Of a stretch of DNA of 64,000 nucleotides, positions 1 through 64,000 are shown piece after piece. The notes beneath the pieces were generated by a model that was not told where the DNA came from, ran no database searches, and worked only from the letters and a program-made list of their open reading frames with translations. The translations under genes and the position numbers were made by a program. The DNA comes from Barnesiella intestinihominis YIT 11860 (lineage in GTDB: Bacteria; Bacteroidota; Bacteroidia; Bacteroidales; Barnesiellaceae): the NCBI RefSeq assembly GCF_000296465.1, contig NZ_JH815205.1, positions 1-64,000 of the forward strand, read 5' to 3'. Numbering within the stretch: the stretch's first letter is position 1; each line of letters begins with the position of its first letter.

Positions 1-143
1 TTTATTATACCTTCGAAGCGTTACCTGACCGAATTGACTTCTTTCTCTCTTATTTCCTGTACTACACTTGCTTCTTCAATTCCTTCAATGAACTTCTCTC
101 TCCAACGGCGGCCCCGCAGCCTCCCCGTTTTGCGAAAGTGCTG
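1..143 (-). other. Probable rRNA operon leader
   Basis: Read leftward from the promoter at 144-176, this stretch has no convincing reading frame. It is purine-rich, with runs such as GAAGAAGCAAG and AATAAGAGAGAAAGAAG. That composition, directly behind a consensus promoter, resembles the untranslated leader in front of 16S rRNA genes in Bacteroidales. No rRNA sequence is visible, because the mature gene would begin left of base 1. It could instead be the 5' leader of a protein gene. The assignment is inference. Confidence 0.4.
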
Positions 144-176
144 CAAAGATACTGCCTTTCCCACTTACAATCCAAA
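144..176 (-). promoter_or_regulatory. Strong Bacteroidales-type promoter, leftward
   Basis: On the minus strand a TTTG box (173-176) is followed after 21 bases by TATCTTTG (144-151). This matches the Bacteroidales sigma-ABfr consensus of a TTTG/TTG element, 19-21 bases, then TAnnTTTG. Transcription would leave the window to the left. It faces away from the neighbouring endonuclease gene, so that gene is not its target. Confidence 0.65.
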
Positions 177-239
177 TTTTTCTCAATGTTTTTTTGAATT
201 ATTTTTTTAATAAAATATAACCATATAATATTCTGCATT

Positions 240-3089
240 TTACAGAATTATTTTTTTATTGAATATTTTATTCCTCGCCTCTATTTTTATTATATAAATT
301 CCTCGATCGACATTTATCGCTATTTGGTTTTTCCCCTCAGCAGCCACTGCATATAACATTTGCCCAGATAGATTGTAAACCGATATTCGTTCGGAACCAC
401 AAAGAGTCGCTATTATAATTTGCCGTCCCGACACATATACGAGCGGATCACATGATCGAACAGATGTAACAGCCGAGATATCGGCCGTAACGGCTCTCTG
501 TACCGAAGACCAATTTGAAACAACATCTTTACATACCGAACGGACTTGATAGCCATACTCTGTCTGAGGAGAAAGCCCCTCTATAACATGAGTCGTAATA
601 TTCCCGACCTTTTCCTGAGAGAAAATATCCTTAACATAAGCTCCATAAGTAATCGAAGCATCATCGACAGCTACGTTTCCTTTTTCTTTATGTGCATAAA
701 CGACTTTTACCGAAGTTACCTGCTCATCGATCGAAAAGGTATATTCGGGATAATTCTTAGAAGTATCGACATATCGCAATGTATCAATAGCTGTCCAACT
801 ATTATCCGATTCTTTCTCAACAACAATGTAGGATCCCGTCCCGGAGGATGCAAAACGATACATAAACGAAAACTTTACTATACCCTCGTTATACCGAGGG
901 GTCTGTAAATATTCTCCCGTATTTTTCAATGCGACCGAAGGAGCCGACACTCCGCTACTTGCCACAGATGTATAATTACCGGAAGCTGTTCCCTCCCAAT
1001 TATCGGGCAGAGGTTTTCCGGACGAATCTACTTCGTCAAATCCCTCAGTATAAACATGTTGTTCACCGGTCTGTGTAAAACAAATTATCTCATAATTATC
1101 GGCTCCCTGAACTTCTTCCCAATTTATTCGGAAAGTACTATCGGTTATATCCGAGGCATCGAGCAACTGCGGCACAGCCAGAGAATCTGTCTCAAATTGC
1201 ATGCTGTATGCGGCCTTTACTATACCCGAAGGTATAACAGCGCTCACTTGATAGGTGTAGCGAGTCAACGGTCGCAATTCGGTAAAACGATAGTTTTGTA
1301 CGAGCCCGATTGACTTATCGGTCTGTATATATTCCCGTTTGTCGTCAAGCTGCATACGAAAAAGCCCTATCCTCGAAAAATCATCTTTCGGAGACGATAT
1401 CCACTCTTTCCCATTATATCGCGATGTAGGGTGTGTTATCTCGGATCGGCGATACAACGTTTTATCTTGCCCCCAATAAGCTATTTCCCCGGCAACACCC
1501 ACCACATCAATTATTATACCATCGCGACAAAGCGCAACAGCATCATTCCCATTGAAATTGAGAGGCGAAGTTTCTCCCCCGGGAATAATCTGCGAAGCCT
1601 TAGCGATTAACTCCCCATCAGTCGATAGCGAATTTAATAATAAATAGGTCTCTCCGTTATTTAATATAGAAGTTCCTAACGGAGTATCGTTCACGAAAGA
1701 ACCACTGCCATTAACCTCCATTCGCAAACTGTATGCAGAAAGGTCGACCGGGACTCCTGTTCCGTTATAGATTTCAATCGCTTTATTATACCCCGCTCCC
1801 TCGACATAAGCCGAAATAATCAAATCTCCGGCAGAGGTATTCCCCGACCAAAGAGAAACTTGGTAATCGATAGCTTCGGGGTAATTAACCCAATGTATCA
1901 AAGCCTCGGTGGCCGTAACATCGGATGCCGAGGTTTCTATAAACGAAGGGACTGAAACTACTTGTACCGGTATGCGGTACGGGGTCTCAATGCCCCCTCC
2001 CGAAATAATCACCGTATCGCGATATTCTCCTTTCCTCAGCTCTCGACACGATATTTCAACTGTACAACCATCGTGCACTTCTTGTGCCGACACTTCGTAA
2101 TCGGAAAGTTCAAATATGCCTCCTATCGCCCACGAGAGGGACAAAGGAGAGGTGAGGTTGTTTCCCAATATATCAAGTTGTTCGCTTTTATTATCACCCA
2201 ACATAATCACCCCCATATCCATGATTTGATCCCGACGAGGCAAAGCCAAGAAAGGGAGAGTCTCTGCGGGGAACCTGAACGGGTCTTCCCGATGAGCTCC
2301 CCATATATACTCGACCAAATCGGGATAATCTATATAAGGATTTCGATTCCCCTGTATGGTATAAACCGAATCGTTCCTCGCCAACTCTCTTTCGCACGGA
2401 GGGTCTTGCGAATGCCACTCCAACAGCATGTCCAACGCCCACTCTTTCCATACCGGATAAGTATTGTTATCGAGCATAGGCGACTGCCAATAGTCACACA
2501 AGTTTTCATAGGCCGTTACGACATAGAAATAGGCACGAGCAAAATCGCCCTTATACTCGTCGGCAGGTTCGAAGCAACGGTCGGTATAATCTACTCCCCA
2601 ACCATTCTTTCCTACCTTCGAGATCCCATTGTCAAAGCCGGAAACTCCCGTGACCTCACCCAACGGCAAATTGTTTTTAGCGGAATTGGCCGATCCGTCT
2701 GCCGGGAACAAATGATGCAAATCCCTATAAGCATTATTTTCATAAGCGCCCCACCAACTTTTCGGGAAAGAGTGCTCTATATGCATGCCCCCGACGGCAT
2801 TAAAGCCATCGAAATAGCGTATTTCATCGGAATACCTGTCCCACACACTGCCATCTTCTTTACGGTCTGTTCGGGAGAAGCCCTCCCACGTGGCATCTTC
2901 CCCACTGCCGTAACCGAGTGTATGCATCGAACTTATTATCTCGCATAATGCAGTTTTCAACTCAGCTCCATGTTTTCCATCGGCCGCATAATAATAGCCC
3001 GCAGGAACTGTGGCATCAAGCCGAAATCCCAGAAACGAAACGCCCAATACCCCGAAAATTATCCGGGCACAATTTTTCATAGTACTCAT
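240..3089 (-). CDS. Secreted endonuclease I family nuclease, multidomain
   Basis: A large exported nuclease of the endonuclease I (EndA/Bsn) family, expected to cut DNA or RNA outside the cytoplasm. After a signal peptide the catalytic domain shows EHSFPKSWW and DLHHLFPADG, the histidine-metal signature of this beta-beta-alpha-metal fold. It is followed by a lamin-tail-like segment (around residues 430-540), a fibronectin type III-like segment, a jelly-roll-like region, and a C-terminus (VYNLSGQ..., GIYIIKIEA) resembling a type IX secretion sorting domain. I chose the ATG at 3089 (MSTMKN) or 3080 (MKNCAR) because the reading upstream uses TTG and lacks a signal peptide. It lies 17 bases after the paralogue at 3107-5164 and is probably cotranscribed with it. 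Confidence 0.85.
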   Translation of the reverse strand: MSTMKNCARIIFGVLGVSFLGFRLDATVPAGYYYAADGKHGAELKTALCEIISSMHTLGYGSGEDATWEGFSRTDRKEDGSVWDRYSDEIRYFDGFNAVGGMHIEHSFPKSWWGAYENNAYRDLHHLFPADGSANSAKNNLPLGEVTGVSGFDNGISKVGKNGWGVDYTDRCFEPADEYKGDFARAYFYVVTAYENLCDYWQSPMLDNNTYPVWKEWALDMLLEWHSQDPPCERELARNDSVYTIQGNRNPYIDYPDLVEYIWGAHREDPFRFPAETLPFLALPRRDQIMDMGVIMLGDNKSEQLDILGNNLTSPLSLSWAIGGIFELSDYEVSAQEVHDGCTVEISCRELRKGEYRDTVIISGGGIETPYRIPVQVVSVPSFIETSASDVTATEALIHWVNYPEAIDYQVSLWSGNTSAGDLIISAYVEGAGYNKAIEIYNGTGVPVDLSAYSLRMEVNGSGSFVNDTPLGTSILNNGETYLLLNSLSTDGELIAKASQIIPGGETSPLNFNGNDAVALCRDGIIIDVVGVAGEIAYWGQDKTLYRRSEITHPTSRYNGKEWISSPKDDFSRIGLFRMQLDDKREYIQTDKSIGLVQNYRFTELRPLTRYTYQVSAVIPSGIVKAAYSMQFETDSLAVPQLLDASDITDSTFRINWEEVQGADNYEIICFTQTGEQHVYTEGFDEVDSSGKPLPDNWEGTASGNYTSVASSGVSAPSVALKNTGEYLQTPRYNEGIVKFSFMYRFASSGTGSYIVVEKESDNSWTAIDTLRYVDTSKNYPEYTFSIDEQVTSVKVVYAHKEKGNVAVDDASITYGAYVKDIFSQEKVGNITTHVIEGLSPQTEYGYQVRSVCKDVVSNWSSVQRAVTADISAVTSVRSCDPLVYVSGRQIIIATLCGSERISVYNLSGQMLYAVAAEGKNQIAINVDRGIYIIKIEARNKIFNKKIIL

Positions 3090-3106
3090 AATACAGATTT
3101 CTAATC

Positions 3107-5164
3107 TCAACGCGAGCTATGCACTCTCACCGTATTTTGTAACGACGGAGATACAACCCTCACGATATAAATTCCTTCGGGCAACTCCCATTCGACCTCC
3201 TCGCTATGCAAAATCCGCGAGCCACACAAACGCCCGTCCATCGTATACCACGAGGCAACAGCATTCATCGGGGCATTGAGTATATGCAACACATTCCCAG
3301 AGGTAAATATCAAAACACGATCTGCCTCCATATCATCGACAGCTGCCGACCACGTAGAGACCGAAATCGTATTAGACTCCGACTGAGCCTCTTCCCCGAT
3401 ATAAGGAGTCACCGTATAATGATACTGCACAGCGGGAGTTAAATCGGATACCATATATTCGTTTACATCTCCTACCCGACGAGGATATCCATCTAAAACA
3501 ACAGGGGTAGAACCTCCGCCGCTTTTCACTTTAACGCTGTGCAAATAGACACGATGGGTTTTTTCTGCTTTGAACGTAATCTTCGATGACTTCGTCCCTC
3601 CTTTGAAAGGAATTGTTTTCGTCACCGTCCCTTCCGGTAACGATATTTCATCGACAGGTTCATCATCTACCAGAATGTACAAAACCGAATTATCGGTTGT
3701 TTTGTAAGGCGATGCCTCCACTGTTATAGACACATCGTCTGCCGACAAATCGACCACCGGAGAAATGGCGCTACCATCATCTTTACCTGAACCTAATCGT
3801 AATTTTCCCGATTCAACAGCAGTATATCCCTCATAGGTCCACGAATCGGGCTTCGACGAAAACGTCACGTCCAATATGTCCTTCTCAGGAGCACTCGACG
3901 AATAGTCGTCGTACCACACATTCAATTCATAATCGGTTGCTTCCGATTTCGGAGTCCAAACCGCCACAAAAGAATTTTTCGTAATATCCTTCGCCGGCAA
4001 TGCGACAAAATCATCGATAGCCTGTCCTTTCAAATTAACGATAATCGGAGACTTTAACCCACCTCCCGATATTTCCAAAACAGCTTCGTGCGAACCTACT
4101 ACCGAAGAACGATAGGCTAACTCGACAGTCGTTCCATTATTAACCTCATCGGCTGTAAGTTCCCGACGATTCACCGAAAAGCACTCACTATCATTACCCC
4201 CTACTTCAACCGAAACAGTACTCTCGATATTACGTCCTCTAACAGACAGTTGAACCGTTACCGGTGAAGAACTATTCACCGAAGCGATTCCCATATCGAC
4301 AGTCGATCCGTTTCGAGGAGCCTCGATATACGGAGCATCTCCTCCATCTGGCATAAAGGGGATATTACGACTGTCTCCAAAGATGAGATCGACCAATTCG
4401 GGATAATCGATAAACGGGTTCCGATTTCCTTGACGCGACTCATAGACAGCTTCATTTCTATCCAATTCTTTTTGGCTAACGGGGTCTTGTTCGTGCCAAC
4501 GAAGTAACATATTGAGTTGCCAATCGATAATATGAGGATAATTAGAAACAAATATACTTCCCCAATTCGTTATACGGTTTTGATACCGAGTAGCAAAGTA
4601 GAAATAAGTACGCGCAAAATCTCCTTTATATTCATCGTTCGGCTCGAATACCGTACCCGAATAACCGGGAGTCACACATTTCCCCCATTGGGAAAATCCA
4701 TTTTTTGAGCTCGATGCGCCAGAGCCTACCTCTCCAAACGGATTATTACTACGCATTCCGTTTATTTTTCCATCGGTTGGATAGACATGCCACACATCGG
4801 ACTTCATAGGCGACTGCTCACTAAACCAGCTTTTAGGAACCGAGTGCTCCCTGTTATAGCAATCGCCTTCAACCCCATATGTGCCACATTGATCGGTTCC
4901 AAAAGTATAGTTCGTTACATCGGAATACATGTCCCACACTTTCCCATCGGAACGTCTATCTGTCGTTTTATAAAGATTCCACAAGCCATTATAACCTACA
5001 TCGGTTGCATCGTTTAAGATGGTAGACAAACTTTTTTGCAAATCCTCACCGCTTTTTCCAACAGCATCATCATAATATCCGGCAGGAATCTCTGCAAATA
5101 CAAAGAACGGAAACAAGCAAGTCAAAACGACAAGCAACAAACAGTTACGTGAAATACAGCTCAT
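3107..5164 (-). CDS. Secreted endonuclease I family nuclease
   Basis: A 685-residue paralogue of the downstream gene at 240-3089, with the same start of the mature protein (IPAGYY) after a clear signal peptide ending FFVFA. The nuclease signature is present as NREHSVPKSWF and DVWHVYPTDG. The catalytic domain spans roughly the first 280 residues. Behind it are beta-rich segments and a divergent fibronectin-like part. The C-terminus (WYTMDGRLCG, GIYIVRVV) resembles a sorting domain but lacks the usual final lysine-rich strand. Likely role: extracellular nucleic acid breakdown. The pair looks like a tandem duplication in which the domain tails have diverged. Confidence 0.85.
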   Translation of the reverse strand: MSCISRNCLLLVVLTCLFPFFVFAEIPAGYYDDAVGKSGEDLQKSLSTILNDATDVGYNGLWNLYKTTDRRSDGKVWDMYSDVTNYTFGTDQCGTYGVEGDCYNREHSVPKSWFSEQSPMKSDVWHVYPTDGKINGMRSNNPFGEVGSGASSSKNGFSQWGKCVTPGYSGTVFEPNDEYKGDFARTYFYFATRYQNRITNWGSIFVSNYPHIIDWQLNMLLRWHEQDPVSQKELDRNEAVYESRQGNRNPFIDYPELVDLIFGDSRNIPFMPDGGDAPYIEAPRNGSTVDMGIASVNSSSPVTVQLSVRGRNIESTVSVEVGGNDSECFSVNRRELTADEVNNGTTVELAYRSSVVGSHEAVLEISGGGLKSPIIVNLKGQAIDDFVALPAKDITKNSFVAVWTPKSEATDYELNVWYDDYSSSAPEKDILDVTFSSKPDSWTYEGYTAVESGKLRLGSGKDDGSAISPVVDLSADDVSITVEASPYKTTDNSVLYILVDDEPVDEISLPEGTVTKTIPFKGGTKSSKITFKAEKTHRVYLHSVKVKSGGGSTPVVLDGYPRRVGDVNEYMVSDLTPAVQYHYTVTPYIGEEAQSESNTISVSTWSAAVDDMEADRVLIFTSGNVLHILNAPMNAVASWYTMDGRLCGSRILHSEEVEWELPEGIYIVRVVSPSLQNTVRVHSSR

Positions 5165-5262
5165 TATCTATTATTTAAGTTATATTTTTAGAAAAGGGAC
5201 GTAAAGATAATAATAAAATATCAAAACCGTTTTAAAATCGATGGATTTCACAAAAAACAACA

Positions 5263-5291
5263 AAGCCGACTATCTATTAAGATGTCGGCTT
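5263..5291 (-). terminator. Rho-independent terminator of the ABC-2 efflux operon
   Basis: AAGCCGAC (5263-5270) pairs with GTCGGCTT (5284-5291) around a 13-base loop. Read on the minus strand the stem is followed by a T-rich tract. It lies 26 bases beyond the stop codon of the last permease gene. Confidence 0.7.
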
Positions 5292-5316
5292 CTATCTATA
5301 TAACTAACCTGTTCTT

Positions 5317-6543
5317 TTAATCTACCCCTGAATCGAGCACTCCCGAAAAGCCTCGTTTTTTATCTTTCCAAATCTGATACCTATAAACCAAGCAAGTCGT
5401 CACAAAATAAACTCCCGTCAGAATCCATAACATCGTATAGGCATGACGCACATCATAAATACCAGCCCCGGCCGTATTCATACGTACAAAGCCTTCTATT
5501 CCCCAAGTAGACGGAATGAGAGCACCCAACCACTTCCAGTACTCCGGCATGGCATAACGAGGCCATGTAATACCCGATATGAACAAAAATATAACCGAAG
5601 TAAAGACAAACAACAAGAAAGAACTTTCACGTTCTCGAACAAATATAGATAGCGTCATTCCAAAAAATATAGAAGATAACAAGAACGGAACGGCAAAAGA
5701 ATAAATTTCTACCTGACTACCTATCTGCGGATATTTAAAAAGCCACGGAATAAAATGTAATATGTATGCCGTACATAAAATATACAAGCTAAAATAGCAC
5801 AATGATTTGCCTATCACCAAATGCAATACATTATTGTGCATATGTTCTCGTCCACTGTAAAACAGGTGTAACTGTCGATGTTCATAAATTCCCCCAGCCA
5901 TCATACCAATTCCCAAAATAAGGCTCTGCTGTAAAATCAACACCAATATGGCAGGCAATAAAAACGATGCCAAACCCGACTCTGGATTATACAAATTAAT
6001 AGAGCTATACGGAATGGGTTGTGTCGCTACATTGATTTGTTCCTGCGTGGCTCCACCCAAAGCCTGAGTCTGTAACTTTCCTCCGAGGTTCATCGTCACA
6101 TCGGTTAACGCAATTAAAAAACCTTTGTAATTCAAGAGAATACTCATATCCGAATAGAACGAAACGACACTTTGTTCACCTCGCTCTATTTTTCGACTGA
6201 AATCTTCCGGAATAAACAATATTCCATAACAACGCTTTTCATACATCATGTGCTTCGCCTCGTCCATATCGGCACAATACGAAACAATATGCGCATTCGG
6301 TGTCGCGTCCATCTCACGAGCGAGCTCCCGGCTCAAAGGGGTACGGGCATTATCCACGACGACCATAGGCACTTCCCTCACTACCTCAGGGTTATACACT
6401 GCGGCATATACAATCGGATAAGCGAATGGTAAAGCAAAGAAAAACAGCACGATTCCCAAATCATGAAAAACAGCACGGTATTCCCGCCGCCAAATGTAAT
6501 AAATGTCGGACAAACCTATTTTTATAGAATGAAACAATTTCAT
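5317..6543 (-). CDS. ABC-2 type transporter permease (second permease of operon)
   Basis: A 408-residue inner membrane protein of the ABC-2 permease family (YhhJ/YbhR-like). It has one N-terminal membrane segment, a large extracytoplasmic domain of about 150 residues (around 45-190), then about five membrane helices in the C-terminal half, ending in a basic tail. This is the usual topology for ABC-2 exporters of drugs or other small hydrophobic compounds. It is the last gene of a four-gene minus-strand operon, 17 bases after the first permease. The two permeases are related and probably form a heterodimer. No ATP-binding subunit is encoded nearby. The substrate cannot be told from sequence. 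Confidence 0.85.
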   Translation of the reverse strand: MKLFHSIKIGLSDIYYIWRREYRAVFHDLGIVLFFFALPFAYPIVYAAVYNPEVVREVPMVVVDNARTPLSRELAREMDATPNAHIVSYCADMDEAKHMMYEKRCYGILFIPEDFSRKIERGEQSVVSFYSDMSILLNYKGFLIALTDVTMNLGGKLQTQALGGATQEQINVATQPIPYSSINLYNPESGLASFLLPAILVLILQQSLILGIGMMAGGIYEHRQLHLFYSGREHMHNNVLHLVIGKSLCYFSLYILCTAYILHFIPWLFKYPQIGSQVEIYSFAVPFLLSSIFFGMTLSIFVRERESSFLLFVFTSVIFLFISGITWPRYAMPEYWKWLGALIPSTWGIEGFVRMNTAGAGIYDVRHAYTMLWILTGVYFVTTCLVYRYQIWKDKKRGFSGVLDSGVD

Positions 6544-6560
6544 ATCATTTTATTTTTACA

Positions 6561-7742
6561 TCACGGTACATATACTTGACGCATCAAAGCCTTTTTCAAC
6601 CGGGGTAACAACGGAGTGGATGCCACCGCAAACAAAATCAATGCGACATAATGTACACGCGAATAATAAAGAGGTATTCCATTCAATGCCTGATCTACAT
6701 AAATCAAAAAATAATGCCGTACAGGCAACACATACGAGATAGCTTGGAACGGCAAATACATAGCCGGCACAGGGAAAGAAAATCCCGCGATAGAAAGAGA
6801 CAAGACTCCCACCAGACCACCGACACTCAACCCAATTCTTAACGAAGGCGCAAAACACATAATAATTACCGCAAAACTCTGTGAAGCGACAACCAACAAG
6901 AACATCGCGAAAATCATGTGCCAAATGCTGTTATGCATCGGGAAATGCAAATAACCGTATAGCAACGACAAGTATAAAAGCCCCATCGAAAAAAATATGA
7001 TCGTTTGGGGAATGAGTTTACCTGTAATAGCAATAATAATCGAATCGTCGGCAGTCCGCAGCCATTCTCTCGACGTGGCTCGTTTCATCTCAGATCCGAT
7101 ACTGAAAACCGTAACCAACAGAATCATCAATTGCAATAACCCGGGAAGGAAAGAATTATTCAGATAAACCGAATAGCTAATCCACGGATTGCCCAACGCA
7201 TGCATATCCGTCGCTATCGGCTGCAACTTAGCCATAATCTGTGACTCCTCGGCTCCCGCAGAAAGTAACACTTGGCGCACGACTGCACCCGAAGCTAACA
7301 CCGACATGGTTTTGAAACTTTTATATAGCAACGACGCAGGAATGTAATAGGCATCATTCGTATAAAAAGAAATCTCGGGTTGACGACCGGCGATAGCCTT
7401 CGCTTCAAAATCCTCAGGAATAATCAAAAATCCGAAAATATCACCCGACTGCATCAACTCCCGAGCCTCGGTAAAGCTATTCAACTTATAGGTAACATCG
7501 ACCGACTCCTGAGATCCAAGCTGTTGAATAAAATTCCTAGACGTAGAGGTGTGATCGTGATCAACAATCGCTACCGGAATCTTATGAGGTAACCCTTCGT
7601 GCATCAAGGAAAGCAGGAATATGCAACTGAATAGCGGCGCTCCTACCATACAAAGTACATAGATAGGACGCGAAACCAGTTGTTTCAATTCCCGGACAAT
7701 AGTAGCCCAAAGCCCCGTTTGATATTCCATTCGTTCTGACAT
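6561..7742 (-). CDS. ABC-2 type transporter permease (first permease of operon)
   Basis: A 393-residue ABC-2 family permease with the same layout as its neighbour: an N-terminal helix (YVLCMVGAPLFSCIFLLSL), an extracytoplasmic domain with the IPVAIVDHD motif typical of the family, and C-terminal helices with a conserved proline-rich FSFPVPAMYLP loop. It should form half of the inner membrane channel of the efflux complex and dock onto the HlyD-like adaptor encoded just upstream (32-base gap). The cluster resembles the E. coli YbhFSRG and YhiI-type systems, but no ATPase gene is present, so energy coupling must come from elsewhere if it is an ABC transporter. Confidence 0.85.
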   Translation of the reverse strand: MSERMEYQTGLWATIVRELKQLVSRPIYVLCMVGAPLFSCIFLLSLMHEGLPHKIPVAIVDHDHTSTSRNFIQQLGSQESVDVTYKLNSFTEARELMQSGDIFGFLIIPEDFEAKAIAGRQPEISFYTNDAYYIPASLLYKSFKTMSVLASGAVVRQVLLSAGAEESQIMAKLQPIATDMHALGNPWISYSVYLNNSFLPGLLQLMILLVTVFSIGSEMKRATSREWLRTADDSIIIAITGKLIPQTIIFFSMGLLYLSLLYGYLHFPMHNSIWHMIFAMFLLVVASQSFAVIIMCFAPSLRIGLSVGGLVGVLSLSIAGFSFPVPAMYLPFQAISYVLPVRHYFLIYVDQALNGIPLYYSRVHYVALILFAVASTPLLPRLKKALMRQVYVP

Positions 7743-7774
7743 ATAGACATTCTCGAAGTTACAGAACTTCCTTT

Positions 7775-8779
7775 TTACTTTTTATCTCTTTTCAACAATA
7801 CCGACATTCCCGGACGTAGATTATCGACCGGTTCGACCGGACGGGCTTTCACTTGGAAAGTTTTAGCATCGTATTGCCCGGTAACTTTCGTAGCGCGCCA
7901 TACCGCATAAGATCCCATATCCCGAATATAAAATACTTTCAAAGTCACTTCCTTATTTTCCAATGCCGGAATTATGGCCTGTACTTCGGCTCCCATAGTC
8001 AAATTTTCTAACAAATCTTCCCGAACATTGAACGAAACCCACATATCGTCGAGTTTCAATACATTCATAATCGGAGCACCTAAACTCACCAATTCCCCCA
8101 CATTCGGAAAAATATCGAAAATTTCACCGTCGGTAGGAGCCGTCAGATAAGAATCCGACAAAATAGACTCGACCTCTGCGACACTACCTTGTGCGGCGGC
8201 GACCATAGCGGCAGCGGCAGCCTTATCCTCGGCCTGCGCACCGGCCTTTGCCATTTCATATTGCGATTTAGCCGCACTTTCAGTAGCGACCATTGCTTTA
8301 TAAGCAGCCTCGGCTTCATCGCGTTTTTGTTCCGAAACTACTCCTTTCTTATACAACGACTGCATACGCTCATACGTCTTCTTGGCGATCGTTAAGCCGG
8401 CTTGAGCCTGTTGCCACATATCATAAGCAGAATTCAACAGTTCCACACGCGTACCACTGTCCACCTTTTTATTCTGAGCCTTAGCTACGGTTTCCATAGC
8501 CTCGGCCTGTGAGAGTTTCGCCTCTACCAACGAAGAATGAATATGTACCAATGTATCCCCCGCCAGAACATGCTGTCCCTCCTCTACCATGAATTCGACC
8601 ACTCGGCCGGGCAACTTTCCTGAAACCCGTACTTGTGTCGCTTCGGCCTGCCCTTGAATAATTTGGGGCTCCGGTTTAAGCAAAAATAATCCGATCAAGG
8701 CCAAAACAACTATAATGACAATCAAAGCAATGAGGCCTACGACCAAACTGCGCTCTTTCTTTTCTCTTAGATTTTCCAT
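7775..8779 (-). CDS. HlyD-family membrane fusion (adaptor) protein
   Basis: A 334-residue periplasmic adaptor. A short cytoplasmic head is followed by one membrane helix (about residues 15-33), a split biotinyl-lipoyl half (GRVVEFMVEEGQHVLAGD), a long alanine/glutamate-rich alpha-hairpin (about 85-190), the second lipoyl half, and a beta-barrel domain. It would bridge the two ABC-2 permeases and the TolC-like channel. It starts 37 bases after the channel gene and belongs to the same operon. Length and layout fit the EmrA/YhiI branch. Confidence 0.88.
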   Translation of the reverse strand: MENLREKKERSLVVGLIALIVIIVVLALIGLFLLKPEPQIIQGQAEATQVRVSGKLPGRVVEFMVEEGQHVLAGDTLVHIHSSLVEAKLSQAEAMETVAKAQNKKVDSGTRVELLNSAYDMWQQAQAGLTIAKKTYERMQSLYKKGVVSEQKRDEAEAAYKAMVATESAAKSQYEMAKAGAQAEDKAAAAAMVAAAQGSVAEVESILSDSYLTAPTDGEIFDIFPNVGELVSLGAPIMNVLKLDDMWVSFNVREDLLENLTMGAEVQAIIPALENKEVTLKVFYIRDMGSYAVWRATKVTGQYDAKTFQVKARPVEPVDNLRPGMSVLLKRDKK

Positions 8780-8816
8780 TGTAAATCTGTTTTGCTATTT
8801 TTTATATTTTCTATTT

Positions 8817-10271
8817 TCAATATTTCATAGTACCCAAAGCCTTAGCCAAATAAACCTCGCAAAGCCGGGTATCGATTTCGGCATCTATTTTTTCCGATTG
8901 GGCTTCGAGCCATGCTGTTTGAGCTTCAAGAACATTTGTCGTCGTAAGTACTCCCTCTTGAAATCCAAGTTGCGCATTCCTCAAATTTTCATCGGCTTTC
9001 TCCAAATTTTTCACAGCCATTTTATAAGTTCTATAAGCCTCAGAAGTTTTAAAAGCCGCTTGACTTACCTGCAATTCTATCTTTTCTTTCACGTCGGCCA
9101 ATTCCAACTTGGCAACAACCGCTTCACTCTTAGCGGCACGAATCTTATTGTAGTTCTTTCCCCAATGAAGGATTGGAATATTGAGCATTACTCCCACGCT
9201 GAACATACCGTCGAACTCGTTTTTAAATCCGTTAAATACGTTGGGATTGGTAAAAGAATAAGTCCCTACCAAAGCCAACTTGGGTAACATATCGGAAAGA
9301 GCCAAGTTTTTCTTCTTTTCATAGATTTTCGCCGCATAATTAAGACTCAACACTTCATTCCGATTTTTAAAAACCTCCTCCATATTATACGACAACGGAG
9401 TCTCCTGCGGAGCTACACGCTCCAACGATTCATCTTCAAGCGTAAATATAGAATTGACCGGCAACCCGCAGATTTGAGACAAAGCCATACGCGACAAAGC
9501 CAATCCGTTATCGACCTTAGCAAGGGTTATCTGAGCAGCATTCAACTTCACGGCTACGGTCAATCCGTCCGACTGAGTCGCAACTCCTTCGGCTATCATC
9601 TCTTGTACATGCCGGTTCAACGTATCGAGTAAAGCCGTATAACTCTCGGCCAGTTTTCTCTTATGAACGAGAGAGACCACTTGCCAATAAGCCTCATCTG
9701 TCTGATAAATAATTTCCTTCTCGGCCGTATTCTTCTGCGACACCGCCAACTTCTCGGCATATCCGGCAATATCGTTCAATGCCTTTATCTTACCCCCCAT
9801 AAAAATAGGTTGCGTCAGTGTCACCAACCCGGCATACACATTATGTACATCGAACTCGAAAGCCTCCTTCGGGATCATGGCGACGGTCGACGGTATAGGC
9901 TGCCCGTTGTTCAATATAGGTTGCCCGGTCGCCGGGTTAGTTACCACATTATACTTGTATTCTTGACTGGCTAAATCGAATGTCTTTGTAGGCAAATATT
10001 GGTCGGACTCCAAAAGCGATATCGACTTTTGATTATACATATAAGACCCGGTAAAATCTATTCCCGGGAAATAAGCTCCCCTAGCCGATTTTTTTGTATA
10101 GCCTGCCCCTTTCACCTTTTCTTCGGCTATACGTAGTTGCTTATTATTCTTTAATGCCATCTGTCGGCAAGAATCGAGCGAAACCGGTTGTTGTGCCGAA
10201 CCCATCAGAAAAGATAACAAGAAGGCTGCTAACAATGCCCTCCCTGCCCATATGCTTCCATTTATTTTCAT
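8817..10271 (-). CDS. TolC-family outer membrane efflux protein
   Basis: First gene of the minus-strand efflux operon: 484 residues with a signal peptide (LLAAFLLSFLMGSAQ) and the two repeated coiled-coil and beta-strand halves of TolC-family channels (PF02321). Typical parts are visible, such as SLDSCRQMALKNNKQLRIAEE at the start of the first half and NVLEAQTAWLEAQSEK near the end of the second. It should give the exit channel through the outer membrane. No regulator gene adjoins it. The 880 bases upstream are non-coding and carry repeats. Confidence 0.9.
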   Translation of the reverse strand: MKINGSIWAGRALLAAFLLSFLMGSAQQPVSLDSCRQMALKNNKQLRIAEEKVKGAGYTKKSARGAYFPGIDFTGSYMYNQKSISLLESDQYLPTKTFDLASQEYKYNVVTNPATGQPILNNGQPIPSTVAMIPKEAFEFDVHNVYAGLVTLTQPIFMGGKIKALNDIAGYAEKLAVSQKNTAEKEIIYQTDEAYWQVVSLVHKRKLAESYTALLDTLNRHVQEMIAEGVATQSDGLTVAVKLNAAQITLAKVDNGLALSRMALSQICGLPVNSIFTLEDESLERVAPQETPLSYNMEEVFKNRNEVLSLNYAAKIYEKKKNLALSDMLPKLALVGTYSFTNPNVFNGFKNEFDGMFSVGVMLNIPILHWGKNYNKIRAAKSEAVVAKLELADVKEKIELQVSQAAFKTSEAYRTYKMAVKNLEKADENLRNAQLGFQEGVLTTTNVLEAQTAWLEAQSEKIDAEIDTRLCEVYLAKALGTMKY

Positions 10272-11154
10272 ACGCTTCTATTTATCTCTTACTTTTCTTT
10301 AACGGAACTAATACTTGTTTTGCTTATAGTTGCATAAACAATTTTATTTCTTAAAAAAATAATGCACCCGGCATTACACCGCAAAAATACGCCGAGTTTA
10401 GCATTAAACAAATATTTAAAGATTTTAGTTTTCTATTTTTACTATTTTTTAAGAATCGGCTTTGAATTTTTCCACGCTGTATTCGAAAGCTATTTTCGAA
10501 AGCATTTTTCATGAACGAAAAAAACTCAATAACCAAACGATAGAATGCTACCGAAAATATGCTTCATAAGATACATAGAAGAATCATCTCTCTACGCAAA
10601 ATATCGACTGAGTCGACATTTTCTCCTTTTATACCTCTAACCCCTCAATCAAAGATTATATGATTTTTTCAACCCCCTCGCCCTGCGGGCACTTCCCCTA
10701 TTGCTGCGCGACACAGGGGGAGAGGGCTAAAACTCACTTCGGAGATTTCAATAGAGGAGAGGAGTTGAATAATCTGGTACTAACTATGAAGTGAAATGTT
10801 TCCGGTTAGGTTAAACTTGTTCAACTTTTTGGGGGCACTTCACAAATGAATAGAGGGTTACTTTTAAACTCCTCTGCCGTGCCCCGCAGCATTGCGGGGT
10901 GTTTTGCACGACAAAATATAGGGGAGGTGGCACGTAGTGACGGAGGGGTTAAATTTTTCAAGAATCTATTCGGCCGCTTTTTAACCATTCACCAAGAAGA
11001 CAGGAATACACTTATCGACAAGAGATTCATCGCTAAAATTCAAGTCTGCCTCCCCACAAATTATCGACAAAGCCAAAATATCGATAAAATCGGGAAGAGC
11101 TTTACCCATACTTTCACATCGGCCCGATTCTCCAAACAAATACAGAGGCGGAAG
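10272..11154. other. Intergenic gap with dispersed repeat elements
   Basis: No supportable gene lies here. The first 350 bases are AT-rich and should hold the promoter of the leftward efflux operon, though I found no clean consensus. The part from about 10,665 to 10,960 holds copies of the GC-rich repeat described separately. Short open frames in it are low-complexity and have no family features. Confidence 0.6.
10665..10960. repeat. Dispersed intergenic repeat, mosaic copies
   Basis: Two modules are visible. Near 10,675 is CCCCCTCGCCCTGCGGGCAC followed by TTCCCCTATTGCTGCGCGAC. Near 10,908-10,955, in the opposite orientation, is TGCACGACAAAATATAGGGG then AGGTGGCACGTAGTGACGG and AGGGGTT. The second is the reverse complement of the module at about 21,340-21,390 in this window. 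The units look like degenerate members of one non-coding repeat family. Confidence 0.6.
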
Positions 11155-12048
11155 CTATTGTTTCAAAGTGAACGAACGAGTCCCTATCTTATAGTTATCG
11201 GCAAAGATATCCACGCGATATTCCCCGGGATATAAAAATTCTTCCACGGCCCAATACATTGTCACGTCATTCAATTCTTCACCTGTATATTCAATCAATT
11301 TTCGGCAAGAATAATTTATTTCACGATCTTCAAAAGGAAATACATCGGCCCTATCCTTCACCAATACATCTCCATCGGGTTTTACAATACGGGCATAAAT
11401 ATATTTCTCACCGACTTCGGCCGTTACATTTTTGGCTATGGAGAATGTTATCTTTATTTTATCGGTTTTTTTAATTTTTTTTGCAGTCTTTCCTCTCGAA
11501 TCTATCGGAGTCACCACAATACCTACGGCATCGAGTTTTGCCGCTAATGTTACCTTTTCGGTCAATTCCTCTCGTTCTTGTTTCAATTGACTTGCTGTTT
11601 GCGCTACCTCTCTATACCGCCGGGTCACCTTCGCATTCTCTTCCCGTAACTGCTTATTGGCGACATTCAACGAATCGATTTGCATCACATAATGACGCAT
11701 AATTCCCCGCAACGTAGTCAACTCCCGCTTTAATTCCTCGATACGAGCCGAGCTCGTATTTTTCACAGTCCGCAACTCTTCCAACAATCGTTGAACTTTC
11801 ACCTTCTCGGCATCGAGCTTTTCGATCAACGAGTCGTTATTGAACATCATCTTCTGCCCCTCGAACTGATCGTATTGGGCAGCCAAATCGCTATATTCTT
11901 TTTCAAGCTCGCTCCGCTGTTTGTCGATCTCCACTTGCTCCTTGAAATCGGACATTTCTTTATGTTGCATGTATATGAAAATCCCGGTTCCCAACAATGC
12001 GACGACCAGAACAGCGATAACAACCCATACCAAATTACTCCTTTTCAT
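11155..12048 (-). CDS. Conserved membrane-anchored coiled-coil protein, unknown function
   Basis: A protein of about 297 residues that I do not recognise as a named family. From the ATG at 12048 (MKRSNLVWVVIAVLVVALLG) it has one N-terminal membrane helix, a long coiled coil with heptads (about residues 30-165), then a compact C-terminal domain (about 185-297) rich in beta strands that ends SRTSFTLKQ-like (GTRSFTLKQ). The upstream in-frame ATG at 12102 is less likely because the added 18 residues break the signal-anchor pattern. The C-terminal part contains YIYARIVKPDGDVL, which suggests a sandwich fold. It stands alone, reading away from the PASTA gene. It may be an envelope scaffold, but no function is claimed. 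Confidence 0.7.
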   Translation of the reverse strand: MKRSNLVWVVIAVLVVALLGTGIFIYMQHKEMSDFKEQVEIDKQRSELEKEYSDLAAQYDQFEGQKMMFNNDSLIEKLDAEKVKVQRLLEELRTVKNTSSARIEELKRELTTLRGIMRHYVMQIDSLNVANKQLREENAKVTRRYREVAQTASQLKQEREELTEKVTLAAKLDAVGIVVTPIDSRGKTAKKIKKTDKIKITFSIAKNVTAEVGEKYIYARIVKPDGDVLVKDRADVFPFEDREINYSCRKLIEYTGEELNDVTMYWAVEEFLYPGEYRVDIFADNYKIGTRSFTLKQ

Positions 12049-12308
12049 AATATACAGAAGCTTATTTTTTTCTTGCAAAAGTAAATCATTATCGAATATC
12101 AATCAAGAACAGACAGATTATTTAAGTTATAAATGTTAAATTATATTCTTCCTCAAATTCGAAAAAGGAATCATGCAGCTCTTCATTTCACCAAAGAAAT
12201 ATTGGAAGGACAAAATCTTTTTGTCATAAAAATAATTAAGTTAACACCGTTGCAAGCTATTTTCCCTATCTTTGTGAAATCTTAGATAAGTTATGCACCT
12301 AAGCGATT

Positions 12309-12941
12309 ATGGGAAAAATAATTGATTTTTTCAAAAAGCACCCGATAATCAAAACGTTAGTATTGATGATTATCGTTTTTTTTCTGCTGATAGCACTCAC
12401 TCTATACGGGTTAAAGCTATATACACGGCACGGGAAAGCGGTCATTGTCCCCGAGGTCAAAACAATGATTTTACCCGATGCTCTACGCATACTCGATCGG
12501 GAAGGATTTCGGTACGACATAATAGACTCTCTGTTTATCGACGGTGCGGTTCCGGGCAGTGTCATCGAACAGACCCCTGCTGGTGGAAGCAAAGTAAAAG
12601 ACGGTCGAATTATTTATCTATCGATCAACGCTTACTCCCCCAGAATGATTTCTTGTCCAAAAGTCTCCGATATGTCGCTTCGCCAAGCTCTTTCCACCTT
12701 AGAAAGTGTAGGGTTGACAGATATTAAAACACAAAATGTACCATCGGAATACCCCGATCTCGTTATCGGTATACAATACAAAGGCGAAAACCTCGAACAA
12801 GGAGATAAAATTCCTGCGGGAAGTTCCTTAACTCTACTTGTGGGAGACGGCATACCCGAAGAATATCCCGACTCGACGATCGACGAGATTCCACAAAATG
12901 CGAAAGAAGCACCTCTCACCGATGAAAGTTGGTTTAACTAA
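12309..12941 (+). CDS. PASTA domain membrane protein
   Basis: A 210-residue protein with one N-terminal membrane helix (about 14-36) and tandem PASTA domains: VPEVKTMILPDALRILDREG (about 47-110) and CPKVSDMSLRQALSTLESVG (about 115-180). PASTA domains bind peptidoglycan or lipid II-like ligands in other bacteria. In Bacteroidales this short form lies upstream of rluD, as here (15-base gap). There is no kinase domain. A TATCTTTG element (12267-12274) lies 34 bases ahead of the start and is a likely -7 box. Confidence 0.85.
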   Translation: MGKIIDFFKKHPIIKTLVLMIIVFFLLIALTLYGLKLYTRHGKAVIVPEVKTMILPDALRILDREGFRYDIIDSLFIDGAVPGSVIEQTPAGGSKVKDGRIIYLSINAYSPRMISCPKVSDMSLRQALSTLESVGLTDIKTQNVPSEYPDLVIGIQYKGENLEQGDKIPAGSSLTLLVGDGIPEEYPDSTIDEIPQNAKEAPLTDESWFN

Positions 12942-12956
12942 ACAATCTCGAATGCA

Positions 12957-14018
12957 ATGAACACTTGCGACGAAGACATAGAAGCCGATGACAAAATCAT
13001 CGCAGAAGAAGGTGAGCGGGAATTGTATGAACACTTCCGGTTCGTGGCAGACAAAGGACAAAATCTATTACGAGTAGATAAATTTCTCGTAGCACGTCTC
13101 GAAAGTTCTTCCCGTAACCGGGTACAACAGGCAGCCGAAGCCGGCTGTATTCTCGTAAACGGGAAAGCGGTCAAGTCGAACTATCGCGTAAAGCCGCTCG
13201 ATGTCGTGTCTGTCGTCATGGATCGACCCAGATACGAATTCGAGATCATACCCCAAGACATACCGCTCGATGTCGTATACGAAGACAAAACCGTCTTGGT
13301 TGTCAACAAACCGGCAGGATTGGTCGTACACCCCGGACACGGGAATTATAGCGGGACACTGGTAAACGCACTGGCGTACTATTTCCGGGATACCCCCGAC
13401 TATGATGTAAGCGACCCCCGTTTGGGATTGGTACACCGTATCGACAAAGACACTTCCGGATTATTAGTCATAGCCAAGACTCCCGAAGCCAAAACAAACT
13501 TGGGTTTACAGTTTTTCAATAAAACTACCCAAAGGCAATACGTAGCTTTGGTATGGGGTATTATGGAAAAAGACGAAGGAACGATAACCGGAAATATCGG
13601 TCGTAGCCTCAAAGACAGATTACAAATGACCGTATTTCCCGAGGGAGACTTCGGCAAACATGCAGTAACTCATTATAAAACCTTAGAAAGATTGGGATAT
13701 GTTTCTATCGTCGAGTGTAAACTCGAAACTGGGCGGACACACCAAATCAGGGTACACATGAAACATATCGGACACACTCTTTTTAACGACGAACGTTACG
13801 GGGGAGACCAAATTCTCAAAGGGACGACTTTTACCAAATATAAACAATTTGTACAAAACTGCTTTGAAATTTGCCCCCGGCAAGCCCTACACGCCAAGAC
13901 ACTCGGATTCAAACACCCCGTAACAGGAGAAGAGATGTTTTTCGATTCCCCCATACCGCAAGATATGACCTTGCTGTTTGACAAATGGCGTAATTATACG
14001 GCCAATCGAGATATATAA
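12957..14018 (+). CDS. rluD: RluD-family 23S rRNA pseudouridine synthase
   Basis: A 353-residue RluA/RluD-family enzyme that isomerises uridines in structured RNA, for RluD in helix 69 of 23S rRNA. It has an N-terminal S4 RNA-binding domain (RVDKFLVARLESSSRNRVQQ, about residues 38-100) and the catalytic domain with HRIDKDTSGLLVIAK, whose aspartate in RID is the catalytic residue. The later GRTHQIRVHMKHIGH motif is also intact. The length is normal for RluD. It follows the PASTA gene and is likely cotranscribed. Whether it modifies the RluD sites or those of RluC cannot be settled by eye. Confidence 0.88.
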   Translation: MNTCDEDIEADDKIIAEEGERELYEHFRFVADKGQNLLRVDKFLVARLESSSRNRVQQAAEAGCILVNGKAVKSNYRVKPLDVVSVVMDRPRYEFEIIPQDIPLDVVYEDKTVLVVNKPAGLVVHPGHGNYSGTLVNALAYYFRDTPDYDVSDPRLGLVHRIDKDTSGLLVIAKTPEAKTNLGLQFFNKTTQRQYVALVWGIMEKDEGTITGNIGRSLKDRLQMTVFPEGDFGKHAVTHYKTLERLGYVSIVECKLETGRTHQIRVHMKHIGHTLFNDERYGGDQILKGTTFTKYKQFVQNCFEICPRQALHAKTLGFKHPVTGEEMFFDSPIPQDMTLLFDKWRNYTANRDI

Positions 14019-14070
14019 AACATAAGAATAAAAACAATAGACGGTTCTATACCTTAAAAATATTAATGTT

Positions 14071-15234
14071 ATGGAATGCCCAAAAGAATTTGACGATATT
14101 CGACCTTTTTACGACAGTGAATTTCACGACAAAATGAAAGTTCTGGTTACAGAACCCGGATTCGAGCACGCTGTTCGTTACGTACTCCGCGACATTAACT
14201 ACGAACTATTCTGCCAAGAATTGTTGACTATCGACAACAAAAAAGACTTTCAATTACTGGTTATGCGCTCTTTCCTAGAAGGGCTAACTCAGAAAACCAC
14301 CAAAGGACTTACCGGGAACAATCTCGATGTACTCGATAAGGCAAAAAGCTACACATTCATGTCCAACCATCGCGACATTGTGCTCGATGCCTCTCTACTC
14401 AATCTGCTACTCATTCGAAACGGAATAAAAACCAGTGAAATAGCCATCGGAAACAATCTGCTCATATACGACTGGATATCCGATTTAGTTCGGCTCAACA
14501 AGAGTTTTATCGTCAAACGAGACGTAGGCGTGCGCCAAATGCTCGATGCCGCCCGACAGCTATCGGGATACATACATTTCGCTATAACGAAAAAAAACGA
14601 ATCGGTATGGATAGCCCAACGGGAAGGCCGTTCGAAAGATTCCGACGACCGCACACAAGAATCTCTCATTAAAATGTTAGGCATATCCGGAGAGGGAGAC
14701 CTCATCAATAATTTGAAAGAAATAAACATTGTTCCGGTCTCCATATCCTACGAATATGATCCCTGCGACTATCTCAAAGCACACGAGTTCCTGCTCAAAC
14801 GAGACAATCCCGATTTTAAAAAATCCCAAAGAGACGATTTGCACAGCATGGAAATAGGTCTACTCGGCTTCAAGGGGCGTGTACATTTTCAAATATCCCC
14901 GTGCATCAACGACGAACTCGACAAATTATCGGCAATCGACGAAAAATCGGAATTACTGGCCAACATACTCAAAGTAATAGACAAGGCCATTCATACCAAT
15001 TATAAAATATATCCCGGTAATTATATCGCTTACGATATTCTCGACGGACAGAAACGTTTCGCCGACCGTTACACAAATAAAGACCAAACCACTTTTGCCA
15101 ATTACCTGAACTCACAATTGGCAAAAATCCCCGACGTAACGAGTAAAGACAAAGACTTCCTGAAAGAGCGCATTCTCTCCATGTATGCCAATCCGTTGAA
15201 AAATCAATTGATAGCATTAGGGCAAGAAGCCTGA
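14071..15234 (+). CDS. 1-acylglycerol-3-phosphate O-acyltransferase-like protein
   Basis: A 387-residue cytoplasmic or membrane-associated acyltransferase of the PlsC superfamily, in the long Bacteroidales form. The catalytic NHRDIVLDA (the H-x4-D motif, about residues 99-107) and the EGRSKDS motif are visible, together with a basic VKRDVGVRQM segment between them. It would acylate a glycerolipid or related acceptor. The exact substrate is uncertain, because this branch differs from classical PlsC in its long N-terminal and C-terminal extensions. It ends just ahead of a strong terminator. Confidence 0.75.
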   Translation: MECPKEFDDIRPFYDSEFHDKMKVLVTEPGFEHAVRYVLRDINYELFCQELLTIDNKKDFQLLVMRSFLEGLTQKTTKGLTGNNLDVLDKAKSYTFMSNHRDIVLDASLLNLLLIRNGIKTSEIAIGNNLLIYDWISDLVRLNKSFIVKRDVGVRQMLDAARQLSGYIHFAITKKNESVWIAQREGRSKDSDDRTQESLIKMLGISGEGDLINNLKEINIVPVSISYEYDPCDYLKAHEFLLKRDNPDFKKSQRDDLHSMEIGLLGFKGRVHFQISPCINDELDKLSAIDEKSELLANILKVIDKAIHTNYKIYPGNYIAYDILDGQKRFADRYTNKDQTTFANYLNSQLAKIPDVTSKDKDFLKERILSMYANPLKNQLIALGQEA

Positions 15235-15247
15235 ATGACAACACAAT

Positions 15248-15291
15248 AAGGAAACGATGAGTGTTGCGTTGAAAACACTCATCGTTTCCTT
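15248..15291 (+). terminator. Strong rho-independent terminator
   Basis: A perfect 18-base inverted repeat (15248-15265 with 15274-15291), starting AAGGAAACGATGAG, around an 8-base loop, followed by TCTC. It closes the PASTA-rluD-acyltransferase unit. Confidence 0.85.
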
Positions 15292-15312
15292 CTCAACATT
15301 CGATAAAATTAT

Positions 15313-16503
15313 ATGCGGTTACCCCTTCTTCTCATTTTACTTCCACTGTTGGCTCTATCGGCCGATTTCTATATCTTTCGACGCAACTTTCGTCATAAAT
15401 CTAAATGGATAAAAATTCTTTGGTGGGGCCTTTCCTTAGTCACTCTCCTTCTCGTGTGTATAGGGGTGACGGGGCTATTCGCTTTTCCGGGGAAGCTCGA
15501 TATAAATATCTCCATGTGGATATTCTATATTTTCTTCTTGGTCTACATGCCCAAATGGTTTTACTCCATATTTTCTCTATTCGATTACGTCCCCCGTCTA
15601 TGGAAAAGGAAGAAAGGGAAATGGGGTCACATGATCGGTACGGCATTAGCCCTGTATGTCATCGGGTCCATGCTCTACGGCGCATTCTATGCCCGACAAC
15701 ACCCCATATATAATTACAGGACAATCTCTTTTCCCAATTTGCCGGAAGACTTCGACGGATACCGCATCGTCCAATTCTCCGACCTTCACCTCGAAACTTT
15801 GGGCTCCGCAGCCAATTACTTGCCCCGATGGATAAACCGCATTAATCAACTACACCCCGACCTTATCGTTTTTACGGGAGACCTCGTCAACCGCCGAGGA
15901 AACGAACTGCCTCCTTACATGAACGAACTTTCCCGTCTCTCTGCGCCCGATGGAGTATATTCTATCTTGGGGAATCACGATTACGGCGACTATTTCCATT
16001 GGGAAAACCCCGAAGAAAAAGAACAAACACTCCGTTCTCTCATCGTCAACGAGGAAAAAATGGGTTGGACGATGTTGAACAATCGTTCGGTATTTCTTCA
16101 CCGGGGAAACGACAGCATCGCCCTTATCGGTGTTGAAAATTGGGGACTTCCACCTTTCCCGCAATACGGGAAATTGGATCAGGCATATTCCTCGTTGAAC
16201 GATTCGGTTTTCAAAATACTGCTCTCTCACAACCCGCTGCATTGGAAACACGAAGTTATTCCACACTCAAACATCGACCTCACTTTATCGGGACACACCC
16301 ACGCCATGCAGCTGAAATTAGGCTGGGAAGGATTCGAATATTCTTTTGCCGAACCCTTGTATCCCGAATGGAGCGGTCTATATACCGCCCCCGATAAACA
16401 TCAAATGTTATACGTCAATGAAGGTATCGGTTGTGTATTCCTTCCCATGCGAATCGGCGCCCGCCCCGAAATCACGATTATAACATTAAAGAAAGAATCA
16501 TGA
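15313..16503 (+). CDS. Membrane-bound metallophosphoesterase
   Basis: A 396-residue protein with several membrane helices in the first 125 residues and a calcineurin-like phosphoesterase domain behind them. All metal-binding motifs are present: FSDLHLE (D-x-H), GDLVNRR, GNHD, SHNPLH and SGHTHAMQ. This layout matches YkuE/YaeI-type membrane phosphoesterases, some of which act on UDP-diacylglucosamine-like lipids; the substrate here is not known. Its stop codon overlaps the tex start (ATGA at 16500), so translation of the two is probably coupled. Confidence 0.85.
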   Translation: MRLPLLLILLPLLALSADFYIFRRNFRHKSKWIKILWWGLSLVTLLLVCIGVTGLFAFPGKLDINISMWIFYIFFLVYMPKWFYSIFSLFDYVPRLWKRKKGKWGHMIGTALALYVIGSMLYGAFYARQHPIYNYRTISFPNLPEDFDGYRIVQFSDLHLETLGSAANYLPRWINRINQLHPDLIVFTGDLVNRRGNELPPYMNELSRLSAPDGVYSILGNHDYGDYFHWENPEEKEQTLRSLIVNEEKMGWTMLNNRSVFLHRGNDSIALIGVENWGLPPFPQYGKLDQAYSSLNDSVFKILLSHNPLHWKHEVIPHSNIDLTLSGHTHAMQLKLGWEGFEYSFAEPLYPEWSGLYTAPDKHQMLYVNEGIGCVFLPMRIGARPEITIITLKKES

Positions 16504-18629
16504 ATACATCGATATACAAGCTCCTGTCACAATCACTGGGTTTTGCCGAGAAACAAATCGAAAAAACAATCGAACTGCTCGACAGCGGAGCCACTATTCC
16601 TTTCATCAGCCGTTACCGCAAAGAGGCTACCGGTTCCCTCGACGAGGTACAAATAGGTAATATCAAGGAAGCATACAATAAACTATGCGAAACCGAAAAA
16701 CGAAAAAAATTTATCATTTCGACAATCGAGGAACAAGGAAAGTTGTCGGAAGAGTTGAAACAACGCATAGATTCTTGTTGGGACATTACCGAGCTCGAAG
16801 ATATATACCTACCCTATAAACCCCGTAGAAGAACCCGTGCAGAGATAGCCCGGGAACACGGATTAGAGCCCCTCGCCAAAATCATCATGGCGCAAAAAAG
16901 CGAAAAGATAAAAACGAGTGCCGCCCGATTCGTTACTCCCGAAATCCCCGATGAGCAAACAGCGGTCGAAGGAGCTTGCGACATTATCGCCGAATGGGTC
17001 TCCGAGAACGAACGAGCCAGAAATACCATTCGGCGTTGTTTCGAGCACAGCGCTGTCGTCCATGCAAAAGTCATTAAAGGGAAAGAAATCGAAGGCGATA
17101 AATACCGCGATTACTTCGAATGGAGCGAACCGTTACGACGTTGTGCTTCCCATAAAATCTTAGCGGTGAGACGAGGAGAAAATGAAGGTATTCTCAGAGT
17201 TTCTATTACCCCCGACGACGATACAGCGATAGAACGGTTACAACAAATATTTATCAAAGGCTCAGGAGAAACGTCGAACCTTGTCGACAAAGCGATAAAA
17301 GATAGTTATAAAAGACTTCTGCGCCCTTCCATAGAAAGTGAATTCGCCGCCGCCTCAAAAGAAAAGGCAGACAACGAAGCTATCCGAATTTTTGCGGAAA
17401 ACGTGCGACAATTACTTTTAGCACCACCATTAGGACAAAAACGAGTATTGGCGATAGACCCGGGATTCCGGACCGGCTGTAAAGTAGTTTGTCTCGACGC
17501 TCAGGGAAATCTACTACACAACGAAACCATATACCCTCACCCGCCTCGTCAAGATTCGGTAGGAGCTGCACGCAAACTCACACAGCTGGTAGAAAGCTAC
17601 AAAATCGAAGCTATCGCCATCGGAAACGGAACTGCCGGACGGGAAACGGAACAATTCGTCACAAACCTCCGTTACGACCGCAAGATACAGGTCTTCGTCG
17701 TCAGCGAAAGCGGCGCATCTATCTATTCCGCCTCAAAAGTAGCTCGGGAAGAATTTCCCGAACACGATGTGACGGTACGTGGTGCTGTATCTATCGGTCG
17801 CAGACTCATAGATCCGTTAGCCGAGTTAGTCAAAATCGACCCGAAATCTATCGGGGTAGGACAATATCAACACGATGTCGACCAAACCAAACTGAAAAAA
17901 TCGCTCGACCGAACGATTGAGTTTTGTGTAAACTCCGTGGGAGTAAACGTAAACACCGCCAGCAAGCACCTACTCACTTATATATCGGGATTAGGCCCTC
18001 AACTCGCTCAAAACATAGTCGATTATCGCAAAGAGAACGGAGACTTCGCCCGAAGAACCGACTTGCTCAAAGTACCCCGCATGGGAGCCAAAGCGTTCGA
18101 ACAAGCCGCCGGGTTCCTTCGTATTCCCCATGCACAAAATCCGCTCGACAATTCTGCCGTCCACCCAGAACGATATCCCATCGTAGAAAAAATGGCGGAC
18201 GATCTAAACTGCACCGTAAGCGATCTGATAGAAAACAAAGAGCTGAAAAAACAGCTCGACCTCAAAAACTACATATCCGGCGATGTGGGTATGCCCACTT
18301 TATCCGACATTATAGCCGAACTCGACAAGCCCGGCCGGGACCCCCGCCGTTATATCGAAATGATGGAATTCGATGCCAAAGTCAAAACGATAGACGACTT
18401 ACAAGAAGGAATGATTCTCAACGGTATAGTCACCAACATTACCCAATTCGGCTGTTTCGTCGACATCGGTATCAAAGAAAACGGATTGGTACATATCTCG
18501 CAAATGGCCGACCGATATATCTCCAATCCGGCCGAAATCGTCTCTATGCACCAACCGGTTAAAGTCCGTGTCATCGGTATCGACCGAGAACGGAAACGTA
18601 TACAACTCTCCCTAAAAGATGTGTCATGA
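16500..18629 (+). CDS. tex: Tex-family RNA-binding transcription accessory protein
   Basis: A 709-residue Tex protein, a cytoplasmic RNA-binding factor related to Spt6. The order of domains is canonical: N-terminal helical region with SGATIPFISRYRKEATGSLD, a YqgF-type RNase H-like domain (RVLAIDPGFRTGCKVVCLDA, about 320), helix-hairpin-helix repeats (GLGPQLAQNIVDYRKENG, about 495-560), and a C-terminal S1 domain (GIVTNITQFGCFVDIGIKEN). I chose the ATG at 16500, which overlaps the preceding stop, over an upstream ATG inside the phosphoesterase gene, because homologues begin with this short N-terminus. It overlaps the next gene by ATGA. Confidence 0.92.
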   Translation: MNTSIYKLLSQSLGFAEKQIEKTIELLDSGATIPFISRYRKEATGSLDEVQIGNIKEAYNKLCETEKRKKFIISTIEEQGKLSEELKQRIDSCWDITELEDIYLPYKPRRRTRAEIAREHGLEPLAKIIMAQKSEKIKTSAARFVTPEIPDEQTAVEGACDIIAEWVSENERARNTIRRCFEHSAVVHAKVIKGKEIEGDKYRDYFEWSEPLRRCASHKILAVRRGENEGILRVSITPDDDTAIERLQQIFIKGSGETSNLVDKAIKDSYKRLLRPSIESEFAAASKEKADNEAIRIFAENVRQLLLAPPLGQKRVLAIDPGFRTGCKVVCLDAQGNLLHNETIYPHPPRQDSVGAARKLTQLVESYKIEAIAIGNGTAGRETEQFVTNLRYDRKIQVFVVSESGASIYSASKVAREEFPEHDVTVRGAVSIGRRLIDPLAELVKIDPKSIGVGQYQHDVDQTKLKKSLDRTIEFCVNSVGVNVNTASKHLLTYISGLGPQLAQNIVDYRKENGDFARRTDLLKVPRMGAKAFEQAAGFLRIPHAQNPLDNSAVHPERYPIVEKMADDLNCTVSDLIENKELKKQLDLKNYISGDVGMPTLSDIIAELDKPGRDPRRYIEMMEFDAKVKTIDDLQEGMILNGIVTNITQFGCFVDIGIKENGLVHISQMADRYISNPAEIVSMHQPVKVRVIGIDRERKRIQLSLKDVS

Positions 18630-19006
18630 ATACAGTTTTGATCAGCCTAGCCTCAAACACGCCCGACAAACTGCGACAAATGAATAACGCATTTGCCGAA
18701 TTACAGGAAATGGGACTCGTTGCCGCATCTTCTTCTATTTATGAAACGGTAGCTTGCGGAAGCATAAAAAGCCCCAACTACCTCAATGCCGTAGTTAAAA
18801 TATTCACCGATACTGACCATCAAGAACTACATAATGTCTTAAAAACGATGGAGAAGGCACACGGCCGTACCCCCGAATCGAAACTTTCCGGTAAAATTCC
18901 ATTAGACATCGACATCGTTGTCTGGAACGGAGAAATAATCCGTCCTCAGGACTGGAAACAAGATTACTTCCAGACAGGACTTAAAGAACTGGAACAAATG
19001 ACTTGA
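18626..19006 (+). CDS. Short HPPK (FolK)-like pyrophosphokinase
   Basis: A 126-residue protein that resembles 6-hydroxymethyl-7,8-dihydropterin pyrophosphokinase of folate synthesis. Recognisable pieces are the opening beta strand with SLASNTPDKL (where FolK has GSN), SSIYETVACG, MEKAHGRTPE, and IPLDIDIVVWNG, which keeps the magnesium-binding D-x-D. It is shorter than standard FolK (about 150-160 residues) and lacks the arginine-rich loop RxxPRxxD. It may be a divergent paralogue with another job. Its start overlaps the tex stop (ATGA). Confidence 0.6.
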   Translation: MNTVLISLASNTPDKLRQMNNAFAELQEMGLVAASSSIYETVACGSIKSPNYLNAVVKIFTDTDHQELHNVLKTMEKAHGRTPESKLSGKIPLDIDIVVWNGEIIRPQDWKQDYFQTGLKELEQMT

Positions 19007-19052
19007 AAACCTTTCTATACACTTAATCGTTTAACTCAAAATATCATTCATT

Positions 19053-19811
19053 ATGAAAACAATCGAAGAAACTTTACTGAACCGCACATCGGTCCGTCGC
19101 TACGAATACGATAAGATACCGTCCGAGACACTCGATTTCATCTATCGAGCCATCGCGAATACCCCGACAAGTTACAACGGGCAACAATTCTCGGTAATAG
19201 CTATCGACGATCAATCCATTAAAGAAGAGCTCTACGCCATTACAAACCAAAAACAAATTAAAACTTGCGCCACTTTACTGGTATTCTGCGCCGACTATCA
19301 TAAAATTGACATCTTGGCACAAAAAAAGAGAATCGACAATCCTCATTTCGAGAATACGCTCGACGGCGTTATGGTAGGAATCATCGATGCAGCCCTAGCC
19401 ATGCAGAATGCGGTAGTAGCAGCCCAAGCCGCCGGACTCGGTAGCTGCTGCGTAGGTTATGCTCGTACAGCCAATCCGGAGAAAATAGCCGAAATTCTAA
19501 AATTACCCGAAGGTACGTTTGTCGTTTGTGCACTCACATTGGGCATACCCAGAGAATAACCCGACGTAAAGCCCAAACAACCGCTATCATTAGTCATACA
19601 CCACAATCATTACCGTACTGACGACATGGCTCCCGAGCTCGAACAATACGACCGAACCATATCCGAATATAATCGCCACCGCAGCGGAACGACCTCCGAA
19701 AACGACTGGTGCGCCCATATTTTAGATTATTACCGGATAGCTTTGGGCTACGACATGGAAGGCTATTTGAACAAACAAGGGTTCAAACTCCCGTTCTCCG
19801 ATAAGAAATAA
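19053..19811 (+). pseudogene. Nitroreductase (NfsA/FRP type) broken by an in-frame stop
   Basis: A flavin nitroreductase gene that reads in one frame from 19053 to 19811 except for a TAA at 19557-19559. The first 168 codons carry the FMN-binding NRTSVRRY motif and GLGSCCVGYARTANPEK. Directly after the stop, without any frame change, the codons read PDVKPKQPLSLVIHHNHY, the conserved tail that follows the GxPxE step in NfsA/FRP-type enzymes, and then another 60 plausible residues. The full length (about 251 residues) fits the family. So one base change, for example GAA or CAA to TAA, truncated it. The 168-residue product would lack part of the dimer and flavin-binding interface. A downstream ATG at 19626 could give only a 61-residue fragment. 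Confidence 0.85.
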
Positions 19812-19866
19812 TAATATTATATATACTATAATAGGGGGAAAGAGAAAATCACAATCAGATTTTTAT

Positions 19867-19912
19867 GTATATCTTTGAAGTCGATTACAATAAAACGGTT
19901 TCAAAGATATAC
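19867..19912 (+). promoter_or_regulatory. Inverted repeat containing two mirrored -7 boxes
   Basis: GTATATCTTTGAA (19867-19879) and TTCAAAGATATAC (19900-19912) form a perfect 13-base inverted repeat around 20 bases. Each arm contains TATCTTTG, a Bacteroidales -7 element, facing opposite ways. It lies 24 bases ahead of the gene at 19936, so it may be promoter plus operator for it. Confidence 0.5.
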
Positions 19913-19935
19913 GAATCATCAAACCCATACTTACT

Positions 19936-20913
19936 ATGAAAACCAAAGCCATTCTCAGTTCCTTATTAGTCTGCATAGTAACGACATTATCTGCCCAAAT
20001 CAATCTCAACGATTCTACGGTACAGGTTGTAGCCTATTGGTCGAAAGGAGACAGTTACGATTATCTGTACGATTATTACAAATACAACATACAGGGCAAA
20101 GACACCATATCGTGGGAAAGAACCATATCCAAGATAAATATCACGATTATCGACTCTACCGAAAACAGCTATACGCTACAAGCCGTTTATGATACTCCCA
20201 ACGCCATTCGCTCTGGTTCGGACAGTATAAGCCGAGAACTCACCTCTCGAATAAGCCGTACTTTCGGCAACGACACAGTCATCGTCGAGACAAACGAATT
20301 GGGCACGATAAAACGGCTTGTCAATTTCGACAAACTGAGGTCTCGTTACCTGAAAGCCGCCGAAATGACGGCCGAAGCATTGAGCGCCCAACAAGATTCC
20401 GAAGCGCAAAAAGATTCCCTCTTCCGGTTTCTCAAATCCACCCTGTCCAAACAGATGGGCGACACGACCGTCATAGTATCCACCGCACTCGAAGAACTAT
20501 CCTTTCTACTCTACTATCACGGTTGTAAAATGGATTTTAACGAAGAATATCAAATCGAAGAAAATTTCCCATCTCTTCTCGGTGGTGCACCCTGTAAAGG
20601 TATGAGAACATTTTGGATCGATGAAGTCGATCCCGAAAACGGTTCCTTTCGCATAACCAGCGACGCAATAGTAAATACCGACCAAGCCATAAGACAATTT
20701 ATAGAACTCATACAGAGCAATCTACCCGAAGAAGACAGGAGAAAACCGATTGACAGTTCTCAAATTCCGATTATTATGGCCCAAGACCAAAACGACACTT
20801 ATATACACGCCGATACCGGTTGGCCTCTCGTCGTCTATTACACCCGAACGACACAAGTAGGCGAAAATAAAAGCGGACAAGAAATTTCTTTGGAAATAAA
20901 TATCCCCGAATAA
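19936..20913 (+). CDS. Exported protein of unknown function
   Basis: A 325-residue protein with a signal peptide (MKTKAILSSLLVCIVTTLSA, cleavage before QINLND). No membrane helix follows and I recognise no domain. The mature part is acidic, with alternating beta-like strands and a central helix-rich stretch (about 125-190) with repeated glutamate and alanine. A repeated opening theme, YWSKGDSYDYLYDYYKYN, suggests a beta-sandwich or lipocalin-like start, but this is only an impression. It is probably periplasmic and appears to be transcribed alone. Confidence 0.65.
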   Translation: MKTKAILSSLLVCIVTTLSAQINLNDSTVQVVAYWSKGDSYDYLYDYYKYNIQGKDTISWERTISKINITIIDSTENSYTLQAVYDTPNAIRSGSDSISRELTSRISRTFGNDTVIVETNELGTIKRLVNFDKLRSRYLKAAEMTAEALSAQQDSEAQKDSLFRFLKSTLSKQMGDTTVIVSTALEELSFLLYYHGCKMDFNEEYQIEENFPSLLGGAPCKGMRTFWIDEVDPENGSFRITSDAIVNTDQAIRQFIELIQSNLPEEDRRKPIDSSQIPIIMAQDQNDTYIHADTGWPLVVYYTRTTQVGENKSGQEISLEINIPE

Positions 20914-20978
20914 TATATGACATATAACAAAAAAAACGGGCGGTTAAGCGACATGTTTACGCTTTTTGTCGATACTGT

Positions 20979-21009
20979 TTTGGTTCTTTATAAAATTTAG
21001 ATATATTTG
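20979..21009 (+). promoter_or_regulatory. Consensus Bacteroidales promoter with no gene behind it
   Basis: TTTG (20979-20982), 19 bases, TATATTTG (21002-21009). This is a textbook spacing and sequence. No open frame starts in the following 120 bases, and a terminator lies at 21088-21125. Confidence 0.6.
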
Positions 21010-21015
21010 TATCAC

Positions 21016-21125
21016 AATTAATTAATCGCCCCATGTAAATATTACAGACTATTTTTTTCGATTAACTATTCTATATATTTTGGTTATGTAACAATTCCGC
21101 TGTGAAGCGGGGTTGTTACTTTTTT
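21016..21125 (+). ncRNA. Candidate small non-coding RNA of about 110 nt
   Basis: The interval between a consensus promoter and an intrinsic terminator contains no usable reading frame; its only early ATG is followed directly by TAA. A transcript of about 105-115 bases is expected. I do not recognise the sequence as any known RNA family. Confidence 0.4.
21088..21125 (+). terminator. Rho-independent terminator
   Basis: GTAACAA (21088-21094) pairs with TTGTTAC (21113-21119), and an inner CCGC/GCGG pair closes a TGTGAA loop. A run of six T follows. Confidence 0.85.
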
Positions 21126-21219
21126 ATCGCTTCACAAAAGAATCCCCAATTTCACAAAACCGAAATATCGGTTTAGTAGAAATTTAGTGGGGATAGACCT
21201 GAATTTTAGCAAATGAGAT

Positions 21220-21640
21220 GAGCTGCGTTTCTCCTTTTCCCCTGCCGTATCCCGTAGCCTTACGGGAAGTCGTGTAGCAATATAGAGGAGAGGGGTTGGA
21301 AAGATTTCATAAACTTTTTAGCTATAAGAGTTAACCCCTCCGTCCGGCGGACACCTCCCCTATATTTTGCTGTGCAAAACACAGAGGAAGAGACTTAACA
21401 CCAGTCTGTTACATCGTTTTAACGAATGAGATAATTGTATTTACACTTCTCCCCTGTGTGGCGGTAGCCATATAGGGGAGACACCGAAGAAACGGCAGTT
21501 TCTGAGAAGAGGGGTTGGAAAGATTTCATAGACTTTTTGGCTGTAAGGGTCACACCCCGTCACTGCGTGACACCTCCCCTATATGGCTAACAAAACACCT
21601 CGTAAGGCTACGGGACAAGGCAAAGGAGAAAGACGGACTA
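21220..21640. repeat. Cluster of dispersed intergenic repeats
   Basis: A non-coding stretch made of repeated modules. GAGGGGTTGGAAAGATTTCA followed by TA(A/G)ACTTTTT(A/G)GCT occurs near 21,290 and again near 21,510, about 220 bases apart. The module CCCTCCGTCnnncGnGACAC then CTCCCCTATAT appears near 21,340 and, with changes, near 21,560. Reverse-oriented relatives occur near 21,265 and 21,470 (TATAGGGGAG). No gene is supported here. Confidence 0.6.
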
Positions 21641-21707
21641 AGATGTCTCTGCGAATTTTTTTCCTCCCTACCTGCGAATATAAGAGTTAAAAGACAATCC
21701 CCACTAA

Positions 21708-22358
21708 TTATAGACTGAGCCGGAGTATCTCGATGGGACTATCCACTAAATGACAAGCTCCGGCTTCAATCAATTCTTCACGGCTCCGAAATCCCCATGT
21801 TACACCGACCGATTCGACCCCGGCAGCCTTCGCGGTAAACATATCCACATCTGAATCTCCCACATACAGGGCTTTTTCCGCCTCAACCCCCGACTTATTT
21901 AGAATTTCATATACAATATCAGGAGCTGGCTTTACCGGAATACCGTCACGCTGTCCCAATACAGATACGAAATCGATTCCGGGGAAAAAATACTGTATTA
22001 ACTTTTGGGTTCCTGCCTGATATTTATTCGACGCCACAGCTATTTTCACACCATGAGAATTTAAAACAGACAATAATTCCTCCACTTTATCGTAAGGGCG
22101 AGTATAATCGGTATTATGTACCGAGTAATATTCCAAAAAATAACGCCTCACACGAGATACATTATCCGACGAACGACACTCTTCCGGCAAAGCTCGCTCG
22201 AACAATTTAGTTATTCCGTTCCCTACAAAATGAAAATATTCCTCCTCCCTATGTTCTGGAAAACCGCAACGACGCAAAGCATAGTTCGTACTGATAGCCA
22301 AATCGGCAATCGTGTTTAACAAAGTCCCGTCCAAATCAAAAATAACCAACTCTTTCAT
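21708..22358 (-). CDS. gph: HAD phosphatase, phosphoglycolate phosphatase-like
   Basis: A 216-residue haloacid dehalogenase-superfamily phosphatase. Motif I FDLDGTLLNT gives the nucleophile and acid-base aspartates, VASNK is motif II, and KPAPDIVYEILNK with YVGDSDVDMFTAKAAG supply motifs III and IV. The cap is the helical type used by Gph, which hydrolyses 2-phosphoglycolate. The exact substrate is inferred from the subfamily and could be another small phosphomonoester. It reads opposite to the divergent HAD-like gene at 22519. Confidence 0.82.
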   Translation of the reverse strand: MKELVIFDLDGTLLNTIADLAISTNYALRRCGFPEHREEEYFHFVGNGITKLFERALPEECRSSDNVSRVRRYFLEYYSVHNTDYTRPYDKVEELLSVLNSHGVKIAVASNKYQAGTQKLIQYFFPGIDFVSVLGQRDGIPVKPAPDIVYEILNKSGVEAEKALYVGDSDVDMFTAKAAGVESVGVTWGFRSREELIEAGACHLVDSPIEILRLSL

Positions 22359-22518
22359 CTTCTTTTATTTTACAAAATACAAAGGTAGTGTAAAGCAAAC
22401 GCAGAAACAATCAAAATTCACAAATCCGAAATTTAGGACAATTATATGCCCATTACGACCTTGTAAAGAATCACCTCCCGAAATAACTTTGCTCCCATCT
22501 TCAAGAAAAAATAAAACG

Positions 22519-23232
22519 ATGGAAAAGAGACACGACATAAAAGGTATTCTATTCAATTTCTCAGGTACAATCGATACCGAGGGGAGTGATTGGTTCGACC
22601 TCATTTGGAAAGAATACAGGGAAATCGGGATACCTATAACCAAGAGCGACTATCTGGCCGCCCATGAATTTGCAGAAAAGGAAATATCCGAAAAAGGACT
22701 AATCGAACCCTGGTTTAATTTTTATTTTACCTTACATACCAAACTATCGCTTCAAATCAAATATCTTATTTCAAAAGGATTATTATCCGACAATCGATGT
22801 ACTCAAAAGTATGCCCAACAACTGGCCACGATTTGTTATAACATGGCGATCATGTATGTAAGACAAAACGAAAAAACACTCGAAAACTTGGTAAAACAGT
22901 ATCGTTTGGGAATCGTCGCTCAATCATACGGAAACCTACCGGCTGTTTTGGTAGATTTCGGATTGGCCTCCTACTTCACCGATGTCATTGAATCCAGCAT
23001 GGTGAACCTGAGCAAACCCGATAAAGAAATATTCCGATTATCGGTCAATGCATTACACATCGAGCCGGAAGAAACTCTATGCGTCAGCAATTCTCTAAAC
23101 AGCGACTTATTGCCGGCAAAAGACATCGGCTGCAAAACAGCATGGCTCTGCCAACGAACAGTTCCCCAAGCTAAAAGAGTTTCGAACTACCACATAGCTT
23201 CTTTAAAAGAATTGAATAATCTACTATCCTAA
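22519..23232 (+). CDS. HAD-like protein with altered nucleophile motif
   Basis: A 237-residue HAD-superfamily protein. I place the start at the ATG at 22519 (MEKRHDIKG), because upstream codons overlap the divergent gph promoter region and have no conserved character. The usual motif I of this Bacteroidales group, FDYGGTIDT, reads here FNFSGTIDT, so the nucleophilic aspartate is replaced by asparagine. The later parts, LGIVAQSYGN and SKPDKEIFRLSVNAL with CVSNSLNSDLLPAKDIG (motif IV also lacks the GD pair), look degraded as catalytic elements. It may be a binding or regulatory protein without phosphatase activity. Confidence 0.7.
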   Translation: MEKRHDIKGILFNFSGTIDTEGSDWFDLIWKEYREIGIPITKSDYLAAHEFAEKEISEKGLIEPWFNFYFTLHTKLSLQIKYLISKGLLSDNRCTQKYAQQLATICYNMAIMYVRQNEKTLENLVKQYRLGIVAQSYGNLPAVLVDFGLASYFTDVIESSMVNLSKPDKEIFRLSVNALHIEPEETLCVSNSLNSDLLPAKDIGCKTAWLCQRTVPQAKRVSNYHIASLKELNNLLS

Positions 23233-23481
23233 AACTATAATAGTATACGCCGAAGATTATAACAGACTTGTTATTACGGCGCATTCTATTACATGAAGAC
23301 AAATCTAACTGAAATATTCCGGAAACTGTGCGGGAGCATGGTCGAGGAAGGCTCTTAGCATAAAAAAGTGTATTGACTTGATGGAAAGCCACAGACGTGA
23401 TGTCTGAGGCTTTTTTCGTTTCATACGCCAATAAATCGAACCGGCTCTCAAAATGCACAAACAAAATCTTCCTTTAAAGGA
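23233..23481. other. Intergenic gap with hairpins, no gene seen
   Basis: CGCCG (23248-23252) pairs with CGGCG (23277-23281) around an inner ATAACA/TGTTAT stem, without a T run. A terminator follows at 23388-23416. The roughly 100 bases between contain no credible frame; a short structured RNA is possible, but I see no promoter consensus for it. Confidence 0.4.
23388..23416 (+). terminator. Rho-independent terminator
   Basis: GCCACAGAC (23388-23396) pairs with GTCTGAGGC (23402-23410), one mismatch, followed by six T. Confidence 0.8.
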
Positions 23482-23509
23482 TTGTTTATACAGATTATTG
23501 CTACCTTTG
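23482..23509 (+). promoter_or_regulatory. Probable promoter of the AspT/YidE-type transporter gene
   Basis: TACCTTTG at 23502-23509 is a good -7 element, 32 bases ahead of the start codon at 23542. The upstream TTG at 23482-23484 has a short spacing (17 bases), so the -33 element is uncertain. Confidence 0.45.
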
Positions 23510-23541
23510 CAAAAAAATTAAAAAAATACTATTTATCTGCA

Positions 23542-25218
23542 ATGGATTGGATTCAAAATCTATTATTCAATGACGCCTCGGTAGCCCACACCGTTATCTT
23601 GTATGCATTTGTCATCGCATTGGGAGTAGCCTTAGGAAAGATGAAATTCTTCGGCATTTCATTAGGAGTCACATTTGTACTTTTCGTCGGCTTGATTGCC
23701 GGGCACTTCGGTTTTTCCGCCGAAAAAAATATACTCCATTTCGTACAGGAGTTCGGACTCATTCTATTCATTTATTCCATTGGACTGCAAGTAGGACCGA
23801 GTTTTTTCTCTTCCTTTAAAAAAGGAGGACTAACCCTAAATATGCTGGCTGTCGGTATCGTCATACTCAACATAGCGGTCGCTCTCACCCTCTACTTTAT
23901 ACATCAGGGAGAAATAAGTATGCCCATGATGGTAGGTATTCTTTCGGGGGCTGTCACGAACACACCGGGATTAGGAGCGGCGCAGCAAACGCTTTCACAG
24001 CTCAAATTCGACGGGTCCATTTCCGAGGTTCCAGAAATCGCTCTCGGATATGCGGCCGCCTATCCGTTGGGAGTAATCGGAATCATCGCCTCCATGCTGG
24101 TTATCCGGGCGATTTTCAAAGTTAAAATGGAAAAAGAAAGTCGACAAATCGAAGAAGAAAACCAATCGAGCCAGCTCGTCCCGCATGTCGTTACTTATAA
24201 AGTAGAAAACAAACTTATCTTTGGCAGGACTCTCGACGATTTGACCAAACTCATTGATCGTAATTTTGTAGTATCGCGTATTAAACATAACGACGAAGTA
24301 ATCATACCCAACTCAGATACGACACTCCAAGAAGGAGACTTGCTCCTCGTTGTCCTCTCTTTACATGACGAAAGCGCATTGGAAGCATTTATAGGTCGCC
24401 CCGTCGAAATGAACTGGGAAGCTATTCCTGCCCCTGTGGTTTCTCGTCGAATACTGGTTACCCGCCCCGAATTCAACGGACGCAAGATAGGAAGTCTACG
24501 TCTCAGAATGGGATATCGGTTGAATGCGACCCGTGTAAACCGAGCCGGTCTTGATCTTCTGGCCAATCCTAATCTGGAATTACAAATAGGAGACCGTCTT
24601 ACCGTTGTAGGACGAATCGAAGACATCAATCGTCTGGCCGAGAAACTCGGTAACTCTACGAAACGCCTCCACGAGCCCAACATGGTAACGCTATTCGTAG
24701 GCATATTCCTCGGTATCATATTGGGAAGCATTCCTCTCGCCATTCCGGGAATGAGCGTACCCATGAAGTTGGGATTAGCCGGAGGACCGCTGGTCGTCGC
24801 AATTCTCTTGGGCCGTTTCGGTCATAAAATTCACCTCGTCACTTACACTTCGACCGGAGCCAGTCTCATGCTACGGGAAATAGGTATCTGTCTTTTCTTA
24901 GCCAGTGTAGGTATATCGGCAGGAGGCGAATTCGTCAACACGATTATGTCCGGCGGACTCATTTGGGTATGGTGGGGATTTCTCATCACCGTGATTCCTC
25001 TTCTCATCATCGGAATTATTGCCCGAGCACACTACAAGATCAACTATTGCTCTATCATGGGATTGCTTTCAGGAGCTTGTACCGATCCCCCCGCCCTCGC
25101 CTATGGCAACAAGGTCTCGGGGAACGATGCCCCATCGGTAGCTTACTCGACGGTTTACCCCCTCGCCATGTTCCTGCGAGTGCTTTCGGCTCAACTGCTC
25201 ATTTTGCTTTTCTATTAA
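23542..25218 (+). CDS. AspT/YidE-type transporter with RCK_C domains
   Basis: A 558-residue inner membrane protein of the aspartate:alanine antiporter (AAEx) family, to which YidE and YbjL also belong. Two blocks of about five membrane helices each (about 15-190 and 385-558) flank a soluble centre with two TrkA-C/RCK_C domains (about 215-295 and 300-375). The family repeats GxxxGxxxTxTPGLGAA and [16 protein letters not shown] are both visible (residues about 140-155 and 510-525). The start is the ATG at 23542; upstream codons lack a membrane pattern. The substrate is not certain; dicarboxylate or amino acid exchange is the family precedent. Confidence 0.85.
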
Positions 25219-25229
25219 ATTACATATAT

Positions 25230-25259
25230 AAATAGTCTGCTACGAAAGGCAGACTATTT
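25230..25259. terminator. Bidirectional terminator between converging genes
   Basis: AAATAGTCTGC (25230-25240) and GCAGACTATTT (25249-25259) form a perfect 11-base stem with an 8-base loop, with A and T runs on both sides. It serves the transporter gene and the AraC pseudogene. Confidence 0.85.
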
Positions 25260-25266
25260 ATGTTAA

Positions 25267-26162
25267 CTAATTCGAGTATCTATACTCATTCGGTGTACAA
25301 CCGGTCATTTTCTTGAACCAACGGCTGAAATGCTGTGGGTAGGGAAATCCTAATTCATAGGATATTTCGCTGATTGACTTCGACGTATCGAATATCCGTT
25401 CTTTTGCCACATCAAGCATCTTCTGTTGAATATGTTTTAATGCAGACATACCTGTTTGCGGCATAAGTCGCTGAAATAGTTGGCAGACAGGCAAAGTTTA
25501 TCGGCGCAATATTGCACTGTCGGCATACCTCCCTTTTTGGCAGGAGCATCAGATGCAAAGTATTCCGCCAAGAGATGCTCAAAACGGGATAACAAGTCGT
25601 GATTGGCATTCTCCCGGGTAATAAACTGGCGGTCATAGAAACGTATACAGTAATCGAGCAACAGTTTGATATTATCCACAATCAGCGATTTGCTGTGTTT
25701 ATCTATCGGATATTGCAACTCACAACGAATTTTCTCCATGCAATCAATGACGGTCTTTCGTTCCTGCTCGGACAAATGCAGAGCTTCATTGGCATTATAT
25801 GAGAAATAAGAATACTCCCGCATGAGGCTTGCCAATGGTGTACCTCTTAAAAGTTCAGGATGAAAAGCCAAGACCCACCCCTCAGGCTGATGCAATTGCC
25901 CGTCATCTTCCGACCTCATTACCTGACCGGGAGCGAGGAAAAGCATTGCTCCTCGCTGATAATCGTATATACTGCGTCCATATTTCAGATTTCCGCAATC
26001 CGTATCTTTCAGCAAAATGGCATACACATTATATAGTTTCCGACAAAACCGTAATGGCATAGCTTTCTTCCCTTCGATTACACAGACTAACGGATGTAAA
26101 GTTTCCACACCGAAGTAGTCATTGTATTGCTGGACAATATCTATTTTCATTATTTCATTCAT
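25267..26162 (-). pseudogene. AraC-family regulator, frameshifted in the DNA-binding domain
   Basis: An AraC/XylS-type activator gene split across two frames. The N-terminal ligand-binding domain and the first helix-turn-helix read from 26162 (or 26150) to about 25455, ending DLCRKQ before running into VCLH and a stop at 25437. The second helix-turn-helix continues in another frame as TGMSALKHIQQKMLDVAKER to 25267 with the family end GFPYPQHFSRWFKKMTG. In family alignments the join is DLxxKxTGxS, which is restored by adding four bases: the sequence has one AAAC unit where a tandem AAACAAAC would give the right codons. The product should be unable to bind DNA. It faces the broken reductase gene and was probably its regulator. 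Confidence 0.85.
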
Positions 26163-26387
26163 AACCTTTTATTTATGATTGCAAAATTACTTTTTCATTG
26201 CAAAATTATACGATTCTATCAACACAATCTGTTTCAAAATCATCGTAAATACTACCCATTTTACTGATGGCAAAATATTGTATCCCGGTTACAGATGAAA
26301 TTGATATGTATATCCGTGAAATTGATACCTGACAGGCTGATTATTCCCGCTATTTTTGCATTACAAATGTATTAAATACAATGAATA
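26163..26387. other. Divergent regulatory region of the AraC/reductase pair
   Basis: AT-rich gap between the divergent araC-like and reductase genes. It holds the direct repeats at 26296-26327 and a possible -7 box TATTTTTG at 26351-26358. I see no other feature. Confidence 0.5.
26296..26327 (+). promoter_or_regulatory. Direct-repeat operator for the AraC-type regulator
   Basis: TGAAATTGATA occurs twice, at 26296-26306 and 26317-26327. The 21-base offset is two helical turns, the classical layout of AraC-family half-sites. It lies 24 bases upstream of a TATTTTTG -7 box. Confidence 0.55.
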
Positions 26388-26495
26388 GGAAAAGTTATTG
26401 GTATTATCGCTTGTGCCTCATTCTGTATAAGCAGCATGTATGTCCAAAATAAGGCGGCTAATCATGTGGATTTCTACAACCGAATGGATAAGTAA
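26388..26495 (+). pseudogene. Fragment of a short exported protein gene
   Basis: Codons 26388-26495 read KVIGIIACASFCISSMYVQN then KAANHVDFYNRMDK and a stop. The first part looks like a signal peptide. The only nearby ATG (26381) is one base out of frame. It may be the remnant of a gene whose body was lost, ahead of the reductase. Weak evidence. Confidence 0.3.
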
Positions 26496-26501
26496 CCAAT
26501 A

Positions 26502-27701
<1,200 letters not shown>

Positions 27702-27708
27702 AACCACT

Positions 27709-28734
27709 ATGAAGAAGATATTTATCGCATTGGGCTTGTCTATGATATTGGCGTCCTGCCGCAATAGTGGTAATGTATTGCAGATTTCCGAACAAGGCAG
27801 CTTCGCCGTGGGAGGAACGATACTTACCGACTCGTTGGGACATACTTATCATGGCGACCATGCTTATGTATTTTATCAGAAACCCGTCCACGCACGAAAA
27901 TATCCGCTCGTTTTCGCCCACGGCGTAGGACAGTTTTCCAAAACGTGGGAAACCACGCCCGATGGACGAGAGGGATTTCAAAATATCTTCTTGCGACGTA
28001 GTTTCTCGACCTACCTTGTCGACCAGCCTCGGCGTGGCAATGCAGGGCGTAGTACCGAAACCGTTACCCTATCTCCTGTCTTTGATGAAGAAGAATGGTT
28101 CAACCGTTTCCGGATAGGAATATACCCCGATTATTTCAAGGGTGTACAGTTCAGCCGTGACAAAGAGACCCTTAACCAATTCTTTCGCCAAATGACACCC
28201 AATATCGGCTCGGTAGATTTCGAAGTCTATTCCGACGCCTATGCCGCCTTATTCGATAAAATAGGTCCTGCAATCTTCGTCACTCATTCACAAGGCGGTC
28301 CGGTCGGGTGGCGCACGCTACTCAAAACCGACAATATCAAGGCGATTGTGGCTTACGAGCCGGGCGGAGGTATTCCTTTCCCGAAGGGACAAGTCCCCGA
28401 AGAGGGCAAGATACTGACCCTATCGAAAAAAACGGAGGGCATAGAAGTATCTATGTCCGACTTTATGAAATATATGGAAATCCCGATAATCGTTTATTAC
28501 GGCGATAATCTGCCCGAAACAAATGAACGTCCCGAACTCTACGAATGGACACGACGCCTGCACCTGATGCGGAAATGGGCAGCTTTACTCAATAAACATG
28601 GTGGCGATGTGACAGTTATACATTTACCCGAAATAGGTCTGTACGGCAACACTCATTTCCCGTTCTCCGACCTGAACAATGTGGAGGTAGCAAACCATCT
28701 ATCGAAGTGGCTGCATGAGAAAGGGCTGGATTGA
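27709..28734 (+). CDS. Alpha/beta hydrolase lipoprotein
   Basis: A 341-residue lipoprotein with the lipobox LSMILASC, so it is anchored in an envelope membrane. The alpha/beta hydrolase core shows FAHGVGQFSKTW (oxyanion region) and the nucleophile elbow THSQGGPVGW; a late histidine follows in GNTHFPFSDLNN. It belongs to an esterase group often placed beside aldo/keto reductases under AraC control. The start at 27709 gives the lipoprotein signal. It begins 7 bases after the reductase stop and looks intact, unlike that gene and its regulator. Confidence 0.8.
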   Translation: MKKIFIALGLSMILASCRNSGNVLQISEQGSFAVGGTILTDSLGHTYHGDHAYVFYQKPVHARKYPLVFAHGVGQFSKTWETTPDGREGFQNIFLRRSFSTYLVDQPRRGNAGRSTETVTLSPVFDEEEWFNRFRIGIYPDYFKGVQFSRDKETLNQFFRQMTPNIGSVDFEVYSDAYAALFDKIGPAIFVTHSQGGPVGWRTLLKTDNIKAIVAYEPGGGIPFPKGQVPEEGKILTLSKKTEGIEVSMSDFMKYMEIPIIVYYGDNLPETNERPELYEWTRRLHLMRKWAALLNKHGGDVTVIHLPEIGLYGNTHFPFSDLNNVEVANHLSKWLHEKGLD

Positions 28735-28839
28735 AACCAGCCCACCTCCAAACCATCACCCGTTTATCGATAAAAGAAGATACTTTATCCTCAAAAAAAG
28801 GGACTCTTTCTATTACTTTTTTTTCATCATCGGCTAAAT

Positions 28840-28863
28840 GTTAAATTTGAATCGAAATTTAAC
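28840..28863 (+). promoter_or_regulatory. Inverted repeat overlapping a -7 box ahead of the efflux operon
   Basis: GTTAAATTT (28840-28848) and AAATTTAAC (28855-28863) are a perfect inverted repeat with a 6-base centre. TAAATTTG (28842-28849) within it fits the -7 consensus. It ends 9 bases ahead of the first efflux gene, so it may be an operator over the promoter. Confidence 0.45.
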
Positions 28864-28872
28864 GTATCGATA

Positions 28873-30195
28873 ATGAAAAAATTAATAATATCCACCGGAG
28901 TCCCCCTGCTTCTATGCAGTACCGCTTTATGGGCACAAGAAGAAATACCCTCCACATGGACATTACAAGATTGTTTCGAATACGCCCGTGACCACAGCAT
29001 CACCCTGCAACAAAACCGACTGTCCGTAGAAGAAAGCGAGGTTAACACCAAAGAGGCAAAAGCTCAACTTTTTCCTTCGTTCGACTTCTCGACCTCCCAT
29101 AATTACAATAACTATCCGATGGCCGACGGCAGCCGGTCGGGCAAAAACGTCTATACGGGAACTTACGGAATCGACGCATCATGGACAATTTTCGATGGGA
29201 AACGGCGAAACACGATTAAAGCCAACCGAATACAAGAGAAGCAACAACAATACGCATTCAAAGAAACACTCGATAATTTGCAAATAGAAATCCTCACCGA
29301 CTACCTCCAAATACTCTATGCCGAGGAAGCCGTGAACATTTGCAAACAGACCGTAGAAGTTTCCCTTCGCCAAGTAGAACGATCTCGCGAATTACTGGCT
29401 GCCGGTTCTATTTCCAAAAGCGATTTGGCCCAGCTCGAAGCCCAATACAGTAACGACAAATACCAATTAGTCACAGCCGAAGCCAATCGAGACCAATTAA
29501 AACTCGAACTAAAACAATTACTCGAACTCGACATCAATCAAGAGATGAATCTGGCAACTCCCGAAATCGACGAAAGCAAAGTTCTCGTTCCCCTACCCGA
29601 TAAAAGCACGGTCTACACTACGGCATTAGGGTTCGTCCCCTCCATACAGAGCGGAAAATTAGAGCTCGAAGTCGCCGAACTGAATATAGCGAATGCCAAA
29701 GCCGGCTACTACCCCAATCTCTCCTTGAATGCCGGTATAGGCAGCGGACACAATACAGGGAACAACGGGAGTTTCGGGACTCAAATGAAACAAGGATTCA
29801 ACGAATCGGTCGGGCTGACGCTATCCGTCCCTATATATAGCCGCCGCTCTAACAAATCGGCTGTCGAACGGGCAAAAATTCAACAAAAAATCAGCCAATT
29901 GGATCTTAAAAATCAAGAAAAGGATTTGCTGAACCAAATAGAAAACGCATGGCTCGATGCTTCGTCTGCCCAATCGAAATACCTTGCGGCAAAAGAACAG
30001 CTCAACGCCACAAAGACCTCCTACGAACTCACCGAAGAACAGTTCTACCTCGGTATGAAAAATACGGTCGAGATGCTCACGGCGAAAAACAGCTGGCTGT
30101 CGGCTCAACAAGAAGAACTGCAATCCCGCTTCATGGCTTTGCTCAATTTGAGACTACTCGACTATTACGAAAACAAACCTCTTACCCTCGACTAA
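28873..30195 (+). CDS. TolC-family outer membrane efflux protein
   Basis: A 440-residue outer membrane channel. A signal peptide (LLLCSTALWA) precedes two homologous TolC halves, with WTLQDCFEYARDHSITLQQN at the start and GMKNTVEMLTAKNSWLSAQQ near the end. It is the first gene of a six-gene plus-strand operon with an adaptor, an ABC ATPase, a MacB-type permease and a two-component system. It should be the outer membrane exit of a tripartite efflux pump. Confidence 0.9.
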   Translation: MKKLIISTGVPLLLCSTALWAQEEIPSTWTLQDCFEYARDHSITLQQNRLSVEESEVNTKEAKAQLFPSFDFSTSHNYNNYPMADGSRSGKNVYTGTYGIDASWTIFDGKRRNTIKANRIQEKQQQYAFKETLDNLQIEILTDYLQILYAEEAVNICKQTVEVSLRQVERSRELLAAGSISKSDLAQLEAQYSNDKYQLVTAEANRDQLKLELKQLLELDINQEMNLATPEIDESKVLVPLPDKSTVYTTALGFVPSIQSGKLELEVAELNIANAKAGYYPNLSLNAGIGSGHNTGNNGSFGTQMKQGFNESVGLTLSVPIYSRRSNKSAVERAKIQQKISQLDLKNQEKDLLNQIENAWLDASSAQSKYLAAKEQLNATKTSYELTEEQFYLGMKNTVEMLTAKNSWLSAQQEELQSRFMALLNLRLLDYYENKPLTLD

Positions 30196-30226
30196 CTCAA
30201 ACTCGAATATAAACTGTCATCGAAAT

Positions 30227-31429
30227 ATGAAATCAAAAAAAATCATCATCGTTACCGTATCGACCGTTGTCGCCATCGCCATACTCTGGTTCTGTTTCGG
30301 CGGGAAGTCGAAGAGCGCGAACTATGTTATCGAAACGGCTCAGGCTGTACGAGGAGACGTCTCGGAAGCCGTCACGGCAACCGGGACAATCGAGCCGGTC
30401 ACACAAGTCGAAGTCGGGACACAAGTATCGGGTATCATAGACAAACTGTATGCCGACTACAACTCCATCGTAACCAAAGGACAACTCATCGCCGAAATGG
30501 ATAAAGTCACTTTGCAAAGCGAACTCACCTCCCAGCAGGCCACGTACGACGGAGCAAAAGCCGAATATGAATATCAAGAAAAAAACTTTTTCAGAAACAA
30601 GGCCCTGCACGAGAAACAACTCATCAGCGACACCGAATACGAAGAGTCGAAATACAACTACGCAAAAGCTAAAAGCACCTTCGAAAGCAGCGAGGCAAAT
30701 CTGGCTAAGGCTAAACGAAATTTAGCTTATGCCACTATTACTTCGCCTATTGACGGCGTAGTCATCAGTCGGGCGGTCGAAGAAGGACAAACCGTAGCTG
30801 CCGGATTCGAAACGCCGACCCTCTTTACCATTGCTGCCGACCTGACCCAAATGCAGGTTATAGCCGATGTCGATGAAGCCGATATTGGCGGGGTGCAAGA
30901 GGGGCAAAGAGTCATATTCACCGTCGACGCTTACCCCAACGACACGTTTGAGGGAACAGTCACACAAGTGCGCTTAGAGGCCACGGAAGAAAGCAATGTA
31001 GTCACTTACGAAGTGGTTATCTCTGCCCATAATCCCGATTTGAAATTAAAACCGGGATTAACCGCCAACATCACCATTTACACCGCCGAACGCCGCAATG
31101 TCGTGAATATACCGCTCAAAGCCCTTCGATTCGTTCCCGATCCGCCATCGGGCAAAAAACGCCACGAACCGGAAGATTTGCCTCAACAAGAAATATCCGG
31201 AAACGACAGCTTGAAAATCGTCTGGGTACAAGACGGGCAAGAATGGAAACCTCGTAAGGTCGTCGTAGGCATGGACAATAGCGTAAACGTCGAAATTTGC
31301 TCCGGGTTGGAAGCCGGTGAAACCGTAGCCATAGACCGCAAAAGTAATATAAGCGCAACCAATCGACAATCATCGGAAGAGAAAGAAGAAAGCCCGTTCA
31401 TGCCCAAACCGCCGGGAAAAAAGAAATAA
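30227..31429 (+). CDS. MacA-like periplasmic adaptor protein
   Basis: A 400-residue membrane fusion protein with an N-terminal membrane helix (KIIIVTVSTVVAIAILWFCF), a lipoyl domain interrupted by an alpha-hairpin, a beta-barrel and a membrane-proximal domain. The motif TGTIEPVTQVEVGTQVSGI is characteristic of MacA-type adaptors. The C-terminal tail is proline-lysine rich and probably flexible. It would link the MacB-like permease at 32201 to the channel at 28873. Gaps to its neighbours are 31 and 13 bases. Confidence 0.9.
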   Translation: MKSKKIIIVTVSTVVAIAILWFCFGGKSKSANYVIETAQAVRGDVSEAVTATGTIEPVTQVEVGTQVSGIIDKLYADYNSIVTKGQLIAEMDKVTLQSELTSQQATYDGAKAEYEYQEKNFFRNKALHEKQLISDTEYEESKYNYAKAKSTFESSEANLAKAKRNLAYATITSPIDGVVISRAVEEGQTVAAGFETPTLFTIAADLTQMQVIADVDEADIGGVQEGQRVIFTVDAYPNDTFEGTVTQVRLEATEESNVVTYEVVISAHNPDLKLKPGLTANITIYTAERRNVVNIPLKALRFVPDPPSGKKRHEPEDLPQQEISGNDSLKIVWVQDGQEWKPRKVVVGMDNSVNVEICSGLEAGETVAIDRKSNISATNRQSSEEKEESPFMPKPPGKKK

Positions 31430-31442
31430 TCAGGAAACCGAC

Positions 31443-32189
31443 ATGACAACGAACGAAATCATTCGATTAGAAAACATAAGACGCAATTTTATCGTAGGGA
31501 GTGAAACCGTACATGCTCTGCGAGGTGTCAATTTCACCATAAATTCCGGTGAGTTCGTAACCATTATGGGAACCAGCGGCTCGGGAAAATCCACTCTGCT
31601 CAATATACTCGGCTGCCTCGACACCCCCACATCGGGAGAGTATTACCTCGATGGTATTTCGGTTCGGAGTATGGGTAAAAACGAACGGTCGGTTTTGCGA
31701 AATCGGAAAATCGGGTTCGTATTTCAATCCTACAACTTGTTACCCAAAACGACCGCACTCGAAAACGTGGAATTACCCCTCATGTACAACTCCTCCATCT
31801 CGGCCAAAGAAAGACACGAACTGGCATCGAAAGCTCTTGATGCCGTTGGACTGTCCGAGCGAAAAAATCATAAATCCAACCAAATGTCGGGAGGGCAACA
31901 ACAGCGGGTAGCGATAGCTCGCGCATTGGTTAACAACCCTGTAATCATTCTTGCCGACGAAGCCACAGGAAACCTTGACACCCGGACTTCATTCGAAATT
32001 TTGGTTCTCTTTCAAGAACTGCATGCCCGGGGACGTACCATTATCTTTGTGACCCACAATCCTGAATTATCGGCATATAGTAGCCGAAACATCGTATTAC
32101 GGGACGGGAAAGTAATCTCCGATATACGGAACGAAAAACAAGCATCGGCTTTGGAAATGCTGCAAAAACTACCGGTGGAAACCGACTAA
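31443..32189 (+). CDS. MacB/LolD-type ABC transporter ATP-binding protein
   Basis: A 248-residue ATPase with Walker A (GTSGSGKST), Q-loop ([17 protein letters not shown]), ABC signature ([15 protein letters not shown]), Walker B ([13 protein letters not shown]) and H-loop (FVTHNPEL). In MacB-type exporters ATP hydrolysis drives periplasmic conformational changes rather than passage across the inner membrane. Here ATPase and permease are separate genes, unlike E. coli MacB. Translation of the next gene starts 11 bases on. Confidence 0.93.
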
Positions 32190-32200
32190 GGAATAATATT

Positions 32201-33421
32201 ATGAATCTGACCAATCTGACTAAAATAGCTCTAAAAGCGCTCAATAACAATAAGCTACGTTGCTTCCTCACCATGTTGGGTATCATCATCGGCGTAGCAT
32301 CCGTCATCACGATGCTGGCCATCGGGCAAGGTTCGAAACGAAGCATACGAGAACAAATCTCAGAAATGGGTTCAAACATGATCATGATACACCCCGGCAA
32401 CATGGAAAGAGGAGGTGTAAGGCAAGACGCATCGTCTATGCAAACACTCAAATTAAACGATTATAAATCCATCTCCGAACAAGCTGAATACGTGTCGGCT
32501 TGTTCCCCCTCGGTAAACAGCAGCGGACAATTCATATATGGAGCGAACAACTATCCCAGTACGATATACGGTATTACCGAAGATTATCTGGATATTCGTA
32601 AAATTTCTTTGGAAGAGGGAAGCATGTTCACTCCACAAGACGTCATCACTTCTGCCAAAGTCTGTTTAATCGGGAAAACCATTACCGACAATCTCTTCCC
32701 CAATGGAGAAAGCCCGATCGGAAAAGTAATCCGGTTCAATAAAATTCCACTTAAAGTCATAGGTACTCTCACGCCCAAAGGATACAACAGCATGGGTATG
32801 GACCAAGACGATATGGTACTCGCACCGTATACTACGGTACAGAAACGCATTCTCGCCATTACCTACTTGCAAGGTATCTACTGTTCGGCATTGTCGGAAG
32901 AACTTACCCCTCAGGCAACCGAAGAAATCAGCGAGATTCTACGGAAAAACCATAAAATAAAAGAAGGAGAAGATGATGATTTCGAAATACGTTCACAAGA
33001 AGAACTAAGTTCCATGTTAAGCTCGACAACCGACATGATGACAATCTTGCTCGCCTGCATTGCAGGTATATCGTTATTAGTCGGAGGTATCGGAATCATG
33101 AATATCATGTATGTCTCCGTAACGGAACGCACTCGGGAAATAGGGTTGCGCATGTCCATCGGAGCCAGGGGTATCGATATCCTCGCCCAATTTCTTATCG
33201 AAGCCGTTCTCATCAGCGTTACCGGCGGCATTATCGGGGTCGTCTTCGGAGTAGGTGCATCGGTAATCGTCAACGTCCTGTTCAAATGGCCTGTCTACGT
33301 ACAAGCCTATTCGGTCATACTTTCTTTCTTCGTTTGTACGATAACCGGGATATTCTTCGGTTGGTATCCGGCTCGTAAAGCCGCTAATCTCGATCCCATC
33401 GAAGCGATTCGCTACGAATAA
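32201..33421 (+). CDS. MacB-like ABC transporter permease
   Basis: A 406-residue permease of the FtsX/MacB family. It has one N-terminal helix (KLRCFLTMLGIIIGVASVITML), a large periplasmic MacB_PCD domain (about 50-270), and three C-terminal helices carrying GGIGIMNIMYVSVTERTREI, the family hallmark. The end, WYPARKAANLDPIEAIRYE, is typical too. It forms the mechanotransmission part of the pump with the ATPase encoded just upstream. Likely substrates are antibiotics, peptides or lipids; none can be chosen from the sequence. Confidence 0.92.
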   Translation: MNLTNLTKIALKALNNNKLRCFLTMLGIIIGVASVITMLAIGQGSKRSIREQISEMGSNMIMIHPGNMERGGVRQDASSMQTLKLNDYKSISEQAEYVSACSPSVNSSGQFIYGANNYPSTIYGITEDYLDIRKISLEEGSMFTPQDVITSAKVCLIGKTITDNLFPNGESPIGKVIRFNKIPLKVIGTLTPKGYNSMGMDQDDMVLAPYTTVQKRILAITYLQGIYCSALSEELTPQATEEISEILRKNHKIKEGEDDDFEIRSQEELSSMLSSTTDMMTILLACIAGISLLVGGIGIMNIMYVSVTERTREIGLRMSIGARGIDILAQFLIEAVLISVTGGIIGVVFGVGASVIVNVLFKWPVYVQAYSVILSFFVCTITGIFFGWYPARKAANLDPIEAIRYE

Positions 33422-33457
33422 TTTCACTTTTACCTTTCGAATGAATATATTTGTACA

Positions 33458-34525
33458 ATGGCATCCGATAAGCTACATCTAAGTAAAAAATGGAATACCG
33501 TCTTTATACATCTGGCGGCATGGAGTATCTTGTTTATTTTTCCACTCTTGTTTATCGAACGATTCGGGAACATCAACCGAATGCACAATTTCAGCCTGAT
33601 AAAATTTTATATCCAACCGATTTGCATAGCCTGTATTTTTTACATCAACTACTTATGGCTCATCGATAAAGTCCTGTTTCGTAAAAAAACCATACGATTC
33701 ATTCTCTACAATTTATTACTGGTAGTCATGGCCAATATAGCTATCTATTTGGTACACCGCATGGTCATTCCCGAAAGCATTCTGCATCAAAGACCCACTC
33801 CCATTCCCCCTCCTCGCCCAGGGTTCATGCAATGGCAAGATTCCATTACACTGGTTCTGGTCGTTGGGCTGAGTGCCGCTATAAAAGTCACTCAAAAATG
33901 GATCACCACCGAAAAAGAACGTAAGCAGTTGGAACAGGAACGTACCGAAGCAGAATTGAAAAAATTGAAAAATCAACTCAATCCTCATTTTCTATTCAAT
34001 ACGCTCAACAATATCTACTCGCTTATCGCTATCAGTCCCGAACGGGCCCAAAGCGCAGTTCTTGAACTGAGCAAGTTGTTGCGTTACGTCCTCTACGAAA
34101 ATACACAGCCCTATGTTCCTATGGAAAAAGAACTGGAATTCAACCATAACTACATCGAGCTCATGCGATTGAGGCTCGCCCGCCACGTCCAAGTAGATGT
34201 AAATATTCCTACCGGCTTGTGTCGAGGGTATAAAATAGCACCGTTGCTTTTCATCACACTCATCGAGAATGCTTTCAAACACGGGACCAGCGCATCTACC
34301 CGATCTTTCGTAAAAATCAATATGTCCGAACCTTCACCGGGAGTTATCGAATGCGATATAGAAAACAGCAGCTTCCCGAAAAATGAAACCGACAAGAGCG
34401 GTTCGGGTATCGGACTAAAAAATCTATCCCGACAACTCGAACTTCTATACCCGGGAAAATATAATCTGCATGCCGAGAGCGATTCGCACATCTACCGCTC
34501 CATGTTGACTATCGACCTGAATTAA
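33458..34525 (+). CDS. LytS-type sensor histidine kinase
   Basis: A 355-residue membrane kinase with about four helices in the first 150 residues and no extracytoplasmic sensor domain of note, so it probably senses within the membrane. A coiled coil leads into the His_kinase domain, with phosphoacceptor histidine in NPHFLFNTLNNIYSL, then the ATPase with ENAFKHG and GSGIGLKNLSRQLELLYPG. It lies behind the efflux genes and ahead of its regulator (15-base gap), so it likely controls this operon. Confidence 0.9.
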   Translation: MASDKLHLSKKWNTVFIHLAAWSILFIFPLLFIERFGNINRMHNFSLIKFYIQPICIACIFYINYLWLIDKVLFRKKTIRFILYNLLLVVMANIAIYLVHRMVIPESILHQRPTPIPPPRPGFMQWQDSITLVLVVGLSAAIKVTQKWITTEKERKQLEQERTEAELKKLKNQLNPHFLFNTLNNIYSLIAISPERAQSAVLELSKLLRYVLYENTQPYVPMEKELEFNHNYIELMRLRLARHVQVDVNIPTGLCRGYKIAPLLFITLIENAFKHGTSASTRSFVKINMSEPSPGVIECDIENSSFPKNETDKSGSGIGLKNLSRQLELLYPGKYNLHAESDSHIYRSMLTIDLN

Positions 34526-34540
34526 ATAAACACTGCGACT

Positions 34541-35269
34541 ATGATATTGAAATGTTGTATTATCGACGATGAACCCCTTGCAATCGAGCTACTGGAAAGC
34601 TATGTCAAGAAAACGCCTTTTCTACAATTGGAGGCTTCGTTTACCTCGGCTGTTCAAGCGATCGAAAGAATCTCGAAAGGAGATATAGATTTGATATTTC
34701 TCGATATACAAATGCCCGAGCTGGACGGTATGGAATTTTCTCGCATGATAGAAGGGAAAAGCCGTGTCATTTTCACTACGGCATTCGGACAATATGCCGT
34801 AGACAGTTATAAAGTCAACGCCGTCGATTATTTGTTGAAACCTTTTGCCTACACCGATTTCCTGAAAGCGGCACAAAAAGCGTTGCAATGGTTCGAATTA
34901 TCGTCCGGGACGGGTGAAATGCATTCCCCAGACAAATCATATATCTTTGTAAAAAGCGATTATAAACTTAAACAGATTCCCCTCGATAAAGTACTCTATA
35001 TCGAAGGGCTGAAAGATTATGTAAAAATTTACCTCGAAGACGAACCGCACCCCATTCTTTCCCTGCTTAGCTTGAAATCTCTCGAAGAAATGTTACCCGA
35101 TAGCCGGTTCATTCGGGTGCACCGGTCGTTCATCGTACAGGGTTGTAAAATCAAAATGATCGATCGAAACCGAATCGTATTTGGTAAAGAATACATTCCT
35201 ATTTCGGATACTTACAAAGATTCTTTCGCCGAATTTATCTCCCGCCACACTCCGCTATCCAACAAATAG
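34541..35269 (+). CDS. LytTR-family response regulator
   Basis: A 242-residue regulator with an N-terminal receiver (acidic pair IIDDEP, phosphorylated aspartate in FLDIQMPELDG, conserved K in LLKPF) and a C-terminal LytTR DNA-binding domain (IFVKSDYKLKQIPLDKVLYIEG to FIRVHRSFIV). It pairs with the LytS-type kinase at 33458. The natural target is the efflux operon itself, which would make the unit self-regulated. Confidence 0.93.
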   Translation: MILKCCIIDDEPLAIELLESYVKKTPFLQLEASFTSAVQAIERISKGDIDLIFLDIQMPELDGMEFSRMIEGKSRVIFTTAFGQYAVDSYKVNAVDYLLKPFAYTDFLKAAQKALQWFELSSGTGEMHSPDKSYIFVKSDYKLKQIPLDKVLYIEGLKDYVKIYLEDEPHPILSLLSLKSLEEMLPDSRFIRVHRSFIVQGCKIKMIDRNRIVFGKEYIPISDTYKDSFAEFISRHTPLSNK

Positions 35270-35274
35270 AACGA

Positions 35275-35316
35275 GAGACATAAGTCTTGTTCAACCCATG
35301 CCTCTCGCTCGTTACT
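35275..35316. terminator. Imperfect hairpin between converging operons
   Basis: An imperfect inverted repeat (ACGAGAGACAT with ATGCCTCTCGCTCGT) lies between the response regulator stop and the leftward gene at 35333. The T run is short, so termination strength is uncertain. Confidence 0.45.
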
Positions 35317-35332
35317 TAAATTTATTTCAGTT

Positions 35333-35659
35333 TTAGGAAGCATCATAAATCCTGCGCAGAAAGGAACCCAACTGTCCGACACACAACCCGCAAGCCACAG
35401 ACAATCCCATGTAAGCCAACCAAGTGTGTGCACAAGTCCAACAAGGATTGTAAATCATTTCTTTGGCAAATATCAAGCATAGAACCGTACAAATTGCAAT
35501 AACAAGTACCGAAACGACAAATGAAATTTTGGCTTCTATGCTCCATCGCTTGCGAGGCAGTCTATTCAACACCCTACGCGTGAACCACTTATCTGTCCGA
35601 AGTTCCAACGAATGATCGCCGAAAAACTCCCGCCACTGATTGTCATTCCATTCATTCAT
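35333..35659 (-). CDS. Small membrane protein of the sigma factor cluster
   Basis: A 108-residue protein with a charged N-terminal half (about 1-42) and two or three membrane helices after it (FVVSVLVIAICTVLCLIFA and WLAYMGLSVACGLCVGQLG). It overlaps the start of translation of its neighbour: its ATG lies within the last codons of the ECF sigma factor gene. That position and the cytosolic head plus membrane tail suggest a possible anti-sigma role, but no zinc-binding or ASD motif is visible. Function is not established. Confidence 0.7.
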   Translation of the reverse strand: MNEWNDNQWREFFGDHSLELRTDKWFTRRVLNRLPRKRWSIEAKISFVVSVLVIAICTVLCLIFAKEMIYNPCWTCAHTWLAYMGLSVACGLCVGQLGSFLRRIYDAS

Positions 35660-36191
35660 ATCCGTTTTTCTTTAAATATTCACCCAATTTTTGTTTTGCA
35701 CGAAATAAATGCGACTTTACCGTACCTTCCGATATACTCATAATCTCTGCTATCTTTGCCACGGCAAGGTCCTCGACGAAGAATAAAGTTATCGCCGTTC
35801 GCTCCTCGGGGCGTAAAATAGACAAAGCTCGCGATATATCGATATTCCGGTCCACACACTCAGGAGGTTGCTCCAACAGATTGGCCACCTCGTCCACAGA
35901 AGCATCTTCCCATTCCCGGCTCTTTCGTAACTCATCGTAAAACACATTGTAAGCTACTCGATAAATCCATGTCGAAAAAGAAGACAAGCCTTTATAACTA
36001 CGCAAATTATAATAAACTTTGATAAAAGTCTCCTGCGCCAAATCATCGCTGAGCACTGGATCTCCACCGGTAAGATTCAGGAAAAAGCGTTTCAATCGCA
36101 CCTGATACTTATCGACAAGGCAGGCAAAAGCCCGCCGATCGTCGAACAAAGCACAACGAGTCACCCACGCTATATCCTCGTTCTTATTCAT
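35652..36191 (-). CDS. ECF-type RNA polymerase sigma factor
   Basis: A 179-residue sigma-70 family factor with region 2 (SDDLAQETFIKVYYNLRSYKG and FSTWIYRVAYNVFYDELRK) and region 4 (LRPEERTAITLFFVEDLAVA, IAEIMSISEGTVKSHLFRAK). It would direct polymerase to a small regulon. It lies between a membrane protein gene (9-base gap upstream) and the small membrane protein that overlaps its 3' end by 8 bases. The trio is likely one operon. The signal and targets are unknown. Confidence 0.92.
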   Translation of the reverse strand: MNKNEDIAWVTRCALFDDRRAFACLVDKYQVRLKRFFLNLTGGDPVLSDDLAQETFIKVYYNLRSYKGLSSFSTWIYRVAYNVFYDELRKSREWEDASVDEVANLLEQPPECVDRNIDISRALSILRPEERTAITLFFVEDLAVAKIAEIMSISEGTVKSHLFRAKQKLGEYLKKNGYE

Positions 36192-36200
36192 CGCTCCGGC

Positions 36201-36854
36201 CTACTCGATTTCGGTAGTTTGCTCATCGGTATCACGAACTTCTTTTCGCGATTCTACCCGATAAAGAATCAGTTTCCCTATACCTATCAAAGTGAATATA
36301 GCCGCCAAACCAACCAAAAGAGCCCCGAAACCTTCGTCCAATTCATAAGCCCCACCTATACACCATATAAAAGACCCGATTCCGACAGCCGTACAAACAA
36401 GACCTTGATTCAGAGTGGAAAATTTACTGGGTCGCTTCGACTCCGGTTCGTCGAAAAAGCCTTCGGGCAATTCTCGACCCGACTCTATCGCTTTCTCCAT
36501 CACCCGATAGCGGGATTGTACTTTTTTATTACGATAATAAATATAGAAAAAGACAATTAAAAAAGCGATAAGAAAAGGTGAAACAATAGCAAAAAGAGGA
36601 ACCAAAGAATCTATTATATCCTCGGCATCCGGCTCATCTTGAAAGAACGTTTTATCCCGTTCAAATTCGAGTTCTTTCATACGTATTTGAAAAGCCTCGC
36701 TCGAAGTCATACCGTTAAGTGTATCGGCTGCTACGACCGCTTCTTGTTGTGCCACAGGGCCATTCGATTTCAGAGGAGCTGTTGCCTCGGTTGCTGTTAC
36801 GGCTCCTGTCCACGATACGATAGACAAAAGCATCATCATAAACATCTTTTTCAT
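36201..36854 (-). CDS. Membrane protein, probable DUF6249 type
   Basis: A 217-residue protein with a signal peptide (MKKMFMMMLLSIVSWTGAVTA), a helix-forming acidic stretch with KELEFERDKTFF, one helix near 88-108 (FAIVSPFLIAFLIVFFYIYY), a cytoplasmic loop with VMEKAIESGRELPEGFF, and two further helices. The sequence AIESGRELPEGFF is what I associate with the DUF6249 family found beside ECF sigma factors in Bacteroidales. It is first in the sigma operon and could act as its sensor or regulator. Confidence 0.7.
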   Translation of the reverse strand: MKKMFMMMLLSIVSWTGAVTATEATAPLKSNGPVAQQEAVVAADTLNGMTSSEAFQIRMKELEFERDKTFFQDEPDAEDIIDSLVPLFAIVSPFLIAFLIVFFYIYYRNKKVQSRYRVMEKAIESGRELPEGFFDEPESKRPSKFSTLNQGLVCTAVGIGSFIWCIGGAYELDEGFGALLVGLAAIFTLIGIGKLILYRVESRKEVRDTDEQTTEIE

Positions 36855-37263
36855 ATTCTCTTCTATTTTAATTTTATAGGTTATTTATAGTCGTTCTCTT
36901 TCCGGAAATTCAATCATTAGACGTAACCAACCACTCGTTTGGTTGCAGAAACCTTGAATTTTTTTTCAAAAATAGTCTAAATGAAGGAACGGCACACATT
37001 ATCTGCATGAAAATGAGATTAAAGAATGTTCTCTCTTTCTGTTGTTCCCGTATCATCGCAAAATGGAACATCGACGACATAAAAGAGATGAAACCAATCG
37101 ACAAAAAGATTCATTAAAAGAAGGCAAAGGAAGTACCCAAAAGGGAAGCACATATTTTATATGCGAACTGTATAAAATACCCGGCATAAAGAAAATCGAA
37201 ACAAAACGGACAACAAGCGGGTAAAAAAAGTAATTTTGCATACCTAAACCAAACAAAGGATTC
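36855..37263. other. Intergenic gap between divergent genes
   Basis: About 400 bases with no supportable gene. TAATTTTG at 37231-37238, 25 bases ahead of the next start codon, is a plausible -7 box for the rightward gene. Short frames here have no family features. Confidence 0.5.
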
Positions 37264-38796
37264 ATGAAACAAAAAGAAATCAATAAAGTCGAAATACGCA
37301 ATCTTCAAAAAGAAGATTACGACCAACTGGCTAGCTCTTTCACCCGTGTCTATGCCGACGGTAGCGACGTATTTTGGACTCCCGAACAAATCGACAAACT
37401 CATTCGCATATTCCCCGAAGGACAAATCGTCACGGTCGTCGATGATAAAATCGTGGGCTGTGCCCTCTCTATCATCGTAAACTATAACGATGTAAAGAAC
37501 GACCACACCTACGCCCAAGTCACAGGAAACGAAACATTCGACACTCACACGCGGAAGGGAAATATCCTGTATGGTATCGAAGTGTTCATACACCCCGATT
37601 ATCGGGGCCTACGCCTCGCCCGACGTATGTACGAATATCGCAAAGAGTTGTGTGAAAAGCTCAATCTGAAAGCGATCATGTTCGGCGGACGTTTGCCGAA
37701 CTACCACAAATACGCCGACCGAATGCGCCCCAAAGAGTACATCGACAAGGTGCGTCAACGCGAGATATTCGACCCGGTGCTATTGTTCCAACTCTCCAAC
37801 GATTTCCACGTCCGTAAGGTAATGCGAAACTATTTGCCCAACGACGAGGAGTCGAAACACTTCGCCTGTCTGCTCCAATGGGACAACATCTACTATCAAG
37901 AGCCTACCGAAGAATATATATCTCCTAAGACCACCGTGCGGGTAGGCCTCGTACAATGGCAAATGCGTAGTTACAAAACGCTCGACGATCTTTTCGAGCA
38001 AGTGGAATTTTTCGTCGATTCCGTAAGCGGCTATCAAAGCGACTTCGTCCTCTTTCCAGAGTATTTCAACGCCCCGCTCATGGCTCGGTTCAACGATGCG
38101 AGCGAGTCTCAGGCTATCAGAGGATTAGCTCGATATACCGACGAAATACGAGAACGTTTCATCAATCTTGCAATTCGGTACAACATCAACATCATTACAG
38201 GAAGTATGCCGCTGATTAAAGAAGACGGACTGCTCTACAACGTAGGTTTCTTATGCCGTCGAGACGGTACCTACGAAATGTATGAAAAACTACATGTCAC
38301 CCCCGACGAAATGAAATGCTGGGGATTGAGCGGCGGTAAAGCCATTCGGACTTTCGAGACCGACTGCGCCAAAATCGGAGTCTTGATTTGTTACGATGTC
38401 GAGTTCCCCGAACTCTCCCGAATCATGGCCAGCGAAGGTATGCAAATATTGTTCGTTCCGTTCCTCACCGATACCCAAAACGCCTATTCCCGTGTAAGAG
38501 TCTGCGCACATGCCCGTGCCATCGAGAACGAATGCTTCGTAGTCATAGCCGGTAGCGTAGGCAACCTGCCCAAAGTACACAACATGGATATTCAATATGC
38601 CCAGTCGGGAGTTTTTACCCCCTGTGATTTCGCATTCCCGACAGACGGACGCAGAGCCGAGGCTACCCCGAACACCGAAATGATTCTTATCTCGGACGTC
38701 GATTTGGATCTTTTGAACGAATTGCACACCTACGGTAGCGTGCGCAACCTCAAAGATCGTCGCAACGATCTCTATGAAGTGAGAATGAAGAAATAA
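37264..38796 (+). CDS. GNAT acetyltransferase fused to carbon-nitrogen hydrolase
   Basis: A 510-residue two-domain cytoplasmic protein. The first part (about 1-210) is a GNAT fold with VFIHPDYRGLRLARRMYEYR as acetyl-CoA binding motif. The second (about 222-505) is a nitrilase-superfamily domain with the catalytic glutamate in LFPEYFNAPL, lysine in YEKLHVTPDE and cysteine in GVLICYDVEFPE. Such fusions are known in many bacteria. The acceptor and the amide substrate are unknown; acetylation followed by amide hydrolysis in one pathway is a reasonable guess. It ends ahead of a strong terminator. Confidence 0.9.
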   Translation: MKQKEINKVEIRNLQKEDYDQLASSFTRVYADGSDVFWTPEQIDKLIRIFPEGQIVTVVDDKIVGCALSIIVNYNDVKNDHTYAQVTGNETFDTHTRKGNILYGIEVFIHPDYRGLRLARRMYEYRKELCEKLNLKAIMFGGRLPNYHKYADRMRPKEYIDKVRQREIFDPVLLFQLSNDFHVRKVMRNYLPNDEESKHFACLLQWDNIYYQEPTEEYISPKTTVRVGLVQWQMRSYKTLDDLFEQVEFFVDSVSGYQSDFVLFPEYFNAPLMARFNDASESQAIRGLARYTDEIRERFINLAIRYNINIITGSMPLIKEDGLLYNVGFLCRRDGTYEMYEKLHVTPDEMKCWGLSGGKAIRTFETDCAKIGVLICYDVEFPELSRIMASEGMQILFVPFLTDTQNAYSRVRVCAHARAIENECFVVIAGSVGNLPKVHNMDIQYAQSGVFTPCDFAFPTDGRRAEATPNTEMILISDVDLDLLNELHTYGSVRNLKDRRNDLYEVRMKK

Positions 38797-38804
38797 CAAA
38801 AACG

Positions 38805-38838
38805 AAAACGGTCTCTTGAATATTCAAGAGACCGTTTT
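38805..38838. terminator. Strong bidirectional terminator
   Basis: A perfect palindrome starting AAAACGGTCTCTTGAA (38805) and ending at 38838 forms a stem of about 16 bases with A and T runs on its two sides. It lies between the GNAT-nitrilase gene and the oppositely read tRNA. Confidence 0.85.
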
Positions 38839-38843
38839 CATCG

Positions 38844-38916
38844 AGCGGCAAACGAGACTCGAACTCGCGACCCTCAGCTTGGGAAGCTGATGCTCTACCA
38901 ACTGAGCTACTACCGC
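38844..38916 (-). tRNA. tRNA-Gly (anticodon CCC)
   Basis: A 73-base cloverleaf on the minus strand. The acceptor stem is GCGGTAG with TTGCCGC, the D arm is GCTC-AGTTGGTA-GAGC, the anticodon stem TCAGC/GCTGA holds the loop TTCCCAA, and the T arm is GCGAG-TTCGAGT-CTCGT. The loop gives anticodon CCC (glycine GGG codons). CCA is not encoded, as usual in Bacteroidetes. The discriminator base is T. Confidence 0.93.
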
Positions 38917-39016
38917 AGTTTTTCATTTCTTATTACGGGGACAAATGTAGAAGTTTTTTTTCTACTTTACAAATTATTGCCGTATTTTTACCACATAGAA
39001 AAATCATAAAAACGAT

Positions 39017-39514
39017 ATGGTAAAAATTGGTTTGTTGTCCGACACCCATGCTTGGTGGGACGACCGTTACGAAAAATATTTTGCCGAATGTGACGAAATC
39101 TGGCATGCCGGAGATATAGGCTCAGTCCAAGTCGCCGACCGGTTCGAAGCCTTGAAACCATTTCGGGCGGTATACGGGAACATCGACGGTCAAGAGTTAC
39201 GGATTCGCTATCCTCAGCACCAACGTTTCAGCATCGAAAATACCGATATATGGATAACACACATAGGGGGCTATCCGGGCCGATATGCACGCGAAGTGAC
39301 CCCGGAAATATACATACACCCACCCCAATTATTCATATCGGGTCACTCGCATATCTTGAAAGTTCTTTATGACAAAACCCTACACTGCCTGCACATCAAT
39401 CCGGGAGCCGCAGGAATGTACGGATTCCACAAAAAACGTACATTGGTACGCTTCGCCATCGATAAGGGAGAATTTAAGGATTTGGAAGTTATCGAACTAG
39501 CTGATAATCGATAA
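39017..39514 (+). CDS. YfcE/MJ0936-type metallophosphodiesterase
   Basis: A 165-residue cytoplasmic phosphoesterase. The metal ligands are in LSDTHAWW (D-x-H), HAGDIG, YGNIDG, THIGGYPGRY and SGHSHILK, matching the YfcE/MJ0936 family of manganese-dependent phosphodiesterases. The length is typical. It converges with the lipid kinase gene 9 bases downstream. The substrate is not predictable. Confidence 0.9.
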   Translation: MVKIGLLSDTHAWWDDRYEKYFAECDEIWHAGDIGSVQVADRFEALKPFRAVYGNIDGQELRIRYPQHQRFSIENTDIWITHIGGYPGRYAREVTPEIYIHPPQLFISGHSHILKVLYDKTLHCLHINPGAAGMYGFHKKRTLVRFAIDKGEFKDLEVIELADNR

Positions 39515-39523
39515 GTACAAAAA

Positions 39524-40492
39524 TCAAATATTCAACTCCTGACGAACGGTTTCGATAAATTCCCAAAATACCGAAGCGAAAGGTTCGATAATAGAGCGTT
39601 TCGGTTCACCCGAGGGAATGAGCGCATGCAATCCACCTTTGAAACAACGCACATCTATGCGGGTTCCCATCTCTATGGGCTCTCCGTCGAGATGTATCGC
39701 ACCGGGCTTTTCCCTCTTAATCGTGAGCGATTCGGTCGTGAAGCTCTTGATATTGGAATCTTGATCGATATGTTTGGTAAATAGCAAAAGAGCCAATGCA
39801 GCCGTATCGAACGGGGTAAAGGGCATAAGCACCGTGACATCGATTTTCCCGTCCTGCATGCTGGCATGAGGGGCTATATAAGCATTATTACCATATTGCG
39901 AGGCATTGCCGCAGGCAATCAAGAAAGCCTTTTCGGTCACCGTCCCGTCAGGCATTTCGATTTGATAAGTTTCCGATTTATATTTGAGATACTCCGTAAG
40001 AGCCTTAGCCACATACGACAATTTTCCTCGGCGTTTTCCCTGCGCGAATTTCAAGCTCACCAAAGCATCGAAGCCGACCCCGCAAGTGCAGAAAAAAGGG
40101 CGATCGTTTGCCGTACAATAATCCAAATCTACGATCTGCCCGTCGTTGATAATTTCGAGAGCTTTTCGCACGTCCATCGATATACCCAAATGGCGGGCAA
40201 GTCCATTGCCCGAACCTACCGGAACGATAGCCAATGCCGTGGAAGTATCGATAAGCTCCCGGGCTATTTCGTTGCAAGTTCCGTCTCCGCCTACGGACAG
40301 CACGATGTCCACACTTTCGTCCACGGCCCGGCGAGTCAATTCGGCTCCATGCCCCGCATACTGTGTAAAAACACATTCCACCCGATATTTCGAAGGTTCT
40401 ATTACTTCCCTTATCAGAGCAGGGATTTCTTCCTTATCTTTTGTTCCCGATATAGGATTTATAATAGCTAAGAGTCTTTTCGGTGCAGACAT
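39524..40492 (-). CDS. Diacylglycerol kinase-like lipid kinase
   Basis: A 322-residue member of the DAGK_cat family (YegS/BmrU-like). INPISGTKDK binds phosphate and SVGGDGTCNEIARELID is the nucleotide-binding GGDGT motif; PVGSGNGLARHLGI follows. A C-terminal beta-sandwich contains HLDGEPIEMG. It would phosphorylate diacylglycerol or a related lipid at the membrane face. I chose the ATG at 40492 (MSAPKRLLAIINP) because the upstream 39 codons are not conserved-looking and the family starts with this strand. Confidence 0.88.
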   Translation of the reverse strand: MSAPKRLLAIINPISGTKDKEEIPALIREVIEPSKYRVECVFTQYAGHGAELTRRAVDESVDIVLSVGGDGTCNEIARELIDTSTALAIVPVGSGNGLARHLGISMDVRKALEIINDGQIVDLDYCTANDRPFFCTCGVGFDALVSLKFAQGKRRGKLSYVAKALTEYLKYKSETYQIEMPDGTVTEKAFLIACGNASQYGNNAYIAPHASMQDGKIDVTVLMPFTPFDTAALALLLFTKHIDQDSNIKSFTTESLTIKREKPGAIHLDGEPIEMGTRIDVRCFKGGLHALIPSGEPKRSIIEPFASVFWEFIETVRQELNI

Positions 40493-40721
40493 AGAATTTT
40501 CTGTTTTCGAAAAAGCATAGGCAAAACCCGTACATGGAATGAATACAAGACATTCGAACAATCCCGATTCATCGAAACTTAACGGCCCGATTGCCATAGC
40601 GGGTGACAAAGGTACGAATTTTTCCCAAACTTTTACAAACCTATAACACGCTTCCGACTTTACGTTATAAACTAAATGATAAAATGGCCAACAAAAAACT
40701 CGTATTTCTCAAACAACTTAG

Positions 40722-40891
40722 TACCTTTGTAGAAGATAGGAGTCTTTGGGTAGAACCAAATCGGAAATACGATTTCCGTTTGTCTCCGAACCCACCTTTC
40801 ACTATATTTGTAGAATATAGGTTGCGGTTCGACATAGTCAAGTCGGAAATAAATTTCCTATTGACTTTGCACTAACCTTTCACTATATTTG
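40722..40891 (+). promoter_or_regulatory. Tandem promoter array with 81-base period
   Basis: Three -7 boxes lie exactly 81 bases apart: TACCTTTG (40722-40729), TATATTTG (40803-40810) and TATATTTG (40884-40891). The second has TTTG 20 bases upstream (40779-40782) and the third TTG 20 bases upstream (40861-40863). Between them lie the palindromes CGGAAATACGATTTCCG (40762-40778) and GGAAATAAATTTCC (40845-40858), also about 82 bases apart. The unit is a diverged direct repeat of about 81 bases and leads into the DUF308 gene at 40937. Confidence 0.7.
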
Positions 40892-40936
40892 TTGTTTATA
40901 ATATAAAGCGAACATTAACTAAAAAAGATATATTCC

Positions 40937-41449
40937 ATGAATGCTTTTCAAAACCCATTAATACGTATTATAGCCTCTATCGCCGTAGGCTTGTTACTCA
41001 TTTTATATCCGAATGCCGCTCTGCCTACGATTCTTTTAATCATCGGTATTCTCATCGGATTACCCAGTCTATACGCTCTCCTCATTTATCTATTGAGCGA
41101 GGATAGAAATAAGTTACCCTTCCCCGTTTTATCCTTAGTGATGTTGCTGTTCGGTTGTACGCTTATGCTGTTTCCCGGCTGGTATATAGGCATTACGGTA
41201 TATGTTTTGGGTGGAGCGCTGGTATTGATAGGAGTTTATCAAATACTCTATCTGCTGACACTTAAAAAAAATCTGAGGAGCAAAGCGGGTTGGCTCTCCT
41301 ATCTGTTACCGGCTATCGTTCTGCTCATCGGCATAGAAATTTTGGTCAATCCGTTCTCGGCGACCGAGAGGGTTATGGTGATTACTTTCGGAGCGGCAAC
41401 ACTTCTTTACGGTATCACTGACCTGATTTACTATATCCGGTTAAAATAA
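40937..41449 (+). CDS. DUF308 (HdeD-like) membrane protein
   Basis: A 170-residue inner membrane protein made of about six short membrane helices, in pairs, with the HdeD/DUF308 pattern (IASIAVGLLLILYPNAALPT, GGALVLIGVYQILYLL, ILVNPFSATERVMVITFGAA). HdeD in E. coli is linked to acid resistance; here the role is unknown. It lies behind the repeated promoter array and is probably transcribed alone. Confidence 0.85.
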   Translation: MNAFQNPLIRIIASIAVGLLLILYPNAALPTILLIIGILIGLPSLYALLIYLLSEDRNKLPFPVLSLVMLLFGCTLMLFPGWYIGITVYVLGGALVLIGVYQILYLLTLKKNLRSKAGWLSYLLPAIVLLIGIEILVNPFSATERVMVITFGAATLLYGITDLIYYIRLK

Positions 41450-41468
41450 ATTCCGTAAAAATTATTTC

Positions 41469-43883
41469 TCAAAAATCTATGGAAAGCCTCAGATTTATCT
41501 GACGGCGAGTAAGGTAATTGGGCACAGCATATTGCGCATTGGTAATATCCGTCACCCAATAGTACGAGTTCACATTACTTATATCTAACAGGTTAAAGAC
41601 ATCTATTCCTATCCACACGCTTTTCAAATGACGTAAAACGCCTTTCTGCAAAAGTTTATCTTCGCCTCCGACCAAAATACGAGAAGCTCCTATATCGACA
41701 CGCTTATATGCCGGAGCGCGGAAATAACCTGCCTGTCGGCCTTTCCGGGGCGAACCCACCGGCAAACCGTCGGCAAAAATAGCCCGTAGACTGAATTTAT
41801 ACTTCGGGAACCGAGGTACATAATCTTGAAAATAAAGCCCCACACTATATCGTTGGTCGGTAGGTCGAGGTAATTTCACGCCATTGATTTCCTCCTGTGT
41901 CTTCATCAGAGAAAACGTAAGCCACGAATCGACACCGGGCACGAACTGCCCGAAGAGTTTCATATCCAATCCGGCGGCATACCCTTTCGCCTCGTTCTGC
42001 CCGCTGTACCACACCCGCAGATTATCTACTTCATAAGGAATAAGATGGTCAAGTTTCTTATAATACAACTCTGCCGTAAATTTGAAAGGTCTGTCCAATG
42101 CCCGGAACGAATAATCTCCACCCAGTACCACATGAATAGAACGTTGAGACTTGATATTCCGATTGAGCTGCACGACATAATTGTTAGCGGCATCACAAAC
42201 CGTGTCGCGCAACTCCTTATAAAAAGGAGCTTGATAATAAAGCCCGCCGGCAAGACGAGTCGTTATCTGTTCGTTGGCAGCCGGAATAAAAGAAATCGAC
42301 GCACGAGGACTGACAAGGGTCTCCTTGTTGAATCCCCAATAAGAAGCCCTCAATCCGCCGGTAAAGATAAAGCGCCCCCACAAAGTCCGTAACCGGTAGG
42401 TATCTTGCAAATAGGCCGACAAACGATGGCTCTCCATATCTTGTCGGGAAAACAAGTTATAAATCATCTCGACCGATTGCCCCGTATGCGGCAAAGAATA
42501 ACCAGCCGAATCTCGCATCTCCCATTCCCTCACCCGATCGTGTATCTTTTCGTATTGGTGGGTCAATCCCCACTTCAACTCATTCTGCCCCAATTTTGTA
42601 GCTCCTTTCAATGAAGTAGCCACCACCGATGCTCTCAACCGGTTACGAGCATGCTCGTGATAAGTCCCCACTCCAAGAGCTCCCTTATTCTCGGTCGACT
42701 CGCCGTCCTCGCCATTAGCCAAATCGTCCAACCAATACTGCCCGGCAATATCGTAAGTCACCAGTTCGTTCGTGACGAAAGCCGAGGTCATCAAAGCCCA
42801 TTGAGTATATTTATCGGGGAAAAAATTCAACGAAAAAGCACCGAAATAAGTCTCGAACTTATCTTTTTCATAACCGTCGAAATAGACTTTAAACTGTTTG
42901 GCATCGGTCGCCGTACCGAATGACGTATTCCGCTCGTGGGGAGTAAATTTATAATTGTTAATGGAAATATTGCCCAGCAAAGAAGCCTCCCACTTCGGTG
43001 CGAATTTATAAGTAAGATAAGTTTGATAATCGAAAAAAGAGGGCTCGTACTCTCCTTTGGTATCGAGAGAACTCAACAAAGTAGAATTGGTTTTATAACG
43101 CACGCCGTGTAGTTGCGAGAATTTCTTGGTACTCTGTCCTACCGAAGCGGTAGCCCCTAAAAAACTGGCGGACACCGATCCTTCGAACGCTTCGGGATGC
43201 TTGTAAATAATATCGAGCACCGACGACATCTTGTCGCCATATTCGGCCGAAAATCCGCCTGACGAAAATCCTACGGCCCCTACCATATCGGGGTTGATGA
43301 TACTCAACCCCTCCTGTTGCCCCGAACGGACAGTCAATGGTCGATAGACCTCTATACCGTTGATATACACGATATTTTCATCAAAATTACCCCCTCGCAC
43401 GGAATATTGCGAACTCAGCTCGTTACTCGAATTGACACCGGCAAAAGTTGTCAACATAGCCTCGATACTGCCCCCCGTCGCATCGGGCATCAATTTCAAA
43501 TCCTTCGTGTCGATCGTCTGCAACGTACTCGTCTGCCGGCGATGAGTCGCCACGACAACCTCGTTCAACAACTTGGCGTTCTTGTTCAGACGTACCGACA
43601 AGGAAACATCTTTCGTGAGATTGAGCAACTGGCGGCGCTCCTCCCGATACCCCAAACAGGAATAAATCACCACGATGGAATCTCCTGCCGGAATGGAAAG
43701 CTGATACTCCCCTTTCAAATCGGTCATCGTCCCCATCGTCGTTCCTGCCACTCGTACCGTAGCCAACTCTATGGGCTGATTGTCACTGTCATACACGCGT
43801 CCTGTCAGCTTCACACGCCCCTGTGCCGCCAACTGAAAAACCGCGCCTATCGTGATAAAAAGGAATAATATCTTGTATCTCAT
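41469..43883 (-). CDS. TonB-dependent receptor
   Basis: An 804-residue outer membrane receptor. Signal peptide (MRYKILFLFITIGAVFQLAA), an N-terminal carboxypeptidase regulatory-like domain (KLTGRVYDSDNQPIELATVR, about 20-105), a plug domain (about 115-225, with SSQYSVRGGNFDENIVYING) and a 22-strand-type barrel ending in aromatic LRLSIDF. I chose the ATG at 43883 because it directly starts the signal peptide. No SusD partner gene adjoins, so it is more likely a metal, vitamin or siderophore receptor than a glycan one. It is the last chromosomal gene before the conjugative element. Confidence 0.9.
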   Translation of the reverse strand: MRYKILFLFITIGAVFQLAAQGRVKLTGRVYDSDNQPIELATVRVAGTTMGTMTDLKGEYQLSIPAGDSIVVIYSCLGYREERRQLLNLTKDVSLSVRLNKNAKLLNEVVVATHRRQTSTLQTIDTKDLKLMPDATGGSIEAMLTTFAGVNSSNELSSQYSVRGGNFDENIVYINGIEVYRPLTVRSGQQEGLSIINPDMVGAVGFSSGGFSAEYGDKMSSVLDIIYKHPEAFEGSVSASFLGATASVGQSTKKFSQLHGVRYKTNSTLLSSLDTKGEYEPSFFDYQTYLTYKFAPKWEASLLGNISINNYKFTPHERNTSFGTATDAKQFKVYFDGYEKDKFETYFGAFSLNFFPDKYTQWALMTSAFVTNELVTYDIAGQYWLDDLANGEDGESTENKGALGVGTYHEHARNRLRASVVATSLKGATKLGQNELKWGLTHQYEKIHDRVREWEMRDSAGYSLPHTGQSVEMIYNLFSRQDMESHRLSAYLQDTYRLRTLWGRFIFTGGLRASYWGFNKETLVSPRASISFIPAANEQITTRLAGGLYYQAPFYKELRDTVCDAANNYVVQLNRNIKSQRSIHVVLGGDYSFRALDRPFKFTAELYYKKLDHLIPYEVDNLRVWYSGQNEAKGYAAGLDMKLFGQFVPGVDSWLTFSLMKTQEEINGVKLPRPTDQRYSVGLYFQDYVPRFPKYKFSLRAIFADGLPVGSPRKGRQAGYFRAPAYKRVDIGASRILVGGEDKLLQKGVLRHLKSVWIGIDVFNLLDISNVNSYYWVTDITNAQYAVPNYLTRRQINLRLSIDF

Positions 43884-44018
43884 CGGGATTCTATACACAC
43901 TGTGCCTCTTTCGTCGAAGGCACATTTATTAAACGGGAAAAAACTCCGTTCAGTATACGGCCGGACGAAAAGTATCAAAAAAAGTTTCTACCATTAACCG
44001 TAGAACAACAAGGTTATT

Positions 44019-44028
44019 GTATCTTTGC
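44019..44028 (+). other. Candidate attachment site core
   Basis: GTATCTTTGC matches the 10-base GTANNTTTGC core that I recall for IntDOT integration. It has no good -33 element at 19-21 bases upstream, so it does not look like a promoter. It lies between the last chromosomal gene and the first element features. The same core is common by chance near promoters. Confidence 0.45.
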
Positions 44029-44096
44029 GTCGCGAAGTTACGAAAAGAGTGTAATTTATTGGAAATGAGCGTAGGTTAATTGCTCTTGATAGTAAT

Positions 44097-44152
44097 AGGT
44101 TACGATTTAGTTAGTTATCTACTGCATTATCCTTCTGCGCGTTGCGTAACCT
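44097..44152. repeat. Inverted repeat near the element end
   Basis: AGGTTACG (44097-44104) and CGTAACCT (44145-44152) are inverted. A near copy, AAGTTACG, lies at 44035-44042. Repeated short sites next to an att core are what arm-type binding sites of a tyrosine recombinase look like; this reading is inference. Confidence 0.4.
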
Positions 44153-44262
44153 TCAAAGAACTCTTCGTATGCAAAAGTAGCTATTTAATTCGAGATTTTG
44201 ATATAAACTCCCGTTTTTTATCCCCTCATTCATAAGAATTTTCCGTAAAAGCGGTATTGTCC

Positions 44263-44310
44263 GTCGGCACACCATTGCCCAAAACGAGTTTGGAACAAAC
44301 GTGTGCCGAC
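44263..44310. repeat. Inverted repeat, possible RNA hairpin
   Basis: GTCGGCACAC (44263-44272) and GTGTGCCGAC (44301-44310) are a perfect 10-base inverted repeat around 28 bases. It may be a stem of a small RNA or a protein site. Confidence 0.5.
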
Positions 44311-44330
44311 TACCGCATAGCTGGAGAAAA

Positions 44331-44379
44331 GGGCATTGCCTCACGCCTAAACGATGTTTAGACAGATGAAGCAATGCCC
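44331..44379 (+). terminator. Two-tier hairpin followed by T-rich tract
   Basis: GGGCATTGC (44331-44339) pairs with GCAATGCCC (44371-44379), and CTAAAC/GTTTAG (44347-44352 with 44356-44361) forms an inner stem. CTTTCTTTT follows. It could end a short transcript that includes the hairpin at 44263-44310. Confidence 0.55.
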
Positions 44380-45043
44380 CTTTCTTTTGCGCCTATGCCA
44401 AGAGGTGCTTTTACGGGTTTTCAAATGATTTTTCTTTTTTCGCTGTCTCTTTTGCCGGAAGCGGAAAGTGAATGCAGAGTGTGTCAGCCTGCCCCATGAA
44501 TGAAACAGGCGCCCACACACAGCCGGACAAACCGGGAAGAATGATTGTTGCCACCCGGCTGAACAAGTTCCGTCGGATCGGAAACAATCATACTTCCTTT
44601 GTTGTGGTTTGCCCTTTTCACGCTTCCGGTGATGTCTTTTTCCTTTTGGTGATTCTTTTTTTTACGGATTTTCCCCTGAAGTTTTTTTCTACACAATCTG
44701 CCTCTGTTTTCGTTTACCTCCATTTTGCGCCTTTCAGTAAGCCGCATCAGTCAGTCATTTTCGTTCTGGGCGCAAAGGTAATTCCGGGATTGGACGGGAA
44801 AGCAAGGTCAAGCCTCCTGTTTTCGGTAAAAATCTCCAGCCCTGCGGGTAGTATTTTGACCGAAAAACCTTGCATTCCCTAATCCCTACCTTTTCAAGCA
44901 CCCGAAACGAAAACGACCGATGCGACAGAAAGACGCATAAAAAAAATGTCGGATAAACGAGAGGCAGATAAGATAGTTTGAAACTCAACTCCCTCAGCTC
45001 TTGAATCCGCATTAAAAACAAAAAAATCAAAAACAGCGAAGAT

Positions 45044-45259
45044 ATGACGGCAACGGCAAATTTCAGACAAATGGCGCAACACATCGGGTTGGCGATATGC
45101 GGCTTGATGATGCGCACCGCCTTCGGGGTGTTCGGCATCCTTTGGGGCATCATCAGAGAGATTGTAAACGGAGTGTTCCGAGTGGCGATAGGTGTAATCG
45201 TGGCTATCCTTTCCACCATTGCCTTCTTTGGCTTCATCCTTTGGTTATTCACCCTTTAA
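45044..45259 (+). CDS. Small membrane protein of the conjugative element
   Basis: A 71-residue protein with two hydrophobic segments (about 13-32 and 44-70) and a short basic N-terminus. I recognise no domain. Small proteins of this kind open the accessory operon beside pcfK/pcfJ-like genes in Bacteroidales conjugative elements. It is spaced 11 bases from the next gene, which suggests cotranscription. Function unknown. Confidence 0.6.
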   Translation: MTATANFRQMAQHIGLAICGLMMRTAFGVFGILWGIIREIVNGVFRVAIGVIVAILSTIAFFGFILWLFTL

Positions 45260-45270
45260 CCCTTACCGAC

Positions 45271-45492
45271 ATGGCAAAAAGAAACAGCAAGACGGCAGCG
45301 CAGCAGTGCAGATATTACGAGGTGGACAACATCTTCGTGTATATGGTGGAAACGTACATCAACGGCAATTTTGAAACTTTCCGAAGATTGTACCACGAAC
45401 TGAACAAGGACGCACGGAGGGATTTCATGGACTTCCTTCTCAGCGAGGTAGAGCCGACCTATTGGAGAGAGATACTGAAACAGATAATCTAA
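45271..45492 (+). CDS. Small conserved element protein, unknown function
   Basis: A 73-residue soluble protein rich in charged and aromatic residues (YYEVDNIFVYMVETYINGNF, ELNKDARRDFMDFLL). It seems all-helical. I chose the ATG at 45271; upstream codons would overlap the preceding gene in another frame. No known domain. It precedes the PcfK-like gene by 13 bases. Confidence 0.6.
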   Translation: MAKRNSKTAAQQCRYYEVDNIFVYMVETYINGNFETFRRLYHELNKDARRDFMDFLLSEVEPTYWREILKQII

Positions 45493-45505
45493 AAATGACA
45501 GCGAT

Positions 45506-45922
45506 ATGAAAGGAACAGACCATTTCAAGAGAACGATATATATGTACTTGGAACAGCGTGCGGAGGAAGATGCGCTATTTGCAAAGAAGTACCGCAACCC
45601 TGCCAAGAACATGGACGAGTGCGTGACCCACATTCTGAACTATGTGCAGAAAAGCGGTTGCAACGGTTTCACGGACGGAGAGATATTCGGGCAAGCCATC
45701 CACTACTATGAGGAAAACGAGATAGAGGTGGGCAAACCGATGGACTGCCAAGTGGTTGTGAACCACGTTGTGAAACTCACGGCAGAGGAAAAGGCGGAGG
45801 CACGTCAGAACGCTGTCCGCAAATACCAAGAGGAGGAACTCCGCAAGTTGCAGAACCGCCACAGACCGTCAGCGAGAAAAGAAAACCAACCCCAACCCTC
45901 ATTATTTGATTTAGGCTTATGA
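45506..45922 (+). CDS. PcfK-like protein
   Basis: A 138-residue protein similar in type to PcfK, a factor first named on the enterococcal conjugative plasmid pCF10 and common in Bacteroidales elements. It is acidic and helical in the centre, with DECVTHILNYVQKSGCNGFT and a basic, proline-rich tail (QPSLFDLGL). It overlaps the PcfJ-like gene by ATGA, so the two are likely made together. The biochemical role is unknown. Confidence 0.75.
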   Translation: MKGTDHFKRTIYMYLEQRAEEDALFAKKYRNPAKNMDECVTHILNYVQKSGCNGFTDGEIFGQAIHYYEENEIEVGKPMDCQVVVNHVVKLTAEEKAEARQNAVRKYQEEELRKLQNRHRPSARKENQPQPSLFDLGL

Positions 45923-47250
45923 AACCGAAGACCAAGATACAGAAAGAGGTGGCAAGACTTTCCGCCAACCTTCGCCCCATATCAGCGACACAAATAGATT
46001 GGGCATACCGCCACTGCGTTGAGCATATCGGCTACCGCACCAAGAAAGGGAACATCACCTGTTCCGACTGCGGTCACGAGTGGCACAGCGACAGCGGACT
46101 ATGCGACACCCTTGAAGGCTGCACCTGCCCCAAATGCCATGCCGAACTCAAAGTGCAGGACACACGCAGACGCATCTACAAGGAAACGCAGAATTTCAGC
46201 GTGATAACCACCTGCAAAGGGTATCAGGTAATCCGCGTGGCGCAGGTCAGATGCGAGAGCAGGAAAGGCGAACCGATGCGTTTCTACTGCCACGAGGTCG
46301 TGCAGCGTTGGATTTCACCCGACGGCAAGGTTACGGACATGGCGTTGCTCCGTGGCTTCCTTTTCTGCTATTGCGATGTGTGGGCATTAGGCAGCGATAT
46401 GGAGGTAAGACCGCACAACAGCCTATACGATGATGTGGTGGCAAGAAGCTGTGCATATCCAAAGATGAGGATATTGCCCCAACTCAGACGTAACGGCTTC
46501 AAGGGCGATTTCCACGGCATCTCCCCCGTGCGTCTTTTCAAAGCCTTGCTTTCAGACCCAAGAATTGAAACCCTTATGAAAGGCGGTGAGATTGAGGTCA
46601 TGAAACACTTTCTTTTCAATACCCGTACTGCCGATGAATGTTGGGCATCATATCTGATTGCCAAGCGTCACAAGTATCAGATAGACAACCTCTCAATGTG
46701 GTGCGACTATCTGCGTATGCTCAAAAAACTCGGTCAAGACCTCCGTAACCCGAAGAACATCTGTCCCGAAGATTTCATGGCGGCACACGACAACGCAACC
46801 CGAAAAATTGAAGCCATACACGAGAAGGAAAGAGCCGCAGAGCAACGCCGTTGGGAGATTGAAAGGCGTGAGCGTGAGCAACAGCGACAACTCCAACGAA
46901 AGAAAGATGCGGAGGATTTCATCGCCAACAAATCCAAATTCTTCGGCTTGGTAATCACGGACGAGGAAATAATCGTCAAGGTGCTTGAAAGCATAGACGA
47001 GTATTACAACGAGGGCAAGACGCAGGGCATCTGCGTGTTTGGCAGTGGATACTACAAGAAAGCCGACACCCTCATACTATCGGCAAGGATTGGCGATGAG
47101 ATTATTGAAACCGTAGAGGTGGACTTGCGAACCCTCGAAGTGGTGCAGTGCCACGGCAAGCACAACCAGGACACCGAATATCACGAGCGCATCATAGACC
47201 TTGTGAACAAGAACGCCAACCTTATCCGTGAGCGGATGAAAGCGGCATAG
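45919..47250 (+). CDS. PcfJ-like protein
   Basis: A 443-residue PcfJ-domain protein. Near the N-terminus it has a zinc-ribbon-like region with CSDCGHEWHSD and CTCPKCHAEL, i.e. two CxxC pairs. The middle carries the PcfJ region (DNLSMWCDYLRMLKKLGQDL, YLIAKRHKYQ), and a charged coiled coil rich in arginine and glutamate follows (about 290-335). Homologues are widespread in conjugative elements and their role is not settled; nucleic acid binding is plausible from the zinc ribbon. Its start overlaps the PcfK-like stop. Confidence 0.8.
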   Translation: MKPKTKIQKEVARLSANLRPISATQIDWAYRHCVEHIGYRTKKGNITCSDCGHEWHSDSGLCDTLEGCTCPKCHAELKVQDTRRRIYKETQNFSVITTCKGYQVIRVAQVRCESRKGEPMRFYCHEVVQRWISPDGKVTDMALLRGFLFCYCDVWALGSDMEVRPHNSLYDDVVARSCAYPKMRILPQLRRNGFKGDFHGISPVRLFKALLSDPRIETLMKGGEIEVMKHFLFNTRTADECWASYLIAKRHKYQIDNLSMWCDYLRMLKKLGQDLRNPKNICPEDFMAAHDNATRKIEAIHEKERAAEQRRWEIERREREQQRQLQRKKDAEDFIANKSKFFGLVITDEEIIVKVLESIDEYYNEGKTQGICVFGSGYYKKADTLILSARIGDEIIETVEVDLRTLEVVQCHGKHNQDTEYHERIIDLVNKNANLIRERMKAA

Positions 47251-47274
47251 CATAACCCCTAAAACAACATTGAT

Positions 47275-47532
47275 ATGGAAGTAAGAATTGAAAGTATGAT
47301 TTGTGTGTGGGATGATGCAATCCCCACGATGTTCCTTGAATTTGTGAACCTCCTCACTCTCACAACGAGTGAGGGGGAATTGAGAAAGAGCGTAAAGGAG
47401 TTTGCCGAGAAGCACGAACTTGACAAGTTTTTCCTTTACGGCTTCGGCTCACACCATTTCTACCTGCACCAACGCTACACAAGCAACCCCGAAATGGTGA
47501 TGAAGAACAGAGTTCTGTCAGTACATTTTTAA
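47275..47532 (+). CDS. Small conserved element protein, unknown function
   Basis: An 85-residue protein, acidic in its first half, with FLYGFGSHHFYLHQRYTSNP near the end. No domain is recognised. It sits 24 bases behind the PcfJ-like gene in the same orientation and is likely part of that operon. Confidence 0.55.
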   Translation: MEVRIESMICVWDDAIPTMFLEFVNLLTLTTSEGELRKSVKEFAEKHELDKFFLYGFGSHHFYLHQRYTSNPEMVMKNRVLSVHF

Positions 47533-47551
47533 CCATCTAAAAAGCAACATT

Positions 47552-47785
47552 ATGACAACACGAATGACCATCAACGGAGTAAGCACCTGCGCGGAAGCAG
47601 GTACGGAGAAATACGAGCGTTTCCAATCGGGTATCGGAAGACGCAGGCGGACACTTGTGCAGTACGACTACCGCCACCCCATAGACAGAGAATTGTTCTC
47701 TTGTGTCAAACCCACGTTGGACGAGTGCCGAGCCGCACGGGACAAGTGGCTGAACGCAAAGAAGGGAAAGGAGGACAGACTATGA
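47552..47785 (+). CDS. DUF3873-like small protein
   Basis: A 77-residue protein whose pattern (STCAEAGTEKYERFQSG, QYDYRHPIDRELFSCVKPTL, DECRAARDKWL) matches my memory of DUF3873, a family found in Bacteroidales conjugative elements. The function is unknown. The next gene starts at its stop codon (overlap at 47782-47785). Confidence 0.7.
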   Translation: MTTRMTINGVSTCAEAGTEKYERFQSGIGRRRRTLVQYDYRHPIDRELFSCVKPTLDECRAARDKWLNAKKGKEDRL

Positions 47786-48027
47786 ACACGACCTATCAAA
47801 CGCTGATAGTCAAGTTCAGCGAACCTATCACGGCATTGGACGGTATCTTTGACGATACCGGAGCGTGGGGAACGGACACCCTCAAGGGGTGGATAGATGA
47901 TTACGAAAGCACACGTTTCACCGCCACCGACAGCCATACGGCAGTCATCACGAGCGAGTACAATATGGAATGTGTGAAAGAGTGGCTACAACGGCAGACC
48001 CCCATTTCCGAAATGCGAGAATTTTGA
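47782..48027 (+). CDS. Small conserved element protein, unknown function
   Basis: An 81-residue protein starting MNTTYQTLIVKFSEPITALD, overlapping the DUF3873-like stop by 4 bases. Alternating strands and helices suggest a small alpha/beta fold. No motif is recognised. The overlap supports the start chosen. Confidence 0.55.
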   Translation: MNTTYQTLIVKFSEPITALDGIFDDTGAWGTDTLKGWIDDYESTRFTATDSHTAVITSEYNMECVKEWLQRQTPISEMREF

Positions 48028-48080
48028 ACGGGATGGCGGTGTCCGCACCGCCAATACTTAAAACCCTAAAAACAAAAGAT

Positions 48081-48389
48081 ATGATAGCCAAGACGATATT
48101 ACAGCAGATAGGCGGAAAACGCTTCACCGCCATGACAGGTAGCCGTGATTTCATAGATATGGGCAACGGCTTACGGATGAGCCTTGCAAGGAACAAAACA
48201 AGTGCCAACCGCCTTGACATCATCTATGACGAAGGGGCAGACCTCTACAATATGCGCTTCTACCGCAGGACGTTCAGCAAAAAGACCTTTGAGTGCAAGA
48301 CAAAGGACATTGCCGTACACGAGGGTATCTATTTTGATATGCTGGAGGAAATGTTCACGATGGTGACGGGACTTTACACACGCTTTTGA
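48081..48389 (+). CDS. Small conserved element protein, unknown function
   Basis: A 102-residue protein (MIAKTILQQIGGKRFTAMTG...), basic, with an alpha/beta pattern and FDMLEEMFTMVTGLYTRF at the end. I chose the ATG at 48081 because the region before it overlaps the preceding gene's end in another frame. This type is common in Bacteroidales mobile elements. It is the last gene before the ermF insert. Confidence 0.6.
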   Translation: MIAKTILQQIGGKRFTAMTGSRDFIDMGNGLRMSLARNKTSANRLDIIYDEGADLYNMRFYRRTFSKKTFECKTKDIAVHEGIYFDMLEEMFTMVTGLYTRF

Positions 48390-48483
48390 GTGGCGGGGCG
48401 GCGAGAGCCGCCCTACTTTCTTTCAGTGAGCATGATGGCGGACAAAGAAAGTAGCAAAGAAACCTTTGTCCAATCTGCGATAA

Positions 48484-48511
48484 CTAAAAAATCCGCAAGT
48501 AAAACTTGCGG
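48484..48511 (-). terminator. Rho-independent terminator for leftward transcription
   Basis: CCGCAAGT (48493-48500) and ACTTGCGG (48504-48511) form a perfect stem with a 3-base loop. On the minus strand it is followed by ATTTTTTAG. It would stop transcripts coming from ermF and the intron. Confidence 0.7.
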
Positions 48512-48849
48512 AGGCTATATATTGGGTCGTTATTTTTTGGTGGAGGGGAATGATAATCTCGAACCGTTGAACTACACATTTCTGCTTCGTCTCCATTTCC
48601 CCCAACGATTTGATACGTTCAATCATTTTTGTTGTTGAAATCGTGGAGAAGTGAATAGACAGTATTACCCGACAGAGCAACTATGACAACGTAACGCCTT
48701 TACAAAAAAGTCGGTACACGAAACCCATAGACTAATTGTCTTGACCTAAAAGAGATTGGAATTTTCAGGACTGCCTATCACTTAGATAGAAGTCCAAGGT
48801 CTGCTGAAATACATAATTCAAAAATTGAAATTGCTTGACTGCAAATTTA

Positions 48850-48859
48850 GTAACTTTGC
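48850..48859 (+). promoter_or_regulatory. TAACTTTG box, second GTANNTTTGC match
   Basis: GTAACTTTGC fits both a -7 promoter element (TAACTTTG) and the att-like core. A short frame, MKTDRI, starts at 48888 behind it and runs into the intron boundary. No clean -33 element at the right distance is seen. Confidence 0.35.
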
Positions 48860-48905
48860 TTGACAAATTAACGAGAAAGAAGAGAAAATGAAAACCGACC
48901 GCATA

Positions 48906-50819
48906 ATCGAGTAGACGGCTCCGCCAGTAACTGACGGAGTGCGCCTCTCACACCACCGAGCGTACGGGTCACGTACTCGGCGGTTCGCAAAGAGATGGGT
49001 TAAGTTGTAAATGTAATTCAGTTAAGGAAACATATCCTCTTTTCTTCAAGCGTTGTAAAGTAATGGTAGTGCCTAGAATAGGACTTTGTGCTATTGCCCA
49101 ACCGCCTTTCCGTGTTCTGCTCCAAGCGTAGGCATGGTCTTGGTCTACACCTAATCGAATCAGGTTTTTCCTTTTCCTTTCGGGTTTTTTCCAATGATGC
49201 CAAATGCAATAGCGCAGTCGGTTGCGAAGCCAACCATCTAAATCTCGTAATTTGCCCAAAATACTCGTGCCTTGGAAATAGTTCAACCATCCGCGTTGCA
49301 CTTCTTTTATCTTGGCAATACGCTCTTCAAATGTGGCTGGTGTGGTTTTTCGGGTGATTGTTTTAAGTCGTTCTTTTAGTTTCTTCCATGCTTTTTCCGA
49401 TACAATAAGTTGGTATTGATTTTTACTTCCTTTCTCGTACGTAGGTACGAATCCGAAACCCAAAATTGTGAAGTGGATTGGTTTTCTGATACCACTCTTT
49501 TCTTCATTTATAGTTAATTTGAGTTTGTTTTTCAAAAACTTTTCAATTACCACTCTTGTTGCCTTGGCTTGATTGTGGCTTTTGCAATAAATACTAAAAT
49601 CATCCGCATAACGTACAAATTTGTGTCCTCTTCGAGTCATTTCCTTATCCAGTTGATGTAGTAAAATGTTCGACAATAATGGACTTAAAGGGCTTCCTTG
49701 CGGAACGCCTTTTCTTCTCTTTCGTAGCTTTCCGTTGATTTTAATAGGTGCTCTGAGCCATTTGCGTATGAGTTGCATGGTAGCTTTGCATTTCACTTTT
49801 TGATAGATTAAATTCAGTAATAAACAGTGGTCAACTTCATCAAAGAAGTTTTTCAGGTCAATATCCACAATGTGGTTTAATCCTGAATGGATGTAATCCC
49901 GAGATTGTCCAACGGCTTGTCGGGCATTCTTGTGAGGTCTAAATCCATAGCTGTAATTACTAAATTCGGGCTCAAAAAGTGGTGCAATAGTTTGTGCTAA
50001 GGCTTGTTGCAACACACGTTCTGTAGTGGTGGGAACACCCAATAATCGAGTTTTCCCATTTCCTTTCGGAATTTCAATACCTAAAATGGGTTGTACTTGA
50101 TAGTTGCCTTGTTTGATTGCTTCAATCAGTTGTAGTTTCTTTTCAGAAAACACCTTGCGGAGCTCTCTTATAGAAACACCATCAACACCCGCACTACCTT
50201 TATTGGCAATCACGTGTTCCAATGCTCTTTGAAGATTAAACGGATGTACTACTCTTGTTATCATTTTAGTTGTTTTTAACCTGTTTTCGTTAAGTAGGGC
50301 TACTATGTGTTCCGTTACCTATTGAAAACCTCTTTACGTTCAGTCCTTCCTTGTTTGTGAGACCTATGCGGTATCTATTCGCACCTCGTTTGCCCTCAAG
50401 TACTATGACCTCTGCTGACTTCTTGGATTGATTAACTCGTAATCGCCAAGACCTCCCCTGGTAAATGCTTTTTCCTTCCGTCTATCGCCGGTACATCTAC
50501 ATAACAATAATCTGATTTAATAGCATGTTCAGAACACTGTTTTGGACTTCGTATTGCTGTGGATACTCATCCTTATTGTTATGCCTCTTATGTACTTTCT
50601 GTTCGTCGGTACAGACTTTTGCAGTTCTGCTTCCTTCAGTGCATACCTCACGATAAACCACCTTGCAGCTTGCTAACGATTCGGGGTTTCAATCCGCTCG
50701 TAAGGGACTTGCACCCTCTGGAAAAATAACACCCCGAAAACTTGGTTCGTAAAACTAAATTTGTATTTTTGAACTATTTGAAAAGCTTTCGGGGTGTGTC
50801 CTGCATATGCAGGGCACAC
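48906..50819 (-). mobile_element. Group II intron, class C type
   Basis: A retroelement of about 1.9 kb read leftward. The proposed 5' end is GTGTGCCC (50819), fitting the GUGYG rule; the 3' end is CTACTCGAT (48906). Domain V is visible near 48945-48985 as a stem GTACTCGGCGG/CCACCGAGCGTAC, followed by domain VI. It encodes the reverse transcriptase at 48969-50264. It inserted next to a large hairpin behind ermF, the kind of target class C introns use. Boundaries are accurate to a few bases only. Confidence 0.75.
48969..50264 (-). CDS. Group II intron reverse transcriptase/maturase (class C-like)
   Basis: A 431-residue intron-encoded protein. It has reverse transcriptase blocks (GVDGVSIREL, IPKGNGKTRLLGVPTTTERV, SYGFRPHKNARQAV, DIDLKNFFDEVDH, VPQGSPLSPLLSNILL) with the active site FVRYADDF, a maturase/thumb region (VQRGWLNYF) and a C-terminal DNA-binding part (WLRNRLRYCIWHHWKKP). 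There is no HNH nuclease domain, as in class C proteins such as GsI-IIC. It would splice the intron RNA and copy it into new sites. Its last codons (EPPST) run into intron domain V. Confidence 0.9.
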   Translation of the reverse strand: MITRVVHPFNLQRALEHVIANKGSAGVDGVSIRELRKVFSEKKLQLIEAIKQGNYQVQPILGIEIPKGNGKTRLLGVPTTTERVLQQALAQTIAPLFEPEFSNYSYGFRPHKNARQAVGQSRDYIHSGLNHIVDIDLKNFFDEVDHCLLLNLIYQKVKCKATMQLIRKWLRAPIKINGKLRKRRKGVPQGSPLSPLLSNILLHQLDKEMTRRGHKFVRYADDFSIYCKSHNQAKATRVVIEKFLKNKLKLTINEEKSGIRKPIHFTILGFGFVPTYEKGSKNQYQLIVSEKAWKKLKERLKTITRKTTPATFEERIAKIKEVQRGWLNYFQGTSILGKLRDLDGWLRNRLRYCIWHHWKKPERKRKNLIRLGVDQDHAYAWSRTRKGGWAIAQSPILGTTITLQRLKKRGYVSLTELHLQLNPSLCEPPST

Positions 50820-51009
50820 ACATATGGTAGCCGATAATTGCCGGCTTTCGTGCCAACTTGATACTTTGGTGCTTTTAACGAACCGAAGTGCTAAATTGAT
50901 ACGAAAGTGCTGTAAATCCGGCAACTACGGCTACCATTTTTCGTTATGCGGCAGCTTAAAAGACGACACCAAACCAGAAAAATCATCTTGACAACCACCC
51001 GACTTTGAA
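50265..51009. other. Intron 5' part and region behind ermF
   Basis: From 50265 to 50819 this is the structured 5' part of the class C intron (domains I-IV on the minus strand). From 50820 to 51009 it holds the inverted repeat and the short spacer behind the ermF stop codon. No protein gene is supported. Confidence 0.6.
50824..50937. repeat. Long imperfect inverted repeat behind ermF
   Basis: ATGGTAGCCG (50824-50833) pairs with CGGCTACCAT (50928-50937), and TTGCCGG (50838-50844) with CCGGCAA (50918-50924); the interior continues imperfectly. The outer arm TTATGCGG (50944-50951) matches CCGCATAA (48899-48906) on the far side of the intron, so the original structure was larger and is now split. 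Confidence 0.75.
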
Positions 51010-51810
51010 CTACGAAGGATGAAATTTTTCAGGGACAACTTCCAGCATTTCCAAAAAACAGTTTACCCATTGACTTGGAGACAAACAAACAATTTGAGCA
51101 TTAAGGTTTAAACCGAATTTTTCCGAAATTGACCTGACCTGACTTTTCCTGAAAATCGACTTTAAAGCTGTTTTTACAGATAAATCAGGTTTCTCTAACA
51201 GACAGGAAATAAATGCTAAGTATTTGGCTTTAAACTTAAAATCAAAAAATAACTGTTTTCTTTTAATGTTTAACAGGGCTGATTTGACAGTTGGCGGTGG
51301 AAAGAAACTTTCAGGACCTACCTCATAGACAAGTTTCAAATCAAAAAAAGTATGATAGAAAACGGTATATGGATTGTAAAGCTTCCTCGAAAATAACTTT
51401 TGTGTAGGTTCTAACTGAAGGACAATGGAACCTCCCAGAAAATTTCCAAGACTCTCAAACATCAGGATTTTGAAAATATCGGAAGTAATGCCATAAGGAA
51501 TATTTGACACCACTTTGAAAGGAAATTTCGGAACTGCAAAATTCCTAAAATCACAACCGACAACTTGAACATTTCGGGCATCAGAAAATAATTTTCGTAA
51601 ATGTTCAACCAAAGCTGTGTCGTTTTCAATAGCAACAACATTGTTGGCGATTTTTAATAAATGAACAGTAAGAAACCCCTTGCCTGCCCCAATATCTAAA
51701 ACCGTATCCTGATTACTTATATTTGCTTGTCTTATTGCATCTTTTATTAGCACTTTATCAATAGTAAAGTGCTGACCCGTAAAACGAACGGGCAATTTCT
51801 TTTTTGTCAT
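51010..51810 (-). CDS. ermF: Erm(F) 23S rRNA adenine-N6 methyltransferase
   Basis: A 266-residue Erm methyltransferase, recognised as Erm(F), which methylates A2058 of 23S rRNA and gives macrolide-lincosamide-streptogramin B resistance. SAM-binding motif I is VLDIGAGKGFLTVHLL, acidic motif II is AIENDTAL, and the catalytic motif IV is SNIPYGI. The start at 51810 (MTKKKLPVRFTGQHF) gives the known length. The frame stays open upstream, so an ATG at 51876 could add 22 residues. Low G+C compared with the surrounding tra genes marks it as a recent arrival. It lies between the lysozyme gene and the class C intron. Confidence 0.95.
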   Translation of the reverse strand: MTKKKLPVRFTGQHFTIDKVLIKDAIRQANISNQDTVLDIGAGKGFLTVHLLKIANNVVAIENDTALVEHLRKLFSDARNVQVVGCDFRNFAVPKFPFKVVSNIPYGITSDIFKILMFESLGNFLGGSIVLQLEPTQKLFSRKLYNPYTVFYHTFFDLKLVYEVGPESFFPPPTVKSALLNIKRKQLFFDFKFKAKYLAFISCLLEKPDLSVKTALKSIFRKSQVRSISEKFGLNLNAQIVCLSPSQWVNCFLEMLEVVPEKFHPS

Positions 51811-52029
51811 TAGTAACTTCTTACAGGTGAATACTTGAATTGTTCCTTTCTGAATTTTCCTAAATACTTTCTTCATAATTTCGCTATACTTTTTATGGTT
51901 AATAACTATGTTTTGTATTGCTCTCACAACACTTACAACTTGAAGTGTTATTTGGAAACCGATAGGCAAAAATGGCTCAACGATGTCAATTAACGAGAAA
52001 ATCCTACGATAATCTATCAAGTGATAGAG
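51811..52029. other. Region upstream of ermF
   Basis: About 220 AT-rich bases that should hold the ermF promoter; I found no clean TAnnTTTG box. AACACTT (51928-51934) and AAGTGTT (51943-51949) form an inverted repeat. No IS end was recognised. Confidence 0.4.
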
Positions 52030-52066
52030 CAAAAGACGTGCCAAGTTAAATATGGCACGTCTTTTG
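52030..52066. terminator. Strong terminator between lysozyme gene and ermF
   Basis: CAAAAGACGTGCC (52030-52042) and GGCACGTCTTTTG (52054-52066) form a perfect 13-base stem with an 11-base loop, with an internal T run on either strand. It probably ends the tra operon transcript. Confidence 0.8.
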
Positions 52067-52084
52067 CCAGTTTTGTCAGTCCTT

Positions 52085-52612
52085 TTATGGGATATACAAC
52101 AGCGCAAACTCCGCCTTTCTCCGTTTGAGCAGCATGGCGTGGCGTTTTCCTTTGTAGTTGCAGAAGGCTATATACTCACGGTAGATGTTCCTGTCACCAG
52201 CTTCCAGCTTCTTGATTAAGGTGCTTTTGGGGATTGTTTTGCTGCCTAACAGCTTCGCCGGTCCCACATTGTAAGCTAACGTGCCAAGCAAAATCGAATC
52301 AACCCCGAATTTACGGAACATGGCGACAAATTTGCGCAGGTCTTTCCGCAAAAGTTCATCCGCATCCCGTTTTGTCATGGTTCGTGCCGAATACTTCTCG
52401 TTTGGCAAAAGTTTGTGACCCCAACCGACGTATGGGTAGTGTTTTTCTGAGTGCCAGCCTTCAAAGTAGCGGCAGCATAAAAAAGCACGTTCCATAAGCG
52501 GCAGTCGGTAGATTGCCGCCTGCCCGTCCGTTCCCTCTTGGCGGCTGATCTGCGCGGACACAGAACAGACCGTCAGAAGTGAACAGAGCATTGTCATGAA
52601 TACACGCATCAT
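52085..52612 (-). CDS. Phage-type lysozyme (GH24-like) of the conjugation operon
   Basis: A 175-residue exported glycoside hydrolase. Signal peptide (MLCSLLTVCSVSA), catalytic glutamate in CRYFEGWHSEKHYPYVGWGH, and LAYNVGPAKLLGSKT resemble T4-lysozyme-like muramidases. It would open peptidoglycan locally so the mating channel can be built. It starts 4 bases before the end of traQ (overlap 52609-52612) and closes the tra operon, the usual place in CTnDOT-type elements. Confidence 0.85.
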   Translation of the reverse strand: MMRVFMTMLCSLLTVCSVSAQISRQEGTDGQAAIYRLPLMERAFLCCRYFEGWHSEKHYPYVGWGHKLLPNEKYSARTMTKRDADELLRKDLRKFVAMFRKFGVDSILLGTLAYNVGPAKLLGSKTIPKSTLIKKLEAGDRNIYREYIAFCNYKGKRHAMLLKRRKAEFALLYIP

Positions 52613-53112
52613 TTCAACAAGGGGCTGAAGTTGCCGATGGGAACGATGGTAAGATCGTCGTCCTTTACATTCCTGTTGTTGAAGTCAAATTCCAGTTCGT
52701 AGGAGTTGCTAAAGTTATCCTCCACCACCACGATGAAATTATGCGCCTCATCACCCGCCGCCGTGTAGTACAGGCGGAATTTTTCGTTCTCCAGCAGGTA
52801 GCGGTCGTTAGGCAGGAAGGTGATGCCGTTATCCATTTTGAGCGAGCCTTCCCCCTCGAACTGGAAATAGCGGATGGTATAGAGCGTACCCGAAAAGTCG
52901 CCCTCCTTTTTCAGTTCACAGCGGATTTCCACTGTCTGCCCCTTTACTACCTTGTTCGGCACGGGCATGACCTCCACCGTGAAGGGATAGGACTGCTGGA
53001 TGTCCATGTCATCGTCACATGACACGAGGGTGAATGACATGGCGGCTATCAGGCATAACGCCACTGCCTTGAATATTGATGTTCTCTTGTTTCTGTTGTT
53101 CAGTATGTTCAT
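52609..53112 (-). CDS. traQ: Conjugative transposon protein TraQ (DUF3872)
   Basis: A 167-residue lipoprotein: signal with lipobox ALCLIAAMSFTLVSC, then a beta-rich domain starting YPFTVEVMPVPNKVVKGQTV and ending NNRNVKDDDLTIVPIGNF. This matches DUF3872/TraQ of CTnDOT-type elements. I chose the ATG at 53112 (MNILNN), which gives the lipoprotein signal and overlaps the traP stop by 4 bases. Its role in transfer is not established. Confidence 0.85.
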   Translation of the reverse strand: MNILNNRNKRTSIFKAVALCLIAAMSFTLVSCDDDMDIQQSYPFTVEVMPVPNKVVKGQTVEIRCELKKEGDFSGTLYTIRYFQFEGEGSLKMDNGITFLPNDRYLLENEKFRLYYTAAGDEAHNFIVVVEDNFSNSYELEFDFNNRNVKDDDLTIVPIGNFSPLLK

Positions 53113-54011
53113 TGTTCTTCGATTTTTAGATGGTTGTTTTTCTGTTTTTTCGTTGTCAGTTGCAGGTACTCGTTCAAGTCCTTGCAACCGTCATAGAGGG
53201 AGGAACGGTCGGTGACACGTTCCCCGTATCGCATGGTAAGTGCGGCAAGCGTCCGCCGTCCGGCTTCGTCACGGTCGAGGAAGCAGCCGATGCGCCCGTA
53301 TCCGTCCAGCAATCCCGCCGCCTTCTCCACGTTGGCGACTGAGTTCAGCACAAGACAGTCAGCGTTACCGGTTACACCAAGCGTCACGGCAGAGAGAAAG
53401 TCCATGAAGCCCTCGAACACGAGGCACTCGTCAGCCGGGATGTCATTCGCCTTTACCAGTGATACAGACTTCGGAGGTATGCAACCCTTGAAATATCGGC
53501 TTCTGACTTCATAGCCACCTGCCATGTTCGGAAAGCCAACGGCAAAATACCGTTTCCCACGCACACCGTAGTTCAAGCGGCAGCAGTGACGGGATGCGAT
53601 GGCGTAAGGGATGCCCCGTTCCTCTAAATACTCCGTCAGCAGTGAGCGGAGCAGCGGAGCGACCTCCACATCCTCAAAAACGGATTCGGTCGGCTTCGAG
53701 AGATAGACGGGCTTTTCCCATCCGGCAACCGTCATATTGGCGGCTTCCGCTATGAACTTCGCTTGCTTCATGAAGTCATCGCTTTGCAGAAACTCCCCGG
53801 CAAGCGTGAAGATGTCGCCGCCCTTGCCCAAACCGAAGTCGTACCAGAGCTGTTTCGCCACGTTCACACGGAAAGAGGATGTGCGCTCGCCCCTGTACGG
53901 GGCAAGATACCACAGCTCGTTACCGCTCCTTCTGACAGGCTCATGCCCCAGCCGTGCGAGAAAATCCGCAAGCGGCATCCTTCTGACAGCATCTATTTCC
54001 GTCCTTTCCAT
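53109..54011 (-). CDS. traP: Conjugative transposon TraP, CHC2/Toprim primase-like
   Basis: A 300-residue DNA primase-like protein. The N-terminal part (about 1-95) resembles a CHC2 zinc-binding fold, with RGERTSSFRVNVAKQLWYDF and GKGGDIFTLAGEFLQSDDF, but its cysteines are largely missing. The C-terminal Toprim domain has ECLVFEGFMDFLSAV and GCFLDRDEAGRRT, with acidic metal ligands. It would prime the complementary strand of the transferred DNA. The ATG at 54011 is used; upstream codons lie in traO in another frame. Confidence 0.88.
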   Translation of the reverse strand: MERTEIDAVRRMPLADFLARLGHEPVRRSGNELWYLAPYRGERTSSFRVNVAKQLWYDFGLGKGGDIFTLAGEFLQSDDFMKQAKFIAEAANMTVAGWEKPVYLSKPTESVFEDVEVAPLLRSLLTEYLEERGIPYAIASRHCCRLNYGVRGKRYFAVGFPNMAGGYEVRSRYFKGCIPPKSVSLVKANDIPADECLVFEGFMDFLSAVTLGVTGNADCLVLNSVANVEKAAGLLDGYGRIGCFLDRDEAGRRTLAALTMRYGERVTDRSSLYDGCKDLNEYLQLTTKKQKNNHLKIEEQ

Positions 54012-54018
54012 GCCCGTG

Positions 54019-54594
54019 TCAGTTGATGATGAACTTGATACCGACCCCGAACTGCGTGTGGAACTTCCGTGTGTCGCCACCCCAAAGGCAACGCTCCCGC
54101 AGGTTGGCAAGCAGGGCGATACGGTCTGCCACGTAACACTCCACATCGAGCGTCAGCGCACCGCCGTAGATGAAGGCGTCCCGGTCGTGCAGCGTGGAGC
54201 CGTCATGCAGCACCTTCTTCCCCCAATTTACCGCCTCATATCCGGCGAGAGCCGAAGCCCCGGCATAGACGAAAACAATCTTTCGGGCGTCCGACAGTAT
54301 CTTGAAGTAATAGCCGCCCTCCGCCGTGAACTGCGCCACGGGTATCTTGGTGTCCTTGTAGGGATTGTTCTTCAACAGGTATTCGCCACCGAACACCCAC
54401 TTGTTCCCCTTCTTCGTGTAGGTGGAGAGAGCCGCCCCGAAGCTGTACCCGCCGTCCTTGCCGCCGAGATTGAAGCCGTCCGCCATGTCCGCCCTCACCT
54501 CGATGCCCTGCATCTTCGGCAGACACCGCTGGGCGTGCGCCTGCCCTGTAAAAAGGGCAAGCGACGCGATGATTATTGCGATGTACTTTCTCAT
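54019..54594 (-). CDS. traO: Conjugative transposon protein TraO
   Basis: A 191-residue exported protein (signal MRKYIAIIIASLALFTGQAHA). The mature part has alternating strands with GGYSFGAALSTYTKKGNKWV and FGVGIKFIIN at the end, like a small outer membrane beta-barrel. The pattern is that of the TraO family of Bacteroidales conjugation systems. It follows traN by 2 bases and precedes traP by 7. Confidence 0.88.
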   Translation of the reverse strand: MRKYIAIIIASLALFTGQAHAQRCLPKMQGIEVRADMADGFNLGGKDGGYSFGAALSTYTKKGNKWVFGGEYLLKNNPYKDTKIPVAQFTAEGGYYFKILSDARKIVFVYAGASALAGYEAVNWGKKVLHDGSTLHDRDAFIYGGALTLDVECYVADRIALLANLRERCLWGGDTRKFHTQFGVGIKFIIN

Positions 54595-54596
54595 GG

Positions 54597-55583
54597 TCAG
54601 CGTACTTGAAGTTCGTTGATGGTACCCGCGCGTACCAAATCCTCGTTCTCAATCACGAAGGACTGGTGACGGCCGCCGTTCTTCTCGTTCAATTCCACCA
54701 CGAGGCACTTGTCATCGGGGATGGTGAACTTCGCCATCGTGAAGACCGTGCGCTCGCTCTTTTTGCCCGGCACGAGGGTGGCGTAGTTCTGCGCGCGGAG
54801 CGGCAGAATAATCTGCTCCTGCACGGCAGTACGCTTCGCAACCTTCTTGTCCACGATTTTCCAAGTGATGTAGTCCACATCGAAAGGCACGTTGCTCTGG
54901 TTCTTTATCTCCGTGTGGAAATAAAGCAAGCCGTTGTGCGTGTAGATGCCTTTCAACAGGTATTGGATGCCGAAACGCTTGCAGCCGATATGCTTCACCT
55001 CGCGCTTGTTCTGTTTGTGGATGGACTTCATGATAAGGCGCACCAGCATCGGGCTTTCGCTGCCCAGCTCTTTCAGATAGATTTCCTGCGCGTTGTTCGG
55101 GCGGTTCACCGTGCTGCCGTCATGGATGAAGTCGCACATCTCCACGTTGAGCAACAGCGGTTCGGCGGCGTACTTCACGTTGAAGGTGTAGAAACTGCCG
55201 TCCTCCGTGATGACGGACATATTCGTTTCGTTGGGAAAATTCCTTACGGTAGCCTTCACACGGATGATGTTCTCCGCTCCGTCGGCTTTCCCGGCAATCA
55301 GGTCGGGCGAGCCTAAATCGACATAGCGCACCTCCGCCGGAAAAATGACGTGGACGGTCTTGTCGTAGGTCACTTCCAGACCGTGCGGCGGTATCATGCG
55401 GTCGAAGGTCAGCTTGCGTGACAGCCCGTGATATAGGTCGCCGTCCGCCTCCTTCTGCGGATAGACCTCCTTCGTCAAGGTCGGTTGTTCACTTCCGTTG
55501 GTCGTTTCAACGGTTACATTCTCCTGCGCGTTGGCAGTTATGATGCCCATAGCGAGGGCAAACATGATGATTACTTTTCTCAT
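54597..55583 (-). CDS. traN: Conjugative transposon protein TraN (DUF4138)
   Basis: A 328-residue exported protein with signal MRKVIIMFALAMGIITANA. The mature domain includes LTFDRMIPPHGLEVTYDKTV, HVIFPAEVRYVDLGSPDLIA and LYFHTEIKNQSNVPFDVDYI, typical of TraN/DUF4138, often compared with VirB9-type outer ring components. It is probably part of the periplasmic and outer membrane core of the mating channel with TraM and TraO. Confidence 0.9.
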   Translation of the reverse strand: MRKVIIMFALAMGIITANAQENVTVETTNGSEQPTLTKEVYPQKEADGDLYHGLSRKLTFDRMIPPHGLEVTYDKTVHVIFPAEVRYVDLGSPDLIAGKADGAENIIRVKATVRNFPNETNMSVITEDGSFYTFNVKYAAEPLLLNVEMCDFIHDGSTVNRPNNAQEIYLKELGSESPMLVRLIMKSIHKQNKREVKHIGCKRFGIQYLLKGIYTHNGLLYFHTEIKNQSNVPFDVDYITWKIVDKKVAKRTAVQEQIILPLRAQNYATLVPGKKSERTVFTMAKFTIPDDKCLVVELNEKNGGRHQSFVIENEDLVRAGTINELQVR

Positions 55584-55617
55584 TACTTTTGGATTTTAGT
55601 GGTAATTTTTATTGTTT

Positions 55618-56970
55618 TCAATATTTTTCTTGGTAAAGCATGACCCTGTACCCGGCTTTCAGATGCACCTTGACGGTTCGCATCTTTTTGGCGATGTACT
55701 GGCTCGTGCCTTGTATCAGCCCCTTGCCCAAGTCGGAGGCGAGCTGCGCCCCGGCATTGGTGGAGATGTTGATGCTGCTTCCCAGCGAGCCGCCCATGTT
55801 GGCGGCGACCTCCCGGACGGCGTTCATCTCCATCGAGTTCGGGATGAAGATGCCGGGCTGTCCGTCCGTGTCATAGACCGCAAGCTCCACGGGGATAATC
55901 GTGCCGTCGTATTCCAGCGAGGTAATCTCGATGTCGAGCCGCTCACCCTGTATCTTGCCCGTGCCGACCACCACCGCACCCCGGGGTATTGTCCTGCCTG
56001 CCACCGCCATAGGCTCCAGCAGGCGCAGCCTTACCGTCTGCCCGTCCGTCACGCTCTGCGCCCCATGCACGCACGCCGGTATGGTGTTCCTGTCCAATAC
56101 CTCCGCCGTGCCGACAGCCGTGTTGAAACCCCGGTTGCGTTCCTGCGATAAGGCGGCGACAAACTCCGCGTTACTCATAGGCTGTGAGAGTGAAGAAACT
56201 ACTTGATGCTCCACCTGTCTGATAGGCATTGCCTTGTTCTTCTTCCCTTTCTGCACGGTAGTTGGCTCTGCCCTCTGTTCCGCCGATGGCTGTCCTCCGT
56301 TCTGACCGCCCATGTACTTTGCCGCCAGCTCGTAGGACTTCTCCATAAGAGCCACCTGCTCGTCCATAGAGGAAGCCTTGCCCCTCTCGCTTTCCAGTTC
56401 CGACTCCAGCGATGCGATGCGCTCCAACAATTCGTCCATCTCCGCATTGTCGTTTTTCGGCTGGTCGTAGAAGTTTCCGAGCGTGGCGTTCAGGTCACGG
56501 TAGGCGGCTGCGGAGGACTGGATGGTCTGCGGCGTGGCTGGCTTTGCCCTTTCTTCCTTGCCGCCCGGATTGGCGAGGTCGAAGTCCACTCCGTTCTCCG
56601 TTCCCGCTATCTCGCGGTCGAACATGTCGCCCAGCTGCCCGATGGCACGGTTGCGGCTCTCCTGACGCTCTTCCATCTCCCCATGCTCGTAGGCTTTCAG
56701 CTTGTCGCCGATAATCTGCCGGTTCGCCTTGTCAGCGTCGGGCATCTCGGTGTTGTATCCGTCCGTTCCCGGCGGTTGCTCCTTGCCGGAGGACGGGGCG
56801 AATATCAGCCACATCGCCCCGATGAACACCAACACCATAGCGGGCAGCACGATCATCTTCTGCCGTTTCAGCCGTTGCGCCTCTGTCAGCGGTTCGCGCT
56901 CCTTTTTCGGTTTCCCCGTTTCGGGAGCAGCTTTGTTCTCTTTCGTCGGTTCATTCTTTGTCTGTTCCAT
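55618..56970 (-). CDS. traM: Conjugative transposon protein TraM
   Basis: A 450-residue protein with a cytoplasmic basic N-terminus, one membrane helix (IVLPAMVLVFIGAMWLIFAP, about 40-59), a long charged and coiled-coil middle (about 75-250), and a C-terminal beta domain with GAVVVGTGKIQGERLDIEIT and PGIFIPNSMEMNAVREVAAN, which resembles VirB10/TrbI-type cores. It would span the periplasm and link inner and outer membrane parts. Its start overlaps traL by 20 bases. Confidence 0.9.
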   Translation of the reverse strand: MEQTKNEPTKENKAAPETGKPKKEREPLTEAQRLKRQKMIVLPAMVLVFIGAMWLIFAPSSGKEQPPGTDGYNTEMPDADKANRQIIGDKLKAYEHGEMEERQESRNRAIGQLGDMFDREIAGTENGVDFDLANPGGKEERAKPATPQTIQSSAAAYRDLNATLGNFYDQPKNDNAEMDELLERIASLESELESERGKASSMDEQVALMEKSYELAAKYMGGQNGGQPSAEQRAEPTTVQKGKKNKAMPIRQVEHQVVSSLSQPMSNAEFVAALSQERNRGFNTAVGTAEVLDRNTIPACVHGAQSVTDGQTVRLRLLEPMAVAGRTIPRGAVVVGTGKIQGERLDIEITSLEYDGTIIPVELAVYDTDGQPGIFIPNSMEMNAVREVAANMGGSLGSSINISTNAGAQLASDLGKGLIQGTSQYIAKKMRTVKVHLKAGYRVMLYQEKY

Positions 56971-57259
56971 ATAAATAAGGTGTTAAGTGATTGCCTGTTT
57001 CCGCCGGGGTCGGCAGTTCCACCCGTCCGGCGTGTCCCGTTTCCATATGTGAGCCGTCGTTCCTGCCGATGTCATAGACGGCTCTGCCGAAGGTGTAAAG
57101 GGCAAGCACCGCGAAGGCGGCGAACATCCCCAGCACGATGCGGCGGCGTGTTTCCGGCGGCAAGCCGTCCAGATACCCTTTGAGACTTGCCGCCAAGCGT
57201 TTCCGTTTGTCGTGGAGTTTCCAATACATGCCCCACATTGATTTTCTGATACTTTTCAT
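56951..57259 (-). CDS. traL: Conjugative transposon protein TraL (DUF3989)
   Basis: A 102-residue membrane protein. A basic N-terminus (KLHDKRKRLAASLKGYLDG) is followed by one helix (IVLGMFAAFAVLALYTFGRA, about 41-60) and a short periplasmic tail. It fits the TraL position and family in CTnDOT-like operons. It lies 6 bases after traK and overlaps traM, so translation is probably coupled. Confidence 0.82.
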   Translation of the reverse strand: MKSIRKSMWGMYWKLHDKRKRLAASLKGYLDGLPPETRRRIVLGMFAAFAVLALYTFGRAVYDIGRNDGSHMETGHAGRVELPTPAETGNHLTPYLYGTDKE

Positions 57260-57265
57260 GTCCTG

Positions 57266-57889
57266 TTACCGTTTGATAGTCTGTAAATCCTTGTTCTCAA
57301 TGATGGTGAAACCCTCGATGGTAAAACCGTTCGGGTTGTCATCCGACCGCGATGCGTTCAGCAGGCGGCAGGTGGTCACGAGGCTGCGCTCGGTGACGTT
57401 GCTCTGCCGGATGATTTTCTGTGTGGCGTAGGTCACGGCACGGTAGGGATAGGCGTTGAAGTCGCACACCACGCTGTCCACCTTCAGCACTTGGTTGATG
57501 TTCCCGGCGATGATGCGGTTGTAGTACCCCTTCTCCGCGAAGTCCGAATAATAGTGGTACACGCTCTTGTCCGCCAGCAGCAAGGCACGTTTCACGTTGT
57601 GTTCAATCGCGCTTTTTTCAGGTGATAGCGTGAAGAACATCTCGTGGAAACGGCGCACATGTTCCCGTGCCTCCGCCGGGCGGTTCTGCGACAAATCCTG
57701 AGACAAGGCGAGCATCAGGCTCTTGCCGTTGTCCAGCACATAGATTTTCTCCCGTTGCTTCTCTGCGAAACGGTAGGAGTTCCACACGCTCCACACCGTC
57801 ACCACGGCGCACAGCGAGAGGAAGACGATACCGAACAGGCGTATCTGCCTGAACGACGATTCGATGTTTCTAAGTGATTTGAATTCCAT
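57266..57889 (-). CDS. traK: Conjugative transposon protein TraK (VirB8-like)
   Basis: A 207-residue inner membrane protein with one N-terminal helix (LFGIVFLSLCAVVTVWSVWN, about 19-38) and a periplasmic domain. The pattern RNIESSFRQIRLFGIVFLSL and SNVTERSLVTTCRLLNASRS is that of the TraK family, comparable to VirB8 assembly factors. It lies 31 bases after traJ. Confidence 0.88.
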   Translation of the reverse strand: MEFKSLRNIESSFRQIRLFGIVFLSLCAVVTVWSVWNSYRFAEKQREKIYVLDNGKSLMLALSQDLSQNRPAEAREHVRRFHEMFFTLSPEKSAIEHNVKRALLLADKSVYHYYSDFAEKGYYNRIIAGNINQVLKVDSVVCDFNAYPYRAVTYATQKIIRQSNVTERSLVTTCRLLNASRSDDNPNGFTIEGFTIIENKDLQTIKR

Positions 57890-57920
57890 TTATATTTTCC
57901 AATTTATGATTGCACATTGA

Positions 57921-58925
57921 TTATTTCAGCAATTTGCCGACACGTCCGACTGCGTTTCCTGCGGCTGCACCCGCCACGCTGCCCGCCATGCTTCCGGCTC
58001 GTCCCGCCATCTGGTTCACGTTGCGACCGTAACCGCCCATGCCTCCGGCTTGGATAATCCAGCCCGCAACGGTGGGAATGGTAAAGTAGCCGATGATGCC
58101 GATGCAGAGGAATACGATATACACCCCGTCGCTCGAATCCAGCGAGAAGTTCGGGTCTGCCTGCATCCGCTCGATGTCGTTTTGCAGCATCAGAACCTGT
58201 ATCTTCGCCAGTATGGTGCTGAACATGTCCGATACCGGTAGCCACAGATAGACCTGTATATAGCGGCATATCCACTGCGTGAGCGTGTTTTGGAAACCGT
58301 CCCATACCGACAGGGCGAAGGCTATCGGACCGAGAATCGCCAGCACCACGAGAAAGAAGGTGCGGACGGTGTCTATCACGAGGGCGGCGGCTTGGAACAG
58401 CAGTTCGAGTATCTCGCGGAAGAAGTCGCGGATGCTCTTCTTCATGTTGTACATTCCCCGGTCGATATACATTCCCGCCATCGTCACCATGTCGGAGGGC
58501 GACCAGCCGAGTTCCTCCAGTTGCTTGTCAAATTCCTCGTTGGACACGAGGTAGGCGGTTTCGGGGTTGCGTACCATCGCCTCGTATTCCAGTTTGTCCT
58601 TCTGCTCCCGGTATCGGTTCATGTCCAGCGTTTCCGCCTCCAGCATCTTTGCCGTGCCCTGTACGACGGGTGAGAGGATGCTGTTTATCGTGCCCAGCAC
58701 CACAGTCGGGAAGAACATGATGCACAGACCGATGGCAAAAGGACGGAGCATCGGGAATACGTCTATCGGTTCAGCTCTCGCCAGCGACTGCCATACCCGG
58801 TAGGCGACGTAGAACAGCGCACCCAGCCCGGCGATGCCTTTCGCCACACCAGCCATGTCCCCACACAGCGGCATCATCTGCTCATAAAGTGAACGTAAAA
58901 TCTGATGAAGGTTGTCGAACTTCAT
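57921..58925 (-). CDS. traJ: Conjugative transposon protein TraJ (VirB6-like)
   Basis: A 334-residue polytopic inner membrane protein with several helices (about 25-48, 70-95, 195-220, 275-300) and a glycine-alanine rich C-terminus (GRAGSMAGSVAGAAAGNAVG). The sequence includes QICRYIQ-like WICRYIQVYLWLPVSDMFST, typical of the TraJ family. It plays the VirB6 channel role. It starts 3 bases after traI. Confidence 0.88.
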   Translation of the reverse strand: MKFDNLHQILRSLYEQMMPLCGDMAGVAKGIAGLGALFYVAYRVWQSLARAEPIDVFPMLRPFAIGLCIMFFPTVVLGTINSILSPVVQGTAKMLEAETLDMNRYREQKDKLEYEAMVRNPETAYLVSNEEFDKQLEELGWSPSDMVTMAGMYIDRGMYNMKKSIRDFFREILELLFQAAALVIDTVRTFFLVVLAILGPIAFALSVWDGFQNTLTQWICRYIQVYLWLPVSDMFSTILAKIQVLMLQNDIERMQADPNFSLDSSDGVYIVFLCIGIIGYFTIPTVAGWIIQAGGMGGYGRNVNQMAGRAGSMAGSVAGAAAGNAVGRVGKLLK

Positions 58926-58928
58926 AGG

Positions 58929-59558
58929 CTACCAGTATCTTTCGTTCATGTTCCCGTACAGCCCCATGATGCGGTCGAGGTCGTTCTTCTTTTTCGCACG
59001 CAGGTAACTCACGGAGATGTTCTTGTTCGTGTAGTAGCTCACGAGGTTGCGGTAACGCTTCATCTTCGAGTGGCAGCGTTCCACCACGTCCATGCGCTCC
59101 TTGTCGGTCATGGAGAGCGTGGTGATGTTCACCACGTTCCTGAGTTCCGTCAACACTTCGTTGCTTTCCTCCAGCAGTTTCGTGTAGCCGAAAGCGATTG
59201 CGGAAAGCTCTTCGGGTCTGAAATTCCCGTCACGGAGCATCCGTTGGAAACTGTTCACATAGATGTCTGTGATGTCGCCCACCATCAGGATGGTCTGCTG
59301 CACCTTGCGGGCGTCCTTGACCAGATTGTTCACCGATTTGAGGGCATCGTAATACTTCTTGCCCTGCTGATAGATTTTCACCGTCTCCTGAAAGTTGCTC
59401 ACCATGTTCGTGGCGGTCTTGGAGGTATGGATGATGTTTTTGGAGGCATTGATGATGCCCTGCGCTAGATTGCCCGGATCGCTTACGACCCACTGTGCGC
59501 TTGCCCTGCCCGCGAAAAGCAGGCACAGGCAGATAATCATTGTTATTCTTGTTCTCAT
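58929..59558 (-). CDS. traI: Conjugative transposon protein TraI (DUF4141)
   Basis: A 209-residue exported protein with signal MRTRITMIICLCLLFAGRASA, then a helical, coiled-coil rich mature part (VVSDPGNLAQGIINASKNII, YNLV-like RNLVSYYTNKNISVSYLRAK). This is the DUF4141/TraI family, comparable to VirB5. Despite the letter it is not the relaxase TraI of F-like plasmids. It is probably periplasmic, at the tip or stem of the channel. Confidence 0.88.
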   Translation of the reverse strand: MRTRITMIICLCLLFAGRASAQWVVSDPGNLAQGIINASKNIIHTSKTATNMVSNFQETVKIYQQGKKYYDALKSVNNLVKDARKVQQTILMVGDITDIYVNSFQRMLRDGNFRPEELSAIAFGYTKLLEESNEVLTELRNVVNITTLSMTDKERMDVVERCHSKMKRYRNLVSYYTNKNISVSYLRAKKKNDLDRIMGLYGNMNERYW

Positions 59559-59581
59559 GTTACTTTGGATTTTAGTGGTTG

Positions 59582-59962
59582 TTATTCTTCGGTCGGATGT
59601 CCCGGCTGCGGCTTCACCCGCACATAGTCCCCGTTTGGCGAGAAAGTCAGCACATCCGTGGCCTCGTTGTAGGACACGTCGATGCGGAAGCCGGTGTTCA
59701 TGAACAGGTTGCCGTTCTCCTCCTGCAAGAGATAGGTTTCCGGCTTGAGCTTGCGGCGCAGACCGCTACGACGGAACACCGTCACTTTGTAGGCTTCGCC
59801 CTCCTTGTAGATAAGCACGTCAGGTTTTCCCTCCACGCTCTCCCAGTTCCCGCACAGCATGTCGCGGCGGTTGTCGGCCACGTCGCAGGATTGCAGCATC
59901 ATGACCGCCAATCCGATAAGGCACTTGCTGACTTGCAGCATTTTCACTTTTGGTAAATTCAT
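59582..59962 (-). CDS. traH: Conjugative transposon TraH-like protein (DUF3876)
   Basis: A 126-residue lipoprotein-like protein: CLIGLAVMMLQSC looks like a lipobox, and the compact beta-rich remainder (LCGNWESVEGKPDVLIYKEG, GFRIDVSYNEATDVLTFSPN) matches DUF3876, which holds the traH position in CTnDOT-type operons. The first ATG (59962) or the one at 59941 may be used. It follows the traG end by 40 bases. Confidence 0.75.
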   Translation of the reverse strand: MNLPKVKMLQVSKCLIGLAVMMLQSCDVADNRRDMLCGNWESVEGKPDVLIYKEGEAYKVTVFRRSGLRRKLKPETYLLQEENGNLFMNTGFRIDVSYNEATDVLTFSPNGDYVRVKPQPGHPTEE

Positions 59963-60002
59963 ACGCGTTTTTCTTTTTTGGTTGATACATTCTGTTTTTT
60001 AG

Positions 60003-60128
60003 TTATTCCTTGTTTCTCCGCCTTTCGGCAAGCTGCCGGATGGCGGCTTCGATGTCGTCGCCCAGCTTCTCCGCCAGACGGTAAACCTCCACTTTTTCCG
60101 TTTCCTCGGTGGTGTACGCGTAGGCTAA
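60003..60128 (-). CDS. traG: traG, 3' exon
   Basis: The last 41 codons of traG, from TTA at 60128 to TAA at 60003-60005, reading LAYAYTTEETEKVEVYRLAE, then a helical end ERRRNKE. It has no start of its own. Joined to codon CTG at 62608-62610 after removal of 60129-62607, the frame continues as EEYL-LAYAYTTEET, which fits the C-terminus of TraG proteins. Confidence 0.88.
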   Translation of the reverse strand, partial: LAYAYTTEETEKVEVYRLAEKLGDDIEAAIRQLAERRRNKE

Positions 60129-60222
60129 GTACCCAGCGCCTTGTCATATTTCTATGATAGGTTTCCGGGCACTCGCCCCCGAACCGGACTTACAAGTCTC
60201 CCTGTATCCGGCTCTCCACTAA

Positions 60223-62046
60223 TTAATTCAGTCTGATCCGTCGGTCGGGGTCTATCTTTGCATGACATTTCGAGCAGACCGCCAGCGTTTTGCGCCGCCG
60301 TGCGATCATGTTCTTCTCCCAATCGGACTTACCTTTCAGGTCTTTGAGTTTGCGGACATGGTGCATTTCGAGTTTGTCCGTAGCACCGCATAATTCGCAG
60401 ACTTGGAGTTTCAGCCTTTCCATTAGGCTGTTACGACCGCCCGTTATTGTAACTGTCCGCGGGATAGTGTCGCATGAGGTAGCCCCTGCGATTTTTTTGC
60501 GTTTGAAACCGTCGTGATAGAATGATTGGTAGAGCGTTTTACCCTTACTGTTCTCATATGCCACTTTGAACGTCCCGTCCTTTTTGTACTGGAATAGGAT
60601 TTTCTTTACAGACGACTTGTACTTTCTTGCGAAAGTCTTGTACATGCTGTATGACATGATGTGATAGAAAGAGTTGATGGCCGGGCTGTTATTGGCTATC
60701 GAGTAGTAGTTGTAGAATCCCCGGATTTCGGCGTTGAACTGACTGACTATTTCCAGGTCGTCCAAATCGATCATGTACGTTCTGACGATGGATTTCCATA
60801 CCTCTTTGCCGTTCACGACCGCTATTCTTGCGGCCTTGTAGTCAAAGAGTTTCTTTCGCATCGTTTCAAAATTCAGATACAAGACCGGGACGTGTCCGAA
60901 CGCCCTGACCGTTCTACCGTTTTTATCCTTGCGTAAATCATTGCTCCTACGGATAAAAATGTCGAATCCGAGGAACTTGGCGGGTTTCTGTGCGTTGGTT
61001 ATCAGTGTCTTTTCATCTGACAGTTCCAGTTTAAGAGCCTCTTTCAAATAGTTTTTAATGTCCTCTTTTACCGTTTTGCAGTCTTCCAGACTACCGATTA
61101 TTCCAATCAGAAAGTCATCTGCGTACCGAACGTATTTTATGCGTTTGATACTGCTGTCCATTTCATTACGCGCGGGAAACTTGTGCCTTTCTTCCCGTAG
61201 CCGCTTGATTTCAGCGGTCATCTGTTCTCTTACCTTTTCATCTTTCTCATTTTTCAGCTTCTTAGCCAGCCGGTATCTCCGCTGCTCGTAGAGCTTGTAC
61301 TGAGCGTTGCCTTTCCGTATTTCCCCCTTGTTGAACCGATTGATGTATTCCCGGATGTACTTGTCGAACTTGTCGAGGTAGATATTCGCCAATATAGGAC
61401 TGACGATACCGCCCTGCGGTGTCCCGCTGTACGTTCTGTGAAACACCCAATCTTCGATGTATCCGGCGTTAAGGAATTTGCGGATAAGCCGTAGAAATCT
61501 CTCGTCGGCGATGCGTTCCCGCAGGATGCCTATCAACACATCATGATCGATGTTGTCGTAGAACCCTTTGATGTCGCCCTCGATGAACCATTTCACGGCT
61601 GTGAATGACTTCTGTATGCTGATAAGTGCGGTATGGCAACTACGCCCGGGCCGAAACCCGTGTGAGGTATGCTCAAAACTGCCCTCGTAGATAGCTTCCA
61701 GTATCATTCTCACCACTTCCTGCACCAACTTGTCGTTGAATGAGGGGATGCCAAGCGGACGTTTCTTGCCGTTTTTCTTCGGTATGTACGCCCTTTTGGA
61801 CGGAGCTGGTTGATAAGTCTCGTTTTTCAGACTTTCAATCAGTTGCTCAATGCGTTCAATGCTCATTCCACTGACGGTTTTACCGTCAGTTCCTGCTGTC
61901 ATGTTGCCCGGTTTTGCGTAAATGCGCTCGTAGGCCACATAAAACATTTCCGCATTAAACAGCACTCTATACAGCCGCTCAAACTTGTAGTTTGAATTAC
62001 CGCTGTGTTTAGACAGACTGTTTAACACATTCTTTGGATTTCTCAT
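60223..62046 (-). CDS. ltrA: Group II intron reverse transcriptase/maturase with HNH domain
   Basis: A 607-residue intron-encoded protein. RT blocks include AGTDGKTVSGMSIERIEQLI, IPKKNGKKRPLGIPSFNDKL, SHGFRPGRSCHTALI, FIEGDIKGFYDNIDH, SGTPQGGIVSPILANIYL and the catalytic KYVRYADDFLIGI. A maturase domain follows (about 430-540), then a C-terminal HNH endonuclease with CELCGATDKLEMHHVRKL and VCSKCHAKI. It promotes splicing and retrohoming; the HNH part nicks the target strand. The layout and length differ from the class C protein at 48969, so the two introns were acquired independently. Confidence 0.93.
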   Translation of the reverse strand: MRNPKNVLNSLSKHSGNSNYKFERLYRVLFNAEMFYVAYERIYAKPGNMTAGTDGKTVSGMSIERIEQLIESLKNETYQPAPSKRAYIPKKNGKKRPLGIPSFNDKLVQEVVRMILEAIYEGSFEHTSHGFRPGRSCHTALISIQKSFTAVKWFIEGDIKGFYDNIDHDVLIGILRERIADERFLRLIRKFLNAGYIEDWVFHRTYSGTPQGGIVSPILANIYLDKFDKYIREYINRFNKGEIRKGNAQYKLYEQRRYRLAKKLKNEKDEKVREQMTAEIKRLREERHKFPARNEMDSSIKRIKYVRYADDFLIGIIGSLEDCKTVKEDIKNYLKEALKLELSDEKTLITNAQKPAKFLGFDIFIRRSNDLRKDKNGRTVRAFGHVPVLYLNFETMRKKLFDYKAARIAVVNGKEVWKSIVRTYMIDLDDLEIVSQFNAEIRGFYNYYSIANNSPAINSFYHIMSYSMYKTFARKYKSSVKKILFQYKKDGTFKVAYENSKGKTLYQSFYHDGFKRKKIAGATSCDTIPRTVTITGGRNSLMERLKLQVCELCGATDKLEMHHVRKLKDLKGKSDWEKNMIARRRKTLAVCSKCHAKIDPDRRIRLN

Positions 62047-62595
62047 GTCTCACACATTTTCCGTTAAATTGTTAAACTTAATTAGCTGCTTCCCTTCGCC
62101 ATGTACAGGGCGTTACCCTGCTCAGACTACTATGGAAGCTCCGTTGCCATGCCGGATATTCATAGGTCTACACCTAATAGCCTTGCGGCGTTCCGGTTTA
62201 GGCAATCCCCGTTTAGGAACTTGACAACTGTTTGGCGCGATAGATTGTCGGATACGACTTTCGTCCTTTACTGCTTATGGCAGTTGCCCTGCGGTCAGTT
62301 TATGCTACATCCGCTATCTGTCATCGGTGTAGTACCGCAGTGTGACGTATATAACTATCTTCCGTCACCGCCCAAGGATACGACTGCTCGGACTATCGTT
62401 CAACCAATGCAGGCTTTATCCTTATATCTATCTTTTTAACTTGCCATTCAGTCGCAGCCTGATAGTTGGCTGACTTATGGCTTTACCAACGTGCTGTGTT
62501 CCCTTATGGGGTTTCCCCCTCCGGTAAGCGGTTGTTAATGGGCATTTTAAACACTTGCCCAGTCGCTTGCCAAAGCGACATTCGTCAAATTCCCT
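62047..62595. other. 5' structural part of the traG intron
   Basis: Intron domains I-IV ahead of the reverse transcriptase start, on the minus strand. Open frames here (for example 62101-62439 on the plus strand) are by-products of RNA structure. No gene is supported. Confidence 0.7.
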
Positions 62596-62607
62596 TTACG
62601 GGCGCAC

Positions 62608-64000
62608 CAGATACTCTTCCGCGCTGACCTCCGTGGCATAGACCGCCGACTGCGTGCCGCCCAAGCCTATCCACACCTCCTTGTAGAGCCGTGAAGGGTT
62701 GTTCGCCATGTTGATGGAGAGTATCTGCGACTTCTCCTTTTCCGTCAGTCCGAGCAACGCCTGTATCTGGTCGAACTTGTTCATATATTTCCTTTGGTCA
62801 AGCAGGATTTTACAATCCGAGTTGTTGATAATGCTCTCTTTGACCACCGGAGAACTGATAATGTCGTCCACCTCCTGCGTCACCACGATTGCCTCGCCGT
62901 AATATTTTCTGACCGTCTTATACATATAGCGCAGATATTCAGCCATGTTCGCCGATGAGAGGGCCTTCCAAGCCTCTTCCACGATAAGCTGTTTCCGCAC
63001 GCCTTTCAGCCGCCGCATCTTGTTGATGAAGGCTTCCATGATGATGATGGTCACGACGGGGAACAGTTCGCGGTTTTCTTTAATCGAATCTATCTCGAAG
63101 ACGATGAACCGCTTGCCGAGCAGGTCGATGTTCTCCGTGGAGTTGAGCAGGAAATCGTAACGCCCGCCCCGGTAATACTGCCGCATGGTGGTGAGCATGT
63201 TGTCGATGTTGAAGTCGGACTTCTCCACCTTGATGTCACGCTGTGCCAGTTCCTTGCGGTAGTCGTCACGCATATACTCGTAGAAGGTGTTGAACGACGG
63301 CACGATGCTACGGTCGGATTGGATGCGCTCAATATAGGCACTCACGGCACTGCCCAGCTCGCCGCTCTCCGTCTTTGTCACCTTGTCGTCCTCCGACTTC
63401 CAGAGCGTCAGCAACAGGGTCTTGATGCTGTCCTTCTTCTCCACGTCGAAGATGTAATCGTCGGTGTAGAACGGGTTGAAGCTGATGGGCTTATCTTCCG
63501 TGTAGGTGAAATACACACCGTCCGCTCCGCCTGTCTTGCGTCGGATCATGCCGCACAAGCCCTGATAGGAGTTTCCCGTGTCCACCAATACCACATGTGC
63601 GCCTTGCTCATAATATTGGCGCACGAGGTGGTTCATGAAGAAAGACTTGCCGCTGCCCGAAGGACCCAGCACGAACTTGTTGCGGTTGGTCGTGATACCT
63701 CGCTTCATGGGCAGGTCGGAGATGTCAAGGTGCAGCGGTTTTCCCGTGAGCCTGTCCACCATCTTGATGCCGAAGGGCGAGAGCGAGCTGCGGTAGTTGG
63801 TTTCCTCTGTGAACAGGCACACCGCCTGTTCGATGAAGGTGTGGAAACTCTCTTCCGCCGGGAAGTCCGCCGCATTGCCGGGTATCGCCGCCCAGTAGAG
63901 TGTCGGGCAGTCGATGGTGTTGTGGCGCGGCACGCATTCCATGCTTGCCAACTGGCTGCCCACGTCGTTCTTGATATGCTTCAGTTCCTCCGCATCGTCG
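62608..64000 (-). CDS. traG: traG, 5' exon (runs off the right edge)
   Basis: A VirB4-like conjugation ATPase, partial: the frame is open to base 64000 and its start lies outside. Visible are PCVPRHN-like MECVPRHNTIDCPTLYWAAI, Walker A GPSGSGKSFFMNHLV, KPISFNPFYTDDYIFDVEKK, Walker B KQLIVEEAWKALSSANMA and VVTQEVDDIISSPVVKESII. It powers assembly and substrate transfer of the mating channel. The coding part ends at CTG 62608, where the group II intron begins. Confidence 0.92.

What the first reader, a model, noticed from the sequence alone, without database searches (positions are those of the whole stretch)
60003..62610. traG is split by a group II intron whose precise removal restores the frame
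The TraG frame stops three codons into a sequence that begins GTGCG. A 42-codon tail of TraG without a start lies 2.5 kb further on. Joining CTG (62608) to TTA (60128) gives EEYL-LAYAYTTEET in frame, with GUGYG at one end, a domain V and a terminal AC at the other. Conjugation by this element would depend on intron splicing, so a retroelement sits in an essential ATPase gene of its own carrier.
Basis: partly seen in the sequence, partly recalled or inferred. Interest (0 to 1): 0.75.

Follow-up and report, generated by a model that had tools for sequence, protein, structure and literature searches.

The report
Self-splicing intron inside conjugation ATPase gene
A self-splicing, self-copying RNA element sits inside a gene that a gut-bacterial mobile element needs to move between cells, and its relatives sit in other genes of the same transfer machinery, so this kind of gene transfer probably depends on RNA splicing.

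Summary
A complete group II intron (62607 to 60120, minus strand, 2488 nt) interrupts traG of a CTnDOT-type conjugative element that also carries erm(F). The 3' exon is 39 codons including the stop.

The intron encodes a full-length LtrA-type protein. EBS1 pairs 6 of 6 with the 5' exon; EBS2 and delta-delta' pairings were not found for this copy. Ten other loci from several Bacteroidales families hold the same intron at the same traG site (one seen only on its 5' side); an eleventh is truncated. Introns there are often far more alike than their exons, as expected of homing.

Relatives sit at 12 further sites in tra/mob genes, so the lineage favours conjugation genes. The kind is known (Ll.LtrB in a relaxase gene); my searches found no printed account of this traG case. 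Splicing in vivo, and dependence of transfer on it, are inferred. The genome holds no second TraG, but unspliced TraG lacks only its last 38 residues.

The parts
62608..64000 (-). traG 5' exon (in the window; the TraG match runs on to contig position 64995)
   Evidence: TIGR03783 919 bits, positions 346-796; whole-genome match 62587-64995
62608..62613 (-). IBS1, last six bases of the 5' exon
   Evidence: pairs 6 of 6 with EBS1
60120..62607 (-). group II intron, 2488 nt, GUGCG...CCUAC
   Evidence: empty sites in L015, L016, L021; RF00029
62315..62320 (-). EBS1 (CAGAUA)
   Evidence: position read; pairing and permutation test
60223..62046 (-). intron-encoded protein, 607 aa: reverse transcriptase, maturase, HNH endonuclease
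   Evidence: LtrA E 2e-153; PF00078, PF01348, PF21368
60181..60214 (-). domain V
   Evidence: RF00029; consensus fold of 17 introns
60122..60178 (-). domain VI
   Evidence: consensus fold
60126..60126 (-). bulged A of domain VI, presumed branch point, seventh base from the 3' end
   Evidence: unpaired and invariant in 17 introns
60003..60119 (-). traG 3' exon, 38 codons plus stop
   Evidence: TIGR03783 795-828 at 60021-60122
53016..59962 (-). rest of the tra operon held in the window (traJ 57921-58925, traK 57266-57889, traM 55618-56970, traN 54597-55583 named by family; the other frames in this stretch not assigned here)
   Evidence: TIGR03779, 03780, 03781 and 03782 above cut-off
51010..51810 (-). 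erm(F), intact
   Evidence: NF012223 604.6 bits against cut-off 575, residues 100-365 of the longer ORF
48969..50657 (-). second, unrelated group II intron (5' domains and intron protein)
   Evidence: RF02001 and RF01998; TIGR04416 368.8 bits

Best explanation
A mobile group II intron with an LtrA-type protein has homed into a conserved site near the 3' end of traG, the VirB4-like ATPase gene of a CTnDOT-type ICE. After transcription the intron RNA folds with help from its own protein, EBS1 holds the last exon bases, the bulged A of domain VI attacks the 5' splice site, and the exons are joined in frame so that full-length TraG is made. The excised RNA with its protein can reverse-splice into intron-free traG alleles of other ICEs. 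Shown here: intron anatomy, exact ends, natural empty sites, disagreement between intron and exon relationships, and matching of EBS1 to its own target across sites. Inferred: splicing and mobility in this host, and dependence of conjugation on splicing.
For: Empty sites at base precision, one in an element otherwise 99.9-100% identical in the aligned blocks. Domain V/VI and a fold in which 20 of 35 pairs have a compensatory change. Complete LtrA-like protein with the YADD box and the Cys/His motif of the endonuclease. EBS1-IBS1 6 of 6; over 13 sites mean score 4.69 against 2.41 shuffled, 0 of 20,000 shuffles reach it. Same site in ten other loci with incongruent exons. Tail under constraint in nine intron-bearing alleles, pooled pN/pS 0.236. 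No other TraG in the genome.
Against: No RNA data. This copy has no convincing EBS2 (2.5, below its mean of 2.83 with other exons) and its delta and delta' bases (A and G) do not pair; all 4 introns tested at this site fail that pairing. Other copies at this site pair worse at EBS1 (L003 3.5, L007 1.5, L010 4, L012 2, of 6). Unspliced TraG lacks only 38 residues and might keep some activity. Tail constraint may predate insertion.
Confidence: 0.85

Rival explanations
1. The intron is present but splices poorly in this host, so mostly truncated TraG is made and the element transfers poorly or only with outside help.
For: EBS2 and delta-delta' pairings not found for this copy. No transcript data. 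L011 shows that truncated intron/traG copies do occur.
Against: Intact protein, domains V and VI, branch A and EBS1. The same lineage spreads as near-identical copies among diverged alleles, which needs active introns.
Confidence: 0.12
2. Splicing occurs but matters little, because TraG without its last 38 residues still works.
For: The break is late in the gene; the 5' piece holds 380 of 413 positions of the TraG P-loop domain.
Against: The tail completes that domain and is conserved among intron-bearing alleles. Relatives interrupt traG at 497, about 521, 639 and about 690, where much more would be lost.
Confidence: 0.15
3. Assembly error or ordinary insertion that only resembles an intron.
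For: None found.
Against: The split recurs at the same base in ten other loci, nine with both borders seen, although some of these may be copies of one element (L002 and L004; L007 and L008 lie in one genome).
Confidence: 0.01

Closest known systems
Ll.LtrB and Ef.PcfG (relaxase genes ltrB and pcfG of lactococcal and enterococcal conjugative plasmids)
   Same: LtrA-type protein, co-linear over residues 6-597. Similar size: 2492 nt for Ll.LtrB (PMC5072309 passages), 2488 here. One conserved site in a conjugation gene, introns more alike than exons.
   Different: Another gene (VirB4-type ATPase, not relaxase), another phylum, a lineage with many sites in tra/mob genes. delta-delta' not met at this site.
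B.th.I1 and B.th.I2 of plasmid pAW63
   Same: Group II introns in conjugation genes, a VirD4 homolog and a Tn916 ORF14-like gene (PMC1196294 passages).
   Different: Other genes and hosts; relatedness to the present intron not tested here.
Group II intron proteins beside traG in B. thetaiotaomicron (BT2297/BT2298, BT2602/BT2603)
   Same: An expression table lists intron proteins next to traG (PMC10434189 passages).
   Different: The passages say nothing of an intron splitting traG; I could not examine that genome.
Group II intron inserted with erm(F) in CTnDOT-like elements
   Same: Probably corresponds to the second intron of this window, 48969-50657 (PMC6907783 passages).
   Different: Not the traG intron.

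Membership tests
Group II intron | GUGYG 5' end and AY 3' end at the borders of the insertion | tested here: met
   GUGCG at 62607, AC ending at 60120
Group II intron | catalytic domain V | tested here: met
   RF00029 60.4 bits, cut-off 40; compensatory changes
Group II intron | domain VI with bulged A near the 3' end | tested here: met
   A at 60126, seventh base from the end, unpaired and invariant
[quoted passage not shown]
   607 aa, PF00078, PF01348, PF21368; TIGR04416 at 296.4 bits, just under its cut-off of 300
Group II intron | EBS1-IBS1 pairing | tested here: met
   6 of 6; 13-site permutation 0 of 20,000
Group II intron | self-splicing | not testable with these tools
   needs RNA
IIA/mitochondrial-like lineage (Ll.LtrB) | LtrA-like protein along its whole length | tested here: met
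   E 2e-153, next solved relative 9e-42; no reference tree of intron classes was made
IIA/mitochondrial-like lineage (Ll.LtrB) | delta-delta' pairing (IIA hallmark, recalled) | tested here: not met
   0 of 4 introns at this site; 10 of 11 introns at other sites pair. So this copy is called LtrA-type, not filed as IIA
IIA/mitochondrial-like lineage (Ll.LtrB) | EBS2-IBS2 pairing | tested here: inconclusive
   clade above shuffles (93 of 20,000 reach it), this copy not
CTnDOT-type ICE (carrier) | tra operon of the Bac_Flav_CT families | tested here: met
   traG, traJ, traK, traM, traN above cut-off
CTnDOT-type ICE (carrier) | integrase, excision genes and att ends | not tested
   they lie outside the stretch I studied

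The most novel reading that the evidence does not exclude
A Bacteroidales-wide lineage of LtrA-type introns lives mainly in the transfer machinery of CTnDOT-type ICEs: 13 sites in 8 tra/mob genes (traA, traE, traF, traG, traI, traN, mobB, mobC; five sites in traG), with copies at one site forming one sub-lineage where several were placed on a tree. A second intron class also hits traG (after 307 and 676), and one ICE (L002) has introns at traE, traG and traI. If all must splice, conjugation there depends on several ribozymes at once, and introns may act as a brake on transfer, as reported for Ll.LtrB (PMC6003770).
Probability: 0.5. Interest if true: 0.68.

Novelty: new member of a known kind. 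Interest (0 to 1): 0.52.

Why it matters
CTnDOT-type ICEs are important carriers of resistance genes in gut Bacteroidales (recalled; erm(F) lies in this one). If their transfer ATPase and other transfer genes need ribozyme splicing, intron splicing is a control point for conjugation in the gut. Near-identical elements with and without the intron exist in nature, so what introns cost or give their carriers becomes testable. The pattern fits the idea that group II introns persist in bacteria by settling in the genes that spread them.

Tried and rejected
EBS2 for the window copy: none convincing. delta-delta' for the window copy: not met. An order-wide DNA search (393 genomes) gave 14 genomes with a match; nine had only short stretches (under 90 nt) that I did not follow. 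L013 and L014 are distant RT matches and were not used. No tree with reference intron classes was made. The second intron was checked for domain V up to E = 1; none was found. My paper searches listed no paper whose title, abstract start or passages seen describe an intron splitting Bacteroidales traG; not every listed paper was opened, and the library lacks most subscription journals. The host is probably Barnesiella: my guess from family size and a genus-mate in one 3.08-Mb contig, not a tool result.

Full report
Observation. On the minus strand the TraG frame runs into GTGCG at 62607 and meets TAA as the fourth intron codon. The window's 5' piece matches TIGR03783 positions 346-796. In the whole genome two places match the family, positions 1-802 and 795-828, and no others; the few positions beyond 796 in the first and before 797 in the second are intron codons read as protein. 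A frame of 607 aa (60223-62046) matches RT, maturase and HNH families. Its best solved relative is LtrA of Ll.LtrB, co-linear over residues 6-597 at E 2e-153, with the YADD box and the Cys/His motif of the endonuclease (motif names recalled). Rfam finds domain V/VI at 60216-60120.

Exact ends. Each exon was compared separately with natural traG genes. In L015 (Parabacteroides distasonis plasmid record), L016 (Phocaeicola massiliensis OY726006.1) and L021 (unnamed same-genus genome G003) the 5' exon matches up to 62608 and the next subject base matches 60119. So the intron is 62607 to 60120, 2488 nt; one base of ambiguity (a shared G) is settled by the GUGCG start. Three further results agree. 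The 17 aligned intron ends close with AGCCTAC or AGCCTAT whatever gene follows (I set three of those ends, L042, L076 and L077, by that motif). The domain VI consensus pairs those bases with the start of domain VI and leaves an invariant A bulged at the seventh base from the end, 60126; 20 of 35 pairs have at least one compensatory change. The Rfam match ends at 60120.

Nearly identical element without the intron. Within window 44034-63696, OY726006.1 matches in four blocks of 4603, 1188, 7106 and 1090 nt at 99.9-100%, but lacks the traG intron and lacks 48637-51839, the stretch with most of erm(F) and the second intron; it has about 1.2 kb extra near 53016. Intact copies of this traG therefore exist in nature.

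Same intron, same site, other alleles. Of 13 loci returned for the protein in genome contigs, nine (L002-L010) carry the intron at this traG site with both borders seen. L012 shows the 5' border and 873 nt before its contig ends. L011 has the same 5' border but has lost the intron's 3' part and the start of exon 3. L013 and L014 are distant RT matches and were not examined. L002 and L004 agree at 100.0% in intron and 5' exon; L007, L008 and L011 lie in one contig. Carriers are labelled Muribaculaceae, Bacteroides, Dysgonomonas, Alistipes and Bacteroidales. Intron and exon disagree: window against L012, intron 95.5% and exon 70.9%; L003 against L005, intron 100.0% and exon 90.3%; window against L003, exon 97.8% and intron 85.7%. 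This is the mark of repeated homing.

Target recognition. EBS1 (62320-62315) pairs 6 of 6 with the last six exon bases. With one representative per site (13 sites; the window copy stands for its site) the mean score with own exons is 4.69, against 2.41 with shuffled exons, and 0 of 20,000 shuffles reach it. Low own scores within the 13 are G417 2, G453 1.5, G313 3 and G483 3.5. For EBS2 the set is above shuffles (93 of 20,000 reach it), but the window copy is not (2.5 against 2.83 with other exons). delta-delta' pairs in 10 of 11 introns at other sites and 0 of 4 at this site; in the introns with weak EBS1 the delta base is itself uncertain. So one pairing is strong in this copy and two expected ones are missing.

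Relatives at other sites. Introns of this clade found by DNA similarity (64-74% identity for matches of 600 nt or more outside the traG796 group) were placed with tra/mob proteins of L095 and flanking frames. Some hits repeat loci (G406:C238 is L010; G604 holds L007, L008 and L011; G618 appears to be L009). Sites in L095 residue numbers: traG 796, 497, about 521, 639 (G406; G424 at the same place by its 3' border, by eye) and about 690 (G483, G596); traF about 22; traI 72; traN about 77 (3' side only); a traE-like gene; a ParA-like gene taken as traA (5' side only, by eye from its P-loop motif); mobB about 108 and, in another genome, about 116; mobC about 384 in several genomes. Other sites: an ArdC-like gene and a tyrosine integrase, a second integrase (by eye), and two large genes, one with methylase and helicase domains and one with helicase domains. 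G627, G483:C43, L017, G640 and the short matches stay unassigned. That makes 13 tra/mob sites in 8 genes, 12 besides the window's. The search began from a traG intron, so traG796 copies are over-represented; I made no test against a random expectation. In the tree of 29 proteins (not all loci), copies at one site group together: traG796 100/100, mobC384 100/100, integrase 100/100, traG690 89/91; traG796 and mobC384 are sisters at 97/97.

A second intron class in traG. Introns with an RF02012 5' domain and a far more distant protein interrupt traG after 676 (L011, L122, L123) and about 307 (L124), with RF00029 ends abutting the next TraG residue. L002 holds three introns: one ending at traE residue 71 (its 5' side is not in the locus), one at traG796 and one in traI near 67-69. 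In a family search of 61 genomes of one genus the listed rows (the list is cut) show traG breaks at these places in G596, G598, G604 and G644, beside many uninterrupted copies.

Function. The 5' piece covers 1-380 of 413 positions of the P-loop_TraG domain; the 3' exon would supply the rest. The tail is conserved among intron-bearing alleles: pN/pS 0.05-0.33 for the eight pairs with the window, 0.236 pooled over all pairs of nine alleles, first 36 codons. Those pairs are not independent and selection may predate insertion. The genome has no second TraG and one copy of this protein; the only other match is the second intron's, 32% identical. [quoted passage not shown] So full-length TraG, and probably transfer, should depend on splicing. 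That is inference.

What is known. Ll.LtrB lies in a relaxase gene and lowers its expression and plasmid transfer (PMC6003770: abstract start in the listing, passages). Ef.PcfG and Ll.LtrB share one relaxase site with diverged exons (PMC5072309, passages). pAW63 has two introns in transfer-region genes (PMC1196294, passages). PMC6907783 (passages) reports a group II intron inserted with erm(F) in CTnDOT-like elements. PMC10434189 (passages) lists intron proteins beside traG in B. thetaiotaomicron. PMC13026095 (passage) notes group II intron RTs in Parabacteroides elements. PMC13274422 (passages) had nothing on point. In what I saw of the papers listed, none describes an intron splitting Bacteroidales traG.

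Verdict. It is a new member of a known kind. The wider pattern, an intron lineage settled largely in the conjugation genes of gut ICEs, is the more interesting result.

Noticed in passing
window 48637-51839: Stretch absent from the near-identical element OY726006.1; it holds erm(F) up to near its start and a second, unrelated group II intron for which no domain V was found up to E = 1.
   Followed up: partly
L002 1-11821: One ICE with three group II introns, at traE, traG and traI, of two classes.
   Followed up: partly
L122, L123, L011 (after TraG 676) and L124 (after about TraG 307): A different intron class (RF02012) also splits traG, at its own sites.
   Followed up: partly
window 53016-53027: OY726006.1 has about 1.2 kb more at this place; the flanking blocks overlap by 12 bases.
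   Followed up: no
window 21072-21125 (+): Rfam match to an Enterococcus sRNA family (Ref55, 48.9 bits, cut-off 43), unexpected in a Bacteroidales genome.
   Followed up: no
L119 and L110: Relatives of the intron sit directly behind the TTQIYA stretch of integrase genes.
   Followed up: no
window 240-5164 (-): Two adjacent frames matching DNase/exonuclease families, one with a T9SS sorting signal.
   Followed up: no
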